Under the pieces are notes generated by a model, which was not told the DNA's origin, did not search any database, and worked only from the letters and a program-made list of their open reading frames with translations. From assembly GCA_945903465.1 (NCBI GenBank), contig CAMDOF010000023.1, forward strand, positions 1 through 64,000: DNA of 64,000 bases. The letters are read 5' to 3'. The DNA comes from Opitutus sp. GAS368 (GTDB lineage Bacteria; Verrucomicrobiota; Verrucomicrobiia; Opitutales; Opitutaceae). Within the stretch, counting starts at the first letter, position 1, and each line of letters starts with the position of its first letter. Shown here piece after piece: positions 1-64,000 of the stretch. A program made the position numbers and the translations under genes.

Positions 1-1994
1 GTCGCGACTACCGTGCTGCCCGCGAGGAATTGCACCTGCGTCACCGTCGCCCCACCTGAGCCCGCCGTGGCGGTCGCCGTCATCGGCACGGTCGCGCCCG
101 CGGTCACCACCGCTCCGGCGAGCGGCGCGCTCAGAGCGATCGTCGGCGCTGAATTACTCACCGTTACCGTCACCGCCGAGGACGTCACCGCACTTGCATT
201 AGAATCGAGCGCCACCGCCGTCAGCGTATGCACCCCCGCCACCGCCGGAGTCCACGCCAGCGTATACGGAGCGACCGTCACCGGAGCCCCAATCTGCGCC
301 GCGATCCCGCTTGGCGGCGTCGCAAAGAACGTGACCGAATTGATCGTAGAACCGGCGACCGGCGCCGCGGAAGCGGTGACCGTGGCGGCGCTACCTACCG
401 TAGCCGTCGAGTTGCTGGCGGGAGCGGTGATCGCGATGGTCGTGGCGGACGTGGCGGTCACTGTGACCGCCGACGAGGTTACTGAAAGATTATTAGCATC
501 GATGACCCGCGCGGTGATGCTGAAATTACCGGCCGAGGACGGCACCCAAACGACAGAATACGGTGCGGAACTATCCGTACCGACAATGGTCGATCCGACG
601 AGGAACTGGACTTGAGAAATGGCCGCAGACCCCGCGATCACGGCGGCCGTGAGGGCCTGGCTAGCACCCACCGTGACGACCGCGCCCGTGGTGGGGACGC
701 TCACCGTAATCGTTGGCGACGTCGGGGTGCTGGCAACGCTCACAGTCACGGAAACAGCCGAGGAGGTTACAATCGTACCTTTATTGTCGGTGACTTTGGC
801 GGTAAGGGCGGCCGTGCCAGCAGCCAAGGGCGTCCAGCTGACACTATACGGGGCGGTCGGGTCGGTCGCAATCGAAACGCCATCAGCGAAGAACTGGACG
901 CTATCGATCGTGGTGCCGACGCCAGCGGTGGCATTGGCGCTCACGACGACAGCGGTGTTGACGGTCGCAGCCGAGTTATTGCTTGGGGAAGAAATCGTGA
1001 CCGTTGGCGCTGCGGCTAGAACGGTGACGCTACGGGTGGCGGCCGTGCTGTTACCCTTATCATCCGTGGCGATTGCAGTCAAAGAAACGGTCCTCGCGGT
1101 GGTCGGCGTCCACGAGACCGAGAACGGCGCGGAGAGATCGGTCGCAATGAGCTCGCCGTCGGCGTAAAAGGAGACACCTCCGGGCGCGGTATTCGGAATG
1201 AAACCGTCGGCATCGGTCGCGGTGGCGATGACAGTCGTGACTGACCCCACGGTGATGATATCGGTTACGCCGGGAGCGACGAAGGCGACAACTGGTCCAA
1301 CCCCCGGGCGAGCAAATAGAGTGATCGGATAGGAGGCGGTGGATTCCCAAGTGGTGACGTTATCACTAGCGGTCGCAACGGCCACGAGGTTGTAAGCGCC
1401 CGCCAGTAAAGCTAGAGGGATTGTCGCTGAAAGAGAGTAAGGGAACGTAGTCGAGACGCCGAGCGAAGTACGGGCAAGAAAAGCGTCCACCAGAAAAAAT
1501 TCAACTCCCCGAACGGCGCCGTCGGAAATCGAGGAGGAGGCGCGCACAAGTAAATCGGACCCTAAGGTGACCGAGGAATTACTGGCCGGCGACGACATAC
1601 TGGTGACCCGAACGGCGGAGACGGTGACGCTGACGGCGGGAGATGTCAGCGAGTTATTCGTAGCCGCGCTGCTATCGGTGGCGATTGCGGTCAACGAAAA
1701 CGTCCCCGGAACAGTCGGTACCCAGTTCACAGCGAAAGGGCCGGGGGCGACGGCGACGCCCACGGAAACATTATTGACGCGAAAATCGACCTGAGTGATG
1801 AAAGCGCCGGTGCTGGGAGTCGCCGTCGCGGTGAAGGCCACGCTATTGGTGGGTGAAGCGAGCGCGCCAAGGTTACCAGCGACCGGGGCGGTGACGGTAA
1901 CGTTGAGCGGAGGAGCGCCCCAGACGACGGGGGCGGTGACGAGCGCCAGAACGGACGCGAGCGGGGCGAGGATTCGCCTTAAAAAGGTATTCAT
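1..1994 (-). CDS. Secreted multi-Ig-like repeat protein (partial, C-terminus beyond window)
   Basis: The frame is open on the minus strand from the ATG at 1994 to the window edge (about 664 codons, no stop). It begins with a Sec-type leader (MNTFLRRILAPLASVLALV... then AWG-A-like cleavage region near residue 26). After that come at least seven repeats of roughly 90 residues, each starting with a pattern such as PTVTISSPSNNSAATV and containing VQFFADG and PYSVSWTP signatures. This is the pattern of bacterial Ig-like (Big_7/PF17957-type) domains. The gene starts 18 nt after the secretin stop on the same strand, so it is probably the last gene of the pilus-like operon. A large surface adhesin or a substrate of the secretin is a reasonable guess, but function is inferred only from domain type and position. 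The + strand reading frames here are antisense shadows of the repeats. The distal part may carry an anchoring or catalytic domain that cannot be seen. Confidence 0.85.
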   Translation of the reverse strand, partial: MNTFLRRILAPLASVLALVTAPVVWGAPPLNVTVTAPVAGNLGALASPTNSVAFTATATPSTGAFITQVDFRVNNVSVGVAVAPGPFAVNWVPTVPGTFSLTAIATDSSAATNNSLTSPAVSVTVSAVRVTSMSSPASNSSVTLGSDLLVRASSSISDGAVRGVEFFLVDAFLARTSLGVSTTFPYSLSATIPLALLAGAYNLVAVATASDNVTTWESTASYPITLFARPGVGPVVAFVAPGVTDIITVGSVTTVIATATDADGFIPNTAPGGVSFYADGELIATDLSAPFSVSWTPTTARTVSLTAIATDDKGNSTAATRSVTVLAAAPTVTISSPSNNSAATVNTAVVVSANATAGVGTTIDSVQFFADGVSIATDPTAPYSVSWTPLAAGTAALTAKVTDNKGTIVTSSAVSVTVSVASTPTSPTITVSVPTTGAVVTVGASQALTAAVIAGSAAISQVQFLVGSTIVGTDSSAPYSVVWVPSSAGNFSITARVIDANNLSVTSSAVTVTATSATTIAITAPASNSTATVGSAATVTASAAPVAGSTINSVTFFATPPSGIAAQIGAPVTVAPYTLAWTPAVAGVHTLTAVALDSNASAVTSSAVTVTVSNSAPTIALSAPLAGAVVTAGATVPMTATATAGSGGATVTQVQFLAGSTVVA

Positions 1995-2012
1995 GACGGT
2001 CGGCGGGGACAG

Positions 2013-4844
2013 TTACTTCGAACCCGAACGTGTGCGTGGCTCCGAGCTGGCGGGCGTCACGATGGTGGGATTCTGGAAGAGTGAATTGGCCGGGGTCGAT
2101 TTCAGCGATTGTTTCTTCGGCGAACCACCGGGGCTGACGAGATTGGCGGTGACAAAGATCAGCAGGTTGCGTTTCTGGGAGCTCTCGCCCTTGGATCGGA
2201 AGAGACGACCGACCAGCGGCAAGTCGCCAAAGAACGGAATCTTATCGTTTACTTTTTTAACCTCTTCCCGAGTGAGTCCGCCCATGACGAGAGTCGCGCC
2301 ATCCCAGATGGTGACCTTGGTGGAAATATCGCGGACGGAGAAGATGGGTTGATAGAAGCCCGGTGGGACCGTGACGGTCGTGGTGCCGGATATCGCGACG
2401 CTCGGGCCGCCATACTCGACGAAACCCTCGAACTCCGTGACCCTGGGATTGAGATCGAGGCTGATGCTATAATCGTCTTCCTCGACAGTCGGGGTGACCT
2501 TGAGTTCGACGCCGACGTTTCTGGAAGTGAACTCCTGAGGGGTACCGGCGGTGATCGTGACACCCGCGGCGCCACCCGCGACGGCCCCGGTACCGACTTG
2601 GCTCTGAATTTCGCCATAACTCTGCGGGTAGCGAAGTTCTTGAGCGACCGTGATGGTGGCGGGGTTACCGGAGAGGACGGTGAGTTTAGGAGAGCTCAGC
2701 AAGTCGGTGCCCTGACGTTGAGACAAGGCTCGGATAGCGGCACTGACATCAAATTCACCGACGAAGCCGACGATGTTGGCGAGAGCGTTAGCGGTGGCCG
2801 CGAGTTGGACGCCACCGGGGATGGTGGTAGGAGAAACTGGCACGCGCAATTGGCCCTGCGTTTGATTGGGGTCGGTGTCTGAGAGGGAGATGGCCGGATC
2901 CTTAATGACAAGAGCGTTGGAATTAGAAGTGCTGGGGAACGCGCCGACGAGAGGCCGAGTGACCCCGCTGCTCGTGTAGGATTCCTGAGCGTCGTAGATT
3001 TGGCGGCCATTGACATCCAAGACGGGAGCGCCGGTGTTGGCATTTACGCGAGGAATACCGCGGCGGGAAAGATTCCAAGTGACACCGAGCTCCTCAAGCG
3101 CGCCCTCTTGAACCTCCATGAACTTGGATTCGATTTCGACCTGACGGACATCGTTATAGCGGCCGAGGATGTTGCGGATACGCTCGTTGTTGCGGGCGGT
3201 CTGTGTGACGATAATCGCGGAACCGTCGTAAGCGAGAGAGCTACCCTCAACGGTGAAGCTAACCCCGGCCTGCTGGAGAAAAGAACGCATGGAGCCAGCT
3301 TCCCCGCTGCTGGGGGCGGAGTCGGCGGAGGTGGCCCCCGCGGCCGCGTAGGGATCAGCTTTGGCGCCGCCGCTGCTACCGGCGATACCGGTCATACGAA
3401 GCACGGTGGCGCGGGTGACGGGGAAAAACACGGTTTCGAGGGTTGACGTCTCACCGCCGGGGCGCACGACGACGGCGTCGGCTTGAACCTCGTATTGATA
3501 ACCGACGGCCTCGGTCACGAAATCGAGCACCCGTTTTAACGTCGCATTGCGGAGGGTAAGGGTGACGGCGGGATTCTTGCTGGTGGGATCAATGAGGACG
3601 ACATTGACGCCCTTGCTGACGGCCCCGACCGTGCGATCGAATTCCTCGGAAATGGCGCTGAGGGAAGCGACGACCTCGGAGATGGGCGCCCGCGTCCAGG
3701 TCACGGCGGGGATCGTAATTTCGGTGAGTTTTTTAGCGAGAGGGGCAACGGCGGTGGTGGTATCAGCGTCGCGCGCGCGCTCTTGGTAGATACCGGGGCG
3801 CTGCCAACTCTTCGCGACCTCTTCGAGTAATTGGGCGCGAGTTTTTTCGCGATTGATGACGCCCGCCTCGGTTTTTTCTTGAGCGATGCGGAGGAGAAAG
3901 CCCTTGGCGACGGTGTTTTCAGGATCCTGGGCTTCGATGCCACGGAAAGTGCCTTGGGCGCCGTCGATGTCGCCGGCGACGTACTGAGCGCGCCCCTTGG
4001 CGATTAATTGAGCAGTGGCCGCGCGATCGGCGATGAATTCGGCGTTGACCCCTTGCGCGACTGGCTTGGCCTCCGCGCGGCTGATTTGACGTTCGATGCC
4101 CTCGGAACGGGTCGATGATGGGGCGAGTTGCCCATGGGCGGTGAGGGAGTTGCGGGCACCATCGAGATCGTTGCGCTTGAGGGAGGCTTGCGCGCGATCG
4201 AGGAGTGCCGAGGATTTCTCTTTTTTGAGATCGGCAATCAACTTGGCGGTCAAAGGGTTTGCCGGGAGCGAAGCGAGGAGGGAATCGACGAGAGTGATGG
4301 CCTCGTCGGGGCGACCGTTACGGATTTGCGAGCGGATAGCGGCGAGTTGAGCTTGGCCACTCGCGACGAGATCGCCAATGCGCGCAGCTTCAGCGCGAGC
4401 GAGTTGGTCCGCCTCAATATCCGCGGCAGAAGGTCCGGAAGGGACGCGGCCAGGCTCGGGAATTTTGACATCCACCATGGAGGTACGAGCGTCGGTCGAA
4501 ATCTGGGCAGGAGCCGCGATGGCGAGAGGGGCTGAGGGCACGGGCGCAGGCGCGGGAGCCACGGGTTGGCGAGCGGCGCTGGCTTGGGCGACAGTCTGGG
4601 CCTCGATCTCGGCGCGAAGACGCTGCACGGCCTTGTCGTCGGGGGCGATTTTGGCGAGCTGAGCGAGGGCGCTCTGCGCGGCGGGGAGATCACCGGCGTC
4701 ACGAGCCCGCAAGGCATCGGACATGAGACGAATTTTGACGTCCGTGGGATTTTGCGCGAACGCCTGCCGCAAGGGCACGGCCGCAGCCAGCAAGGCAACG
4801 GCGAGCACGACGAGCGGAGACGCAGGGAGGGGGCGATTTTTCAT
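2013..4844 (-). CDS. Secretin, Amuc_1098 family type IV pilus-like outer-membrane protein
   Basis: 943 residues. A signal peptide (about 1-30, ending RQAFA) is followed by a TPR/coiled-coil-like alanine-rich region (about 31-340). An N-domain comes next (about 370-460, ending YEVQADAVVVRPG). The C-terminal secretin domain (about 690-905) carries the hallmark VMGGLTREEVKKVNDKIPFF and PLVGRLFRSKG followed by a LLIFVTANLV strand. Secretins form multimeric gated channels in the outer membrane for pili or type II secretion. The fivefold gene neighbourhood (Amuc_1102, 1101, 1100, 1099, 1098 order) identifies this as the verrucomicrobial pilus-like system rather than a generic GspD. It lies 61 nt downstream of the 1099-like gene and 18 nt upstream of the Ig-repeat gene, consistent with one transcript. 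Confidence 0.93.
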   Translation of the reverse strand: MKNRPLPASPLVVLAVALLAAAVPLRQAFAQNPTDVKIRLMSDALRARDAGDLPAAQSALAQLAKIAPDDKAVQRLRAEIEAQTVAQASAARQPVAPAPAPVPSAPLAIAAPAQISTDARTSMVDVKIPEPGRVPSGPSAADIEADQLARAEAARIGDLVASGQAQLAAIRSQIRNGRPDEAITLVDSLLASLPANPLTAKLIADLKKEKSSALLDRAQASLKRNDLDGARNSLTAHGQLAPSSTRSEGIERQISRAEAKPVAQGVNAEFIADRAATAQLIAKGRAQYVAGDIDGAQGTFRGIEAQDPENTVAKGFLLRIAQEKTEAGVINREKTRAQLLEEVAKSWQRPGIYQERARDADTTTAVAPLAKKLTEITIPAVTWTRAPISEVVASLSAISEEFDRTVGAVSKGVNVVLIDPTSKNPAVTLTLRNATLKRVLDFVTEAVGYQYEVQADAVVVRPGGETSTLETVFFPVTRATVLRMTGIAGSSGGAKADPYAAAGATSADSAPSSGEAGSMRSFLQQAGVSFTVEGSSLAYDGSAIIVTQTARNNERIRNILGRYNDVRQVEIESKFMEVQEGALEELGVTWNLSRRGIPRVNANTGAPVLDVNGRQIYDAQESYTSSGVTRPLVGAFPSTSNSNALVIKDPAISLSDTDPNQTQGQLRVPVSPTTIPGGVQLAATANALANIVGFVGEFDVSAAIRALSQRQGTDLLSSPKLTVLSGNPATITVAQELRYPQSYGEIQSQVGTGAVAGGAAGVTITAGTPQEFTSRNVGVELKVTPTVEEDDYSISLDLNPRVTEFEGFVEYGGPSVAISGTTTVTVPPGFYQPIFSVRDISTKVTIWDGATLVMGGLTREEVKKVNDKIPFFGDLPLVGRLFRSKGESSQKRNLLIFVTANLVSPGGSPKKQSLKSTPANSLFQNPTIVTPASSEPRTRSGSK

Positions 4845-4905
4845 TGCGGAAAAGTTTAGAGCGAAACGAACGTATTAAAATGAAAGGGAGGAAAGCCGAT
4901 TGAGC

Positions 4906-5766
4906 TTAGGGATTGGCGATCTCAACGTCGTCGGCATCGCGCGGGGTGAGGGTGCGAAGGTCGGGCTGAGACAGGGTGGCGGATGTTTTGATGACCTCGA
5001 TGGAGATCGGCTTGAGAAGAATTTTTTCGATCTTGAAAGTGGCCTCGCCGAGCTTGAAGGAGTCGCCGACGCGGACCTCGCGGGCGACGGTCTCCCCGGC
5101 CGGTGCGACGAAAGCGAACAAGGTCCCGGTGAACACGCGATCGCGATGAGTCAGCGTGACGTCGCGTTGGGATTTTTCGTCGTGTATGACAGCGGTCGCG
5201 ACGCGTTGCTTGGTGGACATGCTTTCGCCGGCAGAGATCGTTTGCTGGACGACATCGAAACTTTTAACGGACAGACCGAGCTCGGGGAATTTGCGGCCGG
5301 CGGCGGCGAGGTAAGTTTGGCCGGAAAGCACATTCTGAAAAATACCCTGACCGCTCTGGTCGCCACCGGCATAGCCGATCAATTGGAGGCGAAAAGGTTC
5401 TGGGCGGACGCTGATTAAGTCCAAGCCAAAAGCCTCCAGCTGATCCTCGTCGACCAAACTGGACGGTGGTTTTACGGTGAATTGCTTGGAGCGAGCGTTG
5501 TAGAAAATCTCTGGCGGCGTGAACGTGTCATAAATCCAATCGCGGCCACGCGACTGAGAGACGGGGGCGGCCCAATTTTCGGTCTTAATAGGAGGTGCCT
5601 CTGGGGCCGTGGCGACGTACGGGCTATCGGCGAGCACACCTGCGACCGACGGATGGGCGGAAGTCTGGGCGTGCTGAACGATCAAGGAGCCGAAGAGCCC
5701 AGCGGAGGCCAAAACGAGCACCGCCGCTACAACGATGAAAACTTTATCTTTGGTGAGGGCAGCCAT
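4906..5766 (-). CDS. Amuc_1099 family pilus-like system protein
   Basis: 286 residues with one N-terminal membrane anchor (about 8-30, VFIVVAAVLVLASAGLFGSL) and a periplasmic remainder. The N-terminal half ends in an IYDTFTPPEIFYN segment typical of this family. The C-terminal half has two small beta modules (RLQLIGYAGG and FKLGEATFKIEKILLKP) similar in style to GspC/PilP-type adaptor modules. By position and topology it probably couples the inner-membrane PilM/PilN/PilO-like parts to the secretin. It begins 3 nt after the Amuc_1100-like stop, so translation is likely coupled. The identification rests on synteny and topology; the biochemical role is inferred. Confidence 0.85.
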   Translation of the reverse strand: MAALTKDKVFIVVAAVLVLASAGLFGSLIVQHAQTSAHPSVAGVLADSPYVATAPEAPPIKTENWAAPVSQSRGRDWIYDTFTPPEIFYNARSKQFTVKPPSSLVDEDQLEAFGLDLISVRPEPFRLQLIGYAGGDQSGQGIFQNVLSGQTYLAAAGRKFPELGLSVKSFDVVQQTISAGESMSTKQRVATAVIHDEKSQRDVTLTHRDRVFTGTLFAFVAPAGETVAREVRVGDSFKLGEATFKIEKILLKPISIEVIKTSATLSQPDLRTLTPRDADDVEIANP

Positions 5767-5769
5767 GGG

Positions 5770-6858
5770 TCAACTGGTCGGAGCGACAGGAGCTGATTCC
5801 GCCGGAGGAGCGGCCGGAGGCACCAGTTCCACGAATTCGACGGTGACGGTGTATTTGGAGAGCGGCTTCAAAACGATGGGCGTGGCGGTAGCCACTCGGC
5901 TCGCGGCGGGCGGAGTCGGGATGGCTGGGGCTTTGGCGGGCTTAGAAGAAGCCCCGTCGACTGCGAGGAGCACGGAAGCGGCACTGGACTGATCGGCGGA
6001 GGCGACAGGTTCCTCGTTAGAGGCAGGAGCCACGGATTCTTCGGGAGTCGCGACGTCGACCTCAACCTCGCGGACCAAGACGGGAAGATCGAAAGCGGCG
6101 AGACGATTAAGGAAAAGGCGGAGAGCGGCGGTCTGCCCCGTGAAAACGAAGCGGAAAGCGAGGGTATCAAGGTACCCGGCGACGCGAGCGGACATCCGAG
6201 AATCAATGGTAAAGTAATCAGGCCCCGAGTCGCTGGAATCAACCGCGATCGCCGCGGCGGGATCAGCGGCAGCGGCGATGCGGGCCTCCCGTTCACTCTT
6301 GGTCAATGACCGCTCGCGCTTGACCGAGAGCAAGGCGCGCGGTTTGGCCTCGATCAATGATTCGAGCAAGTATTGCGCCACTTGGCGCTGGCGGAAAACG
6401 GGCTCCATATGCTCGGGCAGCGGACCCTCGTTGGCATATGCGGAGAACCCGAAGCGAGCGGCCTCGGCGCGGACCTCAACATCCTGTTTTTTGGCCAGTT
6501 CGCGAAGTTTTTCGACGTAGGTCGCGAGGTCAAAATAAGCATCGGTGCGGGCGGCGGGAGGCTTGGCGCTACGGATTTTTTCGGCGGCGGGCCCACGACC
6601 CTTTAACTCGGCCTGCATCGCCGCGGCCGCGGCTAGGGCCTTGGCGAGGTCGGTCTCGATCCCTTTGGAAACGGCCTTCGTGGGTGGTGGCCGGAGCTCG
6701 GTCATGGCCTGTAATTCGATCCGCCGCTCCTGTAATTTTTTAGCGGTGGTGCGGGAGGCGTCCCAACGCTCGAAAGTGAATGCCAGTTCACCGAGTGCGA
6801 GCGCCGTGCACACCGCGAGTCCGGTGGCGAAAAGAGGATTTTTGCGGTACCAGCTCAC
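5770..6858 (-). CDS. Amuc_1100 family pilus-like protein (PilO-like)
   Basis: 362 residues. A single N-terminal membrane helix (about 9-27, PLFATGLAVCTALALGELAF) is followed by a coiled-coil stretch (about 28-95, rich in Lys/Glu/Ala). Then comes an alpha/beta periplasmic domain (about 110-260), and an Ala/Pro/Ser-rich tail. This matches the PilO-like architecture of Akkermansia Amuc_1100, the protein reported to stimulate host TLR2. The start codon overlaps the stop of the PilM/PilN gene by 4 nt. The tail includes a low-complexity linker (SVAPASNEEPVASADQSSAA) before a last conserved beta strand. In this presumably free-living organism a host-signalling role is not implied; a structural role in the pilus-like assembly is more likely. 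Confidence 0.88.
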   Translation of the reverse strand: MSWYRKNPLFATGLAVCTALALGELAFTFERWDASRTTAKKLQERRIELQAMTELRPPPTKAVSKGIETDLAKALAAAAAMQAELKGRGPAAEKIRSAKPPAARTDAYFDLATYVEKLRELAKKQDVEVRAEAARFGFSAYANEGPLPEHMEPVFRQRQVAQYLLESLIEAKPRALLSVKRERSLTKSEREARIAAAADPAAAIAVDSSDSGPDYFTIDSRMSARVAGYLDTLAFRFVFTGQTAALRLFLNRLAAFDLPVLVREVEVDVATPEESVAPASNEEPVASADQSSAASVLLAVDGASSKPAKAPAIPTPPAASRVATATPIVLKPLSKYTVTVEFVELVPPAAPPAESAPVAPTS

Positions 6859-8594
6859 AGGGTTTTCTTCGGGTTAATCACCAAGGTAAAATCGAAGCGG
6901 AGGAGACCGTTTTGGCTTGGGTCGAATTTCTCATTCTCCACCGCGGTAATAAATTGCGAGCCGGTAAAGCTGGCGAGCAGCTGTTTGACGCGCTGGAGGG
7001 ATTGCGGGCTGACCTTGGACTGGGGATTGGAGATGTCGAGGAGGCGGCCGCTGAGGGTGAGGCGCAGCGGTGGGCCCGCGGGCACGACCGGAGCGAGGGC
7101 CGAGGCGGTGCCGTCGGGAGGGGCGGCCGCAACATCGGGAGGCGGCGCATCCGCGACGGTGCCGATTTCGGGGACGGGCGGGCGGACGACTTGGACGCGA
7201 TCGAGCCAGACATCCTCGATTTTGAGGAGGCGAGCCTGAAGATCGGCGAAGAAGTTAATCCAATTAGCCTTGGTCTCATAGGCCCCGTGCAACGCGGTGA
7301 TTTGCTTGGAAGTCTCTTGAATTTGACGAACATTTTCCTCGTTGCGGTGGGCGATCGCGCGGAGCGGCATGAGCTCACGGTCGACCTTCTGCAATTCTGC
7401 GAGAGTCGCACTGGTAATTTGATGGAAATAAAGAATGGGAGGGGCGAGGGCCAGCACGGCGAGAGCGGCGGCGAGCAGAAACATGGGCTGACGTTTCCGG
7501 AAATCGAGGGCGGCGGTCAGGGAAGCGGGCAGCAGGCTGGCCTCGGTCTCACCCTTGGAGGTTAAGCGAGTAGCCAAGCCCACGAGATCGGCGAGGACCG
7601 GGGATAAACGCTCGACGCCGGCGGCGCGGGCGTCGGCGGAGACGTCGACATTTTTTAACGGTTCGTAACGTTCGACAGGCACCCGCATCCGCTCGCCGAG
7701 CATTTTGGGGAGCTCGGCCATGAGGGAACCGCCCCCGGTGATATAGAGTGTCGCCGGGGCGGCCCCGCCGGAATGACGGCGATAGTTCACCTCGGAGCGC
7801 ATGATCTCCAACTGGAGCTTCTGGATAAAAGCGGTCGCAGCCTTTTGCACGGCCGCCCGCGACGAGGAGCCGGAGGGAAGGTCGCTGAGGCCAGACAAGA
7901 CCTGAATCTTCAAAATCTCAGCCGAGGAAAAATCGATACGCAACTCGTCGGCGATGGTTTGGGTGACGAAATTACCGGCCAAGGCGAGGGTGCGGATGTA
8001 AAAGCGCTCGCCCTCGAGGAAGAGGAGCTGAGTGGTTCGCGCGCCGATGTTCACGACGACGACGGGCGCGTGGACCTGGGGATAATTGTAGCGGAACGCG
8101 TGGCGAAGGGCCAAGCCCGAGGGCGTGGCTCGCTCAACGGGGAAACCGGCGGAGTCGGCCGCGGTGCAGAGTGACTGCATCGCGTCGAATTTTACCGCTG
8201 TGAGCATGACCTCGATATCAAAGCCATCATCGGCGACGACCACGTGATCCCAAACGACCTCATCAAGGGGGTAAGGGATATTTTCGACCGCCTCGAAGTT
8301 GATAATCTTACTGCGTTTTTCTTTGGCGACCGAGGGAGTCTTGATGAACTTGGTGAGGGCGAGATGCCCGGGAACGGCAATGGCGGCGCCGCCAGCGAAG
8401 CGGTTGCGAGAGCTGATGGCACCGAGCGACTGAGCGATTTCGATGGCCCAGCGGGCCTCGTGCGCAGGGTCGGAGCTGTGGGGCTCGAGCGCGAACTGCT
8501 GGAGGACCAATCGTCCCGATGCACCGAGTGTGAACACACCGCACGCGACGTGGCCTGCTCCAATGTCAACGGCTAGAACGCGGGGTGAACGCAT
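6855..8594 (-). CDS. Amuc_1101 family PilM-like protein with fused PilN-like C-terminus
   Basis: 579 residues in two parts. Residues 1-340 form an actin/FtsA-like PilM fold: RVLAVDIGAGHVACGVF at the N-terminus (phosphate-1 loop), VVVVNIGARTTQLLFLEG in the middle (phosphate-2) and LYITGGGSLM (adenosine motif). Residues about 368-392 are a membrane helix (MFLLAAALAVLALAPPILYF), followed by a coiled coil and a beta domain as in PilN. Type IV pilus systems usually encode PilM (cytoplasmic ATPase-fold) and PilN (inner-membrane) separately; here they form one chain. Its 3-prime end overlaps the PilO-like gene by 4 nt (ATGA). It is the second gene of the operon and links the cytoplasm to the envelope complex. 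Confidence 0.9.
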   Translation of the reverse strand: MRSPRVLAVDIGAGHVACGVFTLGASGRLVLQQFALEPHSSDPAHEARWAIEIAQSLGAISSRNRFAGGAAIAVPGHLALTKFIKTPSVAKEKRSKIINFEAVENIPYPLDEVVWDHVVVADDGFDIEVMLTAVKFDAMQSLCTAADSAGFPVERATPSGLALRHAFRYNYPQVHAPVVVVNIGARTTQLLFLEGERFYIRTLALAGNFVTQTIADELRIDFSSAEILKIQVLSGLSDLPSGSSSRAAVQKAATAFIQKLQLEIMRSEVNYRRHSGGAAPATLYITGGGSLMAELPKMLGERMRVPVERYEPLKNVDVSADARAAGVERLSPVLADLVGLATRLTSKGETEASLLPASLTAALDFRKRQPMFLLAAALAVLALAPPILYFHQITSATLAELQKVDRELMPLRAIAHRNEENVRQIQETSKQITALHGAYETKANWINFFADLQARLLKIEDVWLDRVQVVRPPVPEIGTVADAPPPDVAAAPPDGTASALAPVVPAGPPLRLTLSGRLLDISNPQSKVSPQSLQRVKQLLASFTGSQFITAVENEKFDPSQNGLLRFDFTLVINPKKTL

Positions 8595-8676
8595 AGATAA
8601 ATCATAGAATGGGCGATTTCAGATGGGGCGAGACGCGGCAAGTCGATTATGGTTACGACGAACCCTTGATTGTCGC

Positions 8677-9303
8677 TCACTTGGCCTCCCGACGAACAAA
8701 AGATGGGGTAGCCCGAGGGTACTCATAAACAAAGGGGGTGAGAAATTGCGGGAGCAGCACGCCGTCGTTGGGCGCCGCCAAGACGGCCCCGCGGGTTTGG
8801 AAGTTTTTTCGCTGCTCCGCAGCCACTAGATTCGCGGAGTAGGCTGACTTGAGGGCGGGCAGCGGCTTGCCGCCAACGGAAAGTTCCAGCCCCCAGTACT
8901 TGGGCTCGGCATGGAGTTGATACCGTTTTACCAATTCTGGCGGGAGATAAAAACGGACATCGGCGCGGCCCGCGTCCAAGGCAACGCACTCGACCTCCGC
9001 TCGAAAGTGTTCGAGACGGCGCTCGCCACCCGCCAAGGCCGGTAATTCAAACCCGACCAAGCACCCCACGCGAACGCGGCCGACCATTTGCCCGATCGAT
9101 CCAGCCGTGGGCTTGACCACGAGGGCCGCCGAAATCTCCCACCAATTACCAGGCGAGCCATGGGGCGCGCGTACATTAAGGCATTTAACCGCCGTTACCT
9201 CAACTTCTTCAGCTCGAGAGGACAGACCGCCGAACTCACCCAAAGCCATCAGTAATAGCCACCGGAGGGGATAAGAGGCTCGGGAATTGAGACGCACCCT
9301 CAA
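8677..9303 (-). CDS. Amuc_1102 family pilus-like protein
   Basis: 208 residues with a probable signal peptide (about 1-31, SYPLRWLLLMALGEFGGLSSRA), then a compact all-beta domain. Recognisable segments are VEVTAVKCLNVRAP, WWEISAALVVKP, VRFYLPPELVKRY and a long C-terminal beta/coil tail. It is the first gene of the five-gene pilus-like operon, 82 nt upstream of the PilM/PilN fusion on the same strand. Gene order matches the Akkermansia Amuc_1102 to Amuc_1098 block, the main reason for the family call. The function of the family is not well defined; secreted and associated with the pilus-like apparatus is as far as the sequence supports. Confidence 0.8.
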   Translation of the reverse strand: MRVRLNSRASYPLRWLLLMALGEFGGLSSRAEEVEVTAVKCLNVRAPHGSPGNWWEISAALVVKPTAGSIGQMVGRVRVGCLVGFELPALAGGERRLEHFRAEVECVALDAGRADVRFYLPPELVKRYQLHAEPKYWGLELSVGGKPLPALKSAYSANLVAAEQRKNFQTRGAVLAAPNDGVLLPQFLTPFVYEYPRATPSFVRREAK

Positions 9304-10399
9304 GACGTGGCGATTCGAAACCGTCGGGTCACGCCTAAACTAAACGGAATTTAAAAAAATTCAGCCAAGTTCCCCTTGGATCTTTCGTAACGCTCCGCGA
9401 CGTGGATAGCCACCCTCGCCTATTTTTCTGGGAGCCCAGCATTTCTTTTAAAAGTCAGGCCCGTCGAGGCGGAGGCCCGGCGGATACGCCGAGCGCATTT
9501 TTTGTAGGCCGAGATCACGCCGCGCAACCGCGCCGCTCCCGAGGCGCATGACCGCACCCCCACTCGAACCCACGATGACGGAGCGCGAAGACTTTCCGGA
9601 ACGACCTCTGCCCGATCCGTGACGGGGCGATGCACCTGCCCCCCTGCCCTCACGCCTCATTCGCTCCGTCACGCCTCTGGGATGACGGAGAGCAGGAGGG
9701 GTCTTGAAACTCGCCTGATCGAACCGGACGGGCAGTTTTCCCGCACCCGGCTCTCCGCGGTCGTTCACCGTTGCGGCTAGCGAATCCATCCGGCGGTCGT
9801 GGGTATTTTCCAGAGCTGATAGTGTCCAAAAAAACGTTCGTCGGTGAGGTTGGGGTTGCTACTTCCGAAGACGGAATCATCACCCGTCCCCCCATCTTTG
9901 CTGATCCCTTCGACCAAGTGAGTCCCCTTCGCTCCGCGGTCATTACCCGCGTCATCGCTCCTCCGAGCCTCGCCGCCTTCTGCTCCGGCTGGCACGAGCC
10001 TCCCGGGTTCGCCGCTTGTGCCCGCCGATAGGCGGGCACACCCACCGGACGCAGATCTGCTCTAAAAAAACAGAACCTTTGCGGACCGCCCGAGCCTGCG
10101 GACCCGCCGCGGCGGTAATTGGACAAGCCGTCGTTCCGGTCTTTTCCGTTCGGCGCAGAGTTTCCCTTGGTTCAATCCCGATAGGCTTCGCCTGATTTGA
10201 AGAGGTTCGATTCCATGGGCTGAGGCATTGAGGGGCTGATGAGATCGGCCTTGCTGTCGTTACGGGCTGGCGGCCTTGCTCACCGGTTGCTCGCCAGTCC
10301 CCTCGCGGGGTTTGCAGTTACCGGGCATTTTCCGCGCAATGACGAAATTGGCGGAAAGGATTTTTGTGCTCTTAGATTTTCTGGTTTTCGGGAGCGCGA
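9304..10399. other. Intergenic region, no supported gene
   Basis: About 1.1 kb between the convergently placed pilus-like operon promoter side and the 3-prime end of the TonB receptor gene. Open frames here have arginine/glycine/proline-biased translations with no recognisable domain and no leader, so they are judged non-coding. The upstream part (9304-9420) must contain the promoter of the pilus-like operon; an A/T-rich stretch occurs at 9340-9362. One strong hairpin lies at 10017-10040. A weak 7-bp inverted repeat lies near 10329-10357, after the receptor stop. Confidence 0.6.
10017..10040. repeat. Perfect 10-bp hairpin with GATA loop
   Basis: TGTGCCCGCC at 10017-10026, loop GATA, then the exact reverse complement at 10031-10040. 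There is no T-tract on either side, so an intrinsic terminator is unlikely. It resembles a repetitive extragenic palindrome, but no second copy was seen in this window. Confidence 0.6.
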
Positions 10400-13300
10400 T
10401 CAGAACGTGCCCTTCACCCCAACCGTCCAAAGCTGCGCGTAATCATAGCGGGAGAAAATCTTCGCTGGTTCCGGCGTGTTCGGTCCGCGACGCTCCACAT
10501 CTTCCATCGCGTCGGCGAGATTGCGGACACTCGCAAAAACTCCCAGGCGGCTGGAGAAATTGTACTCGCCCTTTAAATCAACGTAGAGGGCCTGCCCAAT
10601 CCAGTTAAACGACCCCGCTTCAATGCTGCGGGGTGATGCCGCAATCGGGGTCGTCCGGCGCGGACCACGAAAATTCCAATTCATGCGCACATTATACTTT
10701 GGGCGCGTGAGACTCACCCCCCAGTTGTAGACCCGCGGTTGATAGTTGGAGAAGCTCGAGGTGACATCACCCGTCGCCCGCTGTGCGGTCACGTTCGCAA
10801 ACACCTGCAAGCCCCGCGCCCACGGCGGCAAAAACGTCAGGGCCTGCTTGTACTCGAACTCGGTCCCCTCCATTCGCACCAGACCGGGCACATTGTAATT
10901 CGTCGCGACGTAATACGGCTCGTAAGTCTCCCGATCGAGACCGTAGTGCGAGAGAAACTCCGGCGTGGCCTGAAAAACCAATGAACCAAACATATTGCGG
11001 AAATCCCGGCGATACGCACCGATCGAGATCTGCCCGACTTGTTCGAAATAATATTCGACGCGTACCTTGGTCGTGTGCGCGCTCCACGCTTTAATCCCCG
11101 CATTATTCACACTGATCCGGTTGCTACTCGGATTCGGGGGCAACTCCGTGTCGGGCAAAGTCAAGCCGCCGGAATATTGATCCACCCCAGGGCGACCGAC
11201 TGATTGGTAGAACGCTCCGCGTATAATTAAATTCTCCCGCAGGTTGAAACTCGCGTTGATGCTCGGAAAAAAACGCAAGTACTCCTTCTGAATATGCGCG
11301 CCCCGGTCGAGGTAGGTGAGCTTGGAAATCGCCAGCGCATTGGCGATCGCCGGGCCTCCCGCTGGATTCTGAATCGTTGTCGGCTCAATCAACGCTGGCA
11401 CGGCCACGCGGCTCGCCCCCGTTCCCGTGTATAAAATAGTACCGGAAGCATCCCGCTGCGGGATCACGTCCCCCTTTGCGTCGCGCCGATAGTTGAGCGT
11501 CGGGTCGCTCACAAACCCGTAGGCATTTACATTCGTCTGCTCAGCGCGGACGCCGCCGACAATTTTAAGGCGGCTGTGAAAAAGCGCGAGGTCTCCACGC
11601 ACATAAGTCGCCGCCACCACTTCCGACGCATACTTGGAGCGCGCGACCGCGTTGCGATAATCTCCGTTTAAATCACGGGTAAAATAGTCCGGATGCTTGT
11701 TATAAAGCTCCCATAACTTGTAGCCATCCGGCCACTGCACCCGAGGGAAACCCCAGGGCGCGATCCGCTTTGAAAAAATTTCGTCCAGCATGCCGCCCGC
11801 CCCGTCGTCCGTGCCCGCGGCGGCTGGCGTGGTCGTCCGGATTTTATCCGCGCCGACGTACGTGTAGGTGTCGCTCCGCCCGCGCATATCGCGAGCCCAG
11901 TGTTGCAGGGCCCCGCCAACTTTGAGCGAAGCGGGATTACTCCCCAGCTGAAAATCGCGCCCGAGGTTACCTTTGATACTCCTCTGCAGATCGGCCCCTT
12001 CCGTCGGCGTACTCGTACCCGAATTGATCACATAACTCCCCAGACTATACGGATCGACCAGAGCACCCGTCACGCTGTCCCGAACAATAATCTTACCCGG
12101 GCGCTCGGCCGTAACCTCATTAAATCCCACCGTGACATCCGTCCGCTGCGCGCTCGTCGTGCGGAAATAACCTTTATCGATGTCGCGATAGTGATTGGTC
12201 GAATGCGAAAAGCTCGCCCCAAAATCGCCTTTCCAAACCGGCCCATTGTGCCGCCAAATAATTGTCGGAGTGTACGTCGTGCCCGATTTTTCCGCCGCGC
12301 CCGCATTATCGGTGAGATTCCCCTGGCCCACATCCCCATTCGTCGTGCGGAGATCGAAATTTCCCGGCAGCACCCGCGTGATGTTAAACGTGAGCGTGCG
12401 ATTGTTGAAATCGGAGTAGAACATCGCGTATTGAAACGAAAATGAAATCATGTCGTTCCGCGTCAGCTTAAAGTCCATCGTCGTACCCACGGAGTTCCGG
12501 ATGGAAGGGAAATTGCCATCACTCACGCTAAAATTGGAAAGGTAAGGCTTGTCCGGCGTGGTGTCGGGTAAGGCTCCGGGGACACTGACCCCATTGACGA
12601 CGACCGGCGCGTTGGTGCCATTCCCCGCACCCCGCCACGTATTCGAGAAATAATCCTGCAAGGTATATTGCGAGGACCGGGCGCCCGAAAGCGTAAAGCC
12701 AAAGCGTTTGTTAACGGGAGCGATATAGGAAAAATCAAACCCTGGACGAATTTTGTAAGTTTCATCCCGGGTGGGCCCGGGCGTTTTGTGCAGCTGTTTC
12801 TCAGCGTCGCGGAACATTAAAAATGCGCTCCAGTTGAGCACGGGTTTCGAACGTTCGAACGCCCCGCGTGGAACCATATTGACGCCGCCGGCCAAAGCGG
12901 AACCCGGGGACTCGGGCGTGGGCGAATGAAAGACCTCAATACGCGCGATGTTGTTAATCGAAATCTGCTCGAGCTCGACCCGCCGCCCCGCATTCCCCGA
13001 TGAAGCACTCGCCATGCTGAAACCGCCCATCGTCACAGGTACATTATCCGCGGGCGCCCCGCCCATCGAAATCGCTCGCGAGACCCCGCCCCCCGTATCC
13101 ATCGCCATGCCGGGCACAAATTTCAAAAACTCCCCGACGTTGCCCTCGGCCACGTGCCCAAACTCATCGGCGGAAACCACATTCAGAATATTGGGGGCAA
13201 ATCGCTGCTCATTGATCGCGATCGCCGCGCCGTCCATCTCTCTCGAGGCTCCGACCACAAATTCAGAAAGCTTAATCGTGCCACTTTCTTTGTCGCCAGC

Positions 13301-13663
13301 CGCCGGCTTGCGCGCCTCGCCCAAATTGAAATCCCGTTGGACCACGGTGCCACCAGGGATGAGGACCGTGGCTAGCTGCACTTCCAATCCTGTAAAAAAA
13401 ACGCGAACTTTGACGGCGCCCGCCGGCAGGCCCGAGAAGCGATATTGGCCGGTCGCATCGGTAAAAACCTCCCACGACGAGCCCTCAATCGTCAGGCGCG
13501 CCTTTTCCAAAAACTCGCCGTTGCGAGTGTTAATGACATGCCCCTCGAGGGTGCCGTTGGCGGCAACTTGGGCGTTGAGCGAGCCGACGGCGAGGACGGC
13601 CCACAGCAGGAGGCGCCGCGGCCAAGCCCGCGGGGAATTAAGACCGGACGAAAGAAGCATCAT
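10400..13663 (-). CDS. TonB-dependent receptor with carboxypeptidase-regulatory-like domain
   Basis: About 1087 residues from the chosen start. A signal peptide (LLLWAVLAVGSLNAQ) is followed by a carboxypeptidase-regulatory-like beta-sandwich (GTLEGHVINTRNGEFLEKAR ... GQYRFSGLPAG). A plug domain follows, with NVVSADEFGHVAEGNVGEFL, VEVFHSP-like (IARIEVFHSP) and ALAGGVNMV. The large barrel ends in aromatic FSSRLGVFASVRNLADAMED and a terminal Phe, as expected for outer-membrane insertion. It imports a large or scarce nutrient using TonB energy; the ligand cannot be read from sequence. The frame opens upstream at 13747, but the added 28 residues (many Trp/Arg/Cys) do not fit a leader, so the ATG-ATG pair at 13658-13663 is preferred. 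No outer-membrane lipoprotein partner of the SusD type is adjacent. Confidence 0.9.
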   Translation of the reverse strand: MMLLSSGLNSPRAWPRRLLLWAVLAVGSLNAQVAANGTLEGHVINTRNGEFLEKARLTIEGSSWEVFTDATGQYRFSGLPAGAVKVRVFFTGLEVQLATVLIPGGTVVQRDFNLGEARKPAAGDKESGTIKLSEFVVGASREMDGAAIAINEQRFAPNILNVVSADEFGHVAEGNVGEFLKFVPGMAMDTGGGVSRAISMGGAPADNVPVTMGGFSMASASSGNAGRRVELEQISINNIARIEVFHSPTPESPGSALAGGVNMVPRGAFERSKPVLNWSAFLMFRDAEKQLHKTPGPTRDETYKIRPGFDFSYIAPVNKRFGFTLSGARSSQYTLQDYFSNTWRGAGNGTNAPVVVNGVSVPGALPDTTPDKPYLSNFSVSDGNFPSIRNSVGTTMDFKLTRNDMISFSFQYAMFYSDFNNRTLTFNITRVLPGNFDLRTTNGDVGQGNLTDNAGAAEKSGTTYTPTIIWRHNGPVWKGDFGASFSHSTNHYRDIDKGYFRTTSAQRTDVTVGFNEVTAERPGKIIVRDSVTGALVDPYSLGSYVINSGTSTPTEGADLQRSIKGNLGRDFQLGSNPASLKVGGALQHWARDMRGRSDTYTYVGADKIRTTTPAAAGTDDGAGGMLDEIFSKRIAPWGFPRVQWPDGYKLWELYNKHPDYFTRDLNGDYRNAVARSKYASEVVAATYVRGDLALFHSRLKIVGGVRAEQTNVNAYGFVSDPTLNYRRDAKGDVIPQRDASGTILYTGTGASRVAVPALIEPTTIQNPAGGPAIANALAISKLTYLDRGAHIQKEYLRFFPSINASFNLRENLIIRGAFYQSVGRPGVDQYSGGLTLPDTELPPNPSSNRISVNNAGIKAWSAHTTKVRVEYYFEQVGQISIGAYRRDFRNMFGSLVFQATPEFLSHYGLDRETYEPYYVATNYNVPGLVRMEGTEFEYKQALTFLPPWARGLQVFANVTAQRATGDVTSSFSNYQPRVYNWGVSLTRPKYNVRMNWNFRGPRRTTPIAASPRSIEAGSFNWIGQALYVDLKGEYNFSSRLGVFASVRNLADAMEDVERRGPNTPEPAKIFSRYDYAQLWTVGVKGTF

Positions 13664-14083
13664 AAGGGGTTGGGTCAAGACGTAGGGCCACTCGGGACAG
13701 GGGGACCGCACGGTAAATTTGAACCAGCGGTAAAAGCAATCTCGCAAGAGAAATCTGCGTCTCTTGAAACGATCAGCAACCGCCCCGCGCTCTCGGTTGC
13801 GCCCCGCGCTCCGCCCCGATCACGGGCTAACGTTTGCCAGCCAAAATCAAGGAGCACCGCCCTTTTCATCTCACGTCGAGGGTCTCACTTTTTTTGAGCT
13901 GAAATAAAAAAGAACCGGCGACCTGGCGCGCCCCCGGGCGTTAGCAATCGACCGCGCGTCCTCCCCTTAAACGAGAGCCCGCGACGACGGGAGAGGGTCG
14001 TCGTTTCGTTAGCGCGATCGAGCCGATCCGTTGCCCGGTCGCTTCTACACTTGCCCGCCACCGACCGCGTTCTACTGTCCGCC
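13664..14083. other. Divergent intergenic region
   Basis: About 420 bp between the divergently transcribed TonB receptor and the DcuC-like transporter; promoters for both should lie here. No clear operator or riboswitch fold was recognised. Short frames in this stretch look non-coding. Confidence 0.5.
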
Positions 14084-15367
14084 ATGCAGTTTTTCGCGGC
14101 CTTGGTCATCATCGCGCTCGCGGTCTATGGCCTCGTGCGCCAAGTGGAGGTTAGACTCACCCTTTTTACCGCCGGGCTTGCGCTCGCGACGCTGGCGTTG
14201 AAGCCGCTCGTGATTTTCGAGGTGTTCCTCGCCGAGATGGGTAATGGCAAGACCATCGGGCCCATTTGCACCGCGATGGGCTACGCCTACGTGCTGCGGG
14301 CCACCGGTTGCGATCGCGAACTCGTGCAACGACTGCTCGCGCCGGCGCGCCGGACTTGGTGGCTGCTGATTCCCGGAGGTTGCCTCGCCGGTTTCATCGC
14401 CAACATCGCCATCACGAGCCAGACCGCCGTCGCCGCGGCGGTCGGTCCCATTCTCGTACCCTTGATGCTGGCGGCCGGCTATCCAGCGGGCGCCGCCGCC
14501 GCCACCCTCGTGCTCGGCTGCTCCGGGGGCGGCAGCTTGTACAATCCCGGCGATGCCGACCTCGTCGCGATTCAGGAGGCGAGCCAGGCCCCGATGAAGC
14601 AGGCGCTCGGTGCGATGTTCTGGCCACTCCTCGGCGGCTTCGCCACTGCTGTATCGGTATTTTCACTACTGACACGGCGACAGCCGGGAAGTGAACCCAT
14701 CCCCTGCGCCGCGCTACCAGCGACCGCCGCAAGCAGTCACTGGAAGGCGCTGCTGCCACCGCTGCCGATGGCGATGATCTTTCTGGCGATGCCCGGCTTC
14801 GTGTTTCACTCGTTGCCCGCGCCTTTCGAGAAGGGGCTGCCGGTGTCGCACGCGATGATCCTTGCGACCATCGTCGTGCTGATTCTGTGCCGTGGCGAGC
14901 TGACGGCCCAAGTACGGGCGTTTTTTGAAGGCCTCGGCTACGCCTACGCCAACATCATTTCCTTGATCGTCACGGCGAGCTGCTTCATCGCCGGCATGAC
15001 GGAGGTCGGTTTGACCCAAAGGCTCGTCGATCTCGCTTCCAGCGAGGGCATCGGGGGTAAACTGGCCGCCGGATTTTTTCCCGGAGTGCTCGGAGTCATC
15101 ACCGGATCTGGCATCGGCCCCAGTGTGGCGTTTTCGAAAGCCGTGCTGCCCGGGCTCAGAGACAACCTGGCGCTGGCACTCGACCTCGGCGTACTTGCGG
15201 CGATCGCCGCCACCTTTGGCCGGACCATGTCACCCGCGGCCGCCGTCGTGATTTTCTCCGCCAACCAAGCCGGTGTGCCCGCGACCGAAATCGTGCGGCG
15301 GACCGCCTTCCCACTGATCGCGGGTTTGGTCGTGGCCCTGCTGCTGATCGTGGCGCGAGGAAACTGA
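14084..15367 (+). CDS. DcuC-type C4-dicarboxylate/anion transporter family protein
   Basis: About 427 residues, strongly hydrophobic throughout with roughly 11-13 membrane segments. The sequence MQFFAALVIIALAVYGLVRQ starts with a membrane helix, as in DcuC family members. Internal family-like segments include SQTAVAAAVGPILVPLMLAA, GCSGGGSLYNPGDADLVAIQ and GSGIGPSVAFSKAVLP, which fit ion-transporter (IT) superfamily re-entrant loops. The family exchanges C4-dicarboxylates such as fumarate and succinate; actual substrate here is unknown. The open frame begins at a TTG at 14051, but the ATG at 14084 aligns with a membrane-helix N-terminus and is preferred. It stands alone and is not obviously co-transcribed with xylR, which lies on the other strand. 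Confidence 0.8.
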   Translation: MQFFAALVIIALAVYGLVRQVEVRLTLFTAGLALATLALKPLVIFEVFLAEMGNGKTIGPICTAMGYAYVLRATGCDRELVQRLLAPARRTWWLLIPGGCLAGFIANIAITSQTAVAAAVGPILVPLMLAAGYPAGAAAATLVLGCSGGGSLYNPGDADLVAIQEASQAPMKQALGAMFWPLLGGFATAVSVFSLLTRRQPGSEPIPCAALPATAASSHWKALLPPLPMAMIFLAMPGFVFHSLPAPFEKGLPVSHAMILATIVVLILCRGELTAQVRAFFEGLGYAYANIISLIVTASCFIAGMTEVGLTQRLVDLASSEGIGGKLAAGFFPGVLGVITGSGIGPSVAFSKAVLPGLRDNLALALDLGVLAAIAATFGRTMSPAAAVVIFSANQAGVPATEIVRRTAFPLIAGLVVALLLIVARGN

Positions 15368-15664
15368 AACCTCGGCGCGGACCGCCCTTCAGCACGAGCG
15401 GCCGTCGTGCTGGGCGCACCGTTGGTGGGCCGCACCCAGCACCGCCCTGCCGCTAATTCGCCGCGTTCTCACGCTGAACGCCACCCTGGGGAGCCATGGC
15501 ACTGGCGCGATGATCGGCCGACCGCCACGACGGCAACGAGCACAGCGCAGACCGCGGGCCCGATCCGGTTGACCGCGCACCGGGACGCGCTCGATTCTTG
15601 CTTGGTCGGCGGCGGTCACGGACCGCGGGCCCGATCCGGTTGCCCGGGCAGCGGGACCACGGCG
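15368..15664. repeat. Convergent intergenic region with hairpin and a 21-bp direct repeat
   Basis: Just after the transporter stop is a perfect 8-bp inverted repeat, CAGCACGA at 15390-15397 and TCGTGCTG at 15405-15412, with no T-run. A 21-bp sequence beginning ACCGCGGGCCCGATCC occurs twice as exact direct copies, at 15551-15571 and 15622-15642, 71 bp apart. No gene was seen. Confidence 0.55.
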
Positions 15665-16921
15665 TCAACGACCCGTGCGTTGCTGCGCGCGATAAGCGTA
15701 GGGACTCTCGCCCGTCTCCCGCCGGAACGCCACGCTCAGGTAACTCGCATCGGCAAAACCCGCCAAGTCCGCCACCACCGCGATCGAAACCTCGCTCTCA
15801 GCCAAAAAGTGTTTCGCCCGCTCGATTCGTTGCTGCACAATCTGCCGGTGCGGTGAATGGCCCAGAGCTTTTTTAAATTTCCGCTCCAATAGTGTCCGTG
15901 ACATCGGCACCGCCCGCCGCACGTCGCTCACGTCAATCCCCTCGCCCACATGCTCACGAATATAACGGAGCGCCTGAGCCACCCTCGCGTCGGCCACCGC
16001 CACCACATCAGTCGACGGTCGCTCCACCACCCGCACCGGCGCCACAAAGCGCGTCGGACGACCCGGTCTTTCACCCTGCATCATCCGCGCCAGCATCGCG
16101 GCCGCCTCATAGCCGGTCCGGCGCGCGTTGGGTTGAACACTACTCAGCGGCGGCGTGCAGAGCTCACACAAGACATCATCGTTATCGACCCCCAGCACCG
16201 CGATCGCCTCCGGTACGGCCCAGTGGCGCGACTGACAGGCCTCCAGCACTTGCTGAGCGCGTCCGTCGTAACAGGCAAAGACACCGAGCGGCCGCGGCAA
16301 GGTCGCCAGCCAATCCGCCATCGCGGTAATCTCCTCATCCGAACCCGGTCGTTTTTCCCGGCTCCGCCCCCGCGGATAGACCGCACATGATCGCCCCGCC
16401 TTCAGGACCGCGGCGCGAAACTCTTCCCCGCGCTGTCGCGCCCAGAGATATTGCGAATCACCAAAAAAGGCACAGTGGCGAAAGCCCTTGCCCAGTAAAT
16501 GCTCCGCGGCGAGCTGCGCCACCGCGACATTATCAACACTCACCCGGGGAAATTCTGAGGCAAAACGCTCCGCGCTCACATCCACGACCGGCAATCCCGT
16601 CCGCCGGAGCGCCCGCGCGATTTCCGGGGAGTCCACCCGGGCGATAATCCCATCGCCTGCCCATTGCTGCAGCCACGCCGGCAACGGCGCCAACCGCGCC
16701 TGCTCCGAAAATCGGATCGCCCAACGCTCCCCTGCCCGCGTCCAGTCGCGCACGCCGTAAAGTAAATCGCGGCCATACCGATTGGAGGTCTCGATCAACA
16801 AGGCCACCTTGAAAGTCTTGGCGTCGGCCGGTGACTTCACCGCCACAACCGCAGTCGCGCCCGACGCAGGTTTACCGGCTAATCGACCCCTGTGAGATTC
16901 TCCAGCGCGCCATCGAGACAT
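15665..16921 (-). CDS. xylR: XylR-type AraC-family transcriptional regulator with sugar-binding domain
   Basis: 418 residues. The N-terminal two thirds (about 37-300) is a LacI/periplasmic-binding-protein-like sensor (KVALLIETSNRYGRDLLYGV ... GDGIIARVDSPE ... GLPVVDVSAE ... VSVDNVAVAQLAAEHLLGKG). The last 100 residues are an AraC-type double helix-turn-helix (VSDVRRAVPMSRTLLERKFK ... VSIAVVADLAGFADASYLSV ... FRRETGESPYAYR). This is the architecture of E. coli XylR, which binds D-xylose and activates xylose genes. The gene is divergent from xylA with a 98-bp shared control region, strong support for the assignment. About 36 residues precede the sensor domain and could be non-native if a later start is used; no better in-frame ATG was identified. 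Confidence 0.93.
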   Translation of the reverse strand: MSRWRAGESHRGRLAGKPASGATAVVAVKSPADAKTFKVALLIETSNRYGRDLLYGVRDWTRAGERWAIRFSEQARLAPLPAWLQQWAGDGIIARVDSPEIARALRRTGLPVVDVSAERFASEFPRVSVDNVAVAQLAAEHLLGKGFRHCAFFGDSQYLWARQRGEEFRAAVLKAGRSCAVYPRGRSREKRPGSDEEITAMADWLATLPRPLGVFACYDGRAQQVLEACQSRHWAVPEAIAVLGVDNDDVLCELCTPPLSSVQPNARRTGYEAAAMLARMMQGERPGRPTRFVAPVRVVERPSTDVVAVADARVAQALRYIREHVGEGIDVSDVRRAVPMSRTLLERKFKKALGHSPHRQIVQQRIERAKHFLAESEVSIAVVADLAGFADASYLSVAFRRETGESPYAYRAQQRTGR

Positions 16922-16946
16922 GGCTCAAACAGCGTCCCCTGGTGTA

Positions 16947-16974
16947 AAAAATCAAAATAAATATAATGATTTTT
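16947..16974 (+). promoter_or_regulatory. Candidate XylR operator overlapping the xylA -10 element
   Basis: In the 98-bp xylR-xylA gap there is an inverted repeat AAAAATCA (16947-16954) and TGATTTTT (16967-16974) with a 12-nt A/T-rich spacer. A perfect TATAAT lies at 16962-16967 on the xylA strand. The hexamer 17 nt upstream (CTGGTG) is a poor -35 match, as expected for an activator-dependent promoter. Assignment to XylR is inference from position and symmetry. Confidence 0.5.
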
Positions 16975-17019
16975 GTTATCAAAGCTTACGCGCCTTCAGG
17001 TATCTTCGCAGGAATTCCT

Positions 17020-18348
17020 ATGAAAAAAACGCGCGCGCATTTCCCTGGTATCCCGACGATCGCCTACGAAGGGCCGACTTCGACCAACCCTCTCGCCTTC
17101 CGCCACTACAACCCCGATGAAATCGTCGATGGGCAGACGATGGCGCAGCATCTCCGTTTTTCGATCGCCTACTGGCACGCGTTTCGCGGCACGGGCTCAG
17201 ATCCGTTCGGGCCCGGTACGATCGTGCGCCCGTGGGAGAGCGGCCGAGACCCCGTCTCCGTGGCCAAACTCCGCATGGATGCCGCGTTTGAATTTTTCCA
17301 GAAAATCCGCGCGCCTTTCTACGCGTTCCACGATCGCGACATCGCGCCCGAGGGGCGCACGCTTGCCGAATCGAATCGCCACCTCGACGCGGTGGTCACG
17401 CACGCGACCGATCTGCAGGCCGCGACGGGGGTGCGACTTCTCTGGGGCACCGCGAATCTCTTTTCCAACCCGCGCTACATGGCCGGCGCCGCCACCAACC
17501 CCGATGCGCACGTCTTCGCCTACGCCGCGGCGCAGGTGAAAAAAGCCCTTGAGGTCACCCAGCAACTCGGCGGAGAAAACTACGTATTCTGGGGCGGTCG
17601 CGAGGGCTACGAGACGCTCTTGAACACTCGTTTGAAGCGCGAGCAAGATCATCTTGCGGCGTTCATGCACATGGCCGTGGCCTATGCCAAATCGATCGGC
17701 TTCAAGGGCCAGTTTTTAATCGAGCCAAAACCCAAGGAGCCCACGAAGCATCAGTACGACTTCGACGTCGCCAGCGGCATCGCCTTTCTCCGGACATACG
17801 GGCTGGAAAAGCACTTTAAATTTAATATCGAGACGAACCACGCCACGCTGGCGGGTCACTCGTTCCAACACGAAATCGAAGTCGCCGCCGCTCAGGGCAT
17901 GCTCGGATCCATTGATGCCAACTCCGGCGACCTCCTGCTGGGCTGGGACACCGACCAGTTTAATACGGACGTCAAGGAACTGACGCTGGCCATGACCTCG
18001 ATCCTGCGGGCGGGCGGTCTTGGTCGAGGTGGATTCAATTTTGATGCCAAGCTCCGCCGACCCTCCATTGATGCGGAGGATCTTTTCCATGCGCATATTG
18101 GCGGCATGGATGCCTATGCACTCGCGTTCAAAATTGCGCGACGGATCCTCGCTGATGGTAAATTCGAGGAGTTCCTCAGCACCCGCTACGCCAGTTACGA
18201 CACGGGCTATGGTCGTGACATCGCGGCGGGCCGGAGCAATTTCCGCGAGCTCGAGAAGCTTGTCCTCACCAAGCTGGGCGAGCCCACGCCGAAATCCGGC
18301 AAGCAGGAGTATCTGGAAAATTTGTTGAATACATACCTGCACGGCTAA
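17020..18348 (+). CDS. xylA: Xylose isomerase
   Basis: 442 residues, normal length for class II xylose isomerases. It converts D-xylose to D-xylulose in the cytoplasm, using two divalent metal ions. Visible signatures are [10 protein letters not shown]-like [17 protein letters not shown] near the N-terminus, the catalytic His/Asp motif [25 protein letters not shown], the metal-binding [35 protein letters not shown] and GSIDANSGD. The ATG at 17020 aligns with E. coli XylA and has a GCAGGA ribosome-binding site at 17009-17014; a frame opening at 16966 would add 18 residues overlapping the -10 box. A xylulokinase gene is not present nearby, so the pathway must be completed elsewhere. Confidence 0.97.
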
Positions 18349-18379
18349 ACGCGCCGGACATTTTTACGGGTCAGTGAAA

Positions 18380-18404
18380 GTTTCGCTCTACTTCGGAGCG
18401 AAAC
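18380..18404. other. Perfect hairpin after xylA
   Basis: GTTTCGCTC at 18380-18388 pairs with GAGCGAAAC at 18396-18404 around a 7-nt loop, 31 nt after the xylA stop. It lacks a T-tract, so it may protect the transcript end or act with Rho rather than be an intrinsic terminator. Confidence 0.5.
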
Positions 18405-18485
18405 ACGGAGATTGGATTAGGCGGGTTGACCGCGCACGAAACGATTCGCCTCCGTTTCGTCGCCGGGCGGTCCGCCGCTCTCCGC

Positions 18486-19415
18486 ATGCTCCACCTCGCC
18501 CTCCGCCCCCGCTCGACCGGATTCACCTTCGTGGTGGCGGCATTGACGCTGGCGACCGCCCTCCGCGCGGCCGAGGGGAGCAACCCCGTCGAGAGTCTCC
18601 GCGAGCGCGTCCTGCAGATGACGGGCTTTTTCGATACGATCCTGCCCGGCGTGCTCGAAAAGAACAATCTCACCCTCAACCTCCGGCCTAAATTCAGCGA
18701 CCTTCGCGCCAATGAGTATGTGCGCGTTCCGATGGAATTGCGCTATGGACTGACCGAACGTTGGGAACTTGGCGCCGGGCTCATCCCCTTCGTGCCGAAC
18801 CCAACAAACCATGGCCGCGATTACCGCGGGGGTCCGGGCGAAGCCCGATTAGCCATCCGGCACGACGTCGGCGCTTGCTGGAATTTTTTCACTGAGACCA
18901 CGGTCGGCTTGGAGACTCGGGTGCCCCTCGGCCGGCCACCGGTGGTCCTCAACGACCATTACACCCACATTAAACCGCTGATCGCGGCCTCTCGAAAACT
19001 CACCACCTGGCCCACCACCACGTTTTACCTCAACCTTGCCTACGACCGCAGCGTCGAACTCACCCATCGCGCCGAGCCACCGTCCGAGGTCATGCGCCGA
19101 AATATTATCGAGATCCTGCCCGGTTTCTTCTTCAAGCCCTCCCAGCTGGGCTATTTCGCTGAATATCGCTGGAGTCGTATCCACGAAGAGACCGCCTGGC
19201 ATCTCTCGCATGAATTGAGAACCGGAGCGGTTTGGGATGTGCCTTTGGCGCGAACGGCCCAATGGAAACTCCCTGGCAAGTGGCAGCTCGAGCTCGCTTA
19301 CAAAGTGAGCCTGGAAGAAGGCCGCGGCCACCATCAAGGCATCTCCGCTCGACTTAATTGGCGGACCACCCTTCGCGAAGTCCTCGAGCATGGCCAAGCC
19401 GGTCGCCCGCGCTGA
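18486..19415 (+). CDS. Hypothetical outer-membrane beta-barrel-like protein
   Basis: About 309 residues from the chosen ATG. A leader (STGFTFVVAALTLATALRA-AEG) is followed by a chain of alternating beta strands such as YVRVPMELRYGLTERWELGA, ARLAIRHDVGACWNFFTETT and GISARLNWRTTL. The content resembles transporter-like or DUF3570/MetA-pathway-type barrel proteins that measure like porins, but no specific family was recognised. The frame opens earlier at 18426, but the additional residues precede the leader. It lies 137 nt after xylA on the same strand; co-transcription is possible but separated by a hairpin. Location in the outer membrane is an inference from leader and strand pattern. Confidence 0.65.
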   Translation: MLHLALRPRSTGFTFVVAALTLATALRAAEGSNPVESLRERVLQMTGFFDTILPGVLEKNNLTLNLRPKFSDLRANEYVRVPMELRYGLTERWELGAGLIPFVPNPTNHGRDYRGGPGEARLAIRHDVGACWNFFTETTVGLETRVPLGRPPVVLNDHYTHIKPLIAASRKLTTWPTTTFYLNLAYDRSVELTHRAEPPSEVMRRNIIEILPGFFFKPSQLGYFAEYRWSRIHEETAWHLSHELRTGAVWDVPLARTAQWKLPGKWQLELAYKVSLEEGRGHHQGISARLNWRTTLREVLEHGQAGRPR

Positions 19416-19544
19416 GCCCGCGTCGCCTCTGGCCCTGCTCGCCGGGCGACGCCTTCGCCCCTGACGCCATCCGCTCTCCCCGCCTCACACAAAATTGTCG
19501 CAACCTCTTGAACTTAACCCAACCCGCACCAACCTCGACTTCTC

Positions 19545-19967
19545 GTGAAATTTATCCCCTCGCTTATCCTCCTTTCGCTGCTCCTCACGTGGGGCACCGG
19601 CTGCGCGACCTCTTCCGCCACGCGCAAAGTCATGGCTTTGGATCGGTTCCAAAAAATCTACGTTGAGAAGCGACTCAACGACAACCACCACCTTGACGAA
19701 CTCTTCGTTGCCGAGCTCAAGCGGATGGGTCGCGAAGCCTCCTCTGGCCCGCTCACCATGATGCCGGAAAACACCGAAGCCTTGCTCACCTATGACGCCC
19801 GCTGGGAGTGGGATTTCAAACGCTACCTGATTGGTATCGAGATCAATCTTCACAACGTCCATCCCCGCAAAAAATTAGCCGACGGCAATTATCACCAGCC
19901 GACGATTTTCCCCAAAACGCCGGACAAGGTCATCCATATTTTGATCGATAATATGTTTAACCGCTAA
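19545..19967 (+). CDS. Small putative lipoprotein
   Basis: 140 residues from a GTG start. The N-terminus MKFIPSLILLSLLLTWGTGC gives a hydrophobic leader ending in a lipobox-like TGC, so the mature protein would be lipid-anchored at Cys20. The remainder is mixed alpha/beta with a VMALDRFQKIYVEKRLNDN opening and a TYDARWEWDFKRYLIGIEI strand, resembling small proteins that combine an AELKRMG helix with a barrel-like beta sheet (the LptE/DUF4136-like style). No family is assigned. It follows the barrel-like protein on the same strand by 129 nt. Confidence 0.65.
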   Translation: MKFIPSLILLSLLLTWGTGCATSSATRKVMALDRFQKIYVEKRLNDNHHLDELFVAELKRMGREASSGPLTMMPENTEALLTYDARWEWDFKRYLIGIEINLHNVHPRKKLADGNYHQPTIFPKTPDKVIHILIDNMFNR

Positions 19968-20566
19968 CCCCCGGGTGTTCCCGTTGCAGTCTTGGCCGGC
20001 CGCCAAACGCGAAGGGGGCGCGCGGCGCTCCTTGGCGACTTTCTCTGCGGCTAATCAACGCCGCCTGAGGGTGCAGTCTTGGCCCGAGGCGCGGCGCCCT
20101 GCCGCTGAACGCTCAAAAAAATAATCCCGACCGGCCTGATCTTGATCGAGTCGCTAAACGGGTTGACCCGCACGCTCGGATTGCGCGGCACGATCAATCC
20201 TGGCGTGGGTTCATGGACTTTGTCTGCCCCTCGGTTGTTTCCCTGCCAAAAACTTGCCGGAGAAATGGTGGGAAGATAAAATCTTTCCACCCTCAATCCG
20301 TCGAAGCGTAGACGTGCCACCACCGCCGTTGCGCAGACGTGCGTGCACTCACGCCGTTGCGCAGACGAGCCGGCACTCACGCCGGGATCGCTACCTCGGG
20401 GCTCAAGTCAGCTTGAGTTCGGCCGATCCCGCCGCCACCTCGTCCCCAGAAACGCGGCACGACGCCCCTCGCAACGACGCTCTGGGTTCACGCGGGGAGC
20501 CCCGATTCACGGCAGGGTGCATTTGAGCTTTGCCGAAGCTCCGGGGAGGACCAACCTGAGCTTACT
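19968..20566. repeat. Intergenic region with a 28-bp tandem repeat
   Basis: No gene is supported in this 600-bp gap. At 20324-20351 and 20352-20379 lie two head-to-tail 28-bp units starting CGCCGTTGCGCAGACG and ending CACTCA, differing at a few positions in the centre; a third unit starts at 20380 and decays after about 6 bp. The downstream part should hold the promoter of the peptide transporter. Confidence 0.55.
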
Positions 20567-22087
20567 ATGAACGATGATTCCCCTTCGATCCACCCTCAGA
20601 GCTTGCGCCAAAGCGACCTCGCCGAGACCGGCGGAATCGGCGGGCACCCTCAAGGGCTCACCACCCTGTTCTTCACCGAAATGTGGGAACGCTTCAGTTA
20701 TTACGGCATGCGCGCACTGCTCATGTTATTCATGGTGAAGACAGCCGCGGAGGGTGGCCTCGGCTTTGAAACCAAAAAAGCGGCCGCGATTTACGGCACC
20801 TACACGATGAGCGTTTACCTCCTCTCCATTCTCGGCGGTTTCATTGCTGATAATTTTATCGGGGCCCGCCGCGCCGTCCTCGTTGGCGGGATCATTATCG
20901 CCACCGGCCATTTCACCATGGCCGCGGGCTCGCTCGCGACTTTCTACGCGGGCCTCGTGCTGATCGCCCTTGGCACCGGGCTCCTCAAACCCAATATTTC
21001 CACAATGGTTGGTAGCCTCTATCGACCCACCGATGAACGCCGCGATGCCGGTTTCTCCATTTTTTACATGGGGATTAATATCGGCGCATTTCTTGCGCCG
21101 CTTGTCACCGGCTATCTCGCCCAGAGTGCCGACTGGAAACTCCGGTTGTCCGCGTGGGGCCTCGACCCAGCCCATAGCTGGCACTGGGGGTTCGGCGCGG
21201 CGGGCGTCGGCATGACGCTCGGTCTGCTCGTTTACCTCAGGCAAAATGCCCGGCTCGCCCACGTCGGTCACCCGCCCACCCCAGCCGCCAACGGTTCGCG
21301 CCCGTGGGGAAAACTCGCCCTCGTCGCCCTCGGCTCACTCGCCCTTATTCTCGCGATGAAGGCCAGCGACGAGTACCCCGCCCTCGTGTACGGTCTCTTT
21401 GCCCTGCAAATCGCCGCTATCCTCGGCTTCGCTTTCCGCCCCCACCCAGATAGTCAACGCCTCGCCGCCATCCTCGTTTTCTTTTTTGCCGCGGAAATTT
21501 TCTGGGCCATCTTCGAGCAAGCGGGTTCATCCATTACGCTTTTCGCCGACCGTCTCACGCGCAACGAAATCCTCGGTTGGTCGTTCCCTTCATCCTACTG
21601 GCAATCCGTTAACTCGATCTGGGTCATCGTCCTCGCTCCCGTTTTTGCATGGCTCTGGATCAAGCTCGGGGCCAAGCAGCCGTCCAGCCCTATGAAATTT
21701 ACCCTCGGTCTCTTTTTTGTGAGTCTGTCTTTCATCCTCATGCTCCCGGCCGCCCACCTCACCGCCACCGGTAAGGTCGGACCGCTTTGGCTGGTCGGTC
21801 TTTTTTTCCTCCAGACCATCGGCGAAATGCTGCTCAGCCCGGTGGGCCTTTCCACCATGACCAAGCTGGCCCCGCCGCGCCTCGTTGGTCTCGTCATGGG
21901 CATCTGGTTTCTGGCCGCCGCTCTGGGTAACAAACTCGCGGGGGTGCTCGCCGCAGAATTCAAGAGCGACCAGGCCGACCAGCTCGCCACCTTTTTCTGG
22001 CAGCAAGCACTTTGGGTCGCCGCCGCCGCCGCCGTACTCCTCGCTCTCGTGCCGTGGGTGAAAAAATTGATGGGTAACGTTCGTTAA
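20567..22087 (+). CDS. POT/PTR2-family proton-coupled oligopeptide transporter
   Basis: 506 residues with about 14 membrane helices, the usual size for bacterial di/tripeptide:H+ symporters. The diagnostic N-terminal block is FFTEMWERFSYYGMRALLML (ExxERFxYY-type proton-coupling motif). The PTR2 signature is FSIFYMGINIGAFLAPLVTG. Further support is GTGLLKPNISTMVGSLY and a late block IGEMLLSPVGLSTMTKLAP. These proteins import di- and tripeptides using the proton gradient. The N-terminus carries about 28 polar residues (SPSIHPQSLRQSDLAETGGI) before the first helix. It is a single-gene unit. Confidence 0.95.
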   Translation: MNDDSPSIHPQSLRQSDLAETGGIGGHPQGLTTLFFTEMWERFSYYGMRALLMLFMVKTAAEGGLGFETKKAAAIYGTYTMSVYLLSILGGFIADNFIGARRAVLVGGIIIATGHFTMAAGSLATFYAGLVLIALGTGLLKPNISTMVGSLYRPTDERRDAGFSIFYMGINIGAFLAPLVTGYLAQSADWKLRLSAWGLDPAHSWHWGFGAAGVGMTLGLLVYLRQNARLAHVGHPPTPAANGSRPWGKLALVALGSLALILAMKASDEYPALVYGLFALQIAAILGFAFRPHPDSQRLAAILVFFFAAEIFWAIFEQAGSSITLFADRLTRNEILGWSFPSSYWQSVNSIWVIVLAPVFAWLWIKLGAKQPSSPMKFTLGLFFVSLSFILMLPAAHLTATGKVGPLWLVGLFFLQTIGEMLLSPVGLSTMTKLAPPRLVGLVMGIWFLAAALGNKLAGVLAAEFKSDQADQLATFFWQQALWVAAAAAVLLALVPWVKKLMGNVR

Positions 22088-22256
22088 CCATTTCCACCCC
22101 CCGCCCCTGATCGCCTCTCGCCGCAGCCCGTCCCCGGGGGAACGCGGTCAGCCCCGCTCCGCCTAGTCGGGGGACGCGCCGCCGCCGCGCCAGCCAGCCA
22201 CTCGCCCTTTTCCGTTGCGGGCACTCACCGCCCGACGAGACTCCACGCTCTCACGC

Positions 22257-22874
22257 ATGCCAATCCGCGCCTGGTTTCCCACGTTCATTTATAATGAACC
22301 TCTCCAAAAATCCGGGCTGACTCAGCTCAATCTTGAGCTCGCCGAAGAGTGCCGCCGCTTGCGCGATTTCGACGTGGCCGGCCGCCGCTGGTCGAAAAAA
22401 AATTATCCGGGCGGCTATACCAGCTATGCCTCGATGAACGAGCTCCACCGTTTCTCCAGTACGTTTGCCGAACTCGAAAAAAAATTCACCCGGCACGTCC
22501 AAGTCTTCGCCCGCTCCCTCGAGATGGACCTGCGCGGGCGCTCGATCCGTCTCACCGATCTTTGGGTAAATATTATGCCGCCGACTACGGCCCATTCTCT
22601 TCACTTACATCCCCTCTCCTTTATTAGCGGCACCTACTACGTCGCCACCCCCGCCGGCTGTTCTGGCCTAAAGTTCGAGGATCCCCGCCTCGATCGCTTC
22701 ATGGCCGCGCCGCCCAAGCGTACCTCGACTCGGGAAGAAAATCAGGCCCACATCACGTACCCCGCAGAGGCCGGCCAATTGATTCTTTTTGAAAGCTGGC
22801 TGAGACACGAGGTGGCCGCCCATCGCGTGCCCGAGGAAAGGATTAGCGTAAGCTTCAATTTTAACTGGAGCTAA
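22257..22874 (+). CDS. TIGR02466 family protein, putative 2OG-Fe(II) oxygenase-like
   Basis: About 205 residues. The sequence starts MPIRAWFPTFIYNEPLQ, the family-typical start, and contains SIRLTDLWVNIMPPTTAHSL and HLHPLSFISGTYYV, where the first His of the metal-binding site is expected, then LKFEDPR. The C-terminal GQLILFESWLRHEVAAHRVP and RISVSFNFNW carry the second His and the 2-oxoglutarate-binding Arg/Ser pattern. This matches the cupin-fold 2OG-FeII_Oxy_5 family. Substrate unknown. The frame opens at 22215, but the ATG at 22257 gives the family-typical N-terminus. Confidence 0.8.
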   Translation: MPIRAWFPTFIYNEPLQKSGLTQLNLELAEECRRLRDFDVAGRRWSKKNYPGGYTSYASMNELHRFSSTFAELEKKFTRHVQVFARSLEMDLRGRSIRLTDLWVNIMPPTTAHSLHLHPLSFISGTYYVATPAGCSGLKFEDPRLDRFMAAPPKRTSTREENQAHITYPAEAGQLILFESWLRHEVAAHRVPEERISVSFNFNWS

Positions 22875-23267
22875 TCGTCAGCCTCCGCGCCGCTGTTGGC
22901 CGCGCTCGCGCCGTTTCCGGCCAAGCAGCGACCGTCTCAGCGCAACCCCGCCGCGCCAAGCGCCCAAGGCGATCCCCCGCACGCAGCCGCGGCCTCGGCT
23001 CGAGCCTTGCCCACGAAGTGTCACCGCCAGCCAAAGCGAAAGCTGCCCGCACCCGCGTGGGAGCGTGCTAGTCCCGGACGGACCACCGCTCCGACCGGAC
23101 TGGTCCCCCGCGCCGAGCGTTTTTTTCTCGGCGCGATTGTGAACTCATCGCCAGCCTTCGCCTCAAAGAGAAGCGGCCATTGGCCGCACTTCATCAAGCG
23201 ATCATCTGCCCGAAATAAATTTAACCCGGAGGAAACATTTTTCCGGAGCCGGCGTCGAACCGCAAAA
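22875..23267. other. Intergenic region, nothing recognised
   Basis: About 390 bp between the oxygenase-like gene and the glycine-rich lipoprotein. The frame of the downstream gene is open through most of it, but the translation is Ala/Pro/Arg-rich without features. A GGAGGAA stretch at 23227-23233 lies too far from the chosen ATG (35 nt) to serve it. Confidence 0.45.
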
Positions 23268-24029
23268 ATGTACCCCCAGTTCCGTCGCCAGCTCTCCCCT
23301 CTGCGATCCGTCTCCGTCTCCCTCGCTCTGATCGCGTTCGCGGGTTGCGAAACCCCACGCGGCACGCGGCGCCCTCCCCCCGAGGGCCCACTTGATCCAA
23401 CCGCGGCCGCGCCGAATTCGATTTCGACGATGAGCGCGCGCAGCCATTTTTTCGCCGGGCAGATTGAGACAGAAATAATTCTCGGGAATGTTGAGTTCGG
23501 CCAACCGTCCGCGAGCCGCGAAAGCCGCGAAAGCCGCGATAGCCGCAGTGGCGGTGATGGTGGTGGCGCGAGCGGTGGCGGAGCCCGCCGAGGCGGTGGT
23601 GGCGGCGGCGGCGGTGGCAGCCGCGGAGGCAACAGCGGAAACAATTCCCGCAGCCCTGCGCAGGTCCCCCAGGCGCGCGACGGCGAAACCGCACCGCGCA
23701 TCGTGACCAGCAAACAACCGCCCGTCCGTCTACAACTTCGTCTGACCAACCACGGCAGCGAAACAGCCGAGGTCGAAGTCTTGGAATTTAATTCGCCGCT
23801 CGGGAACTTCGTCGTGCTACCGAAAAAAATCACCATCGCCCCGGGCGCGGCCACCACGGCCGAACCCATGACCTCACGTCTGGGACTCGGCGGCACGTCC
23901 ATCCCACTCACGATCCGCCTCCGGCACCAAGGCAAGACCGAACAACAAGAGATGATCCTCGAAAAGCCCGCGCCCGCGCCCGCACCGATCGCACCGGCAC
24001 CGCCCACCGGGCCCGCCATCACGCCCTGA
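23268..24029 (+). CDS. Glycine-rich putative lipoprotein
   Basis: 253 residues. A lipoprotein leader (SVSVSLALIAFAGC) is followed by a Pro-rich segment. A conserved-looking stretch (MSARSHFFAGQIETEIILGN) comes next, then a low-complexity zone of SRE/SRD triplets and poly-Gly. After it comes a beta-sandwich-like domain (PVRLQLRLTNHGSETAEVEV ... LEFNSPLGNFVVLPKKITI ... PLTIRLRHQGKTEQQEMIL) that reads like an extracellular immunoglobulin-fold or DUF-type accessory domain, and finally an Ala/Pro tail. No family name is assigned. The longer frame back to 22896 would place the lipobox internally, so the ATG at 23268 is preferred. The flexible middle could act as a spacer across the cell wall or outer membrane. 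Confidence 0.7.
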   Translation: MYPQFRRQLSPLRSVSVSLALIAFAGCETPRGTRRPPPEGPLDPTAAAPNSISTMSARSHFFAGQIETEIILGNVEFGQPSASRESRESRDSRSGGDGGGASGGGARRGGGGGGGGGSRGGNSGNNSRSPAQVPQARDGETAPRIVTSKQPPVRLQLRLTNHGSETAEVEVLEFNSPLGNFVVLPKKITIAPGAATTAEPMTSRLGLGGTSIPLTIRLRHQGKTEQQEMILEKPAPAPAPIAPAPPTGPAITP

Positions 24030-25445
24030 GGGCCCGACCCGATCTGCGTTTCCCGCTGGCGAAATTACCCATCCACGTTTCTGTGCCGTATGGTTGTTAT
24101 CCGCCGCATGGTCGACCGGCATCGCGCCTATACCGCAATTATGCTTCCTGGGGAGCCACCGCAAATATTCCCGACGACCGATCAGGAACATTCCCGCGTG
24201 TTACAAATTTACAAGCAGGACCGGCCGCATCAGGGGATTCATAATGATTTCTCCGATTACGGCATCGGGGCCCCATCACTGCCAGCGATGCTCCCGCCCT
24301 TCTCCCAAAAAAACCCGCCGGCGCCAGCGACAGGGTTAAGCGGACCTGGAACGTCGCCCGCGGCGGGGTGATGGTCGCGGTGACCTCCACGCTAACCGAG
24401 AACGGCCGGAACCAGCCGACGCGAGACCGAAAATAGTGACGAGCCGACCGTCCAGCACGAGCCGCGTGCTAAATGACAGAGGACCGAAGCCCGCCCGAGA
24501 AGTAACGCCGAGAGCCCGCTCAACCAGTGCGACCGCGGGTGCCGGACGCACGCCAGCGACCGCGGAGCCAGCCGGGGTCGCCCCGCTCGGGTCGGAAAAA
24601 GCACACCCGAGTGCGGGCATTTACGAACGGACGACCGAGCGCGCCGAGGAGCTACTGGCCGAAAAGCGGCGGCGCCACGGAGACCACCGGGGCACCCGCC
24701 CAACCGACCGCAGCTCGGGGCCGAGACCGCGCCGATCGCGGGCCCGCCACCCCACCGAGAAGCGCACGTTCACCCGAGCCGTCGCCGTTGTGATCACCGA
24801 TAAAAGGCACCCAGCGCACGCACTCACCAGCAACCGTCAGCTACGGACGGCCGAACGTTCTGCGCCAGAGCGACGGTAACGTCCGCTCGCGCGCGATCGG
24901 AAGAGTGACGAGGACGATTTTTATGGGAAGATGAACGAGACGGCCGCGTTAGAAATTCAAAAAATCGCGCAACTGCTCAGGTCGATTCCCGGCCATCACG
25001 AGCACCGATCACCTCTGGCGCGGTGACCCAAAGTGGTCCGACAAAGTGGTCCGCACAGTCCCCTGTGCGGGTCCGAGTCAGGAGACTCCCCTTCCTGTTC
25101 TGCGTCGGGCTATTTCATGAAAACGGATGACGTTTTTTTCTCAATGATGGCGGCCGTGATCCCATAATCTCCGGGCCAAGCGTGGTGCAAAATAGATTCA
25201 TGCTTTCTCCGACCTCTGCCTGGGTCCCGTCTCTGCGGTGCAACCTTCCGTTCAGGCGCCCCAGCCTTTGACACCGCAGAGACACGGCAAAAAAGCCGAG
25301 AATACCCAAGGCAGTTTGGCAAAAAAATTGGGGGCAAAAAAATCCCGGTCAGTGGTTGCAGAATTTTTCTGACCCATCTTTCTGCCAAAAAGATGGGCGG
25401 TTTAAGCCCAAGCCCCAACCAGGCCGGAGGATTAGGGCATTATTC
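24030..25445. repeat. Gene-poor region with palindromes
   Basis: About 1.4 kb without a supported gene; all open frames give Arg/Ala/Pro-rich translations without family features. It contains a perfect 7-bp hairpin with TCCC loop (CGCACAG at 25052-25058, CTGTGCG at 25063-25069), preceded by a short direct repeat AAGTGGTCCG. A 12-bp inverted repeat GTCTCTGCGGTG (25229-25240) pairs with CACCGCAGAGAC (25272-25283) around a 31-nt loop. The second palindrome resembles the arm at 28415-28442. The region borders the IS4 element and may be debris from earlier insertions. Confidence 0.5.
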
Positions 25446-26786
25446 CTCTGTCCCCATTCCTCTGTCATACCGCGCGCTCCTCCCATTTATCATGAATCAA
25501 TCTTCCGAGAATATCGTGACGCGCTACAGCCTGAGCGACGATCATACGCTCTCCGCGGTGATCAAGGATTTGCGGGCTGGGGGTGCGGACCGACTGGCGC
25601 CGCGTCGGCGCAAACTGTCGCGCCGCGTCCACTCGACAAAAACCTCCGCTTACAATCAAGCCCGGCAGCGGCTGCCGCTGGCACTCCTCCAGGCGGCGCT
25701 GGCGCACGTCGCCGCGATGCTGGCCCGGATGGCCGGCGGCGAGTCGGGTGGGCGGACCGCGCCGCCACCGCCACGCCGGACGCGTCAGTTGCTGGACGGG
25801 AGCACCCTGGCGATGCTGCAGACGCCGGGTTTGGCCAAGGAGTTTTCCCCGGGGAAAAACCAGCGGGGCAACAGCGGATGGTGCCTGCTGCGCATCGTCG
25901 TCGGATTTTGTGCCAAGACCGGCGCCGTCCTCAGCGCGACCTGCGGCGCCCAAGAGCACAGCGAACAGGCGATGGCGTGGAGCCTGATGGCGCACGCGGA
26001 AGCGTTCACCGTGTGGATTGGCGACGCCAATTTCGGGGTCTGGAGCATCGCCGCCCAGGCCACCCGCTTTCATCAGGACGTGCTGGTGCGACTGAGTCCG
26101 CCGCGGGCGCGCCGATTGTGCGCTGGCCGGCCGCTACGTTCCGGCGAGGAGCGCTGGATCACGTGGCATCCCACCCGCGCCGACCAAGTGCCACCGGGCA
26201 CCGAGCGAAACCCGGTCGCCGGCCGCCTGATTTATGTGCGGCTCAAGCGGGACCGGCGATGGATCGACCTGTGGCTGTTCACCACCTTGCCCGGTGGTGA
26301 CTATCCGATCGAGTTGCTCGTACGCTGGTATGGCCAGCGCTGGCAGGCCGAATTGAACTTCCGCTACGTCAAAACGCAGCTGAAAATGGACGTGCTGCAC
26401 GTGGGCTCCGCCGCCATGGCCCGAAAGGAATTTTATGCCGGGCTCCTCGCATACAGCTTGGTGCGGGCCACGATGTGGCAGGCGGGCGAACGGCTGGAAC
26501 AACCGCTCGCGGCGATCTCCTTCAGTGAAGCCCGCCGCCTCGTGCTCTCGCGACTTAAAGATTGGGGGCGCGCGCTCTGCACCCGCCGCCTGGCGCTGTC
26601 GGTTTGGCTGCGCGCGTTATGCGAGGAAGTTGCCCTCCATACCCTGCCCAAGCGGCGCCAGCCGCGGCCGAACGAGCCGCGGCTCGTTCGCCACCGGCGC
26701 CACAAATTTCCTCCCTTCAGAGGAAGTAGAGCCGCCGCACGAGCACGCTATGCGACAACGAAATCTTTGTGACATTGGGGGCAGAG
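25446..26786 (+). mobile_element. IS4-family insertion sequence, about 1.34 kb
   Basis: One transposase gene flanked by imperfect 13-bp terminal inverted repeats: CTCTGTCCCCATT at 25446-25458, and the complement of CTCTGCCCCCAAT at 26774-26786 (11 of 13 match). Size suits the IS4 family. No convincing target-site duplication was seen, so the exact ends are tentative. Confidence 0.5.
25492..26772 (+). CDS. IS4-family DDE transposase
   Basis: About 426 residues from the ATG at 25492. A DDE catalytic core is visible: first Asp in RQLLDGSTLAML, second Asp in VWIGDANFGVWS, and the IS4-type third motif Y-x2-R-x3-E-x6-K present exactly as YGQRWQAELNFRYVK. The protein is in frame and intact, so the element may still be mobile. 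Its N-terminus MNQSSENIVTRYSLSDDHTL includes a helical DNA-binding-like segment. The preceding residues of the longer frame (from 25393) are not typical. The gene ends 14 nt before the candidate right inverted repeat and lies directly upstream of the SIR2-TIR gene. Confidence 0.9.
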   Translation: MNQSSENIVTRYSLSDDHTLSAVIKDLRAGGADRLAPRRRKLSRRVHSTKTSAYNQARQRLPLALLQAALAHVAAMLARMAGGESGGRTAPPPPRRTRQLLDGSTLAMLQTPGLAKEFSPGKNQRGNSGWCLLRIVVGFCAKTGAVLSATCGAQEHSEQAMAWSLMAHAEAFTVWIGDANFGVWSIAAQATRFHQDVLVRLSPPRARRLCAGRPLRSGEERWITWHPTRADQVPPGTERNPVAGRLIYVRLKRDRRWIDLWLFTTLPGGDYPIELLVRWYGQRWQAELNFRYVKTQLKMDVLHVGSAAMARKEFYAGLLAYSLVRATMWQAGERLEQPLAAISFSEARRLVLSRLKDWGRALCTRRLALSVWLRALCEEVALHTLPKRRQPRPNEPRLVRHRRHKFPPFRGSRAAARARYATTKSL

Positions 26787-26801
26787 CCTCGTACGTTCCA
26801 T

Positions 26802-26853
26802 GTAGGGGCGTGGCTTGTCCGCGCCCGAGGGCTCGCACAAGGCGCGCCCCTAC
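26802..26853. repeat. Imperfect long hairpin between IS and SIR2-TIR gene
   Basis: GTAGGGGCG at 26802-26810 pairs with CGCCCCTAC at 26845-26853, and pairing continues inward (GGCTTGT with ACAAGGC, then CGCGCCCG with a partly complementary strand), giving about 25-bp arms with a few mismatches. There is no T-tract. It looks like a small palindromic mobile or REP-like element and sits in the promoter region of the SIR2-TIR gene. Confidence 0.65.
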
Positions 26854-26939
26854 CAATTCAAGAGATAGGGAATTGCTCCGAAACTTAAACGTTGAGTGTT
26901 GAACGTTCCGCGTTCCGTCGTCCTGCTCCCCTTGCCCCG

Positions 26940-28355
26940 ATGTCGTCCCTCGCCGCCGAATCCCCCGTTTCAGCCGCCGCCGCGTTCGACGACGATGCGT
27001 GGGAGGACCTGCTCAACTACATCGAGGAGAAGCGCGTCATTCCGATTATCGGCCCCGAGCTCTGTGTCGTCCAGACCGACGCTGGCCCGGAAAATCTCTA
27101 CACGTGGCTGGCACGCGCCCTCGCGACGCGCCTCGGCATGCCGGCGACCGGCCGGAGCGGCCCCCTCTCGCTGAACGACGTGATCGTGCGCCATCTCGCG
27201 AACCGCGGTCGCCGCGAGGATCTCTACACCCGCATCCGCACGATCATGCGCGAGGCGAGGTTCGAGCCGTCGCCCGCGCTGCTGAAACTCGCCGAGATCA
27301 CAGACTTCGACCTCTACGTCAGCACCACGTTCGACTCGCTGCTCGAGGATGCGATCAACCGCGTGCGTTTCGGTGGCACCAAAAACACCGATGTCGCTGC
27401 CTACACCCCGAGCGAACTCGTGGATCTCCCCTCGGGGCGCTCCGCCCTGCAGCGGCCGCTCGTTTATCACCTGATGGGCCGGCTCTCGGCGTCGCCGACT
27501 TACGTGATCTCCGACGAGGACGTGCTGGAGTTCGTCTGCGCGCTGCAGACGGCGCACTACATGCCGGAGCGGCTCTTCGCCGAACTTGAGCGCAACCATC
27601 TCCTGATGCTCGGCGGCGGTTTTTCCGACTGGCTCACGCGCCTCTTCCTGCGCCTCGCCAAACGCCGGCGGCTCTCCGATCCCCGCGACTCCGGCGAAAC
27701 CCTCGCCGACTCGCACGCGTTCGAGGAACCCGGTCTCGTGTTTTTCATGCAACAGGTGAGCAGCCGCACGCGGTTGTTCAGCGGCGGCGCCGCGGCGTTT
27801 GTCGACGAACTGCACCGGCGCTGGCTCGCGCGGCGCGGGCCGGTGGTCACGGCTGGTTTTGGCGCGGCGAGCGCGGTCGCGGGCGCGCCGGAACGTTTTC
27901 TGTCGCCGAGTCGCGAGATGGCGGATCATGCGGTCTTCATCAGTTACGCGCGCGAGGACCTCGCTGCGGTGCAACAGCTCAAGGCCGGACTCGACGCCGC
28001 GGGGATCAAGGCGTGGTTCGACATGGAGCGTCTGGAGAGCGGCGACGATTTTGCCCGCAAGATCCGCGGCAACGTCGCGCGCTGCGGCTATTTCATCCCG
28101 GTGATTTCGGCGACGACGCAGCGCCGCGTCGAAGGCTGGTTCCGCCGCGAGTGGAACTGGGCGGTGGACCGCACCGAAGGCATGCTGGCCGGCGCGCGTT
28201 TCATTTTGCCCGTGTGCATCGACGACACGCCGGAAAAAGGCGCGCACGTGCCGGAGCAATTCTTGAAAACGCACTGGACGCGATTGCCGGGTGGAACGGT
28301 CACGTCGGAGGTGGCCGCGAAACTGAAGGAGCTCTTGGGCAGCAAGACTCCCTGA
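26940..28355 (+). CDS. SIR2-like plus TIR domain protein (putative immune effector)
   Basis: 471 residues. Residues about 20-300 form a SIR2-like fold: the nucleotide loop region VIPIIGPEL (33-41), DLYVSTTFDSLLEDA (124-138), LVYHLMGRLSASPTYVISDE (174-193) and LLMLGGGFSDWLTRLF (221-236). Comparison with NADase-active SIR2_2 proteins (TTNYD and KLHG motifs) suggests the catalytic Asn is Thr130 and the catalytic His is Met179. Residues 329-465 are a TIR domain: AVFISYAREDL, GIKAWFDMERLESGDDF (BB-loop region), FIPVIS and GWFRREWNWA, where Glu404 fits the NAD-cleaving glutamate. An open frame starts at 26892, but the ATG at 26940 is preferred. The gene is 96 nt upstream of the STAND gene. Such proteins usually act in antiviral NAD depletion; here it is inference. 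Confidence 0.85.
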   Translation: MSSLAAESPVSAAAAFDDDAWEDLLNYIEEKRVIPIIGPELCVVQTDAGPENLYTWLARALATRLGMPATGRSGPLSLNDVIVRHLANRGRREDLYTRIRTIMREARFEPSPALLKLAEITDFDLYVSTTFDSLLEDAINRVRFGGTKNTDVAAYTPSELVDLPSGRSALQRPLVYHLMGRLSASPTYVISDEDVLEFVCALQTAHYMPERLFAELERNHLLMLGGGFSDWLTRLFLRLAKRRRLSDPRDSGETLADSHAFEEPGLVFFMQQVSSRTRLFSGGAAAFVDELHRRWLARRGPVVTAGFGAASAVAGAPERFLSPSREMADHAVFISYAREDLAAVQQLKAGLDAAGIKAWFDMERLESGDDFARKIRGNVARCGYFIPVISATTQRRVEGWFRREWNWAVDRTEGMLAGARFILPVCIDDTPEKGAHVPEQFLKTHWTRLPGGTVTSEVAAKLKELLGSKTP

Positions 28356-28361
28356 TTTTTC

Positions 28362-28442
28362 ACCACAGATTTCACAGATGAACACAGATAAAGACATTCA
28401 TTTAGCGGGCTTGGTATCTGTGTCCTCTGCGTAATCTGCGGT
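28362..28442. repeat. Long imperfect inverted repeat between the SIR2-TIR and STAND genes
   Basis: ACCACAGATTTCACAGATG and following bases to 28390 form one arm; the other is 28415-28442 (TATCTGTGTCCTCTGCGTAA then TCTGCGGT). Arms of 28-29 bp match with few mismatches around a 24-nt loop. The gap between the two genes is only 96 nt and this element fills nearly all of it. It could be an inserted palindromic element or a transcript-stabilising or attenuating hairpin. Confidence 0.7.
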
Positions 28443-28451
28443 TAAACTTCG

Positions 28452-31400
28452 ATGTCTGCGTCGCCCCCAATCTCCTTCGCCGCGATCGACCGCGACAATC
28501 CGTGGCCGGGTCTCGCGACGTTTACCGAGGATCAGCGCGCGTATTTTCATGGGCGCGACGAGGAGATCATCGACCTCACGCAGCTCGCCGAGCGGCGGCC
28601 GCTGGTCGTCCTCTTCGGCCAGTCCGGTCTCGGCAAATCTTCGATTCTCCAGGCCGGAGTGTTTCCCCGGATGCGCACGGACGGCTTCTGCCCGATCTAC
28701 ATTCGGCTCGATCACGGTGACGCCGCGCCATCGCCTACCGAGCAGATCAAGGCCATGGTCCGCACCGAGACCGCCAAGTGGGGCACGTGGACCAAGCCGG
28801 GCGTCGCCCAGCCGGGCGAGACGCTCTGGGAATTTTTCCATCACCGCGACGACCGCCTCCTCGACCGCGACGGTCTCGGCGTCGTGCCCGTGCTCGTGTT
28901 CGATCAATTCGAGGAGCTGTTCACGCTCGGTGCGGCCCGGGGCGAGCGGCGCGAGCGCGCGGTGGCGTTCATGAAAGAGCTCGCGGAGCTCGTCGAGAAC
29001 CGACCCTCCGCGCAACTCGTCGCCCGCCTCGATCAGTCGTCGGCCGAGATGGAGGCCTTCGATTTCGGGCGCACTGACTACCGCGTGATCATTTCGCTGC
29101 GGGAGGATTTTTTACCGGACCTGGAAACGCTGAAGACGATCATGCCGGCGCTCATGCAGAAACGCATGCGGCTCTCCCGCATGACCGGCACACAAGCGCT
29201 GGAAGCGGTCCTTAAGCCAGGCGGCGCGCTCGTGACGGACGACGTCGCCCGCGCGATTGTCGAGTTTGTCGCCGGCGCGCGCGGCGGCTCCGCAGAGCGA
29301 CTGGCCGAGCTGGATGTGGAACCGGCGCTCCTCAGTGTGATCTGCCGCGAACTCAACGAGCGCCGCCGCGCGCTCGGCCAGGCGCAGATCACCGCCGACC
29401 TCGTCACCGGCAATCGCCGCGAGATCCTGACCGATTTCTACGAGCGCAGCGTGGCCGATTTGCCGGCGGGCATGCGCACCTTCGTCGAGGATCACCTGCT
29501 CACGAAGTCCGGCTTCCGCGATAATCTCGCGCTCGAGACCGCGCTTGAATTTTCCGGCGTCACGCAGCCGCTGATCGACACGCTCGTCGCCCGCCGGCTC
29601 CTCCGCCTCGAGGACCGCGCCGGCATCCAGCGCGTGGAGCTGACGCACGACGTGCTCGCGGAGGTCATCCGCGCCGCCCGCGATGCGCGCCAGCAGCGCG
29701 TCGCGCTAGAACAGGCGCGCGAACACGAACAGCGCGTGCTCGCCGCCGCCACGCGCCGCACGCACCGGCAGCGATGGATCATCGGCGGGCTCGCGGCCGT
29801 GGTCCTCGTGCTCTGCGCCGCCGGGCTCTTCGGCCTGCGCCAGCGCCGCCTCGAATTCCAGCGCATCAGCCGGACCGACTTCGGCACGGCCTCGCGTCTG
29901 TTCGACGAAGGCAAAACCACCGACGGCCTCGCCCACCTGCTGCGCGCCGCGCGCCGCGATCCGCACAACCCCGCCATCGCGCCCCGCCTCGCCTCGCTCC
30001 TCACCTCGCGCAATTTCCTGCTGCCCGAGGGCGCGGCCGTGACCCATCCCTCGCCCGTGCTGTGGACGGACTTTTCCGCCGACGGAAAAAGCGCCGCCGT
30101 GCTCTGGCAGGATGGTGCCTACGGCCGCATCGATCTCGCGACCGGCGCGGTCGAGCGCTCGCAGTTGCCTTCGCCGCCGGTGGTTGGTTTCGGGACTACG
30201 ACGCGCGGGTTTTTTGTTATCCAGTGTCGGGACGGTGTCATTCGGGTCTTGGATAAGACGGGGCAACTGACCCGCGAATTCCGGTTTGAAGCCGAGCTGA
30301 TGCGGACCGGGCAGCGGAGCAGTGGCACTAGCACTAGCGGTAGCGCGCGGACCTATTCGGGCGACTTTTTTTCCACCACGCTCGCTGACCAGACGATGGT
30401 CGTATGCGATGCCGCCACCGGCCGCACGCTGCCACCGATTCCATTCGAGAATCCAAGCTTCCTGACGACCACCGGAAAATGGCATCTGTGGGGCGAATCA
30501 AGAGGCATGGGCGCCACCGAAACTCTTCCGACCGTGGCCCACCTGCGCGACACGGCAACGGGAACGACTGAGATCACGCTGCGAGCCCCTTTCGGAGCGT
30601 ATGTGCGGGCGATAAGTCCGACCGGCCGTCAGGTGGTGGCGGTGCAACGCGAGAGCGAAAACAATGCGCTCTTCCTCCGTCGCTACTCGTTGCCCGACGG
30701 CGCCCCGCTGGCTCCGGCGCAGCCCGTTGAAGGCGCTGTCGTGGCACCAAGGTTTGGAGGAGTGGGGCTGTTCTACAGTCCGGACGGCCGGTATATTGTG
30801 ACGTGGGCGACCGTCCTTGAGGTGTGGGATGCCGAAACCGGGGCCCGCATCGCCCGCATCGCGACCGAGAAATCTATTCGTGGCTGGACTGAACCGGTGT
30901 TCTCTCCCGACAACCAAACGCTGGCCACCTATTCCAACATCGGCTCACTCGATCTGTGGGACCTCGCCACGGGCAACCCGCGGGTGCCGGCGTTGAAACA
31001 TGGTGGCAACGTGATCGCGGCGAGGTTCAGTGCCGATGGCAATGTGCTGCTGACCACCGCCACCGACGGTTTTGTCCGCGTGTGGGATGTGGCCACCGGT
31101 CAGTTGCTGGCCGAGCCCACCTTGCAGCTACGCCGCCCCCCGATCACGGCAATTTCGCCCGACCGCACGCAGGTGACGATCGGCACGCGCGAAGGCGCCT
31201 GGTATCGTTTTCGGATCGGCCAGGGGCGGGCCAAGTCTGTGGCGCTGCCCCGGACGCCGCAGCCGATGCCGGCGCCGTTTCTGCCCGCGTCGCCCAGCCG
31301 GTTGCTCCAGATGCTCGGCGATCGTGCGCGGGTGATTGACGCCGCGTCGGGTCGCGAAGTCCCGGGCGGTTTCGCCTACCCCGAGCCCATCCGTCCCTGG

Positions 31401-32591
31401 TTGCGCGGAAACGAAAGAGGAAATACCTTGACCGACAGGTCGCGCGTGAGAACGGACTTCAAGGTGATGGTCGTGCAGACGGTTCCCGGCCCCTGGCAGG
31501 CTTGGTGGCTCGGCGACGGCAAAATCGAAAAGGTCGTTCCGCTGGCCGATGCCCCGGATGAAACAACGACTGGCAGCAACGTGGCGTTTAGCGCCGCCGG
31601 CGACCGGGTAGTCTTCGCAACGCCCAGATGGCTTAGCCTGCGGGTCTGGGACCTTCGGACTGGCCAGCCGGTGGGTCCGGCGATTGCGACGAGCGCGAGC
31701 ATTCTTGCTTTGACACGTCGCGTCAACTTCAGTCCCGACGGGGCTCGCGTGACCGTGGGAGTGAGGGCCGACGTGGGGCGGGTCTGGGACGCGGCGACGG
31801 GCAAGGAGGTTTTCCGCTTCGAAAACCAAGCCAATTTCATGCCCGCCATATTGTTCAGCCCCGACGGCAGCCGGATCGCGACCACGAGCACCCAGGGCGA
31901 AGCGCAGTTTTGGGATGGCCGGACGGGTGAAGCGGTTGGCTCGGTCTTGTTTCACAGCGCCGGCGTCCATGGTGCGGAGTTTTCCCCCGACGGCAACCTG
32001 CTCACCCATTCGGCCGACGGCGAGATGCGCCTCTGGGACCGGAACACCAGCACCCCCATCGGCGAGCCGATGCCGCTCGGGCTCGCCGCCATCGCGTCCG
32101 CGAAATTTTCGCCGGATGGAGGGCGCGTCGTGACCGCATCCAGCGACGGCACGGCGCGGCTGTGGGACGTGCGCAGCACCCTGCCGGCCACCGAGCCGCT
32201 GATGCAGGGGAAAGCGATTGTGCTCGCGGAGTTCAGCCCGGACGGCCGCTTCGTGCGCACGGGGACCGCGGACAATGTTTTTCACCTCTGGTCCGTGCCG
32301 CCCCCGCTGCCCGCGGGCGAGAAAACGCCGGAGTGGCTGCTCGACCTCGCGGCGATTTGCGCGGGCAAAACGCTGAACGAAGAAGGCCGGTTCATCCCTT
32401 CCGCCGATGCCTTCGGAAAAATCGCCGGCGTGCGCCAGACGCTCGCCGACCTGCCCGACGACGCGCCGTATGTGGAATGGGGCCGCTGGTTCCTCTCCGA
32501 CCGCGCGACGCGCTCGGTCGCCCCGGGATTCACGATCACGCCGGCGGAAGCGGAGAAGCTGGCGAAGGAAATGGGGGCGGCGGTACCGTGA
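28452..32591 (+). CDS. nSTAND1 NTPase with C-terminal WD40 repeats (putative sensor ATPase)
   Basis: 1379 residues. Residues 18-70 match the nSTAND1 opening (PWPGLATFTEDQRAYFHGRD), with Walker A GQSGLGKSS at 56-64. Walker B is VLVFDQFEEL, with Asp151 and the following acidic residue. ISLREDFLPDLE (about 214-225) and a winged-helix-like part follow, ending in a coiled coil (about 405-435). A membrane helix is predicted at about 440-462 (WIIGGLAAVVLVLCAAGLFG). The rest contains about 11-12 WD40-like units with FSPDG and VWD or LWD signatures (GVGLFYSPDGRYIV, AARFSADGNVLLTT, SAKFSPDGGRVVTA), enough for one or two propellers, ending in a helical tail. STAND proteins sense a ligand through the repeats and oligomerise via the NTPase. 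Next to a SIR2-TIR protein, a role in phage sensing or regulated cell death is plausible; no data support a specific trigger. Confidence 0.85.
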   Translation: MSASPPISFAAIDRDNPWPGLATFTEDQRAYFHGRDEEIIDLTQLAERRPLVVLFGQSGLGKSSILQAGVFPRMRTDGFCPIYIRLDHGDAAPSPTEQIKAMVRTETAKWGTWTKPGVAQPGETLWEFFHHRDDRLLDRDGLGVVPVLVFDQFEELFTLGAARGERRERAVAFMKELAELVENRPSAQLVARLDQSSAEMEAFDFGRTDYRVIISLREDFLPDLETLKTIMPALMQKRMRLSRMTGTQALEAVLKPGGALVTDDVARAIVEFVAGARGGSAERLAELDVEPALLSVICRELNERRRALGQAQITADLVTGNRREILTDFYERSVADLPAGMRTFVEDHLLTKSGFRDNLALETALEFSGVTQPLIDTLVARRLLRLEDRAGIQRVELTHDVLAEVIRAARDARQQRVALEQAREHEQRVLAAATRRTHRQRWIIGGLAAVVLVLCAAGLFGLRQRRLEFQRISRTDFGTASRLFDEGKTTDGLAHLLRAARRDPHNPAIAPRLASLLTSRNFLLPEGAAVTHPSPVLWTDFSADGKSAAVLWQDGAYGRIDLATGAVERSQLPSPPVVGFGTTTRGFFVIQCRDGVIRVLDKTGQLTREFRFEAELMRTGQRSSGTSTSGSARTYSGDFFSTTLADQTMVVCDAATGRTLPPIPFENPSFLTTTGKWHLWGESRGMGATETLPTVAHLRDTATGTTEITLRAPFGAYVRAISPTGRQVVAVQRESENNALFLRRYSLPDGAPLAPAQPVEGAVVAPRFGGVGLFYSPDGRYIVTWATVLEVWDAETGARIARIATEKSIRGWTEPVFSPDNQTLATYSNIGSLDLWDLATGNPRVPALKHGGNVIAARFSADGNVLLTTATDGFVRVWDVATGQLLAEPTLQLRRPPITAISPDRTQVTIGTREGAWYRFRIGQGRAKSVALPRTPQPMPAPFLPASPSRLLQMLGDRARVIDAASGREVPGGFAYPEPIRPWLRGNERGNTLTDRSRVRTDFKVMVVQTVPGPWQAWWLGDGKIEKVVPLADAPDETTTGSNVAFSAAGDRVVFATPRWLSLRVWDLRTGQPVGPAIATSASILALTRRVNFSPDGARVTVGVRADVGRVWDAATGKEVFRFENQANFMPAILFSPDGSRIATTSTQGEAQFWDGRTGEAVGSVLFHSAGVHGAEFSPDGNLLTHSADGEMRLWDRNTSTPIGEPMPLGLAAIASAKFSPDGGRVVTASSDGTARLWDVRSTLPATEPLMQGKAIVLAEFSPDGRFVRTGTADNVFHLWSVPPPLPAGEKTPEWLLDLAAICAGKTLNEEGRFIPSADAFGKIAGVRQTLADLPDDAPYVEWGRWFLSDRATRSVAPGFTITPAEAEKLAKEMGAAVP

Positions 32592-32773
32592 GCAGGAGTC
32601 GAAGAAGGCCGGCTGGAGGAGCTCGCTTGCGGGCGATGGGATGCAAGTGACGGCTGCGGTCGCGCTGAATCGCCCGCCAGCGGGCTCCTCCCTTCCAAGC
32701 CGCCGCCCTTTTTTGATCCCCGCTGAGCGTTCCGGCCGAGCCGGCTTACGCTTCGAGCTGCTCCCATGAAACA

Positions 32774-32855
32774 GCTCTCAAGAAACAGTTTCTGCAAGTC
32801 GTTGGTGGGAAAAGAAAGCTGTTTCTTCCCGTCGGGGCCAAAACTTGTTTTGGTG
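32774..32855 (+). repeat. Dispersed 82-bp repeat, copy 1
   Basis: Begins GCTCTCAAGAAACAG and ends at CCAAAACTTGTTTTGGTG. Two inner inverted repeats are visible: AAGAAACAG near the start pairs with CTGTTTCTT at 32819-32827, and CCAAAAC at 32838-32844 pairs with GTTTTGG at 32847-32853. Copies 2 and 3 lie at 32861-32943 and 33061-33140. Confidence 0.75.
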
Positions 32856-32860
32856 AGTTG

Positions 32861-32943
32861 GCTCTCAAGGAACATCTTATGTAAGTCGTTGGTGGAAATT
32901 GAAATCGGTTTCTTCCAGTCGGTGCCAAAACTTATTTTGGTGG
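32861..32943 (+). repeat. Dispersed 82-bp repeat, copy 2 (diverged)
   Basis: Starts 87 bp after copy 1. It keeps AAGTCGTTGGTGG and GCCAAAACTTATTTTGGTGG but differs in the first hairpin arm, where AAGGAACATC replaces AAGAAACAGT. Confidence 0.7.
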
Positions 32944-32964
32944 GGAGGTTCCCATGCAGCAGGG

Positions 32965-33011
32965 GCGACAAGAGTGTCGCCCATCCGACGGACCGGCGAC
33001 ACTCCTGTCGC
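32965..33011. repeat. 17-bp inverted repeat between repeat copies 2 and 3
   Basis: GCGACAAGAGTGTCGCC at 32965-32981 and GGCGACACTCCTGTCGC at 32995-33011 are complementary except for one position; the loop is 13 nt. Each arm is itself partly self-complementary (GCGACA and TGTCGC). Confidence 0.65.
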
Positions 33012-33060
33012 CGATGGTGGCCACGAAGGCGTGCTTCGCTCCCCCACCACCCACCCTCTG

Positions 33061-33140
33061 CTCAAGAAACAGCTTCTGCTAGTCGTTGGTGGGGAAAGAA
33101 AGCTGTTTCTTCCCGTCGGGGCCAAAACTTGTTTTGGTGG
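33061..33140 (+). repeat. Dispersed 82-bp repeat, copy 3
   Basis: Starts CTCAAGAAACAGCTTCTGC and ends in GTTTTGGTGG. It is very similar to copy 1. The 12-bp arms AAGAAACAGCTT and AAGCTGTTTCTT pair perfectly in this copy. Confidence 0.75.
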
Positions 33141-33589
33141 AGAAGCTCCATAGCAACGGTGCTCCCCAGAGCCCGAAATTCACCCTGCTGATCGTCGCGC
33201 CGATCCACTCGCACGACAGCGGTCGCGACCTTTTCGCAACTGCGAGCAACCTCTCCGGCTTGGGGGCCGAACCCGCGCATCACGTGGTCCGTAAGCCTTC
33301 TCCTCGTCGATCACACCCGCGCCGAGCGCGCCGAAAGATCTCCAAGAATCCGCCCGAGCCTTCAACCGACGCGCCCCCCGTCGCACCCCCTTCACCCACG
33401 TTATCCCGTAGAAACAACGAGCCCCACCTCATGGCCGTCTTCGCACCGGCCCCGCGAACGCAGTTCCGCGAACGAGCTTCGGCTACTTTATAAAAACCCT
33501 GCGCCCCCCCCATTTTTTTAGTTCTTCGCTGGAAAATATCGAAACCCGGACGCGAATATGCTAAGACCCTTCATGATCCCCTCCTCCCT

Positions 33590-34057
33590 ATGAATACCAC
33601 CGTCCTCCGTTCGCTTCTACTCTGTGCTTTGCTGGGTTTCGGCCGCGTGGCCTCCAGCGCCGCCGATCCCGCCGCGGCGTGGCAGGCCGCCGACGACGCC
33701 CGCGTCGCCGCGATGATCTCGGCTGACCCCGCCAAAATCGCCGCCACCTTCTCCGACGACCTCCTCTACGTCCATTCCAGCGGAAGTAGCGATACCAAGA
33801 CATCCCTGAGCGCTGCACTAACTTCCGGACGATCAAAGTACAACGCGATCACCTACGAGCAACGGGAGTTTCGCGAAATTGTTCCCGGTCTCGTGCACAT
33901 GACCGGACGCGGGAAATTTCTCCTGGGAAAAGTCGCCCCGTTTAACGAACTCCACCTAAGTTTTCTCGCTGCCTACCGCTTGGAAAAAGGCGTTTGGCGA
34001 TTCATCGCCTGGCAATCATGCAAGCTGCCAGAACCCAGCGCACCCAAGAAAAACTGA
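33590..34057 (+). CDS. NTF2-like / DUF4440-type secreted protein
   Basis: 155 residues. A signal peptide (VLRSLLLCALLGFGRVASSA) is followed by a cone-shaped NTF2-like fold. DDARVAAMISADPAKIAATF and SDDLLYVHSSGSSDTKTSL match DUF4440 (a helix, then the strand with DDxxYVHSSG). FREIVPGLVHMTGRGKF and WRFIAWQSCKLPEP complete the sheet. These proteins bind or convert small molecules in the periplasm; substrate unknown. The gene is a single unit on the + strand, just downstream of the repeat-rich region. Confidence 0.75.
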   Translation: MNTTVLRSLLLCALLGFGRVASSAADPAAAWQAADDARVAAMISADPAKIAATFSDDLLYVHSSGSSDTKTSLSAALTSGRSKYNAITYEQREFREIVPGLVHMTGRGKFLLGKVAPFNELHLSFLAAYRLEKGVWRFIAWQSCKLPEPSAPKKN

Positions 34058-34239
34058 ACGCGCGCCCAGCGTCTCGTGGCCGGGCGAACGGACCAACCAC
34101 CCCCCTGCTCACGGCAAGGAAACACCGCCGCCCACGCACCTCAAGGTGACAGCCTCGGGACCGGGCGTCACCCAGAAACCGCGGACCCGCCCTACGGAGA
34201 ACGCCTCCGCCGAGCATAAACCACCCGCGCAGATCTGCC

Positions 34240-34671
34240 CTATGCTTTACCTGACTTCTTCTGCTCGTGGCGTTCAACCCCAAGGATGCGCCAGTCGGTT
34301 TTTTCCTTCGCAAGAGTAAAATCAAAGGACGCTCGCCCCATTTCAGAAGAAACCTGCACCGTCACATAGGCACGGGCACCGACCTCGCGCACGATCCCAA
34401 ACTCCGCGCGCGTATTAGCCCAGATTTCCGGATATCCCGCCTGCACGATAAAACCGAATTCTTGGATGGTTTTCTGCGCGCGCCAAGGCGCCGCGGCAAA
34501 ACTATAGGCCTTGGCGATGTCCCCCTGGCGAAACGCGACTAACTGTCCCTCAATCGTCGCCACGATGGCCGCCTTCACGTCAGGCTTACTCGCCCGAGGA
34601 ACGGCCTCAGCGGCATAACCCAGTGCCATCGCCAGTACCCCGAGCATACCCAGCCGAAACCCTCGACGCAC
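34240..34671 (-). CDS. DUF4864 domain-containing secreted protein
   Basis: About 143 residues from the chosen GTG at 34671. The leader is RRGFRLGMLGVLAMALGYAA. DUF4864 signatures follow: IVATIEGQLVAFRQGDIAKA, SFAAAPWRAQKTIQEFGFIV and GYPEIWAN. The domain has an NTF2-like appearance, like the DUF4440 gene that converges on it. The frame extends upstream to 34803, overlapping the 3-prime end of the hybrid kinase gene, but that extension lacks a leader. An alternative ATG is at 34647. It is the last gene on the strand after the Wsp-type operon with a 98-nt gap; its link to signalling is unknown. Confidence 0.7.
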   Translation of the reverse strand: MRRGFRLGMLGVLAMALGYAAEAVPRASKPDVKAAIVATIEGQLVAFRQGDIAKAYSFAAAPWRAQKTIQEFGFIVQAGYPEIWANTRAEFGIVREVGARAYVTVQVSSEMGRASFDFTLAKEKTDWRILGVERHEQKKSGKA

Positions 34672-34769
34672 CGCCCCTCGGCATGAACCGAGCAACCCTC
34701 GGCGAGACCCACCGTGGATCCAAAATTCGTGGCAGAAGTCGCCGCCAGCCGCCCATTTAGCCAGAGCTT

Positions 34770-36833
34770 TCACGAGGCACTCCCGCTCGGTGCTGCGCGG
34801 CACTGCTCAATCACCGCCTTCAGCTCCTCGACCCGCACGGGTTTGGAAATATAGTCGTCCATCCCTGCCGCTAAACATTTTTCCCGATCACTCTGGAGGG
34901 CGTTTCCTGTCATCGCCACAATGCGCGGGCGAAGGCGATCCGTGCCCGCCCATTTGTCACAAATCCGCCGCGCCGCCTCGTAGCCATCCATCTTGGGCAT
35001 CCGCACATCGAGAAAGATAAGATCATAAACCTTGGCTTCGAGCGCGGCAAGCGCCTCTTCCCCATTGCCCGCGACGTCCGCCTGGTAACCCAGCCGCTGC
35101 AACATCATCACGCCCACCATCTGATTGATCGCGACATCATCGACTAATAAGATCCGCAGAGGGAAACGCGCCGCGAGCGAATCGGCGAAGGGCGTCGCCG
35201 CCGGCGGGCGTTTAACGCGAGCCGGCAGACTCACCACGCAGCTCACCATCGCCTCCAACAATTGAGCCGGCCGCAGGGGTTTAACCACCACCACCGGCAT
35301 ACCCGCCGCGCTCACCTCTTCTGCGCGCAATCGGCGCAATGCCATGAGCAAAACGGCGGCGGCGCCCGCGTTAGCCCGCAGACGCGCGACCCCAGCGGCC
35401 ACCTCGGAACCAAAGAAGCCAGTATCCAAAACTAATAAATCATAGCACGCCCCAGGAACCGCCAACGCCGCGGTCGCCGCCACCAGGCTCGGTACCTCCG
35501 TCAAAAGCAGCCCCCAAACCGCGGCATACTGGGCAAAGGCCCGGCACTGGGCAGCGTTCGCCTCCACCAATAACACGCGCTTGCCCCGTAACATCGCAGG
35601 GGCCTGGCTCCAGGCAGGCAGCGCAAAATCATTCTGGCCCACCAGCACATTGAAATTAAATTTCGACCCGCGGCCCCCCTCACTCTCGACCCAAATACGA
35701 CCACCCATCAACTCCGCCAGCCGCTTACAAATCGCCAAGCCCAAGCCCGTGCCGCCGAATTGCCGCGTGGTCGAACTGTCAACTTGGCTAAAACTTTGAA
35801 AGAGCCGGTCCTGCTTTTCTCGCGGAATACCCAAGCCAGTATCCGCCACCGAAAAATGAAGAACGCGCTCGCCCGTTTTGGCGCCCGCACTCGCACCCAC
35901 CGAGACGACCACTTCTCCCCGCGCCGTAAACTTAACCGCATTACCAATCAGATTTACCAATATCTGACGCAGCCGCGTGATATCACCGACCACCATCGTC
36001 GGCGTGCTTGGTTCAAGTAGGACGACCATATCGAGTTCCTTTTCCGCCGCCTTAAACGCCAGCAACTGCATCGCTTCTTCGACGCATAACCGCAGGTCAA
36101 ACCCGCGCGTCTCTAACTCAATCATCCCAGACTCAATTTTTGAAAAATCTAAAATATCGTTGATAATCGCGAGCAGACTATCGCCCGAATTCTTGATCAT
36201 TTCCGCGATCGCCCGTTGCTCACCCGTCAAATCCGTATCGAACAAGAGCGTCGTCATACCAATGACCCCATTCATCGGAGTGCGAATCTCGTGACTCATG
36301 TTCGCCAGAAAATCCGACTTCGCGAGCGTCGCTTTCTCGAGTTTCTGATTTAGCGAAATGAGGTCGATATTACGCTCCGCGAGCTGGTGTTCGCTTTGGC
36401 GAAGCGCTCGAAAAGCTTCATCGCGCTGCCGGGCGTTGATCAATGATTCCGAGTGAAAACGCACCCGCGCGATCAACTCGACCTGATCGGGCAGCTTAAC
36501 CAGATAATCGCTCGCCCCGAGGGCAAAAGCGCGCGCCTTGACCTTCGGGTCTTCCTTCGTCGAAAGCACGATCACAGGGACATCGCGAGTAAGCGGGTCT
36601 GCCCGATATTGCTGCAACAAGTCAAACCCATCGATTCCCGGCATGATCAGATCCTGCAAAATAACCGTCGGCTTAAGCGTTTGCGCGAGCGCCACCGCTT
36701 GCCGTGGATCCTGGCAATAATGAAACGCCAGACCACTCAACTCCGCGAGACTGCGGCGCACGGCCTCAGCCACAATCGCCTGATCATCGACCAGCAGGAC
36801 AATCATGGAAAACGGCGGCTCGCGATCATTCAT
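34770..36833 (-). CDS. WspR-like receiver fused to hybrid histidine kinase (REC-HisKA-HATPase-degenerate REC-REC)
   Basis: 687 residues. Residues 10-130 are a receiver closely resembling that of Pseudomonas Wsp[39 protein letters not shown] (phosphoacceptor Asp61) and [20 protein letters not shown]. The WspR linker [18 protein letters not shown] (about 134-150) is also kept. Where WspR has GGDEF, this protein has HisKA ([20 protein letters not shown], His181), HATPase ([14 protein letters not shown] and [17 protein letters not shown]), a degenerate receiver ([13 protein letters not shown]) and a full receiver (Asp about 609 in [18 protein letters not shown]). There is no HPt and no GGDEF. It lies 15 nt after wspF in the operon. 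The likely role is to receive phosphate from WspE and pass the signal to an HPt protein; this is inference. Confidence 0.92.
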
Positions 36834-36848
36834 CAGGGAAGGCTGACT

Positions 36849-37877
36849 TTAGGCGGATCGACTCTGCGAAAGCAACTGCTGCACGGCAGGCCCGATTTGA
36901 TTGAGCGGCAACACGGCATCGGCGGCCCCGAGCTCAGCGGCAGCTTTAGGCATACCAAAAACCGCACTCGTGGCGCCGTCCTGGGCAAAGGTGGCAAAGC
37001 GGGCGTCCCGCATTTTCCGCAAGCCGCGCGCGCCGTCTTGACCCATCCCAGTGAGAATCACCCCCACCGCCGGCCCCTTCCAATACGCCGCGATACTCGC
37101 GAAACATTCATCAACCGATGGTCGATAAAAATAATCCGCCGGCTCGCGACGGTAGCCTAACGTACTTCGCGAGTTGAGCACCAAATGGTCCCCTTTGCCG
37201 GGGAGTAACACCGTGCCAGGGGTTAAGGAGTCACCCTCTCGGGCCAGACGAACCTGCAGCGGGGTTTGATCACCGAGCCACGCCGCCAATCCGGGCGCGA
37301 AACTTTCGTCAAGGTGTTGAATGACCAGAAACGCCGCCGCGGTGTCCGCCGGAAAATACTTTAAAACCGTGGCGAGCGCCGAAGGGCCGCCCGCCGAGGC
37401 GCCCAGCGCGACCAACCAGGGGAGGCCGCCCGAGGAGGATCGCTCCGTCGCAGGAAAAAACCGCGACGTCGTCGGCACCACCACCGGCCGCGTGGGCCCA
37501 ATCAGCCGACCCAGGGCCGTAATCTTCGCCAACAAGACGGCCGCACCCGCCCCAGTCAGCTCGGGGGTATTCACCGCATCCAAGGCCCCCGCACCCAACG
37601 CATCAAACACTCGGCCCGTTGATCCTTCAACTGTCGCGGTCACCACCAAAATCGCACACGGACTTTCCGCCATAATCCGCCGCGTCGCCTCGACCCCGTC
37701 CATGATCGGCATGATCAAATCCATCAGAATAAGATCAGGACGGGCTAACGCGCACTGGCGGACCGCTTCGGCCCCGTCCGCGGCCGTCCAAATCACCTGA
37801 TGCTGCGGCGCGCGCCCCAGCACTCGGCGCAACGCCTCAACCGCCATCCCCAAATCGTTTACCAGCGCGATCCTCAT
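36849..37877 (-). CDS. wspF: WspF-like CheB methylesterase
   Basis: 342 residues. Receiver domain 1-120 (RIALVNDLGMAVEALRRVLG; phosphoacceptor Asp53 in ILMDLIMPIMDGVEATRRIM). The esterase domain about 150-340 has the catalytic triad: Ser161 in LGASAGGPSAL, His188 in VIQHLDESF and Asp281 in ILTGMGQDGARGL. The opening RVLGRAPQHQVIWTAADGAEA is very like WspF of Pseudomonas, which resets WspA methylation. It overlaps wspE by 4 nt (translational coupling). In Pseudomonas, loss of WspF locks the pathway on; no such damage is visible here. Confidence 0.93.
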   Translation of the reverse strand: MRIALVNDLGMAVEALRRVLGRAPQHQVIWTAADGAEAVRQCALARPDLILMDLIMPIMDGVEATRRIMAESPCAILVVTATVEGSTGRVFDALGAGALDAVNTPELTGAGAAVLLAKITALGRLIGPTRPVVVPTTSRFFPATERSSSGGLPWLVALGASAGGPSALATVLKYFPADTAAAFLVIQHLDESFAPGLAAWLGDQTPLQVRLAREGDSLTPGTVLLPGKGDHLVLNSRSTLGYRREPADYFYRPSVDECFASIAAYWKGPAVGVILTGMGQDGARGLRKMRDARFATFAQDGATSAVFGMPKAAAELGAADAVLPLNQIGPAVQQLLSQSRSA

Positions 37878-40243
37878 GACCCGGCCTCCGATCCGCTCAC
37901 CGCGTCTCCGATCAAATCACGCACCGCGTCAAGCATCGTGTCATCGTGGAAGCTGCCCTTCGTAAGATAATAATCCGCACCCGCATCCAGCCCTCGCCGC
38001 CGATCCTCTTCGCGATCTTTGTAAGAAACAATCATCACCGGAAGCGCCCTCAACTTCGCATCCTGCTTGATCAACGTGGTCAACTCCACCCCATCCAGCC
38101 GAGGCATATCGACATCCGTAATAACCAAATCGTAAACGCCGGTTCTCACCGCATTCCATCCCTCCATCCCATCGACCGCAATTTGTACGGCATAACCGCG
38201 CCCTTCCAAAAGCTTTCGCTCAAGCTCGCGTACCGTGAGCGAATCGTCGACGACAAGAATCCGCTTCGGTGTCACCGCGTGGGCCGCGGTCGTCGTCAGC
38301 ACCCCGCCAAGCACCGCTCCCGCCGCGATTTTTTCCACCGAACCCACAAAGTCTTCCATATCGATAATCAGCACCGGCGCGCCATCCTCCATCACGCTCC
38401 CTGCGGAGATATCCTTGATCTTTCCCAACCGAGGATCAAGTGCCTGGACGACGCACTCGCGCTCACCCAAAAAACGGTCCACGACCACTCCAAACTGCCG
38501 CGCGCCCTCCCCCACGACCACCACCGAGAGCGCCCCAGCCCGCGGCGTGCCGCTCTGGCCCAAAACCTGAAAAGCATTCACCAATCCTGTCCGCCGCCCT
38601 TCAAATGCAAAATGGGCCCTCCCCTCGGTCGAGGCCACTGCGCTCTCCGCCAACCGCAACGTATGCGCGATAAAACCCAGCGGCATCGCGTACGGTTCCC
38701 CCGCCACTTCCACCAGCAGCGCGCGGACCACCGAGAGCGTCAACGGCAACTGGATTTGGCATTGCATACCTTGCCCCACCACCGAAACCGCCCGCACCGT
38801 CCCCCGCACCGCCTTCACCATACTTTGCACCACATCAAGCCCGACCCCACGGCCCGAAATTTCCGTCACCGTCTCCCGCAGCGTAAATCCAGGCAAAAAA
38901 AGAAATTCCAGTAGTTCAACCTCACTGAGACGCGGCGCCACCTCAGCACTTACCAGGTTTTTGCGAACAACGGCCGCCCGTATCATGGCGGGATCGACGC
39001 CGCTCCCGTCGTCACGCACTGAGACCCACAACCGACCTGCCCGATGCCGCGCTTCGAGCGTGACCGTGCCCTCCGCGGGTTTCCCCGCCGCCAATCGCAC
39101 CTCTGGTAACTCGATCCCATGATCCACCGCGTTGCGGACCAAATGCCCCAGCGGCGCCTCTAACTTGGCCAACACTTCGCGATCCACTTGAGTTCCTTCC
39201 CCGATCATTTCCAACCGCACCTCTTTGCCCAGCGACCGCGCAATATCACGCACCATCCGCGCCAACCCACCCACCCCATCAGAAAACGGCCGCATCCGCA
39301 CCGCGAGCGCCTCGCCATAAAGCCGCTGCGCCAAACCAGCCGATCTCCGCTCATGCGTTTCCAGCTCTTCCAGCCGACCCGCCAAATGCTCACGACAATG
39401 CTCCAAGCATTCCTGCGCCTCCGCCAGTGACTCCCGAATGCGCAGATCCGATTCCCCCGCGTACAAACGAGCCCGCAGTCTAAAAAGGGTCCGGTCAAGT
39501 TCACTGTGAAAACGCTTCAAACGAGAAACCGAAGCCCCAAACGGACGGATCCACCGGGAGGCCACCAGCGACTCACTCGCCAGACCGAGCAGCCGGTTGA
39601 GATTTTCCGCCGTAACTCGTAACGTCGGCACCTCTGGCGTTTCTCCCCGCTCCGTCACTTCGAGACGCTTGGGCCGTCTCCATTCCATCGATCCAGCCTT
39701 TTCTGCGACAAGACCCCTCCCTGGTTCATCGCTCACCAACGGAGCCGACCGGGCCGGGCCCGCCGCCGACCGCTCCTGCTCTGGAAAATTACCCCCGCAC
39801 CCCACCCCGTTCCCCTCATCGGCCCGCCCCGCCACCGCCGTCGCGGACACGCTCACCGTCCTCAAGCGGCGAATCCATTCAACCGCAGCTCCAGCGTCAG
39901 CCTCGGCCCAAATGGGCAGGTCGGTCTCCGGCGCTTGCGCAATCCGCGCCAGTAAATCAACCCCACTCAAAAGTTGATCGACCATCGCGCGACCCAGCAC
40001 CACTTCGCCCCGCTGCGCCGCTACCAAACAATCCTCCATCGCGTGCGTCACCGCCACCACTGCGCCGATCCCCACAATCCGCCCAGCACCTTTCAGCGAA
40101 TGCGCCGCCCGCATGATCTCCTCCAGCGAGTTCGTCTCACCACGCTCCGACGCCAGCAACCCTTCGGTCAATATCGCAAGCTGACTTTCCGCCTCCATTC
40201 GAAAGAGCTCGAGCAACGACATATCTTTCAGGTGCTCGTTCAT
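37874..40243 (-). CDS. wspE: WspE-like hybrid CheA histidine kinase (HPt-CheA-CheW-REC)
   Basis: 789 residues. The HPt domain (1-110) has the phosphorylated His48 in EIMRAAHSLKGAGRIVGIG. A linker, a dimerisation helix region and the ATPase domain follow (LGHLVRNAVDHGIELPEVR N-box; VRDDGSGVDPAMI G1; GRGVGLDVVQSMV G2). A CheW-like domain (about 510-640, QCQIQLPLTLSVVRALLVEV...) and a C-terminal receiver (about 660-780: RILVVDDSLTVRELERKLLE, Asp in DLVITDVDMPRLDGVELT) complete the chain. This is the WspE/FrzE arrangement: the kinase both phosphorylates the output receiver and has its own phosphate sink. It overlaps wspD and wspF by 4 nt each. Confidence 0.94.
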   Translation of the reverse strand: MNEHLKDMSLLELFRMEAESQLAILTEGLLASERGETNSLEEIMRAAHSLKGAGRIVGIGAVVAVTHAMEDCLVAAQRGEVVLGRAMVDQLLSGVDLLARIAQAPETDLPIWAEADAGAAVEWIRRLRTVSVSATAVAGRADEGNGVGCGGNFPEQERSAAGPARSAPLVSDEPGRGLVAEKAGSMEWRRPKRLEVTERGETPEVPTLRVTAENLNRLLGLASESLVASRWIRPFGASVSRLKRFHSELDRTLFRLRARLYAGESDLRIRESLAEAQECLEHCREHLAGRLEELETHERRSAGLAQRLYGEALAVRMRPFSDGVGGLARMVRDIARSLGKEVRLEMIGEGTQVDREVLAKLEAPLGHLVRNAVDHGIELPEVRLAAGKPAEGTVTLEARHRAGRLWVSVRDDGSGVDPAMIRAAVVRKNLVSAEVAPRLSEVELLEFLFLPGFTLRETVTEISGRGVGLDVVQSMVKAVRGTVRAVSVVGQGMQCQIQLPLTLSVVRALLVEVAGEPYAMPLGFIAHTLRLAESAVASTEGRAHFAFEGRRTGLVNAFQVLGQSGTPRAGALSVVVVGEGARQFGVVVDRFLGERECVVQALDPRLGKIKDISAGSVMEDGAPVLIIDMEDFVGSVEKIAAGAVLGGVLTTTAAHAVTPKRILVVDDSLTVRELERKLLEGRGYAVQIAVDGMEGWNAVRTGVYDLVITDVDMPRLDGVELTTLIKQDAKLRALPVMIVSYKDREEDRRRGLDAGADYYLTKGSFHDDTMLDAVRDLIGDAVSGSEAGS

Positions 40244-40899
40244 AGCAGGCTGCGGCTCAGCCGATAAAACAACCCTTGATCATCAAGCACCCCCACCGAG
40301 CGCCCGCGCCACTCAAGCATCCCCCTCGTAATCGCCGCCGGCGCATACCAAAGGGTCGCCGGAACCGAGCTGATCTCCGCTTCGTCAAATCGATACAACC
40401 CCGCAACCTCATCCACTAAAAAAACAAACTGCTCGCGCTCACGACTCACCACACCCAAACGGGCCAAACCGGTCGGCGTGGCGCTTGGCTCACCGGCCAG
40501 ACCCAGCGCGGCCGCGAGCGAGACACACACCAAGAGTTCACCTCGAATATTCACCACGCCCACCACCACCCCCTCCCGGCGATGGGGGAGAGAGTGCACC
40601 GGTCGCACCGATGCCACTTCACGAAAAACGGTGGTCGCCAGCGCCAGCCATTCGCGGCCAAGGCGAAAAATCACCACGGACAACTCAGCGAGCTGGATCT
40701 TTTTTTTCGGCACCGCATAACGCCTCGCCGCTTCTAAAAGATAAGCGTCCGAGACTTCAGCCTCAAGCAAACGGGCGGCGCCAGCGGAATACACCGGGCA
40801 ATTTCGGCAATGCACATGGACGCTTAGCTGGGCGCACGTCCGGTCTCCAAACGTGCCAATCTTCCGCCAACAATCTCCGGCATTTATCGGAAGGTTCAT
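40240..40899 (-). CDS. wspD: WspD-like CheW scaffold protein
   Basis: 219 residues. The first 70 residues include a CxxCP-like element (HVHCRNCPVYSAGAARLLEA) as found in WspD homologues. The rest is a CheW fold (VVIFRLGREWLALATTVFRE, VRPVHSLPHRREGVVVGVVN, GELLVCVSLAAALGL, LYRFDEAEISSVPATL). It is one of two CheW-type couplers joining receptor and kinase in this operon, as in Wsp. It overlaps both neighbours by 4 nt. Confidence 0.9.
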   Translation of the reverse strand: MNLPINAGDCWRKIGTFGDRTCAQLSVHVHCRNCPVYSAGAARLLEAEVSDAYLLEAARRYAVPKKKIQLAELSVVIFRLGREWLALATTVFREVASVRPVHSLPHRREGVVVGVVNIRGELLVCVSLAAALGLAGEPSATPTGLARLGVVSREREQFVFLVDEVAGLYRFDEAEISSVPATLWYAPAAITRGMLEWRGRSVGVLDDQGLFYRLSRSLL

Positions 40900-42170
40900 C
40901 GGGCCCCTTTCTTCAGCACACGCTGGGTCCGCTCACGAAAACGACGCGCCTCACCCTTGTGCCCGTTTCTCTCCGCGAGCAACGCGAGGTGCGCCAACAC
41001 GTCGACGCGCTCCGGATCAAGATAAAGCGTTTTCCGAAATAAAAACTCCGCCCGCACCGGATCCCCCGCCGCTTCGGTTAATATCGCCATGAGAAAAAAT
41101 AGCGGAGCAGACGCCCCCTCCCGCCCAAGTAGTTTTTCCCCCAAGATCATCGCCTCTCCCATGTGTCCGCGGTTTGCCATGCGCTCGATTTCTGCGACCA
41201 TCTCACCCAACTCCAAGCGATCGTCGCCTGCCACGGCAGCCGACCTACCAACCTCCCCACCTTGGGACGCAGCCTTTTCACGATCACTCGCGCCAAAAGA
41301 TAAAAATGGACCGGGCAGGCACGGTCGAGTCTCCCTCGGCTTCTCCGGCCGCGCACCCCACCGCACCGGCGCCACGACCCGCCGCTGGAGTAAAAAACCC
41401 GACGGCATGGGCAGCGACGCGTATCCATGTTTAAAGAACAGCACCGACTCGGCCGGCCCCACCGCAAACCAACCATCCGAGACCAACAAACGATCCATCT
41501 TCCGAATCACCTTCGCCTGAGTCGCGCGGTTGAAATAAATCAGCAAATTACGACAAAAAATCGCGTCATACCCAGGCCGACCCAGATGAAAATTTTCAGC
41601 TAGGATATTCCCCCAGTCAAATCGCACCGCGGCACGCAGGTGATCGCGCACCCGCCAATGATCTTCGCCCAGCGGGTCCAGATAACGGTCTCGAAATAAA
41701 AGATCATTCCCACGAAACGAATTAGGACCATAAACGCCGAGACGCGCTTGCTCGAGATTCCGCGGACTAAGATCCACCGCATCAATTTGCACGGAAGAAA
41801 GCGGGTGGCCCGCCATATCCAGAGCCATCGCCAACGAGTACGCCTCTTCACCCGTTGAACAGGGTAAGCTCAGCACCCGCAACGTGGCCCCCGGATGCGC
41901 CTCGCGCCACGCCCCAACAACGTGCCTCCCCAGTGCGTCGAAGGCCGGTCGATCCCGAAAAAACCAGGTCTCCGGCACGATGACTCGATCAATAAACGCG
42001 TGACGCTCCTCCGCGTTCGCCGTCAAACAGGCGAGGTACTCCGCCTCAGTTGGACAAAAAATCGCCCGCATCCGTTCACGGACGACCCGCGCCACCGTCT
42101 CTGCACCGAGCGCCGATGCATCGAGGCCGGCAAATAATTGCAGCCAGGTTTCGATCGCACCTTCGTTCAT
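40896..42170 (-). CDS. wspC: WspC-like CheR methyltransferase with TPR
   Basis: 424 residues. The all-alpha N-terminal part is followed by the SAM-dependent methyltransferase domain (VIVPETWFFRDRPAFDALG; SAM site LRVLSLPCSTGEEAYSLAMA; IDAVDLSPRNLEQAR; IFCRNLLIYF). The C-terminal 120 residues look like TPR helices (MIAEIERMANRGHMGEAMIL-type, LDPERVDVLAHLALLAERNG), which WspC also carries. It methylates the WspA-type receptor, opposing the CheB esterase. It overlaps wspB by 4 nt upstream and wspD by 4 nt downstream. Confidence 0.92.
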   Translation of the reverse strand: MNEGAIETWLQLFAGLDASALGAETVARVVRERMRAIFCPTEAEYLACLTANAEERHAFIDRVIVPETWFFRDRPAFDALGRHVVGAWREAHPGATLRVLSLPCSTGEEAYSLAMALDMAGHPLSSVQIDAVDLSPRNLEQARLGVYGPNSFRGNDLLFRDRYLDPLGEDHWRVRDHLRAAVRFDWGNILAENFHLGRPGYDAIFCRNLLIYFNRATQAKVIRKMDRLLVSDGWFAVGPAESVLFFKHGYASLPMPSGFLLQRRVVAPVRWGARPEKPRETRPCLPGPFLSFGASDREKAASQGGEVGRSAAVAGDDRLELGEMVAEIERMANRGHMGEAMILGEKLLGREGASAPLFFLMAILTEAAGDPVRAEFLFRKTLYLDPERVDVLAHLALLAERNGHKGEARRFRERTQRVLKKGAR

Positions 42171-42664
42171 CCGACCAGTACCCTCATTGGCTCAGGGGGC
42201 GTTACTCCGAACCCCGCTTGAACAGCAACCGCCTCACCGATGCGACCCTCGAGCAACTCAGGTACGTCCACGCGTTGCACCAATCCACGCGCATCTCGCG
42301 CCACCGGCCCGCGGAAACCACCCGTGCCTCGCACCACCCCCGTTGGTAAAAAATCACGGTCCTCAAAACGAATCATCTCCGTCGCCCGTTCCGCCATAAC
42401 TCCGAGACATTCCGCCCCACCCGCCCGCCGCGGATGCTTGACGATGAGCAAACGCGTACTCACGCGACGAGCCGACGGCCGCCCAAGCACGAGCATCGCC
42501 AGATCAATCACCGGCACCGCCGTCCCCCGATAATCAAATAGCCCCACCAAACCCACCGGCGCACCCGGCAATCGCTTGAGCGCCAGCAGGGGCAATACCT
42601 CCACGACATCGAGCGCCGGCAAAACATAACGATCCGCGTCGAGGTGAAATAAAATAAAAAGCAT
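42167..42664 (-). CDS. wspB: WspB-like CheW scaffold protein
   Basis: 165 residues, a stand-alone CheW fold: MLFILFHLDADRYVLPALDV, VEVLPLLALKRLPGAPVGLV, FDYRGTAVPVIDLAMLVLG, RLLIVKHPRR and a C-terminal EGRIGEAVAVQAGFG. It couples the WspA-like receptor to WspE. It lies 27 nt after the receptor gene and overlaps wspC by 4 nt. The second of two couplers in the operon; the pair is a hallmark of Wsp-type clusters. Confidence 0.9.
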   Translation of the reverse strand: MLFILFHLDADRYVLPALDVVEVLPLLALKRLPGAPVGLVGLFDYRGTAVPVIDLAMLVLGRPSARRVSTRLLIVKHPRRAGGAECLGVMAERATEMIRFEDRDFLPTGVVRGTGGFRGPVARDARGLVQRVDVPELLEGRIGEAVAVQAGFGVTPPEPMRVLVG

Positions 42665-42691
42665 AACAATAATATCAGCGACGGCCGGGGC

Positions 42692-44407
42692 TCAGGTGCG
42701 CACTTTAAAGCGCGCAACGCCCGAGCGCAGACCCCTGGCCGCCTCGTCCAACCGACGCACCGTCTCATTACTTTGAGCCAGGGAATCCGCCGTCTGCCGG
42801 GCCGCTTCTCCCAGCTGGGTCAACGCTTGGCTAATCTGCTCCGCTCCCGTCGTCTGCGCCTGCATTCCTTCGCTCACCGAAGTAATGCGGGGCGTGATCG
42901 CCTGTACGTTTCCAATAATCTGCGTCAATTGGTTCGCCACTTTTTCAATGTCGGTGACTCCACGGCGCACCTCCTCGGAAAATTTATCCATCCCCATCAC
43001 CCCCGCCGTCACGGCCGACTGAATCTCTTTCACTAACTGCTCAATGTCGACCGTCGCCGCGGCGGTCTGGTCCGCGAGGCGGCGAATCTCCATCGCCACC
43101 ACCGCGAAGCCCCGCCCATATTCACCGGCCTTTTCCGCTTCAATCGCCGCATTCAATGAGAGCAGATTGGTTTGGTCCGCCACCTTCGCGATCGCCGTAA
43201 CCACCGAGCCAATATTCGCCGCTTTGTCATTGAGGACCGCCAGCCGATCATTAACGCCTCCCGCGGCCGCTGTCACCAGGCGCATCGTCCCCTCCATCCG
43301 GCCCAGCGCCTCTCGTCCGCTATCCGCCAACACCGCCGTCTGACGGGCCCCGTCGCTCACGTGCGCGACACTTTGAGCGAGATCTCGCGACGTCGCCGAA
43401 ATCTCCCGCGACGTCGCCCCAATCTCAGTCGTGGTCGCCGCCACCTGATTAGCCGTCGACTGCTGCTCTTTCGCCGTGGCGGCCACCTCGGTAATTACTG
43501 AAGAAACAATGACGCTCGAGCGCTGGACCTCCGTGACCAACGAGGCCAGTTTTTGCCCCATGGCGGCGAGCGTGTTTCCCATGACGTCGCGCTCCGATTG
43601 GGGCCTAAATTCAGCGGTCAAATCGCCCGAGGCCACGCGGTTGGCGGCTTCACTGAAAGACTGCAGCGAGCCCACGAGCCGCCCAAACGATTGGGTCAAC
43701 TGGCTGATCTCATCTTGGCCGTAGACCTCGGGTAACCGCGCGGTGAGATCGCCACCCGCGAGCACGCCGACGGCGGCGGAAAGTTCCTGCACCGGCCGGG
43801 TTAAGGCACGGGCGAAATACAAAACCGCAATCACGGTGCCGATGAAAATAACGAAGATGAGGCTGAGCGAAAAAAAGCGCTGGTAAGTCGCACGGGTGAT
43901 CCGGTTGGAAATTTGTTTTTCTGATAACCTGTAAAAATTGTCCAAACGCTTATCCAATTCCCAACGTAGCGGTAAATAGGTGATGTTAAAATAAACTCCC
44001 GCCGCGTTCCGATCAGAGCCAAGTAAATCCAGGAGTTTCTTTTTCGTTTTACTTAAGCGGTCTGTTTCGATTTCGCGGATAGCAACCGCCTCCGACCCAA
44101 ATTCCGGCTGATCGCTAACCATCGCTAACAGTTCTTCGATCGTTTTGGAAATATGGGCATCCGCGGCAACGAGTCGCTGCTGCTCGATCTGGCTCAACGG
44201 ATCGAGGAGCAAGCCCCGCAACGCATCGGTCACCTTCAATGCATCAAAACGAATCAACGTGGAAAGTTTGTCGACCTGCTCACGCTGCCGGTTGGCGCCT
44301 TCTTCGATTTGCAGCGTAAAATGAAAGAAGCTAAACCCCCCGGCGAGGGCGAGCATCACGATGCCAAAGAAGGCGTATAAACGCTGGGCGATAGTCCAGG
44401 ATTTCAT
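42692..44407 (-). CDS. wspA: WspA-like methyl-accepting chemoreceptor
   Basis: About 571 residues from the ATG at 44407 ([20 protein letters not shown]); the frame from 44440 adds 11 residues. Membrane helix 1 at about 8-29, periplasmic part about 30-185, helix 2 about 188-208 ([20 protein letters not shown]), HAMP about 209-262, then the signalling helices. The hairpin tip [20 protein letters not shown] and [20 protein letters not shown] are the trademark of this receptor class, and [16 protein letters not shown] matches WspA strongly. WspA senses surface contact or envelope stress in Pseudomonas and forms lateral clusters. It is the first gene of the operon; the promoter should lie in 44408-44766. 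Confidence 0.93.
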
Positions 44408-44766
44408 AAAAGGAACCAGAGTTAAATTGAATGATGACATGAAGTAAAACCCCTAAAAGGGACGCGCAGACGGCCTCGCCATCTCAGGTATGGACTCAGC
44501 TGCGGGCATGGCGGGTAATTTTCTAGAGCCCCCCACAGCCGAGCCCATCGCCGACCACGCCGAGCAGGCCCCTGCGGGCGAACCAAAGGCCCGCTGGTCA
44601 CGCGCCTCCAGCAACCACTCCGAGATCGCGCCGAGCGACCACCTCAGCCTCAACCTCGAGCACGCCCCAAGCAACCGCCGGCCCCACCGCGCCCACCGCG
44701 CGGTCGGGGCCCAAGCAACGACGCGAAATCCATCGCCCCAAATTGAGCGCAGCCCACGCTACTGGT
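44408..44766. other. Divergent promoter region between wspA and GNAT gene
   Basis: About 360 bp. Frames present are shadows rich in Ala/Pro/Arg. No riboswitch or clear operator was recognised by eye. Confidence 0.5.
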
Positions 44767-45261
44767 ATGTCTACGATCATCCGCGCGGCGACTTCGGCCG
44801 ACGTCCCCCTCATTCTTACCTTCATTCGGCACCTTGCCCAATTTGAAAACCTCAGCGACCAAGTCGAAGCGACCGAAGCACGTCTGCTCACAACATTATT
44901 TCCAGAAAAGGCCACGCCCCACGCCGAATGCGTACTCGCGTTTGCAGGAGAACAACCGGCTGGATTCGCAATTTTTTTTACAAATTACTCCACGTTTCTA
45001 GCTGCGCCCGGAATTCACTTGGAGGATTTATTTGTGGAACCAACCTTGCGCCGCCAAGGGATCGGCCAAGCCCTGCTCCGCCATCTCGGCGCACTCGCAG
45101 CGGCCCGCGGCTGTCTCCGCATAGAATGGCTCGTCCTCGACTGGAACCTACCTGCCCTCAATTTCTATCGCGCGCTCGGAGCGCAACCCCTGCGCGAGTG
45201 GCACCTTTGCCGGATCGACGGTTCCGCCCTGGCTGCATTGAACCAGGAATTTACCCTTTAA
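44767..45261 (+). CDS. GNAT-family N-acetyltransferase
   Basis: 164 residues from the ATG at 44767 (MSTIIRAATSADVPLIL). GNAT motif A is complete: GIHLEDLFVEPTLRRQGIGQ followed by ALLRHLGALAAARGC. The motif B region is WLVLDWNLPALNFYRALGAQ. Family features resemble diamine or spermidine N-acetyltransferases (SAT type: IHLEDLFV, W-NLPAL-FY). It transfers acetyl from acetyl-CoA to a primary amine. It is divergent from wspA and may be unrelated to it. The upstream GTG-type start at 44743 is possible but less likely. Confidence 0.85.
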   Translation: MSTIIRAATSADVPLILTFIRHLAQFENLSDQVEATEARLLTTLFPEKATPHAECVLAFAGEQPAGFAIFFTNYSTFLAAPGIHLEDLFVEPTLRRQGIGQALLRHLGALAAARGCLRIEWLVLDWNLPALNFYRALGAQPLREWHLCRIDGSALAALNQEFTL

Positions 45262-45629
45262 ATGAGATCATCCGCAAACTTTTCAGGGCAACCGCGATGC
45301 CCTGCTCAGCAAGGCCCGGGCATCACTTCGCTCTCAGAAATAACCACCCCACCCTCCGCACGACCCGCCCAAATCAGTTCAGACCTCCGCCCACGCTTTC
45401 ACCAGCAGCCCGCCGCCCCTCACCTTCTTCTAGCATTTTTTATAAGAAGTAAGGTTGAAAACCGGAATTAACCGTCGCCCACGCTCGCCTCTCCGAGAAA
45501 AATAATTTCCTCAACAGTCATTTTCGCGGGGCCGTTTTTCAGCGATACCCGCGCCCAATAAAATCACCGGGTATTTATACCTATATTTTTGCTTTGCGCA
45601 TCTCCGCCAAATGATTGGCTTATGAACCT
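45262..45629. other. Intergenic region upstream of the HPt gene
   Basis: About 370 bp without a supported gene. The last 120 bp are relatively A/T-rich (GTATTTATACCTATATTTTTG near 45570-45590), a reasonable place for the HPt promoter. No operator or RNA fold was recognised. Confidence 0.5.
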
Positions 45630-45968
45630 ATGCCGAGTTCCCCCCCGCCCAACGATGCGATTGCCGATCTCGCCAATGTACTCGGTGACGATAATGTCCG
45701 CACGTTAGTCAGCACCTTCTTGCGCGACTTTCCTGCCTCCTTCAAAGCACTCAGCGAAGGTGATCGTAAAAATCAGCATCGCATAGCCCATAGTTTAAAG
45801 AGCACCTTCCGGCTCATGGGGGCCTACACACTCTCCGAGCGGATGACCGAGTTGGAAGATCGGTTGGCCCCTGAAACCGGTCCGGGCATCGCACCCGCAG
45901 AGCTCGTCGCCATTAAAAACGAGTTCGCTCTTGTAGAAATCAGCTTGCGCACATTCGCGGAAGCGTGA
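45630..45968 (+). CDS. Free-standing HPt domain phosphotransfer protein
   Basis: 112 residues, essentially one HPt helical bundle. The phosphorylatable His is in RIAHSLKSTFRLMGAYTLSE (His54, matching HSLKSxxxxxGA). Flanking helices IADLANVLGDDNVRTLVSTF and ERMTELEDRLAPE fit the fold. HPt proteins move phosphate from a hybrid-kinase receiver to a response-regulator receiver. The hybrid kinase at 34770-36833 lacks an HPt, and a LuxR-type regulator ends 49 bp away on the other strand, so this protein could link the two. The frame opens at a TTG at 45615, but the ATG at 45630 is preferred. Confidence 0.9.
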   Translation: MPSSPPPNDAIADLANVLGDDNVRTLVSTFLRDFPASFKALSEGDRKNQHRIAHSLKSTFRLMGAYTLSERMTELEDRLAPETGPGIAPAELVAIKNEFALVEISLRTFAEA

Positions 45969-46017
45969 CGTCGTCGCCCGTCTTTCGGACGTTCCAGCGC
46001 GAGTCGCGGAAACTTTC

Positions 46018-46821
46018 TCAAGAGACCGGTATGATCCGGCTCGAGACGACCCGCTCAGGGCACCGCACCTCAGTGCCCCCATTTCGGCGGCCGCCGGCAT
46101 CAGCCGAGCCGACCGCCAGATCCTCACCTCCCGCCAACTTCACCTCGGCCCGGGAATCTTCTAACAAACCAACTCGTATGCACCAACGCGTGAGGCTCGC
46201 AACCTCACGAAACCCCGTTTTCAACCTAATGTTCGAACGATGTTTTTCGACGGTGCGCACACTCAAGTTTAGATACTGGGCGATCTCCTTAGACATCCTC
46301 CCCGCCGCCACAAATCTCGCGACTTCTCGCTCGCGCAACGAGAGCTGCCCCTTCCCTGCCTTTTCTGGTTTCTCCAGCGGCATCACTTTGACGCCACGCT
46401 CCGATGGCTGAATGGCAAAAAACAGCCCGCCGGCCCGTACCGACTCTACCGCTCCGATCAAATGCTCGATGGGTGAGCACTTGTCCACGTAACCCTGAAC
46501 CCCCAGCGTCATCAATTCCGATGCCTGGCGGGCGTTCGGATACGCCGTGATCATGAGAATTTTTAAACGGGGCAATTCTCGAACTAATAACCTCACAATC
46601 TCCATGCCATGAAGGTCGGGCAGCTTATTATCGATCACCAAAAAATCGGGCCTCTCCCGGCGACAAAAATCCAAACCTGACTGCCCGAGTCCAAACGATC
46701 CGACGACTTCAAGGCCCGCCAAACGCCGCAAAACTACGAGCAGTAACTCACGAAACATCGCTTCGTCTTCAATTAAGACGACGCGATGGGTGCTGGATAG
46801 TTTGCTGCTTATTTCAATCAC
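46018..46821 (-). CDS. NarL/LuxR-type response regulator
   Basis: 267 residues. Receiver (11-130: RVVLIEDEAMFRELLLVVLR; phosphoacceptor Asp64 in DFLVIDNKLPDLHGMEIVR; Lys in GYVDKCSP). LuxR helix-turn-helix (about 155-220: LSLREREVARFVAAGRMSKE and IAQYLNLSVRTVEKHRSNIR). A tail of about 45 residues is Glu/Ala/Gly-rich and without known motif. It likely activates or represses transcription when phosphorylated. It is convergent with the HPt gene (49-bp gap) and about 1.6 kb beyond the Wsp operon start. Confidence 0.9.
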   Translation of the reverse strand: MIEISSKLSSTHRVVLIEDEAMFRELLLVVLRRLAGLEVVGSFGLGQSGLDFCRRERPDFLVIDNKLPDLHGMEIVRLLVRELPRLKILMITAYPNARQASELMTLGVQGYVDKCSPIEHLIGAVESVRAGGLFFAIQPSERGVKVMPLEKPEKAGKGQLSLREREVARFVAAGRMSKEIAQYLNLSVRTVEKHRSNIRLKTGFREVASLTRWCIRVGLLEDSRAEVKLAGGEDLAVGSADAGGRRNGGTEVRCPERVVSSRIIPVS

Positions 46822-47380
46822 TCGGGGTAGGATAGTTCAAAACACAGAAGCGCTGCTTTCGCACGGAAAAAGATATCAACGACCGGTCATTTTAGGCCTC
46901 TCCGTATTCTCTCAATGAAGACCCGCGGTTCAAGAAGAGGCGTACGCGGCCGGCGCCCCTGGCCCTCCCGCGAGGCGTCCACTCGCCCCCTCATCGCGCT
47001 TAGTGCCCGCGCGCGGCACCGGCCCCGATCTTTTTCCCAACTGGGAGCAACCTTCCATGCTCACCGCCGAGTCCGAGCGTCACGTTATCCCCTGTATCTT
47101 TGCCCGTGCCGATCGCACCGGACGCTGGGCGCAAAGAAACACCTCGCGGATTCCCGACTCCTTCGCGAGGTAACGCGCGTCGGAAACCCACTTGCCTAGG
47201 TTACAGTTACCAACTGAAACAACGAGGCACCTTTTTTTAACGCTCAGGATTCCGCCCTTCCTTCACCGCGTTTATCGTCTGCAACCGCCTGCTACTAAAA
47301 CATCACCTAGGTATCTCCTCGTTCAGCAGCGTTCGCTCCCCCTCACGCTCACGAGCTTTGCTCCGATGCGCGCATCTTTT
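46822..47380. other. Intergenic region, nothing recognised
   Basis: About 560 bp. An open frame at 46915-47199 gives an Arg-rich translation with no leader or domain and is judged non-coding. A/T-rich spots occur near 46850 and 47220. Confidence 0.45.
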
Positions 47381-47965
47381 TTACGGGGCAAGCGCCGTGC
47401 TGGCCCGCTTCGCGGCCTGCAACCATTTGCGCAACGCCCGAAAATCTTCCGGTAAAAAGATTGTCCCGTGATCTCTTAACTCCCCGCGATCCGCCAACCA
47501 CGACTCCTGCAAAAACTCCTCATGCCGCTCCGGCGAGAGCGCGACCCAGTAAGGACAATCCACACAGTGGCTCCCGCTCACCCGCGCACGCACGCGTGTC
47601 AATTCTTGCCGCCGGCACCCTCCCGCTACCGCCAACGCACGAAATGAATCCCGACAAACCCTAAACTCAGGGTAAAAACACGCCTTGATCAATTGGGTCA
47701 CACCCAACGCCAACTCTTTATCAGCCGATTCGGCCAACACCCGCGCCGCGAGCACCGCGCAAGCCTCCTCCGGCATCCCGCCGGGTGTCCCGAGCTCCCC
47801 CGCCAAAAGTGGTGGCGGCAAGCCCCGCTCCAAAACCAAGGCCCACAACCGTGCCGACAAAGGGACCAGCACCGCGGGGTGAGGCTCCCGTCCCCCATTC
47901 TGCAGGACAAAACGCCGCAACACCGCTGACACCAATTCAGAAAATATTTCCGCCCCAGCAATCAT
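47381..47965 (-). CDS. Hypothetical protein, unknown function
   Basis: About 194 residues from the ATG at 47965; the frame is open to 48124, which would add 53 residues containing a possible membrane stretch (WMVGAIGRLLVWIGQ), so the start is uncertain. The sequence is helix-rich (AEIFSELVSAVLRRFVLQNG, ELALGVTQLIKACFYPEFRV). It has a cluster of conserved-looking residues, CRRQELTRVRARVSGSHCVD followed by CPYWVALSPE. The Cys pair (SHCVDC) could bind a metal. No family recognised. It stands alone between the response regulator and the PSD1 gene. Confidence 0.55.
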   Translation of the reverse strand: MIAGAEIFSELVSAVLRRFVLQNGGREPHPAVLVPLSARLWALVLERGLPPPLLAGELGTPGGMPEEACAVLAARVLAESADKELALGVTQLIKACFYPEFRVCRDSFRALAVAGGCRRQELTRVRARVSGSHCVDCPYWVALSPERHEEFLQESWLADRGELRDHGTIFLPEDFRALRKWLQAAKRASTALAP

Positions 47966-48240
47966 CCCAATCAGCCCAGTCCATTCTCTTGGTATGTCAA
48001 CGCACTCGGTTCTTCGCTCCTGACCGATCCAAACGAGCAGCCGCCCAATGGCGCCAACCATCCAACCCCAAGTAAAGAAGGCGGGCCCGATAAAATGAAA
48101 CCGCGTACTCCGCACCGGGCGCACGCCCCTCCTTCGATTGCCGGGCCATCCCTCAAAATCTGCCCTCTTTTAAAGCGAGATTTCGATCGCAAGATGTCTG
48201 TTTACAACGGGCGCGCTTAAGCGGACTATGCCCGCGCCCC

Positions 48241-51200
48241 ATGACCCTTTTAAAGATTGTCCGCTCTGATCGCGCCGACCTGAGCCCACCGCGCGATCGT
48301 TTTCCCACACCGCGATCTTTTCGCGCCGCCCGTGGTGCGGCCCTGCTCCTGCTCGTCGCCACCTCAACGGTAAAAGCGACACCAGCGCCTTCTGCCGACG
48401 GCTTGGACCTGTTCGAGAAAAAAATTCAACCTCTGCTCGTCGAGGCCTGCTACAAGTGCCACAGCCACGATGCCGATAAAATTAAAGGCGGCCTCGTCCT
48501 GGACTCACACGAGGCTTCCCTGAAAGGGGGCGACTCCGGCCCCGCGTTGGTACCCGGTCAACCCGACGAGAGCCTCCTCATCACGGCCATCCGCTACAAC
48601 GATCCCGATCTGCAAATGCCGCCGAAAGGGAAAAAACTCTCCGATGAGCAGATCGCTCTCCTCACGGAGTGGGTAAAAATCGGCGCGCCTCGGCCGGCCG
48701 CCGTTGCGAGCGAGCAACGGTCTCGCCGGCGCGGTACCGCCGATGACAAAAGCTGGTGGTCGTTTCAACCGGTCGCGCCCACCACCATCCCCGCGGCAAA
48801 AAACCCCACCGCACCGACTCACCCCATCGACCGATTTATTCTCGCCCGGCTCGAGGCGGCCGGCTTAGCCCCCTCACCGGAGGCCGAACGCCGCACACTC
48901 CTTCGCCGCGTTTACTTTGACGTCATTGGCCTCCCTCCGTCCGCCGAGGATATTCAACGCTTCGTCGCCGACCGAGCACCTGACGCCTTCGAAAAAGTGG
49001 TCGACACGCTCCTCCGCCATCCGGGCTACGGCGAAAAATGGGGTCGCCATTGGCTCGATCTCGTGCGGTTCGCGGAGTCCGACGGTTTCAAGCTCGATGA
49101 ATTTCGCCCGACCGCGTGGCGTTATCGCGATTATGTAATTCGCAGTTTCAACGAGGACAAGCCCTACAACCGTTTCTTGATGGAGCAGATCGCCGCCGAC
49201 GAACTTTGGCCAGAAAACCCCGACGCCGTGGTGGCGACCGGGTACTTGCGGCAGACGATTTATGAGTACAACCAGCGAGACGTTGCCACGCAATGGGCCG
49301 GGCTCATCAACGACATCACAGACGTCACTAGCGACGTATTCCTCGGGCTCGGGATGCAATGCGCCCGCTGCCACGATCACAAATTTGACCCGATTTCGCA
49401 GAAGGATTATTTCCGGCTCCGCGCGTTTTTTGCCCCATTGTCACAACGCGACGACATTCCCCTGACGACGCCACCGAAGCTCGCGGAGTATCGCGAGAAG
49501 CTCACCCGGTGGAAGGAAATGACCGCTGAGATCCGCGAGCAAATTGCTGAGTTGGAAGGCCCCGTCCGCGCAAGTACCGCCAAGGGGGTAATTGAAAAAT
49601 TCCCCAAAGATATTCAGATGATCATGAGTAAATCGCCCGCGGAGCGCACGCCCCTCGAGCAGCAGATTAACGATCTCGCCTACAACCAAGTTACCTACGA
49701 ACTCAAGCGCTTGGATGGTAAATTTAAGGGCGCGAAGAAGGAACAACTGGATACCCTGCACAAAGCGTTGGCCAAGTTTGCCGAGTTCAAGCCTGCCGAG
49801 CCACCGACGACCCAACTTGTTTCGGACATCGGACCTGTCGCCCCACTCAACGCGATCCCCAAGCGCGGCCTCGGCGAAGACATCGCGCCGGGATTTCTGT
49901 CGTTAATCGATCCCGCACCCGCCGCCATCGTGCCGATTTTTGCATCACCTGCGACCACGGGGCGCCGCGCCGCTCTCGCGCAATGGCTCGGCCGCGCGGA
50001 TAATCGCTTCACTTCTCGAGTCATGGTCAACCGGATCTGGCAGCGGGTTTTTGGCCAAGGGATCGTCGCGACTCCCAGTGACTTCGGCCATCTCGGCGAA
50101 AAACCCACGCACCCAGAATTACTCGAATGGCTCGCAAGCTACTTCGTCGAGCATGATTGGAGTGTGAAGAGCGTGCATCGGCTGCTGCTCACCTCGGCCG
50201 CCTATCGACAGTCGGCCCTGACCCCGCCCTCCGCCCTCGCACAGAACACCGACCCGGAGAACCGTCTACTCTGGCGTATGAATCAGCGGCGCCTAGAAGC
50301 GGAACAAATTCGCGATGCGATGCTCATGGCGAGCGGTGAACTCGATCCCGCCCAAGGAGGGCCGAGCGTCGATCCGTCAAAACCGCGGCGCACGATTTAC
50401 ACCAAGTGGCTGCGCAACAGTCGCGACGCTCTCCTCGAGGTGTTCGACCCGCCGGATGCCTACACCAGCACGGCGCAGCGGAACGTAACGACGACGCCCT
50501 CGCAGGCGTTACTGCTCATCAACGGCCACTACACGCTGCAACGCGCTCAGGTCCTCGCCACTCGCGTCAACCCAGCCGGAGCCCATGACCAAGCGGGCGC
50601 GCTGAAGGCCGCGTACCGCTTCACACTCGGCCGCGAGCCCTCGGCGCTCGAGCAAACGAACGGGACCGCCTTCCTGCAGGCGCAATCAGGCCGGATCGCG
50701 GCCGCAAAAGGGAAAGAGGCTGCCGCCGCGATGGAACTGATGCCGCGCCGCAACGGCAGCCGTGCCGCGCTGCTCAAACCCGCCGGCCTGCAAACCCGTC
50801 TCCTCGTCCCTGATAACCCGCTCATGCCGAGTTATGATTTCACGATCGAGGCCTACATCGTCCTAAACTCCGTCGATGAGGGCGCAACCATGCGAACCCT
50901 CCTCTCTCGCTGGGATGGCCGCAAAGATCAACCCGGCTGGTCACTCGGAGTCACTGGCCTCAAGGCAACGGGCAAACCTCAAAGCCTTTCCCTCGAACTC
51001 ATCGGCGACCCCGCAGAGGACGGCAACGGCGGCTACGACGTAATCTCCTCGGGCCTGCGGGTTGAGTTGGACACGCCCTACTACCTCGCGGTTTCGCTCC
51101 GCATCGGCGACACCAGTGAAACCGGCCTCACTTTTTTCCTCAAGGAACTCACCGCAGGAGCTCCTCTCGTGACCGCGCGCATGGCGCATAAAGTAACCGC

Positions 51201-51525
51201 GAACCATCAGTCAAATCTGCCTTTGATCATCGGCGCCCGTGAGCCCGACAAGGCTGTCGTGTGGGATGGATTAGTGGACGATATTCGCCTCTCGAAAGCC
51301 GCTCTCAAACCCGATCAACTGCTCGTAAATCGTGAGGGCACTAATGAAGATACGGTCGGTTACTGGCTATTCGAGGATCCTAATTTCTTCAAAGATAACT
51401 CCCCGCACGGGCATAGCATTCGCTCCGATATTGCACCGACCAGCCCGCTCACCGCCCAGGCCGCCGCGTTGACCGACTTCTGCCACCTGCTGTTTAACAC
51501 CAACGAGTTTCTCTATCTCGACTGA
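48241..51525 (+). CDS. PSD1-type cytochrome c with DUF1549, DUF1553 and LamG-like domain
   Basis: 1094 residues. A leader (FRAARGAALLLLVATSTVKA) is followed by a planctomycete-type cytochrome c domain with a haem-binding CxxCH (VEACYKCHSHDADKIKGGLV). DUF1549 follows (HPIDRFILARLEAAGLAPSP and LLRRVYFDVIGLPPS) and contains a second CxxCH (QCARCHDHKFDPIS). DUF1553 comes next (RAALAQWLGRADNRFTSRVM and NRIWQRVFGQGIVATPSDFG). A LamG/concanavalin-A-like part is inserted at the C-terminal end (PSYDFTIEAYIVLNSVDEGA). In Planctomycetes and Verrucomicrobia such genes are paired with DUF1501 genes and often sit in polysaccharide gene sets. The molecular role is unproved. It lies 24 nt upstream of the DUF1501 gene. 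Confidence 0.9.
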   Translation: MTLLKIVRSDRADLSPPRDRFPTPRSFRAARGAALLLLVATSTVKATPAPSADGLDLFEKKIQPLLVEACYKCHSHDADKIKGGLVLDSHEASLKGGDSGPALVPGQPDESLLITAIRYNDPDLQMPPKGKKLSDEQIALLTEWVKIGAPRPAAVASEQRSRRRGTADDKSWWSFQPVAPTTIPAAKNPTAPTHPIDRFILARLEAAGLAPSPEAERRTLLRRVYFDVIGLPPSAEDIQRFVADRAPDAFEKVVDTLLRHPGYGEKWGRHWLDLVRFAESDGFKLDEFRPTAWRYRDYVIRSFNEDKPYNRFLMEQIAADELWPENPDAVVATGYLRQTIYEYNQRDVATQWAGLINDITDVTSDVFLGLGMQCARCHDHKFDPISQKDYFRLRAFFAPLSQRDDIPLTTPPKLAEYREKLTRWKEMTAEIREQIAELEGPVRASTAKGVIEKFPKDIQMIMSKSPAERTPLEQQINDLAYNQVTYELKRLDGKFKGAKKEQLDTLHKALAKFAEFKPAEPPTTQLVSDIGPVAPLNAIPKRGLGEDIAPGFLSLIDPAPAAIVPIFASPATTGRRAALAQWLGRADNRFTSRVMVNRIWQRVFGQGIVATPSDFGHLGEKPTHPELLEWLASYFVEHDWSVKSVHRLLLTSAAYRQSALTPPSALAQNTDPENRLLWRMNQRRLEAEQIRDAMLMASGELDPAQGGPSVDPSKPRRTIYTKWLRNSRDALLEVFDPPDAYTSTAQRNVTTTPSQALLLINGHYTLQRAQVLATRVNPAGAHDQAGALKAAYRFTLGREPSALEQTNGTAFLQAQSGRIAAAKGKEAAAAMELMPRRNGSRAALLKPAGLQTRLLVPDNPLMPSYDFTIEAYIVLNSVDEGATMRTLLSRWDGRKDQPGWSLGVTGLKATGKPQSLSLELIGDPAEDGNGGYDVISSGLRVELDTPYYLAVSLRIGDTSETGLTFFLKELTAGAPLVTARMAHKVTANHQSNLPLIIGAREPDKAVVWDGLVDDIRLSKAALKPDQLLVNREGTNEDTVGYWLFEDPNFFKDNSPHGHSIRSDIAPTSPLTAQAAALTDFCHLLFNTNEFLYLD

Positions 51526-51549
51526 TTGGCCCGCCGCGTCACCCTGCCC

Positions 51550-52992
51550 ATGAATCCCGGAAACCACGCCCGTCTGCCCCACTTCGAAACGCTCTCCAGC
51601 CGTCGTGATTTTCTCCTCCGCGGCGGGGCTGGGTTCGGCGCCCTCGCCCTCACTTACCTCCTCCAAGCCGAACGACTCCCCGCCGCGCCCGCCGCGCCCT
51701 CGTCCACCCGGCCCGCCCATTTTCCAGCAAAGGCCAAGAGCGTGATTTTTCTTTTTATGGAGGGTGGGCCGAGCCAGCTCGACACCTTCGATCCGAAACC
51801 GAAACTCCGCGAAATGGCCGGCCAGAAACTGCCGGAAAGTTTTCGTAAAAATCTCATCACGGCGATGGGCGAAGTCGAGTCGCCCCTCCTGCCCGATCGC
51901 CGCGTCTGGAAACAGCATGGTCAGAGCGGTATTTGGGTTTCCGACTGGTTGCCCCATATCGCGGAATGCGTGGACGATCTCGCGGTTATCCGCTCTTGCT
52001 GGGGCGACGGGTTAAATCACGCCAATGGCGTCGGACAGATGAACACCGGTTCGATCTTGGGCGGTCGCCCTTCCATCGGGAGCTGGGTCAATTACGGTCT
52101 CGGCACGGTTAATCAGAATCTGCCCGCCTATACCGTGTTGTGCGACAACAACAGTAATGTTATTGGCGGGCCGCGCAATTGGGGCGCGGGATTCATGCCG
52201 GCTTCTTACCAAGGGGTCCGCCTCGGAGCCGCCACCGAACCCTTTCCTAATTTGAATCCACCGCGCGGGATCAGTGCAGAGCAGCAGCGCGGCAAGTTGG
52301 ATTATCTTCAACAGATGAATCAGCAGCACGCCGCCGCTCACGCCGATAATTCTGAAATGGAAGCGCGGATCCGGAGCTACGAGCTCGCCTTCCGCATGCA
52401 AGCCGAGGCGCCAACCGCGGTGAACCTCAGCCAGGAATCTCTCGCGACCCGGGAACTCTACGGTATGGAGGAAAAGGATACGGCGGTCTTCGGCCGCAAT
52501 TGCCTTCTCGCCCGCCGCCTCGTCGAACGCGGTGTGCGCTTCGTCCAGCTTTACAGCGGTACCGGCAGCAAGTGGGACGCCCACAGTAAGATTGAACAGA
52601 ACCACAGCGCGCTCTGCCGCGCCACCGACAAACCGATCGCAGGGTTGCTGCGGGACTTAAAAGCCCGCGGGCTGCTCGATTCCACCTTGGTCATTTGGGG
52701 CGGGGAATTTGGCCGGACGCCGATGTCAGAAAAAGGTGACGGCCGCGACCACAACCCCACCGGATTTACGATGTGGATGGCTGGCGGCGGGGTAAAAGGG
52801 GGCCAAGTCATTGGCGAAACGGACGAGTTAGGCCTCCATGCCGTCAAGGACCGCCTGCACATCCACGATCTCCATGCCACCATTCTCCACCTCATGGGGC
52901 TCGATCATACTCAGCTCATCTACCGGCACCAAGGACGGCCCGAGCGCCTCACGCTCAACGAGGGCGAGCCTTGTACCAAGATCGCTGGTTGA
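51550..52992 (+). CDS. DUF1501 domain protein with Tat leader
   Basis: About 480 residues from the ATG at 51550 (MNPGNHARLPHFETLSSRRD). The Tat-like leader has the twin Arg in SSRRDFLLRGGAGFGALALT. DUF1501 motifs follow: KSVIFLFMEGGPSQLDTFDP, VWVSDWLPHIAE-like IWVSDWLPHIAECVDDLAVI, SIGSWVNYGLGTVN, VQLYSGTGSKWDAH and LVIWGGEFGRTPMSE. The fold is alkaline-phosphatase/sulfatase-like, with the metal-site-like GGPSQLDTF and GGEFGRTP. It is paired with the cytochrome/DUF1553 gene, 24 nt away; an enzyme-electron acceptor partnership is a guess. Confidence 0.9.
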   Translation: MNPGNHARLPHFETLSSRRDFLLRGGAGFGALALTYLLQAERLPAAPAAPSSTRPAHFPAKAKSVIFLFMEGGPSQLDTFDPKPKLREMAGQKLPESFRKNLITAMGEVESPLLPDRRVWKQHGQSGIWVSDWLPHIAECVDDLAVIRSCWGDGLNHANGVGQMNTGSILGGRPSIGSWVNYGLGTVNQNLPAYTVLCDNNSNVIGGPRNWGAGFMPASYQGVRLGAATEPFPNLNPPRGISAEQQRGKLDYLQQMNQQHAAAHADNSEMEARIRSYELAFRMQAEAPTAVNLSQESLATRELYGMEEKDTAVFGRNCLLARRLVERGVRFVQLYSGTGSKWDAHSKIEQNHSALCRATDKPIAGLLRDLKARGLLDSTLVIWGGEFGRTPMSEKGDGRDHNPTGFTMWMAGGGVKGGQVIGETDELGLHAVKDRLHIHDLHATILHLMGLDHTQLIYRHQGRPERLTLNEGEPCTKIAG

Positions 52993-53785
52993 GCGGATTT
53001 CAGTCTGCTCACTTTCGTAAAACCGCCTCGGGACGAGATCTCGAAAACGCTATGGCCCGTTTTCCCGGAGTCGCCGGATCGCTTCTAGAACTTGCTCCGC
53101 CAGAGTGCGCCGGCGGCCCGGCGCTCGCGCCTCGGCCTTCATGCCCACGCAACGTGAACGCAGAAAGCCGCCCCAACCCGGGAGCAAATACCAAAGGCCC
53201 TGAAAGCTTGGACTTCTCCGCCGCCGCGAGCGCCCGCGAGGGGCGATCCGTCGACCCGCTGGTCCGTGGGTAACCGGCTACGCCAAGCCCGAAAATTATC
53301 GGCGAAAGATTTAATCAGACGAAGCCCTCTAGGCGGTGAAAGAACGCGCAGCCCGATATCGGGCCCGCACGCCCGGAATGGCGCTCAACGGAATTGACCC
53401 ACGGCTACTCACATTAAGTGAGCGCCATCGACCGACAGCGGAAGCCCGTTAGGTTCAATACCATGGTCCCAGCGCGTCAAAGGGACACCGGGGAAAAGAT
53501 CAGAAAGCCCATCCTTTTTACCTCGAGGCAACATCTTGCCGTGAGCACGCGAAGACGGACCCATTCCTTGGAAAATTGGCCAGGATGACGAGCGGCGAGG
53601 TCAAGCGAGCATCAGGTGCCGTTCAGGCGACATCGTGCCGTCGTTTGTGAAAGTCGCGCGGAGGAATGGTGAAATTCTCGTGACGGCTGCCTCACCCGTT
53701 GACCACCACCAAAGACCCCAGAGTGATGCCGAGCTGACAAGCTCGGTCGACCAACCGCGCCCTCGAAAAACAAACCATCCAACAA
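52993..53785. other. Intergenic region upstream of TonB receptor
   Basis: About 790 bp; no gene is supported. A perfect 14-bp palindrome GCCCGATATCGGGC lies at 53351-53364. The segment next to the receptor should contain its promoter. No known riboswitch class was recognised by eye. Confidence 0.5.
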
Positions 53786-56191
53786 ATGAAAATGAAATCA
53801 CTCAAACACGCCGTGTTCGCCGGAGGGCTCGGGCTCTTTCCTCTGCTGGCACAAACGACGTCAAAACTACCGGCGGACAATCGCGAAGTCATCACCCTCG
53901 ATAAACTTGTGATCCAATCCGCCGCGACGCCGACCGCCAACACCCTCGCAGACAAACAGCAAATCTCCCTTCAATCGCCCGGATCGAGTGTCATTCAGGC
54001 CATCAAATTCATTCCAGGCGTAAATCTCTCCCAGGGTGATGCGTTCGGTGGCGACGACTGGTCAACGCGCGTCAGTATTCGCGGATTCACGGAGGGCCAG
54101 CTCGGCTGGACAGTCGATGGCGTCACGACCGGCTACTCATCCTATGGTGGCGGGGCCAAGCCGAATCGATACGTCGAGATCGAGAATCTTGCCGCGGTCA
54201 GCGTCTCACAAGGCGCGACCGATATCCGCTCTGGTTCCACGCAGGCACTCGGTGGTACGCTCGCTTATTTCACCGACGCTCCCGCCAACGAGTTCGGCCT
54301 CCACACGAAAATGACCTTCGGCTCGTTCAACGCGAGCCGCGCCTTTGTCCGTGCTGACACTGGTAAATTTGCGAATGGCTCGAGTACCGCCTTCCTCAGT
54401 TTTTCGGCTCAGCAAAGCGATAACTGGGTCGGAAACTACGTGGGAGGCGATGCCGCCCTTAACAAGCACATCCATCTTGGAACCAAGATCGTGACTAAAT
54501 TTGGCGAGGCGAAGCTGACGACGTACGCTTCCCTTGATAACGTGGCGCCAGAAATTAATTTTCAAGGAATCTCTACGAGCCAGTTCGCGGTAGATCCGCG
54601 GAATGATCTCCTCACGTTTCGCTTTACGGGAAATCCCAGCATCGATCAAAATTACGCCCCGACGTGGACGACGATTCGCACCAACAGTCTCGTCTACACA
54701 AAGCTCGAAGCCGAGGTCGGTTCCGGCCTGCGCCTCTCCCTCCAGCCGTATTGGGCTCACCAGCAAGGCAAAGGTCAGTTTCTTCCTCCGTATCAGGTTC
54801 GCCGCTACGATTTAGCCGGCAATATCTCAAACCTGGGCAACTACACAGCCCCGGGTAAGCCCGGGCTCGTTTTCTTTGCCGACAGCGCCGGAAAAGATAT
54901 TTTCCCAGTCAATCCTTCTACAAACGAGCCAGCGATCAACCCCTTCAACATCGGAACCTACACCTGGCTGCCGGGTGCTCAACAAGCGAGCGCCAAGCCG
55001 ATCTCGTCCGCCCGCTTTAGCCGGTATCTTAATAACCGATACGGTGAGAATCTGAGCTTTGATTTTAAGTTAAACGAGGATAACCGCTTCGTTTTCGGAA
55101 TGTGGAACGAGCTGCAAACCCGCGAACGCTACCGCACGTGGCATGCGGTCGTGGATGCCACCATCAACCCCACCTTCAAGGAAACCGCGTACTTGGAGTC
55201 GTTCCACTGGAAATACCGCACCGCGACCCACATGTTTTACGCGCAGGAGCAATTTACCGCCGGCGCGCTCACGCTCACGGCTGGCTTAAAATACTTTAAG
55301 ATCACGTTTAAAGGCACGGAATCGCTTCTCCAATCCGACGGCTCAACTTACTCCAAGACTATCGACAGCAACTCGCCGGTCCTACCAGCCGTCGGTGCCG
55401 TCTATAAAATCGACGACCGCCAACAGCTTTTTACCGGCGTCACTCGAAATTTTAACGCAGTTAAGGATACTTTATTTTCTGACAACGTGACCGCGGGCAG
55501 CACGGACTACTCACGAGTGAAGCCCGAAAAAGCCGATAATTTCGACCTTGGCTATCGCTTCTCCGAGCGTGATCTCGCCCTCACCGCGACGGTATTTTAT
55601 ATTAAATATACGGACAAAATCGTCGCGCTCAGCGGGGCGGCGGCCAAGGACTACACCAACACCGCCGGGAGCGTCATCGCCAACATCGGGGGTACCGAAT
55701 CTTACGGGGCCGAAATCGCCGCCAATTATCGGCTCGGCGCTGGCTTTAGCTTTCTCGGCAGCGTCAGTTCCACCCACGCAATTTACACCGCCGACACGCC
55801 CGACGGCACCATCATTAAGGGAAAACGGGTGGTCGATACGCCCGATAACATCATGTCTTACGGTCTACTTTACAACCACCGTTGGCTGTCGGCGGGCCTG
55901 ATGGGTAAAACCACTGGAAAGCTGTACGGAAGTTACAGCAACGATAGTTTCGCGAAAGGCGCCACCACGGCCGATTTTAACTTTGAGTATACGCGCCGTT
56001 TTGCGGGCAGCGACTTTATCCGAAGCCTCACGTTTGGGCTAAACATCGCCAACGTTCTCGACAAGAGCTACCTCGGCGCGGTCTCGATCAACGATCAAGG
56101 CTACGTTAAGAGCGACGCGAAGGGGACCACGATGCTCTACAATATCGGCGCGCCGCGGACGTTGGCCGTTTCTATCGCAATTGGTTTCTGA
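53786..56191 (+). CDS. TonB-dependent receptor
   Basis: 801 residues. A signal peptide (MKMKSLKHAVFAGGLGLFPL then LLAQ) is followed by a short TonB-box region (REVITLDKLVIQS). The plug domain contains SSVIQAIKFIPGVNLSQGDA, RVSIRGFTEGQLGWTVDGVT and YVEIENLAAVSVSQGATDIR. The 22-strand-type barrel ends in NVLDKSYLGAVSIN and APRTLAVSIAIGF, terminal Phe. It lacks the carboxypeptidase-like domain seen in the receptor at 10400. It lies immediately upstream of a Tat phosphoesterase and phosphonate genes, with an intrinsic terminator between, so uptake of an organophosphorus compound is plausible but unproved. Confidence 0.92.
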   Translation: MKMKSLKHAVFAGGLGLFPLLAQTTSKLPADNREVITLDKLVIQSAATPTANTLADKQQISLQSPGSSVIQAIKFIPGVNLSQGDAFGGDDWSTRVSIRGFTEGQLGWTVDGVTTGYSSYGGGAKPNRYVEIENLAAVSVSQGATDIRSGSTQALGGTLAYFTDAPANEFGLHTKMTFGSFNASRAFVRADTGKFANGSSTAFLSFSAQQSDNWVGNYVGGDAALNKHIHLGTKIVTKFGEAKLTTYASLDNVAPEINFQGISTSQFAVDPRNDLLTFRFTGNPSIDQNYAPTWTTIRTNSLVYTKLEAEVGSGLRLSLQPYWAHQQGKGQFLPPYQVRRYDLAGNISNLGNYTAPGKPGLVFFADSAGKDIFPVNPSTNEPAINPFNIGTYTWLPGAQQASAKPISSARFSRYLNNRYGENLSFDFKLNEDNRFVFGMWNELQTRERYRTWHAVVDATINPTFKETAYLESFHWKYRTATHMFYAQEQFTAGALTLTAGLKYFKITFKGTESLLQSDGSTYSKTIDSNSPVLPAVGAVYKIDDRQQLFTGVTRNFNAVKDTLFSDNVTAGSTDYSRVKPEKADNFDLGYRFSERDLALTATVFYIKYTDKIVALSGAAAKDYTNTAGSVIANIGGTESYGAEIAANYRLGAGFSFLGSVSSTHAIYTADTPDGTIIKGKRVVDTPDNIMSYGLLYNHRWLSAGLMGKTTGKLYGSYSNDSFAKGATTADFNFEYTRRFAGSDFIRSLTFGLNIANVLDKSYLGAVSINDQGYVKSDAKGTTMLYNIGAPRTLAVSIAIGF

Positions 56192-56239
56192 CCAGGCCGC
56201 GTTCTGTCTGCAGATTTTTAAATAGAGATTTTTATCACG

Positions 56240-56287
56240 GCGGCCGGAGCGATCAAAAAAGCTCCGGCCGCTCCTCGTTTTTGTTTT
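56240..56287 (+). terminator. Intrinsic terminator after TonB receptor
   Basis: Perfect 11-bp stem GCGGCCGGAGC (56240-56250) and GCTCCGGCCGC (56261-56271) with a 10-nt loop, followed by a T-rich run (56277-56287). Confidence 0.85.
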
Positions 56288-56291
56288 TCCT

Positions 56292-57263
56292 ATGAAGCTT
56301 TTACCGCGCCGCTCCTTTATCGAACAGGCGGGCTTACTCACCCTCGGTGCCAGCACGGCCCTCGCGAGCACGACCCCGGGCTCCATCGTCTCCCAAAATC
56401 GACGGCGCGTTCTGCGGGCCGCTCATTTGACGGACATCCACGTCCTCCCGAACATGGAGGGTTTGCAGAATCCGGTCGATGGTATGGCCTCGGCTATTCG
56501 CCATGCCCAAGGGCAGGCCGATAAACCAGATCTGATTTTTTTCGGAGGGGACCTCATCATGGACGCCCTCAAGCAAGAAAAACCCAAAGTTATCGCCCAA
56601 TGGGAAACTTGGGAGAAAGTGTTTTCAGCTGAAGTGAAATTACCCGCGAAACTGTGTCTGGGGAATCATGACGTTTGGGGCTGGGCGATCCACGACCAAC
56701 CAACGATCACCGCGGATACTCATTACGGTAAAGGGTTGGCCCTCGAGCGACTCGGGCTCGTCGACCGATACTACTCGTTCGATCAAGCGGGCTGGCACTT
56801 CATTGTCCTGGACTCCATCCAGCCCGACTATGGCAACAAGCACGGGTACACGGCTCGGCTCGATGACAGCCAGTTCGCTTGGCTAGCACGCGATCTCGAA
56901 GCGACCCCGGCCAGTACGCCGGTCTGCGTCCTCTCTCACATTCCAATTCTCAGCGCCTGTGTCTTCTTCGACGAAGACCTAGAGTCTACGGGCAGTTGGA
57001 TTATTCCCGGAGCCTGGACCCATATCGACGCGCGCCGAATTAAGAACCTTTTTTATCGACACAAAAATGTTAAAATTTGCCTGAGTGGCCACGTGCATCT
57101 CGCAGATGATGTGACTTATTTGGGAGTTCGCTATCTCTGTAACGGGGCCGTGAGTGGGGGCTGGTGGAAGGGCCCTTACCAAGAATTTGGGCCAGCCTAC
57201 GCACTGGTTGATTTCTTTGACGATGGGACCGTTGAGAACCGGCTTGTCTATTATCGTAGCTGA
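56292..57263 (+). CDS. Tat-exported metallophosphoesterase
   Basis: 323 residues. A Tat-type leader (PRRSFIEQAGLLTLGASTAL) precedes a calcineurin-like phosphoesterase. All five metal-ligand motifs are visible: AHLTDIHVL (DxH), FGGDLIMD, CLGNHDVWG, LSHIPI and CLSGHVHLADD. Such enzymes hydrolyse phosphodiesters or monoesters outside the cytoplasm. It is 30 nt after the terminator of the TonB gene and 200 nt before the broken MFS gene. It could prepare ester-bound phosphonate or phosphate for uptake; the substrate is unknown. Confidence 0.9.
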   Translation: MKLLPRRSFIEQAGLLTLGASTALASTTPGSIVSQNRRRVLRAAHLTDIHVLPNMEGLQNPVDGMASAIRHAQGQADKPDLIFFGGDLIMDALKQEKPKVIAQWETWEKVFSAEVKLPAKLCLGNHDVWGWAIHDQPTITADTHYGKGLALERLGLVDRYYSFDQAGWHFIVLDSIQPDYGNKHGYTARLDDSQFAWLARDLEATPASTPVCVLSHIPILSACVFFDEDLESTGSWIIPGAWTHIDARRIKNLFYRHKNVKICLSGHVHLADDVTYLGVRYLCNGAVSGGWWKGPYQEFGPAYALVDFFDDGTVENRLVYYRS

Positions 57264-57462
57264 AGCGGCGCCGATGCTTCCGCTGATTTCACAGGAGCAG
57301 ATCGCGGAATTTTTTCCTAGCCGCGGTCGCGAGGCATCCCCTGACCGAGTTGGCAGATGTCTCGTGATCGCGTCAGCTCGATTCCGAGATGGCGAAGGAC
57401 GGAGTCCTTGCGGAGCGAGCCAAAGAGTCGCCATCAGCGCGGCTTCGCAGTGACCTCACGGC

Positions 57463-58711
57463 GTGCGCACGACCACCGAACCGAGCCTTGACTCACTTCG
57501 GTCGTGGGGATTGGTCGGCGCGCTCTCTATCGGATACGTCGGGGTATATCTAGGTCGGAAAAACGTGGCCGTCGCGATACCGTTGTTGCGGGAGGATTTT
57601 CACTTAACGAGAGAAGAGGCCGGGCGCATTGCGGGTGCGGGGACCTTGGCATATGCGCTCGGTAAAATGATCCTCTGCCCACTGGTCGATCGGTGGTGCG
57701 GGCGATCCGGCTTTCTCGCCGCGCTGATTGGGGTTGCGGTGTTCAGTCTGTGCGGGGCGTTGGCACCTTCCTTGGGCGCGCTCACGCTGATCTACGCCTT
57801 CAACCGCTTTTGCGGAGCCGCGGCTTGGGCGAGCATGGTCAAACAGACCCCGCCGTGGTTTGGGGAAAAAATCACGGGCTGGCCCTAGCCTGCTCAGCCT
57901 CAGTTATGTTTTCGGTGGCGCTGCCGGGATCGCGTGCGCCGGGCAAATTAGCGAGTGGACCGGCCACAGTTGGCGGGCAATTTTCGGGCTACCCTCATTC
58001 GCCTTGCTCTTTATCATCGGCTTGGCGGCCTGGCTGCTGCGCCGCGGCCTCAGCGCTCCACCGAGTAGCGGAAGAGGCCCCGCTGGCTTTAATTGGCAGC
58101 TCGCGCGGACCTTGGCGGAATCGCGGAGTTTTCGGGCAGTTAGCGCGCTCAGCTTTGCGCTGACATTACTCCGGGAGACCTTCAATGACTGAACCGTAGA
58201 TTTTATTAAAACCGAAGGCGGTGCGGGCCTTTCTAATCGAGTCGCCGCGTTCCTTTCCACTCCCTTCGATCTCTGCGGAGCCGCTGGTATTTTAGTGGCA
58301 GGTATGATGGTCGGGCGTTTTCCCGCCAAGACCCAGCGGTGGATTTTGGTAAGTGGGCTCAGGTGGCTCTGCGGCGCGTTAATCGCACTACCCTATTTAA
58401 TTCCGTTTGGCCTGACGGCGATCGTGCCAAGCATTGGCCTGATTGGTTTTTTGACCCTCGGTCCTTACAGCCTTTTAGCCGGCTATTTTTCGTTCCGCTG
58501 ACAGGTTCCAGCGTGCGCTGCAACGATCGCAGGGCTCGTCGACTCGATCGGTTATTTCGCTGGCATTCTTGCTGGCTCGACGTTCGGGTGGCTCCTTGAT
58601 GGCGGTGGCTACACGCTCGGCTTTCAGGTCTTAGCGGTGATCAGCTTAGTTTCCGCGGGCCTATGCTTTTTTTGGAACTTGAACCATCTGACTGGGCATG
58701 AGCTCCGGTGA
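57463..58711 (+). pseudogene. Broken OPA-type MFS transporter, one frameshift and two stops
   Basis: The frame starts at GTG 57463 (SIGYVGVYLGRKNVAVAIPL; OPA/GlpT-like opening). It shifts at the A6 run at 57866-57871; removing one A restores the match WFGEKSRA..LLSLSYVFGGAAG. In the resumed frame, TGA at 58190-58192 replaces an expected Trp in ETFND-(W)-TVDFIKTEGG, and a second TGA at 58499-58501 interrupts a C-terminal helix, after which homology-like sequence (GLVDSIGYFAGILAGSTFGW) continues to a stop at 58709. Three separate lesions make a sequencing artefact less likely. The normal family imports organophosphates or phosphonates. The last bases overlap the phnX start by 14 nt. Confidence 0.88.
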
Positions 58712-59487
58712 TGTCCATTACCCCGCGGTGATCCTCGACTGGGCGGGCACCACCATCGATCACGGCTGTCTCGCGCCCGTGGCCGCGTTGCGCCGCGTCT
58801 TGCGAGACTATGGCATCGAGATATCCTCCGACGAGGCCCGCCTTGGGATGGGTCTCCCTAAAAAAAAGCACCTGCGTGTAATTCTAACGACTTTTGGGGC
58901 GGGCAGTGCGACCGACGAAATTTATCCTAAGCTGGAATCGGCGCTTTTGGATGAGTTGGAGCCGCCCGCGGCCGTCATTGAAGGGACGATCGATTTCGTT
59001 GCAGGGTTACGCTGCCGCCACCTACCCATCGGCAGCACCATCGGTTATACCTCGAAGATGATGCAGATCGTCGCTCCCGCGGCCGCGCGGCAAGGCTATG
59101 TACCCTATGCGATCGTCACACCAGATGAGGCCGGCGCCGGTCGGCCCTCAGCGGCCATGATCCATACCCATCGGCAGCGCCTCGGCTTATCGGCCCACGC
59201 GGCCGTCATTAAAATTGGCGACACCCCCGCCGATATTGCCGAAGGCCGAGCGGCGGGCGCTTGGACGATCGGCGTTCACCCTCACGGGTAATGCGCTCGG
59301 CCTTGCTCGAGCCGCGAAGGACGCGCTTCTCCCCCCCGAGCGCGCTACCCGTTTTACGGCTGCGCGGGCCGCTTTACACGCCGCCAACGCCCATTATGTC
59401 GTCGACGCATTGATGGAGAGCGAAGCCGTCCTGCTCGAAATCCTTGCGCGTATCCGAGCTGGCGATACCGCACCTGTCCTCAAATAA
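58698..59487 (+). pseudogene. phnX: Frameshifted phosphonoacetaldehyde hydrolase
   Basis: Begins MSSGDVHYPAVILDWAGTTI: the HAD nucleophile Asp14 in DWAGTT is present, and the Schiff-base Lys region MGLPKKKH fits Lys53-type positions. GDTPADIAEGRAAGAWTIGV follows. After GVH at 59276-59278 an extra base shifts the frame to a stop at 59289-59291. Skipping that base restores TLTGNALGLARAAK and VVDALMESEAVLLEILARI to a stop at 59485-59487. The cap region is also about 13 residues shorter than usual between the Lys and the IEGTIDFVAGL segment. PhnX splits phosphonoacetaldehyde to acetaldehyde and phosphate. The truncated 197-residue product may lack the last helices. Activity cannot be excluded, but decay is more likely, given the broken neighbour. 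Confidence 0.85.
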
Positions 59488-60616
59488 AACCGGCGACGAC
59501 CTCTTCGGCCAAACCGAACGAGAGCGTCATACCCGCACCACCCAGACCATTTACAACCCAAACTGATGGCGCCACCTCGGCGATCAATTCGCTGCGGCCA
59601 TCTTTCATTTTGGGATAAACGCCGTGCCAACGTTCCGCGACCGCCAAAGTTGGCACGACTGCAAAGGTCCGTAAATAAGTCAAAATCGCTTCGTTAATAT
59701 CCTCTCGATCAAAAGGCTCTACGGTCAGGCCATAGTGGTGGGAATCTCCGATCGTAAGGGCCCCCGGCGCGTTTTGGCTCAACAACACATGGATTCCATG
59801 CCCGAAGAGGAAAGCCTGCTCCCGCTCTACGCGTTTTTCCAGAAGAGCAAGCGTCGCACACCTCTTAAAAGATTCGTGATGGGTTAACGTCAGTCCCGCG
59901 CAGAGAGCCGGCCCCAGCAGCCAACGATCCGGTTGCGGGTCCGTGCGCATCATCTGCAGCTTGCACCGTGTGATCGCGTGCTTCGCGAATATTTCTGGAT
60001 AAAGCGTTTCGAAATCACCCCCACTGCAAACCACCACCCGATCCACGCTCCAAGTTCCCCGGGTGGTCTCCACTGCCGGCAAGTCAATCGTCCGCACAGT
60101 CGTGTTAAACTCAAACTGAACCCCGTGCGTTTCCGCAAGCCAACCGGGCAGCGCCCGGATCGCCTGCACTGGATCAATCGTCGCCTCCGTCGGACTCCAG
60201 AGTGCACCTTTCAGGCTGACCGGATTCACCGCGCCACTACGCGCCAGAGTTTCCTCGCGGGAGAGCAACCTGCGTTGCTCGCTCCGACCCATCCCGCACT
60301 CGCTAAATTCTTCCAGCACCGCCCATTCATCGTCGGCATAGGCGAGGTGTAATGAGCCCGTTGCCGCGCAGTATAACCCCGCCGCCTGCGTGACTTCTCC
60401 CCATACTTCCCGGCTGCGCAGCGCGCGGTCGTGTCGGCGTCCTTCCGGTTGACCGATGGGCCACACTAAACCGAAATGACGAACCGAGGCGCCAACCGCA
60501 GGTTCTGTCCGCTCGAATACCACGACTTTTAGGCCGCGCCGCGCCGCGGCCAAAGCGTGGCTCAGTCCAACAATACCAGCGCCCACCACCGCTAAATCTG
60601 CCCGCCGTGTTTTCAT
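59480..60616 (-). CDS. FAD-dependent oxidoreductase of the phosphonate-associated TIGR03364 (HpnW/PbfD-like) family
   Basis: About 378 residues. The dinucleotide-binding fold lies at the N-terminus (DLAVVGAGIVGLSHALAAAR and VVVFERTEP). Other parts are VRHFGLVWPIGQPEGR, SWSVDRVVVCSGGDF-like WSVDRVVVCSGGDFETLYPE, LTIGDSHHYGLTVEPFDRED and the C-terminal WVVNGLGGAGMTLSFGLAEE. TIGR03364 proteins occur next to phosphonatase genes; recent work on this group (from memory) describes oxidative conversion of 2-aminoethylphosphonate to phosphonoacetaldehyde, the PhnX substrate. The frame opens at 60640; the ATG at 60616 aligns with the family start. It converges with phnX, overlapping by 8 nt. Confidence 0.87.
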   Translation of the reverse strand: MKTRRADLAVVGAGIVGLSHALAAARRGLKVVVFERTEPAVGASVRHFGLVWPIGQPEGRRHDRALRSREVWGEVTQAAGLYCAATGSLHLAYADDEWAVLEEFSECGMGRSEQRRLLSREETLARSGAVNPVSLKGALWSPTEATIDPVQAIRALPGWLAETHGVQFEFNTTVRTIDLPAVETTRGTWSVDRVVVCSGGDFETLYPEIFAKHAITRCKLQMMRTDPQPDRWLLGPALCAGLTLTHHESFKRCATLALLEKRVEREQAFLFGHGIHVLLSQNAPGALTIGDSHHYGLTVEPFDREDINEAILTYLRTFAVVPTLAVAERWHGVYPKMKDGRSELIAEVAPSVWVVNGLGGAGMTLSFGLAEEVVAGFI

Positions 60617-60696
60617 CAGATCCATCCATAAGCGGACCAACTCCCGCGCAATTTTCCCTTACCGGCGTCACCCAATTTTAACTTCGCGGGCCGATC

Positions 60697-63255
60697 TCAT
60701 CCCACCGGCGGTACGCCAAAATCCAACTTTACCTTACCCTGCTTTTCATCAAACACCAGCTTCGCGGTATAAGCTTTGCCAGACTTCGCAGACACCAGGC
60801 CAACCACGTCAATTGGCGAGCCATCCTTCCATCCTTGGAGCACCGCGAAGTAATCTTCCGCCGAAAAACATTTTCCAAACGCGTTTTTCCAAAGCTTCAC
60901 ACCCGGCCAACCCGCTGCTTCAAAAAAACCGCCGCCATCCAGCAGAAGTTTTCCGGATTTCGGACACTTCACGCCTTTCACTTTCGTCGGTTTCGGCGTG
61001 AAGATCACTAATTTTTTCTGGACTTCATCAACCACCAGATCCGCGTCGTACGGGCGGCTGCCAGTGACCGACTTCAAACCGAGGGCGTGAAAGGGTTTCC
61101 GCGCCAGCTGATGCGCCAGCAGCGCTACAAATTCCTCCGCGGTCCACGCGCGTCCAAACGTGCTCTTCCACAACCGCACTCCTGGCCAGCCCGCCGCCTC
61201 AAAAAAGGGCCCGCGGTCCAGCAACGCTTCTCCCGACTTTGGGCAGATCGCTGCCGCCACCGGCGTACCCGCTGTCACCGGAATCGCCGGCTCATTGAGT
61301 CCCGCGCGCGCGCTGCCCTGGATGAAGCCGGCCTTCATGCCGACAACGGTCGCCAGTAATGCATCCAGAAATTCCGGTCGCGTCATCGGCGTCGCGTTAC
61401 GTTCCATTTTTTTCAAGATCAACTCCCACTCACCGGTGAGTTTGGCCGAGAGCATATTGGGCGCGCGCGTCGCCAACTCGCGGCAGAGCAAGCGACCATT
61501 CTCTGTCGAAATTAGTTTAGATTTCTCCCGGACCACAAAGCTCCGTAGCAGAATTTTCTCAATGATGTTGGCCCGCGTCGCGGCCGTACCGATTCCTTTG
61601 TCTTTCATCACCGCAACCATCGCCTCGCGCTGTTCTTCGGGCGTATCGTCATCGTAGATCTCACCGGCGTACTTCATCGCATCGAGGAGCGTCGCGTCCG
61701 TAAAATGTTCCGGCGGTTTCGTCGTGAGCGCTTTCAACGTCACTTCCGCCAAGAGCTGGCTCTCCCCGATGGGCGGTAGCGCGGTCACCCCTTTCTGCTC
61801 TCGCTTAACCCACCGCTGGAAACCGGGAAAATCAATCTGCTCTCGCGTCGCCTTAAAAATTGCCGGCGCATACGGCCCCGCGCTTCCGACCTGCGTGTAA
61901 CGTCGCGTAATGCCTCGATATTTTGCCGCTTCGTCGAGCGCCATGAGGGTGGTTTGCACCACCGTCAAAAAAGCCAAGAGTTCATTGCCGACTAACGCGG
62001 AGATGCCATTGACCTCACCCGTCGGCACCAAGCCATAGTGCCCTTCGACTTGCTGGTCATCGAAGGCCCGGGCCAAGATCGCGATTTTTTTTGGCATCAA
62101 TTCCTGCTGGGAAAGATGCAACCCCGGCCGCATCGCCCGGAGGTGGGCGTGCACCGCGACGAGCGCCCCGTAGAGCTGGTCTTTCATGTCATTCCGCAAG
62201 TAGCGGCAATCCGTCCGCGGGTAACTGATCAACTTCGCATCGTAAAGCTTTTGGAGAAGCGCGAGTGTATCCGTCGCGGTAAGACCAAATTTTTTCGACA
62301 GTAACTTCTGCATTTCCTGCAAGTCGAAAGGCAGCGGAGGTTTCTCCACGCGCAACGTCTTCTTTTCGGTGGCCCGATAATTGGGCGGCTTCATCGCCGA
62401 GTCCGCAAACGCGTCGCCTTTCAACTTCTCCCAAAAAACTTTCTTGTCTCGCTCGCTACTCACCATCGACGCACCGAGTAACTTCACGCGGTCCGGGGAA
62501 AGCGCGTAGGCGTCAAGTTCTGCCTTGGCGTCCAAGCCGCCAAACCGGCCGAAAGCTTCCCAGAACTTCTGCGGCACGAAGTTTTCAATCAACAAATCGC
62601 GCGCCACGATCAACGCGAGCGTCGGCGTCTGCACCCGCCCCACCGACCACACCTTCCAATCCCCACGCCCACGCGGGAGGGTCTTGGTCGCGAGCACCGT
62701 CACGTTCATACCGACAAGCCAATCCGCCTGATCGCGCGTAAACCCGGCTTGGGCGAGCCCATGGTAATCTTTTAACGGCTTCCGCGCCGCAAACGCCTGC
62801 TGCAAGCCGGCTACGGTCATCGTCTGCGCCCACATCCGCGAATAGATCGTGCCAGCTGGCGCATTTACCCCGCGCAGAGCCTTGCGAAAAATCACTTCCC
62901 CTTCCCGCTCAGCATCGCAGCCATTGACAATCTCGCACCCAGCGTGCGCCGCCGCCGTCTGCCGCAATATCGCCAGCAAACTGCCCCCGTCCGCTCGCGG
63001 CTCCTCAATAAAATCCCAGAGCTTCGTCGGCACAATCGGCAGGTCATGCACGTTCCACGCTCCAAACTTGGGGTCGTAGGTTTCCGGCTTCGCCAATTCA
63101 AATAAATGTCCACGGGCCGATACCACCGTGAGCTCAGTCCCGTCTGCCATCATTCCGCGGTGGGGACCTTGCCCGATAAAGGTCCCGCCTGTCAGCGCCG
63201 CTGCAAAATCACGCCCCGCAGCGGGCTTTTCAGCAACAAGGAGGACTTTAGGCAT
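60697..63255 (-). CDS. topB: DNA topoisomerase III (type IA)
   Basis: 852 residues. The toprim domain opens the chain (KVLLVAEKPAAGRDFAAALT; DxExE in NGCDAEREGEVIFRKAL). Type IA core motifs are GFTRDQADWLVGMNVT and SVGRVQTPTLALIVARDL. The active-site Tyr lies in LISYPRTDCRYLRNDM. The last 200 residues hold a duplicated module, CPKSGEALLDRGPFFEAAGW and CPKSGKLLLDGGGFFEAAGW, both continuing PGV(R/K)LWK; these resemble the zinc-free topoisomerase C-terminal repeats of TopB-type proteins. It relaxes or decatenates negatively supercoiled DNA and aids replication-fork resolution. Mono-cistronic, opposite to upstream xylose-type unit; nothing suggests a plasmid. Confidence 0.9.
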   Translation of the reverse strand: MPKVLLVAEKPAAGRDFAAALTGGTFIGQGPHRGMMADGTELTVVSARGHLFELAKPETYDPKFGAWNVHDLPIVPTKLWDFIEEPRADGGSLLAILRQTAAAHAGCEIVNGCDAEREGEVIFRKALRGVNAPAGTIYSRMWAQTMTVAGLQQAFAARKPLKDYHGLAQAGFTRDQADWLVGMNVTVLATKTLPRGRGDWKVWSVGRVQTPTLALIVARDLLIENFVPQKFWEAFGRFGGLDAKAELDAYALSPDRVKLLGASMVSSERDKKVFWEKLKGDAFADSAMKPPNYRATEKKTLRVEKPPLPFDLQEMQKLLSKKFGLTATDTLALLQKLYDAKLISYPRTDCRYLRNDMKDQLYGALVAVHAHLRAMRPGLHLSQQELMPKKIAILARAFDDQQVEGHYGLVPTGEVNGISALVGNELLAFLTVVQTTLMALDEAAKYRGITRRYTQVGSAGPYAPAIFKATREQIDFPGFQRWVKREQKGVTALPPIGESQLLAEVTLKALTTKPPEHFTDATLLDAMKYAGEIYDDDTPEEQREAMVAVMKDKGIGTAATRANIIEKILLRSFVVREKSKLISTENGRLLCRELATRAPNMLSAKLTGEWELILKKMERNATPMTRPEFLDALLATVVGMKAGFIQGSARAGLNEPAIPVTAGTPVAAAICPKSGEALLDRGPFFEAAGWPGVRLWKSTFGRAWTAEEFVALLAHQLARKPFHALGLKSVTGSRPYDADLVVDEVQKKLVIFTPKPTKVKGVKCPKSGKLLLDGGGFFEAAGWPGVKLWKNAFGKCFSAEDYFAVLQGWKDGSPIDVVGLVSAKSGKAYTAKLVFDEKQGKVKLDFGVPPVG

Positions 63256-63455
63256 AGCGCCGATTTAAGCGCGCCCGCGATTCACCGACAAGCGCGACCC
63301 GACAGTTTCGCGAAATCCACCATGGGCGGGTCGACCGCGCCAAGGGAGCCGTGCCGCCGCGCGCCCCGCTGCCAGCGCGCTGAGTCACGAAGGCGAGGTC
63401 CTCGGGATCATACTCACGGCAAACCGAGGGGCCACAGCCACTCGGCGCAATCCGT

Positions 63456-64000
63456 TTAAGGCGAAGCTTCGCTCTGGGTGACAGGCAGCCAGGCCAGCAC
63501 GTTCGACCGGCCGGCCGCCACCGCCGCGGGACCGATCAGTGCCAGCAGGCGCGCGCCGATCTCGCGCGCAAGCGCATCGCGGGCCGCCCGATCCTGCTCC
63601 ACCGAACTCCCCGACTGTGCCGCCAAAGCCAAACGGCGGAGCGTTAACTCGTTTTTTAACAATCGCAGCTCAAGCGGTGTGTTCGGCGCTAACCCGTGAC
63701 GCGCTGCAAAAGCCACGCTCAGCGCATAATCCTCACCTTCCCCATACAACCAAGATCCAAACAAATCATCGCCCAACACCGCATATATCTGCTGCTGATT
63801 TTTCTGTCGGGCCGCCTCGCGCGCCAACAACGCGGGCGGGCTCAAGTCATAACTGAGCGCAAAATCCTCCTCATACTGTCGCTCGAGTTGAAAGACGGTG
63901 CGCCGCTGCGCCACCGTCGCCGCCGTCGGTCCCAGCAGGCGATCGACCAGTTGGCCCGCGGTTGTCTCCGTCATCTCGAGGTCCTCCAATTCACGCGGCG
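63456..64000 (-). CDS. Hypothetical protein, partial (N-terminus beyond window)
   Basis: The frame is open from the stop at 63456 to the right edge, so the start may lie outside; an in-frame TTG at 63989 would give 177 residues. The segment is helix-rich (VFQLERQYEEDFALSYDLSP, QIYAVLGDDLFGSWLYGEGE, LKNELTLRRLALAAQSGSS). The pattern LGDDLFGSWLYGEGEDYALS resembles a repeat unit found in uncharacterised verrucomicrobial proteins. No function can be given. Confidence 0.55.
   Translation of the reverse strand, partial: PRELEDLEMTETTAGQLVDRLLGPTAATVAQRRTVFQLERQYEEDFALSYDLSPPALLAREAARQKNQQQIYAVLGDDLFGSWLYGEGEDYALSVAFAARHGLAPNTPLELRLLKNELTLRRLALAAQSGSSVEQDRAARDALAREIGARLLALIGPAAVAAGRSNVLAWLPVTQSEASP

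Follow-up and report, generated by a model that had tools for sequence, protein, structure and literature searches.

The window, a stretch of 64,000 nucleotides from Opitutus sp. GAS368, carries seven co-directional ORFs on the minus strand (34770-44440) which, according to the ORF list and Pfam, encode homologues of WspA–F and an output protein. A WspA-like methyl-accepting chemotaxis protein (MCP; 42692-44440; 582 aa), with a HAMP domain at residues 209-260 and an MCP signalling domain, is followed by a CheW in the WspB position (42167-42664), a CheR methyltransferase in the WspC position (40896-42170) and another CheW in the WspD position (40240-40899). The WspE position (37874-40243) is taken by a CheA whose domains are Hpt, HATPase, CheW and a C-terminal REC, with no second CheA seen in this genome, and the WspF position (36849-37877) by a CheB methylesterase with a REC domain. 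Neighbouring genes overlap by 4 nt at four of the six junctions and lie 27 and 15 nt apart at the others, which, together with the domain assignments, confirms the seven co-linear, closely spaced genes described in an earlier note made from the sequence alone. Two details of that description change. While the lower end of the operon stands, its upper end moves from 44407, an internal Met at codon 12 of the MCP gene, to 44440; and while the CheR assignment holds, the TPR repeats attributed to it give only a weak C-terminal signal below the Pfam cut-offs (best E 0.0014). A DUF4864 gene (34240-34803) is a candidate eighth member of the operon, with a homologue in a single one of the loci scanned (L063).

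As a reference we used the Wsp set of Pseudomonas sp. HMWF032, a stand-in for strain Pf0-1 of PMC8552884. Over the aligned parts, identity amounts to 47% for the MCP (455 aligned residues), 42% and 40% for the CheW proteins in the WspB and WspD positions, 34% for CheR, 48% for CheA and 50% for CheB. A Wsp system has been defined operationally by syntenic wspA–F genes with at least 30% identity (PMC8552884); in the window, the order is wspA-B-C-D-E-F, as also in Pseudomonas L065, and each core protein reaches that level of identity.

The last gene (34770-36833) encodes a protein of 687 aa that is made up of REC1, a coiled-coil linker, HisKA, HATPase, REC2 and REC3. Residues 1-150 (36384-36833, minus strand) comprise a WspR-type receiver, with Asp61 at the acceptor position, and the start of the linker. 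Residues 9-159 match the WspR structures 3bre and 3i5a with 214 and 204 bits, respectively, the next-best receiver among solved structures being PleD with 72 bits, and receiver plus linker share 67% identity with a Pseudomonas WspR over 151 residues. On an HMM trained on 24 receivers of GGDEF-type WspR proteins from Proteobacteria, the window receiver scores 227.6 bits; across 479 domains, the training rows included, Wsp-type receivers score 181-270 bits and others at most 74, with lower Wsp-type scores in one receiver-only protein (147 bits) and in one receiver at a contig end (110 bits). Asp16, Asp17, Asp61 and Lys113 of REC1 are invariant in 10 aligned rows, that of the window among them. 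The resemblance to WspR proposed in the earlier note is thus well founded, and so is its observation that HisKA (171-236) and HATPase (283-396) take the place of GGDEF: measured against the definition of WspR, receiver and linker are present and the cyclase domain is absent, replaced by the kinase domains and further receivers.

Pfam finds REC in two stretches of the output protein and no further sensor domain. The middle receiver, REC2, falls below the Pfam count at E 0.001 and is deduced from an alignment with relatives, two of which (L079 and L174) have three REC stretches each. It is less degenerate than had been claimed: Ala425 replaces an Asp found in all nine aligned relatives, but the acceptor-position Asp470 and Lys518 are kept. 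An AlphaFold model runs REC1 into the linker as a single helix (117-169); because its confidence drops below 50 from residue 147, we set the model of the linker aside. By its sequence, then, the locus is a Wsp-type core that ends in a predicted hybrid kinase behind a WspR-type REC1, with the join inside the conserved linker.

Outputs and linkers behind WspR-type receivers

WspR-type receivers number 62 in a class sample of 384 genomes. Kinases follow 37 of them; the others lead into SpoIIE phosphatases (17), GGDEF domains (2), a cyclase (1) or no recognised output (5). In a phylum sample, 30 genomes with such a receiver yielded 22 SpoIIE outputs, 7 kinases, one receiver-only protein and no GGDEF. 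Within the fetched stretches, CheA or CheB lies directly upstream of 23 of the 31 new kinase-type outputs of the class sample, two more are second outputs of a CheA/CheB cluster, and six have neither gene within reach. One kinase-type output (L298) carries Lys at the position of the phospho-acceptor His, and kinase activity is therefore not universal among these proteins.

According to the published range, Wsp is confined to beta- and gammaproteobacteria and its kinase-bearing form WspH to Burkholderia; the form in the window conflicts with both. A search of the accessible literature found no paper on kinase-type Wsp in Verrucomicrobiota and none combining WspR and SpoIIE with the other search terms. 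WspA–WspR annotations are listed in a paper on Planctomycetes (PMC6461901). PMC8880074, considered as a parallel, was set aside, as its accessible text deals with a single-domain regulator.

The earlier note had suggested a clean module exchange at the linker, and the linker lengths support and sharpen this proposal: in both sets that we measured, any two lengths from one output class lie a multiple of seven residues apart. From the receiver to the His, kinase-type proteins measure 53, 46, 32 or 18 residues, all equal to 4 modulo 7. The first set held 74 distinct linkers, identical ones being counted once, and its pattern missed three proteins (L094, L152 and the second protein of L170); the L094 linker, measured later, is 35 residues long and in register with L087 and L086. 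For the second, later set of 50 receivers, lengths had been predicted in writing for the kinase, SpoIIE and GGDEF classes, cyclases not being among them. A script with a somewhat relaxed receiver pattern measured 40 of them, six were anchored by hand after their sequences had been seen, and four without recognised output were left out. The output anchors are short patterns, with Lys standing at the His position in L298.

Proposed signal path and its alternatives

We consider it somewhat probable that the locus encodes a Wsp-type array with a hybrid histidine kinase as its output, one that parallels Burkholderia WspH without sharing its origin. The sequence shows the full wspA–F core in Pseudomonas order, a WspR-type receiver that retains its phosphorylation residues in the 3′ wspR slot and, behind it, a complete HisKA–HATPase unit followed by further receivers. 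By analogy with the known families, the WspA-like receptor and the two CheW proteins would set the autokinase activity of WspE, and CheR and phosphorylated CheB would tune the array by methylation. WspE would very probably pass its phosphate to Asp61 of REC1. Phosphorylation might then change REC1 pairing, and a coiled coil in heptad phase, continuing into the DHp helix, would turn the kinase up or down; that REC1 gates the attached kinase appears fairly likely. A step of this kind has been demonstrated in Rhodospirillum centenum, where the CheA-type kinase CheA3 phosphorylates the REC at the N-terminus of another kinase, CheS3, and controls that kinase; according to the authors' inference, the phosphorylated REC reduces the output of CheS3 and does not raise it (PMC3868531). 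From the window kinase, phosphate could move to REC3, on to an Hpt and finally to a separate regulator.

Pfam finds two Hpt domains in the genome, one in WspE and one in a free protein of 117 aa (45615-45968, plus strand), whose gene lies beside the Wsp operon and next to that of a LuxR-type response regulator (REC–GerE; 46018-46821, minus strand). As the only free Hpt found, this protein is a concrete, plausible though unproven, relay partner of the output kinase; a relay through it is a tentative proposal, and the LuxR-type regulator is a weak and rather doubtful candidate for its final target. In L079, an output protein of this kind carries an Hpt as a C-terminal fusion. A Pfam search of 10 kinase-type or related genomes, several of them in many contigs, found no free Hpt beside the operon. 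A scan of loci at E 1e-4 gave no match to the window Hpt; it ran without a positive control for this protein, since its own ORF lay outside the scanned part of the window. The best matches of the LuxR-type regulator in these loci (about 53 bits) lie in SpoIIE-type loci without a Che core. We rejected a conserved Hpt–LuxR neighbourhood, neither gene having been seen beside the operon in relatives. Seven other places in the genome match the core of the output kinase and might share the same free Hpt. The genome is 93% complete, and a further Hpt or GGDEF may therefore be missing from it.

The array might still act on c-di-GMP if the kinase phosphorylated the single GGDEF protein found in the genome (G000), itself a REC–GGDEF fusion, so that the cyclase would sit in a separate protein. 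At least one GGDEF match is present in every one of the six same-family genomes in which the kinase form was read (G000, G024, G017, G053, G080 and G306), and also in G003, where the contig stops short of the output gene. The earlier note had regarded a GGDEF protein encoded just outside the operon, if shown to take phosphate from WspE, as speaking against its reading; no GGDEF gene lies near the operon in the window's genome, but in the close relative G024 the only GGDEF gene is about 2 kb beyond it. Elsewhere, however, the gene is on another contig (G000, G080) or hundreds of kilobases away (G053, G306), no EAL or PilZ domain was found in G000, and the kinase-type genomes G032 and G278 lack a GGDEF match; an output through a separate cyclase is improbable. 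It is unlikely, though less so, that REC1 is a mere phosphate sink or docking piece, with other inputs governing the kinase and the array feeding another regulator. The output protein does have three receivers, one partly degenerate, and receivers on CheA kinases can be sinks (PMC3868531, PMC10782961), but Pfam finds no other sensor domain in it, the linker keeps a fixed register to the His box, and the receiver belongs to the class phosphorylated by WspE in Pseudomonas (PMC8552884).

Direct membership in the Burkholderia WspH lineage, by way of transfer, would account for the shared functional type, a WspR-like REC ahead of a kinase, yet we regard it as highly improbable. In the core tree of 50 loci, from which 14 near-copies or duplicates were removed by name, as were loci lacking a CheA above 100 bits and a CheB above 60 bits, both WspH loci stand beside a Burkholderia WspR locus with support 100/100, and the AU test rejects a single clade for all 14 kinase-type cores (delta lnL 169, p 2e-48). 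The proteins differ as well: WspH (about 377 aa) is a plain kinase with one receiver, whereas the window protein is a hybrid with further receivers; the join in WspH is 35 residues closer to the receiver; and the WspH kinase matches that of the window with 32-41 bits, compared with 204-362 bits for other hybrid Wsp kinases.

Two origins of kinase-type Wsp outputs are thus firm, and more than two are likely. For the Verrucomicrobiota cores of kinase type, a single origin is borderline (AU p 0.047 with 12 rows and 0.073 with 10), and a quick tree of 42 Wsp rows, which included the long-branch L301, needed four changes. Of the comparison of REC and kinase phylogenies proposed in the earlier note, the kinase part places 12 hybrid kinase halves on one side of a branch with support of only 61/88, in a careful tree that leaves out the three distant Wsp kinases L168, L228 and L229 as well as weak or long-branch rows in eight groups; the REC-only tree is too weak to root the outputs. 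From a 74-row tree, L275 was additionally removed as too short. A change from GGDEF to kinase, as that note had assumed, is not supported: GGDEF follows the receiver in none of the 30 phylum-sample genomes and in 2 of the 62 class-sample places, and the trees leave the ancestral output unfixed.

Relation to known systems

In Pseudomonas, a cluster of the Wsp kind takes up a signal from a surface and turns it into a second messenger. The operon in the window shares with it the gene order, the receiver plus linker and a core identity of 34-50%; the Pseudomonas output, however, is a diguanylate cyclase and that of the window a kinase. Wsp outputs of the kinase type have more than one origin, and a phylum beyond the published range has them commonly; by default, therefore, a Wsp array is not to be taken as a c-di-GMP device. 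WspR itself may be one case of a general adaptor, a reading on which we are evenly divided: a constant receiver and a heptad-quantised coiled-coil linker would accept at least four output classes in several phyla (diguanylate cyclase, histidine kinase on at least two independent occasions, SpoIIE phosphatase and class III nucleotide cyclase), and at least one case of each has been seen in the position that follows cheB in a single conserved type of chemosensory operon. If so, the kept coiled-coil phase would be the rule behind the exchangeable outputs. This natural set of fusions to one receiver and one linker should be useful for studying how receivers control enzymes through coiled-coil phase.

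The Che3 system of R. centenum (CheA3–CheS3–CheY3) shares the proposed layout, in which a CheA-type kinase acts on a REC at the N-terminus of another kinase (PMC3868531); CheS3 is a REC–REC–PAS–HWE kinase, unlike the window protein, and the likeness drawn here is one of layout. ACF-class clusters with CheR–TPR have multidomain response regulators, about 40% of them with HisKA–HATPase, and their survey also names phosphatase and nucleotide cyclase outputs (PMC3447774). With this class the window shares the multidomain response regulator and a CheA with REC (Pfam), but the survey, in its accessible portion, does not single out a WspR-type receiver as the constant part (PMC3447774).

A close precedent is the H-system of Burkholderia, where the replacement of the WspR cyclase by a kinase was already published as WspH/WspHRR (PMC4324302, PMC8552884), and the idea put forward in the earlier note is in this respect not new. 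Both systems combine a wspA–F core with a histidine kinase that carries a WspR-like receiver; the wspH gene, however, lies 5′ of its operon, whereas the output gene of the window comes last, 3′ of cheB. What is new here is the lineage outside Burkholderia, the different type of kinase and the 3′ instead of 5′ position of the gene. Judged by these sequences, the form in the window looks analogous to Burkholderia WspH and yet independent of it, in another phylum.

A Wsp-type operon with a hybrid kinase as its output

Seven genes in the window, all on the minus strand, match Pseudomonas wspA-B-C-D-E-F-R in order and orientation, and the six core proteins A to F share 47, 42, 34, 40, 48 and 50% identity over their aligned parts with those of Pseudomonas sp. 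HMWF032 (L065). The last gene (34770–36833, minus strand) encodes a 687-aa output protein that, according to Pfam and alignment, consists of a WspR-type receiver (REC1), a linker, HisKA (171–236), HATPase (283–396) and two further receivers, REC2 and REC3. The gene order, the 34–50% core identity and the HisKA–HATPase pair bear out the earlier note, which had described a Wsp-type operon ending in a hybrid kinase; its reading as a module exchange was largely right, though the exchange may have run in either direction.

REC1 is of the WspR type: it is 67% identical to the HMWF032 receiver over 151 residues and scores 204–214 bits against WspR of solved structure, compared with 72 bits for the next solved receiver. 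A profile HMM built on 24 WspR receivers of the GGDEF type gave it 227.6 bits; Wsp-type receivers reached 181–270 bits (except for 147 in a receiver-only protein and 110 for a receiver at a contig end), and the other domains scored at most 74. Alignment with relatives shows that REC1 keeps Asp16, Asp17, Asp61 and Lys113, that REC3 keeps its acceptor Asp609, and that the kinase half has its His box and ATP-binding motifs. REC2, which lies below Pfam's reach and was assigned by alignment with relatives, had been called degenerate; this holds in part, as Ala425 replaces the Asp of all nine aligned relatives, whereas Asp470 and Lys518 are kept. The end of the kinase gene is overlapped by a DUF4864 gene (34240–34803), whose homologue in the comparison locus L063 immediately precedes the MCP gene, and a large protein encoded at 28452–32591 resembles, by eye, an NTPase followed by WD40-like repeats.

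Outputs and linkers behind WspR-type receivers

The same fusion recurs in Verrucomicrobiota. Of 387 sampled genomes of the phylum, 30 have a WspR-type receiver at an E value of 1e-25 or below; the output is a kinase in 7 of them and a SpoIIE phosphatase domain in 22 (Pfam-confirmed in 4), 1 has no output and none has GGDEF. In G403, one of the SpoIIE genomes, no output was recognised behind a second receiver. The fetched stretch contained a CheA core for 6 of 7 kinase and 14 of 22 SpoIIE loci, and the remainder may be orphans or have CheA farther away. Among 384 genomes of the class, receivers occurred in 56 genomes at 62 places, 12 of them already known from the earlier search, comprising 37 kinase, 17 SpoIIE, 2 GGDEF, 1 cyclase and 5 unrecognised outputs, the kinases including one with Lys for His and one in a short reading frame. 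Within the fetched stretches, CheA or CheB lies directly upstream in 23 of the 31 new kinase rows, 2 are second outputs of such a cluster and 6 have neither gene, and neither was found upstream of the two GGDEF rows or the cyclase row. Within its own genus the window's operon is unevenly distributed: 3 of 24 genomes have a close relative of its CheA. G465 and G493 each carry two WspR-type receivers with different outputs, kinase and GGDEF in the former (L291, L306) and kinase and SpoIIE in the latter (L280, L299). The Lys-for-His protein (L298, 3549–5249), altered in its phospho-acceptor box and possibly a pseudokinase, adjoins another protein with a WspR-type receiver, which ends in a short tail containing cysteine.

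Beyond these samples, 80 of 157 loci were retained from a scan of named genomes, and in 38 of them (L062–L099) a WspR-type receiver above 100 bits is followed by GGDEF, kinase, SpoIIE or cyclase; their record titles include Pseudomonas, Competibacter, Massilia, Verrucomicrobia, Planctomycetes, Nostoc, Crocosphaera, Bryobacterales and Desulfobacteraceae, among others. The slot 3′ of cheB is filled by four classes: GGDEF (L065), kinase (the window), SpoIIE (L153) and cyclase (L087). Gene arrangement differs in some planctomycete loci, and the fetched stretch of several cyclase loci contained no Che genes. Judged by gene content, full R-type operons also occur in the alphaproteobacteria Mesorhizobium and Novosphingobium, on replicons from a plasmid collection. 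In a Bryobacterales Wsp operon (L088), a STAS-domain gene (11202–11537) directly follows the REC-SpoIIE output, which suggests partner switching, and a Desulfobacteraceae cluster (L086) has both a nucleotide cyclase and a SpoIIE phosphatase as WspR-type outputs.

Linker length was counted from the His that closes the receiver's conserved motif to a point fixed for each kind of output. In a first set, it was 53, 46 or 18 residues for kinases, 37 for GGDEF and 37 or 30 for SpoIIE, and cyclases had 37 in one type and 35 or 28 in a second; the 74 distinct linkers agree modulo 7 within each class (three proteins were missed by the pattern). The prediction was written down before a second set was measured, which consisted of 50 receivers from genomes that had not yet been read. 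All 46 measurable linkers fit it; a script measured 40 of these, and in the other 6 the anchors were placed by hand. Lengths not seen before in their class occurred four times (32 in the kinase of L301, 30 in the GGDEF proteins of L306 and L307, 30 in the cyclase of L308), always differing from known lengths by multiples of seven; at one in seven, the chance of this is ~0.0004 if they are independent or ~0.003 if the GGDEF pair is one event, an estimate weakened because three of the four have hand-set anchors. Heptad dependence of such linkers is known from light-sensor kinases (PMC6798134), and one literature search on heptad dependence found no statement of the rule for WspR. The simplest reading is that exchange of outputs or linker segments must preserve coiled-coil phase, not length.

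Possible destinations of the signal

The window's genome (8.16 Mb, 93% complete) yielded one GGDEF domain and no EAL or PilZ, in searches that matched 8, 6 and 5 of 14 control genomes, respectively. Only two Hpt domains were found in it, one in WspE and one free. The latter (45615–45968), the only stand-alone Hpt found, lies ~1.2 kb from the operon start, tail to tail with a LuxR-type regulator gene (46018–46821). Chance placement so near the operon is unlikely; since the arrangement was not seen in the relatives examined, we rate this Hpt as a candidate only. A relay ending in Hpt fits L079, in which an Hpt is fused to the same kind of output protein. The single REC-GGDEF protein may provide a separate c-di-GMP arm, and in the close relative G024 the corresponding gene lies ~2 kb from the operon. 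This nearness may be incidental, because in both genomes the gene follows what we take, by eye, to be a tryptophan synthase alpha gene.

Independence from WspH and relation to known systems

A tree built from the CheA core, CheR and CheB of 50 loci places the two loci with the Burkholderia kinase-type output WspH as sisters of a WspR locus from Burkholderia (100/100). The window groups with verrucomicrobial loci of the kinase type in a clade of six (100/100). Constraining the 14 kinase rows to a single clade costs 169 log-likelihood units (p 2e-48), and a common origin with WspH is rejected. The proteins differ too: WspH has 377 aa and one receiver, and its kinase scores 32–41 bits against that of the window, compared with 204–362 bits for other hybrid Wsp kinases. 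The plain kinase of L168 (94 bits) is probably a third case and the kinase of L301 (67 bits) may be a fourth. For a single origin of the verrucomicrobial kinase cores, constraint tests gave borderline values (p 0.047 and 0.073).

The system type itself is already known, and a claim of novelty for it does not stand. For Burkholderia, PMC4324302 suggests that a histidine kinase, WspHRR, took the place of the cyclase module so as to work by phosphorelay, and PMC8552884 terms the kinase-type version the H-system and reports no significant change of c-di-GMP in wsp mutants. HisKA–HATPase is found on ~40% of response regulators in CheR-TPR clusters, for which phosphatase and nucleotide cyclase outputs are also named (PMC3447774), and phosphorylation of the N-terminal receiver of the kinase CheS3 by CheA3 has been demonstrated biochemically (PMC3868531). 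PMC8552884 further describes Wsp as exclusive to beta- and gammaproteobacteria and wspH as limited to Burkholderia, reports no H-system whose regulator lies 3′, and says that WspR and WspH systems co-occur in no genome. Judged by synteny and identity, with HMWF032 standing in for Pf0-1, the window counts as Wsp under the criterion of that paper, so that the printed limit to beta- and gammaproteobacteria fails. Contrary to the claim on co-occurrence, one replicon of Burkholderia stagnalis YJ-2 carries a full WspR-type operon (L180) and a WspH-type cluster (L229) in which CheA, CheR, CheB and a REC-kinase are seen. In the window's system, the kinase-type output known from Burkholderia Wsp takes a new form that is independent and widespread.
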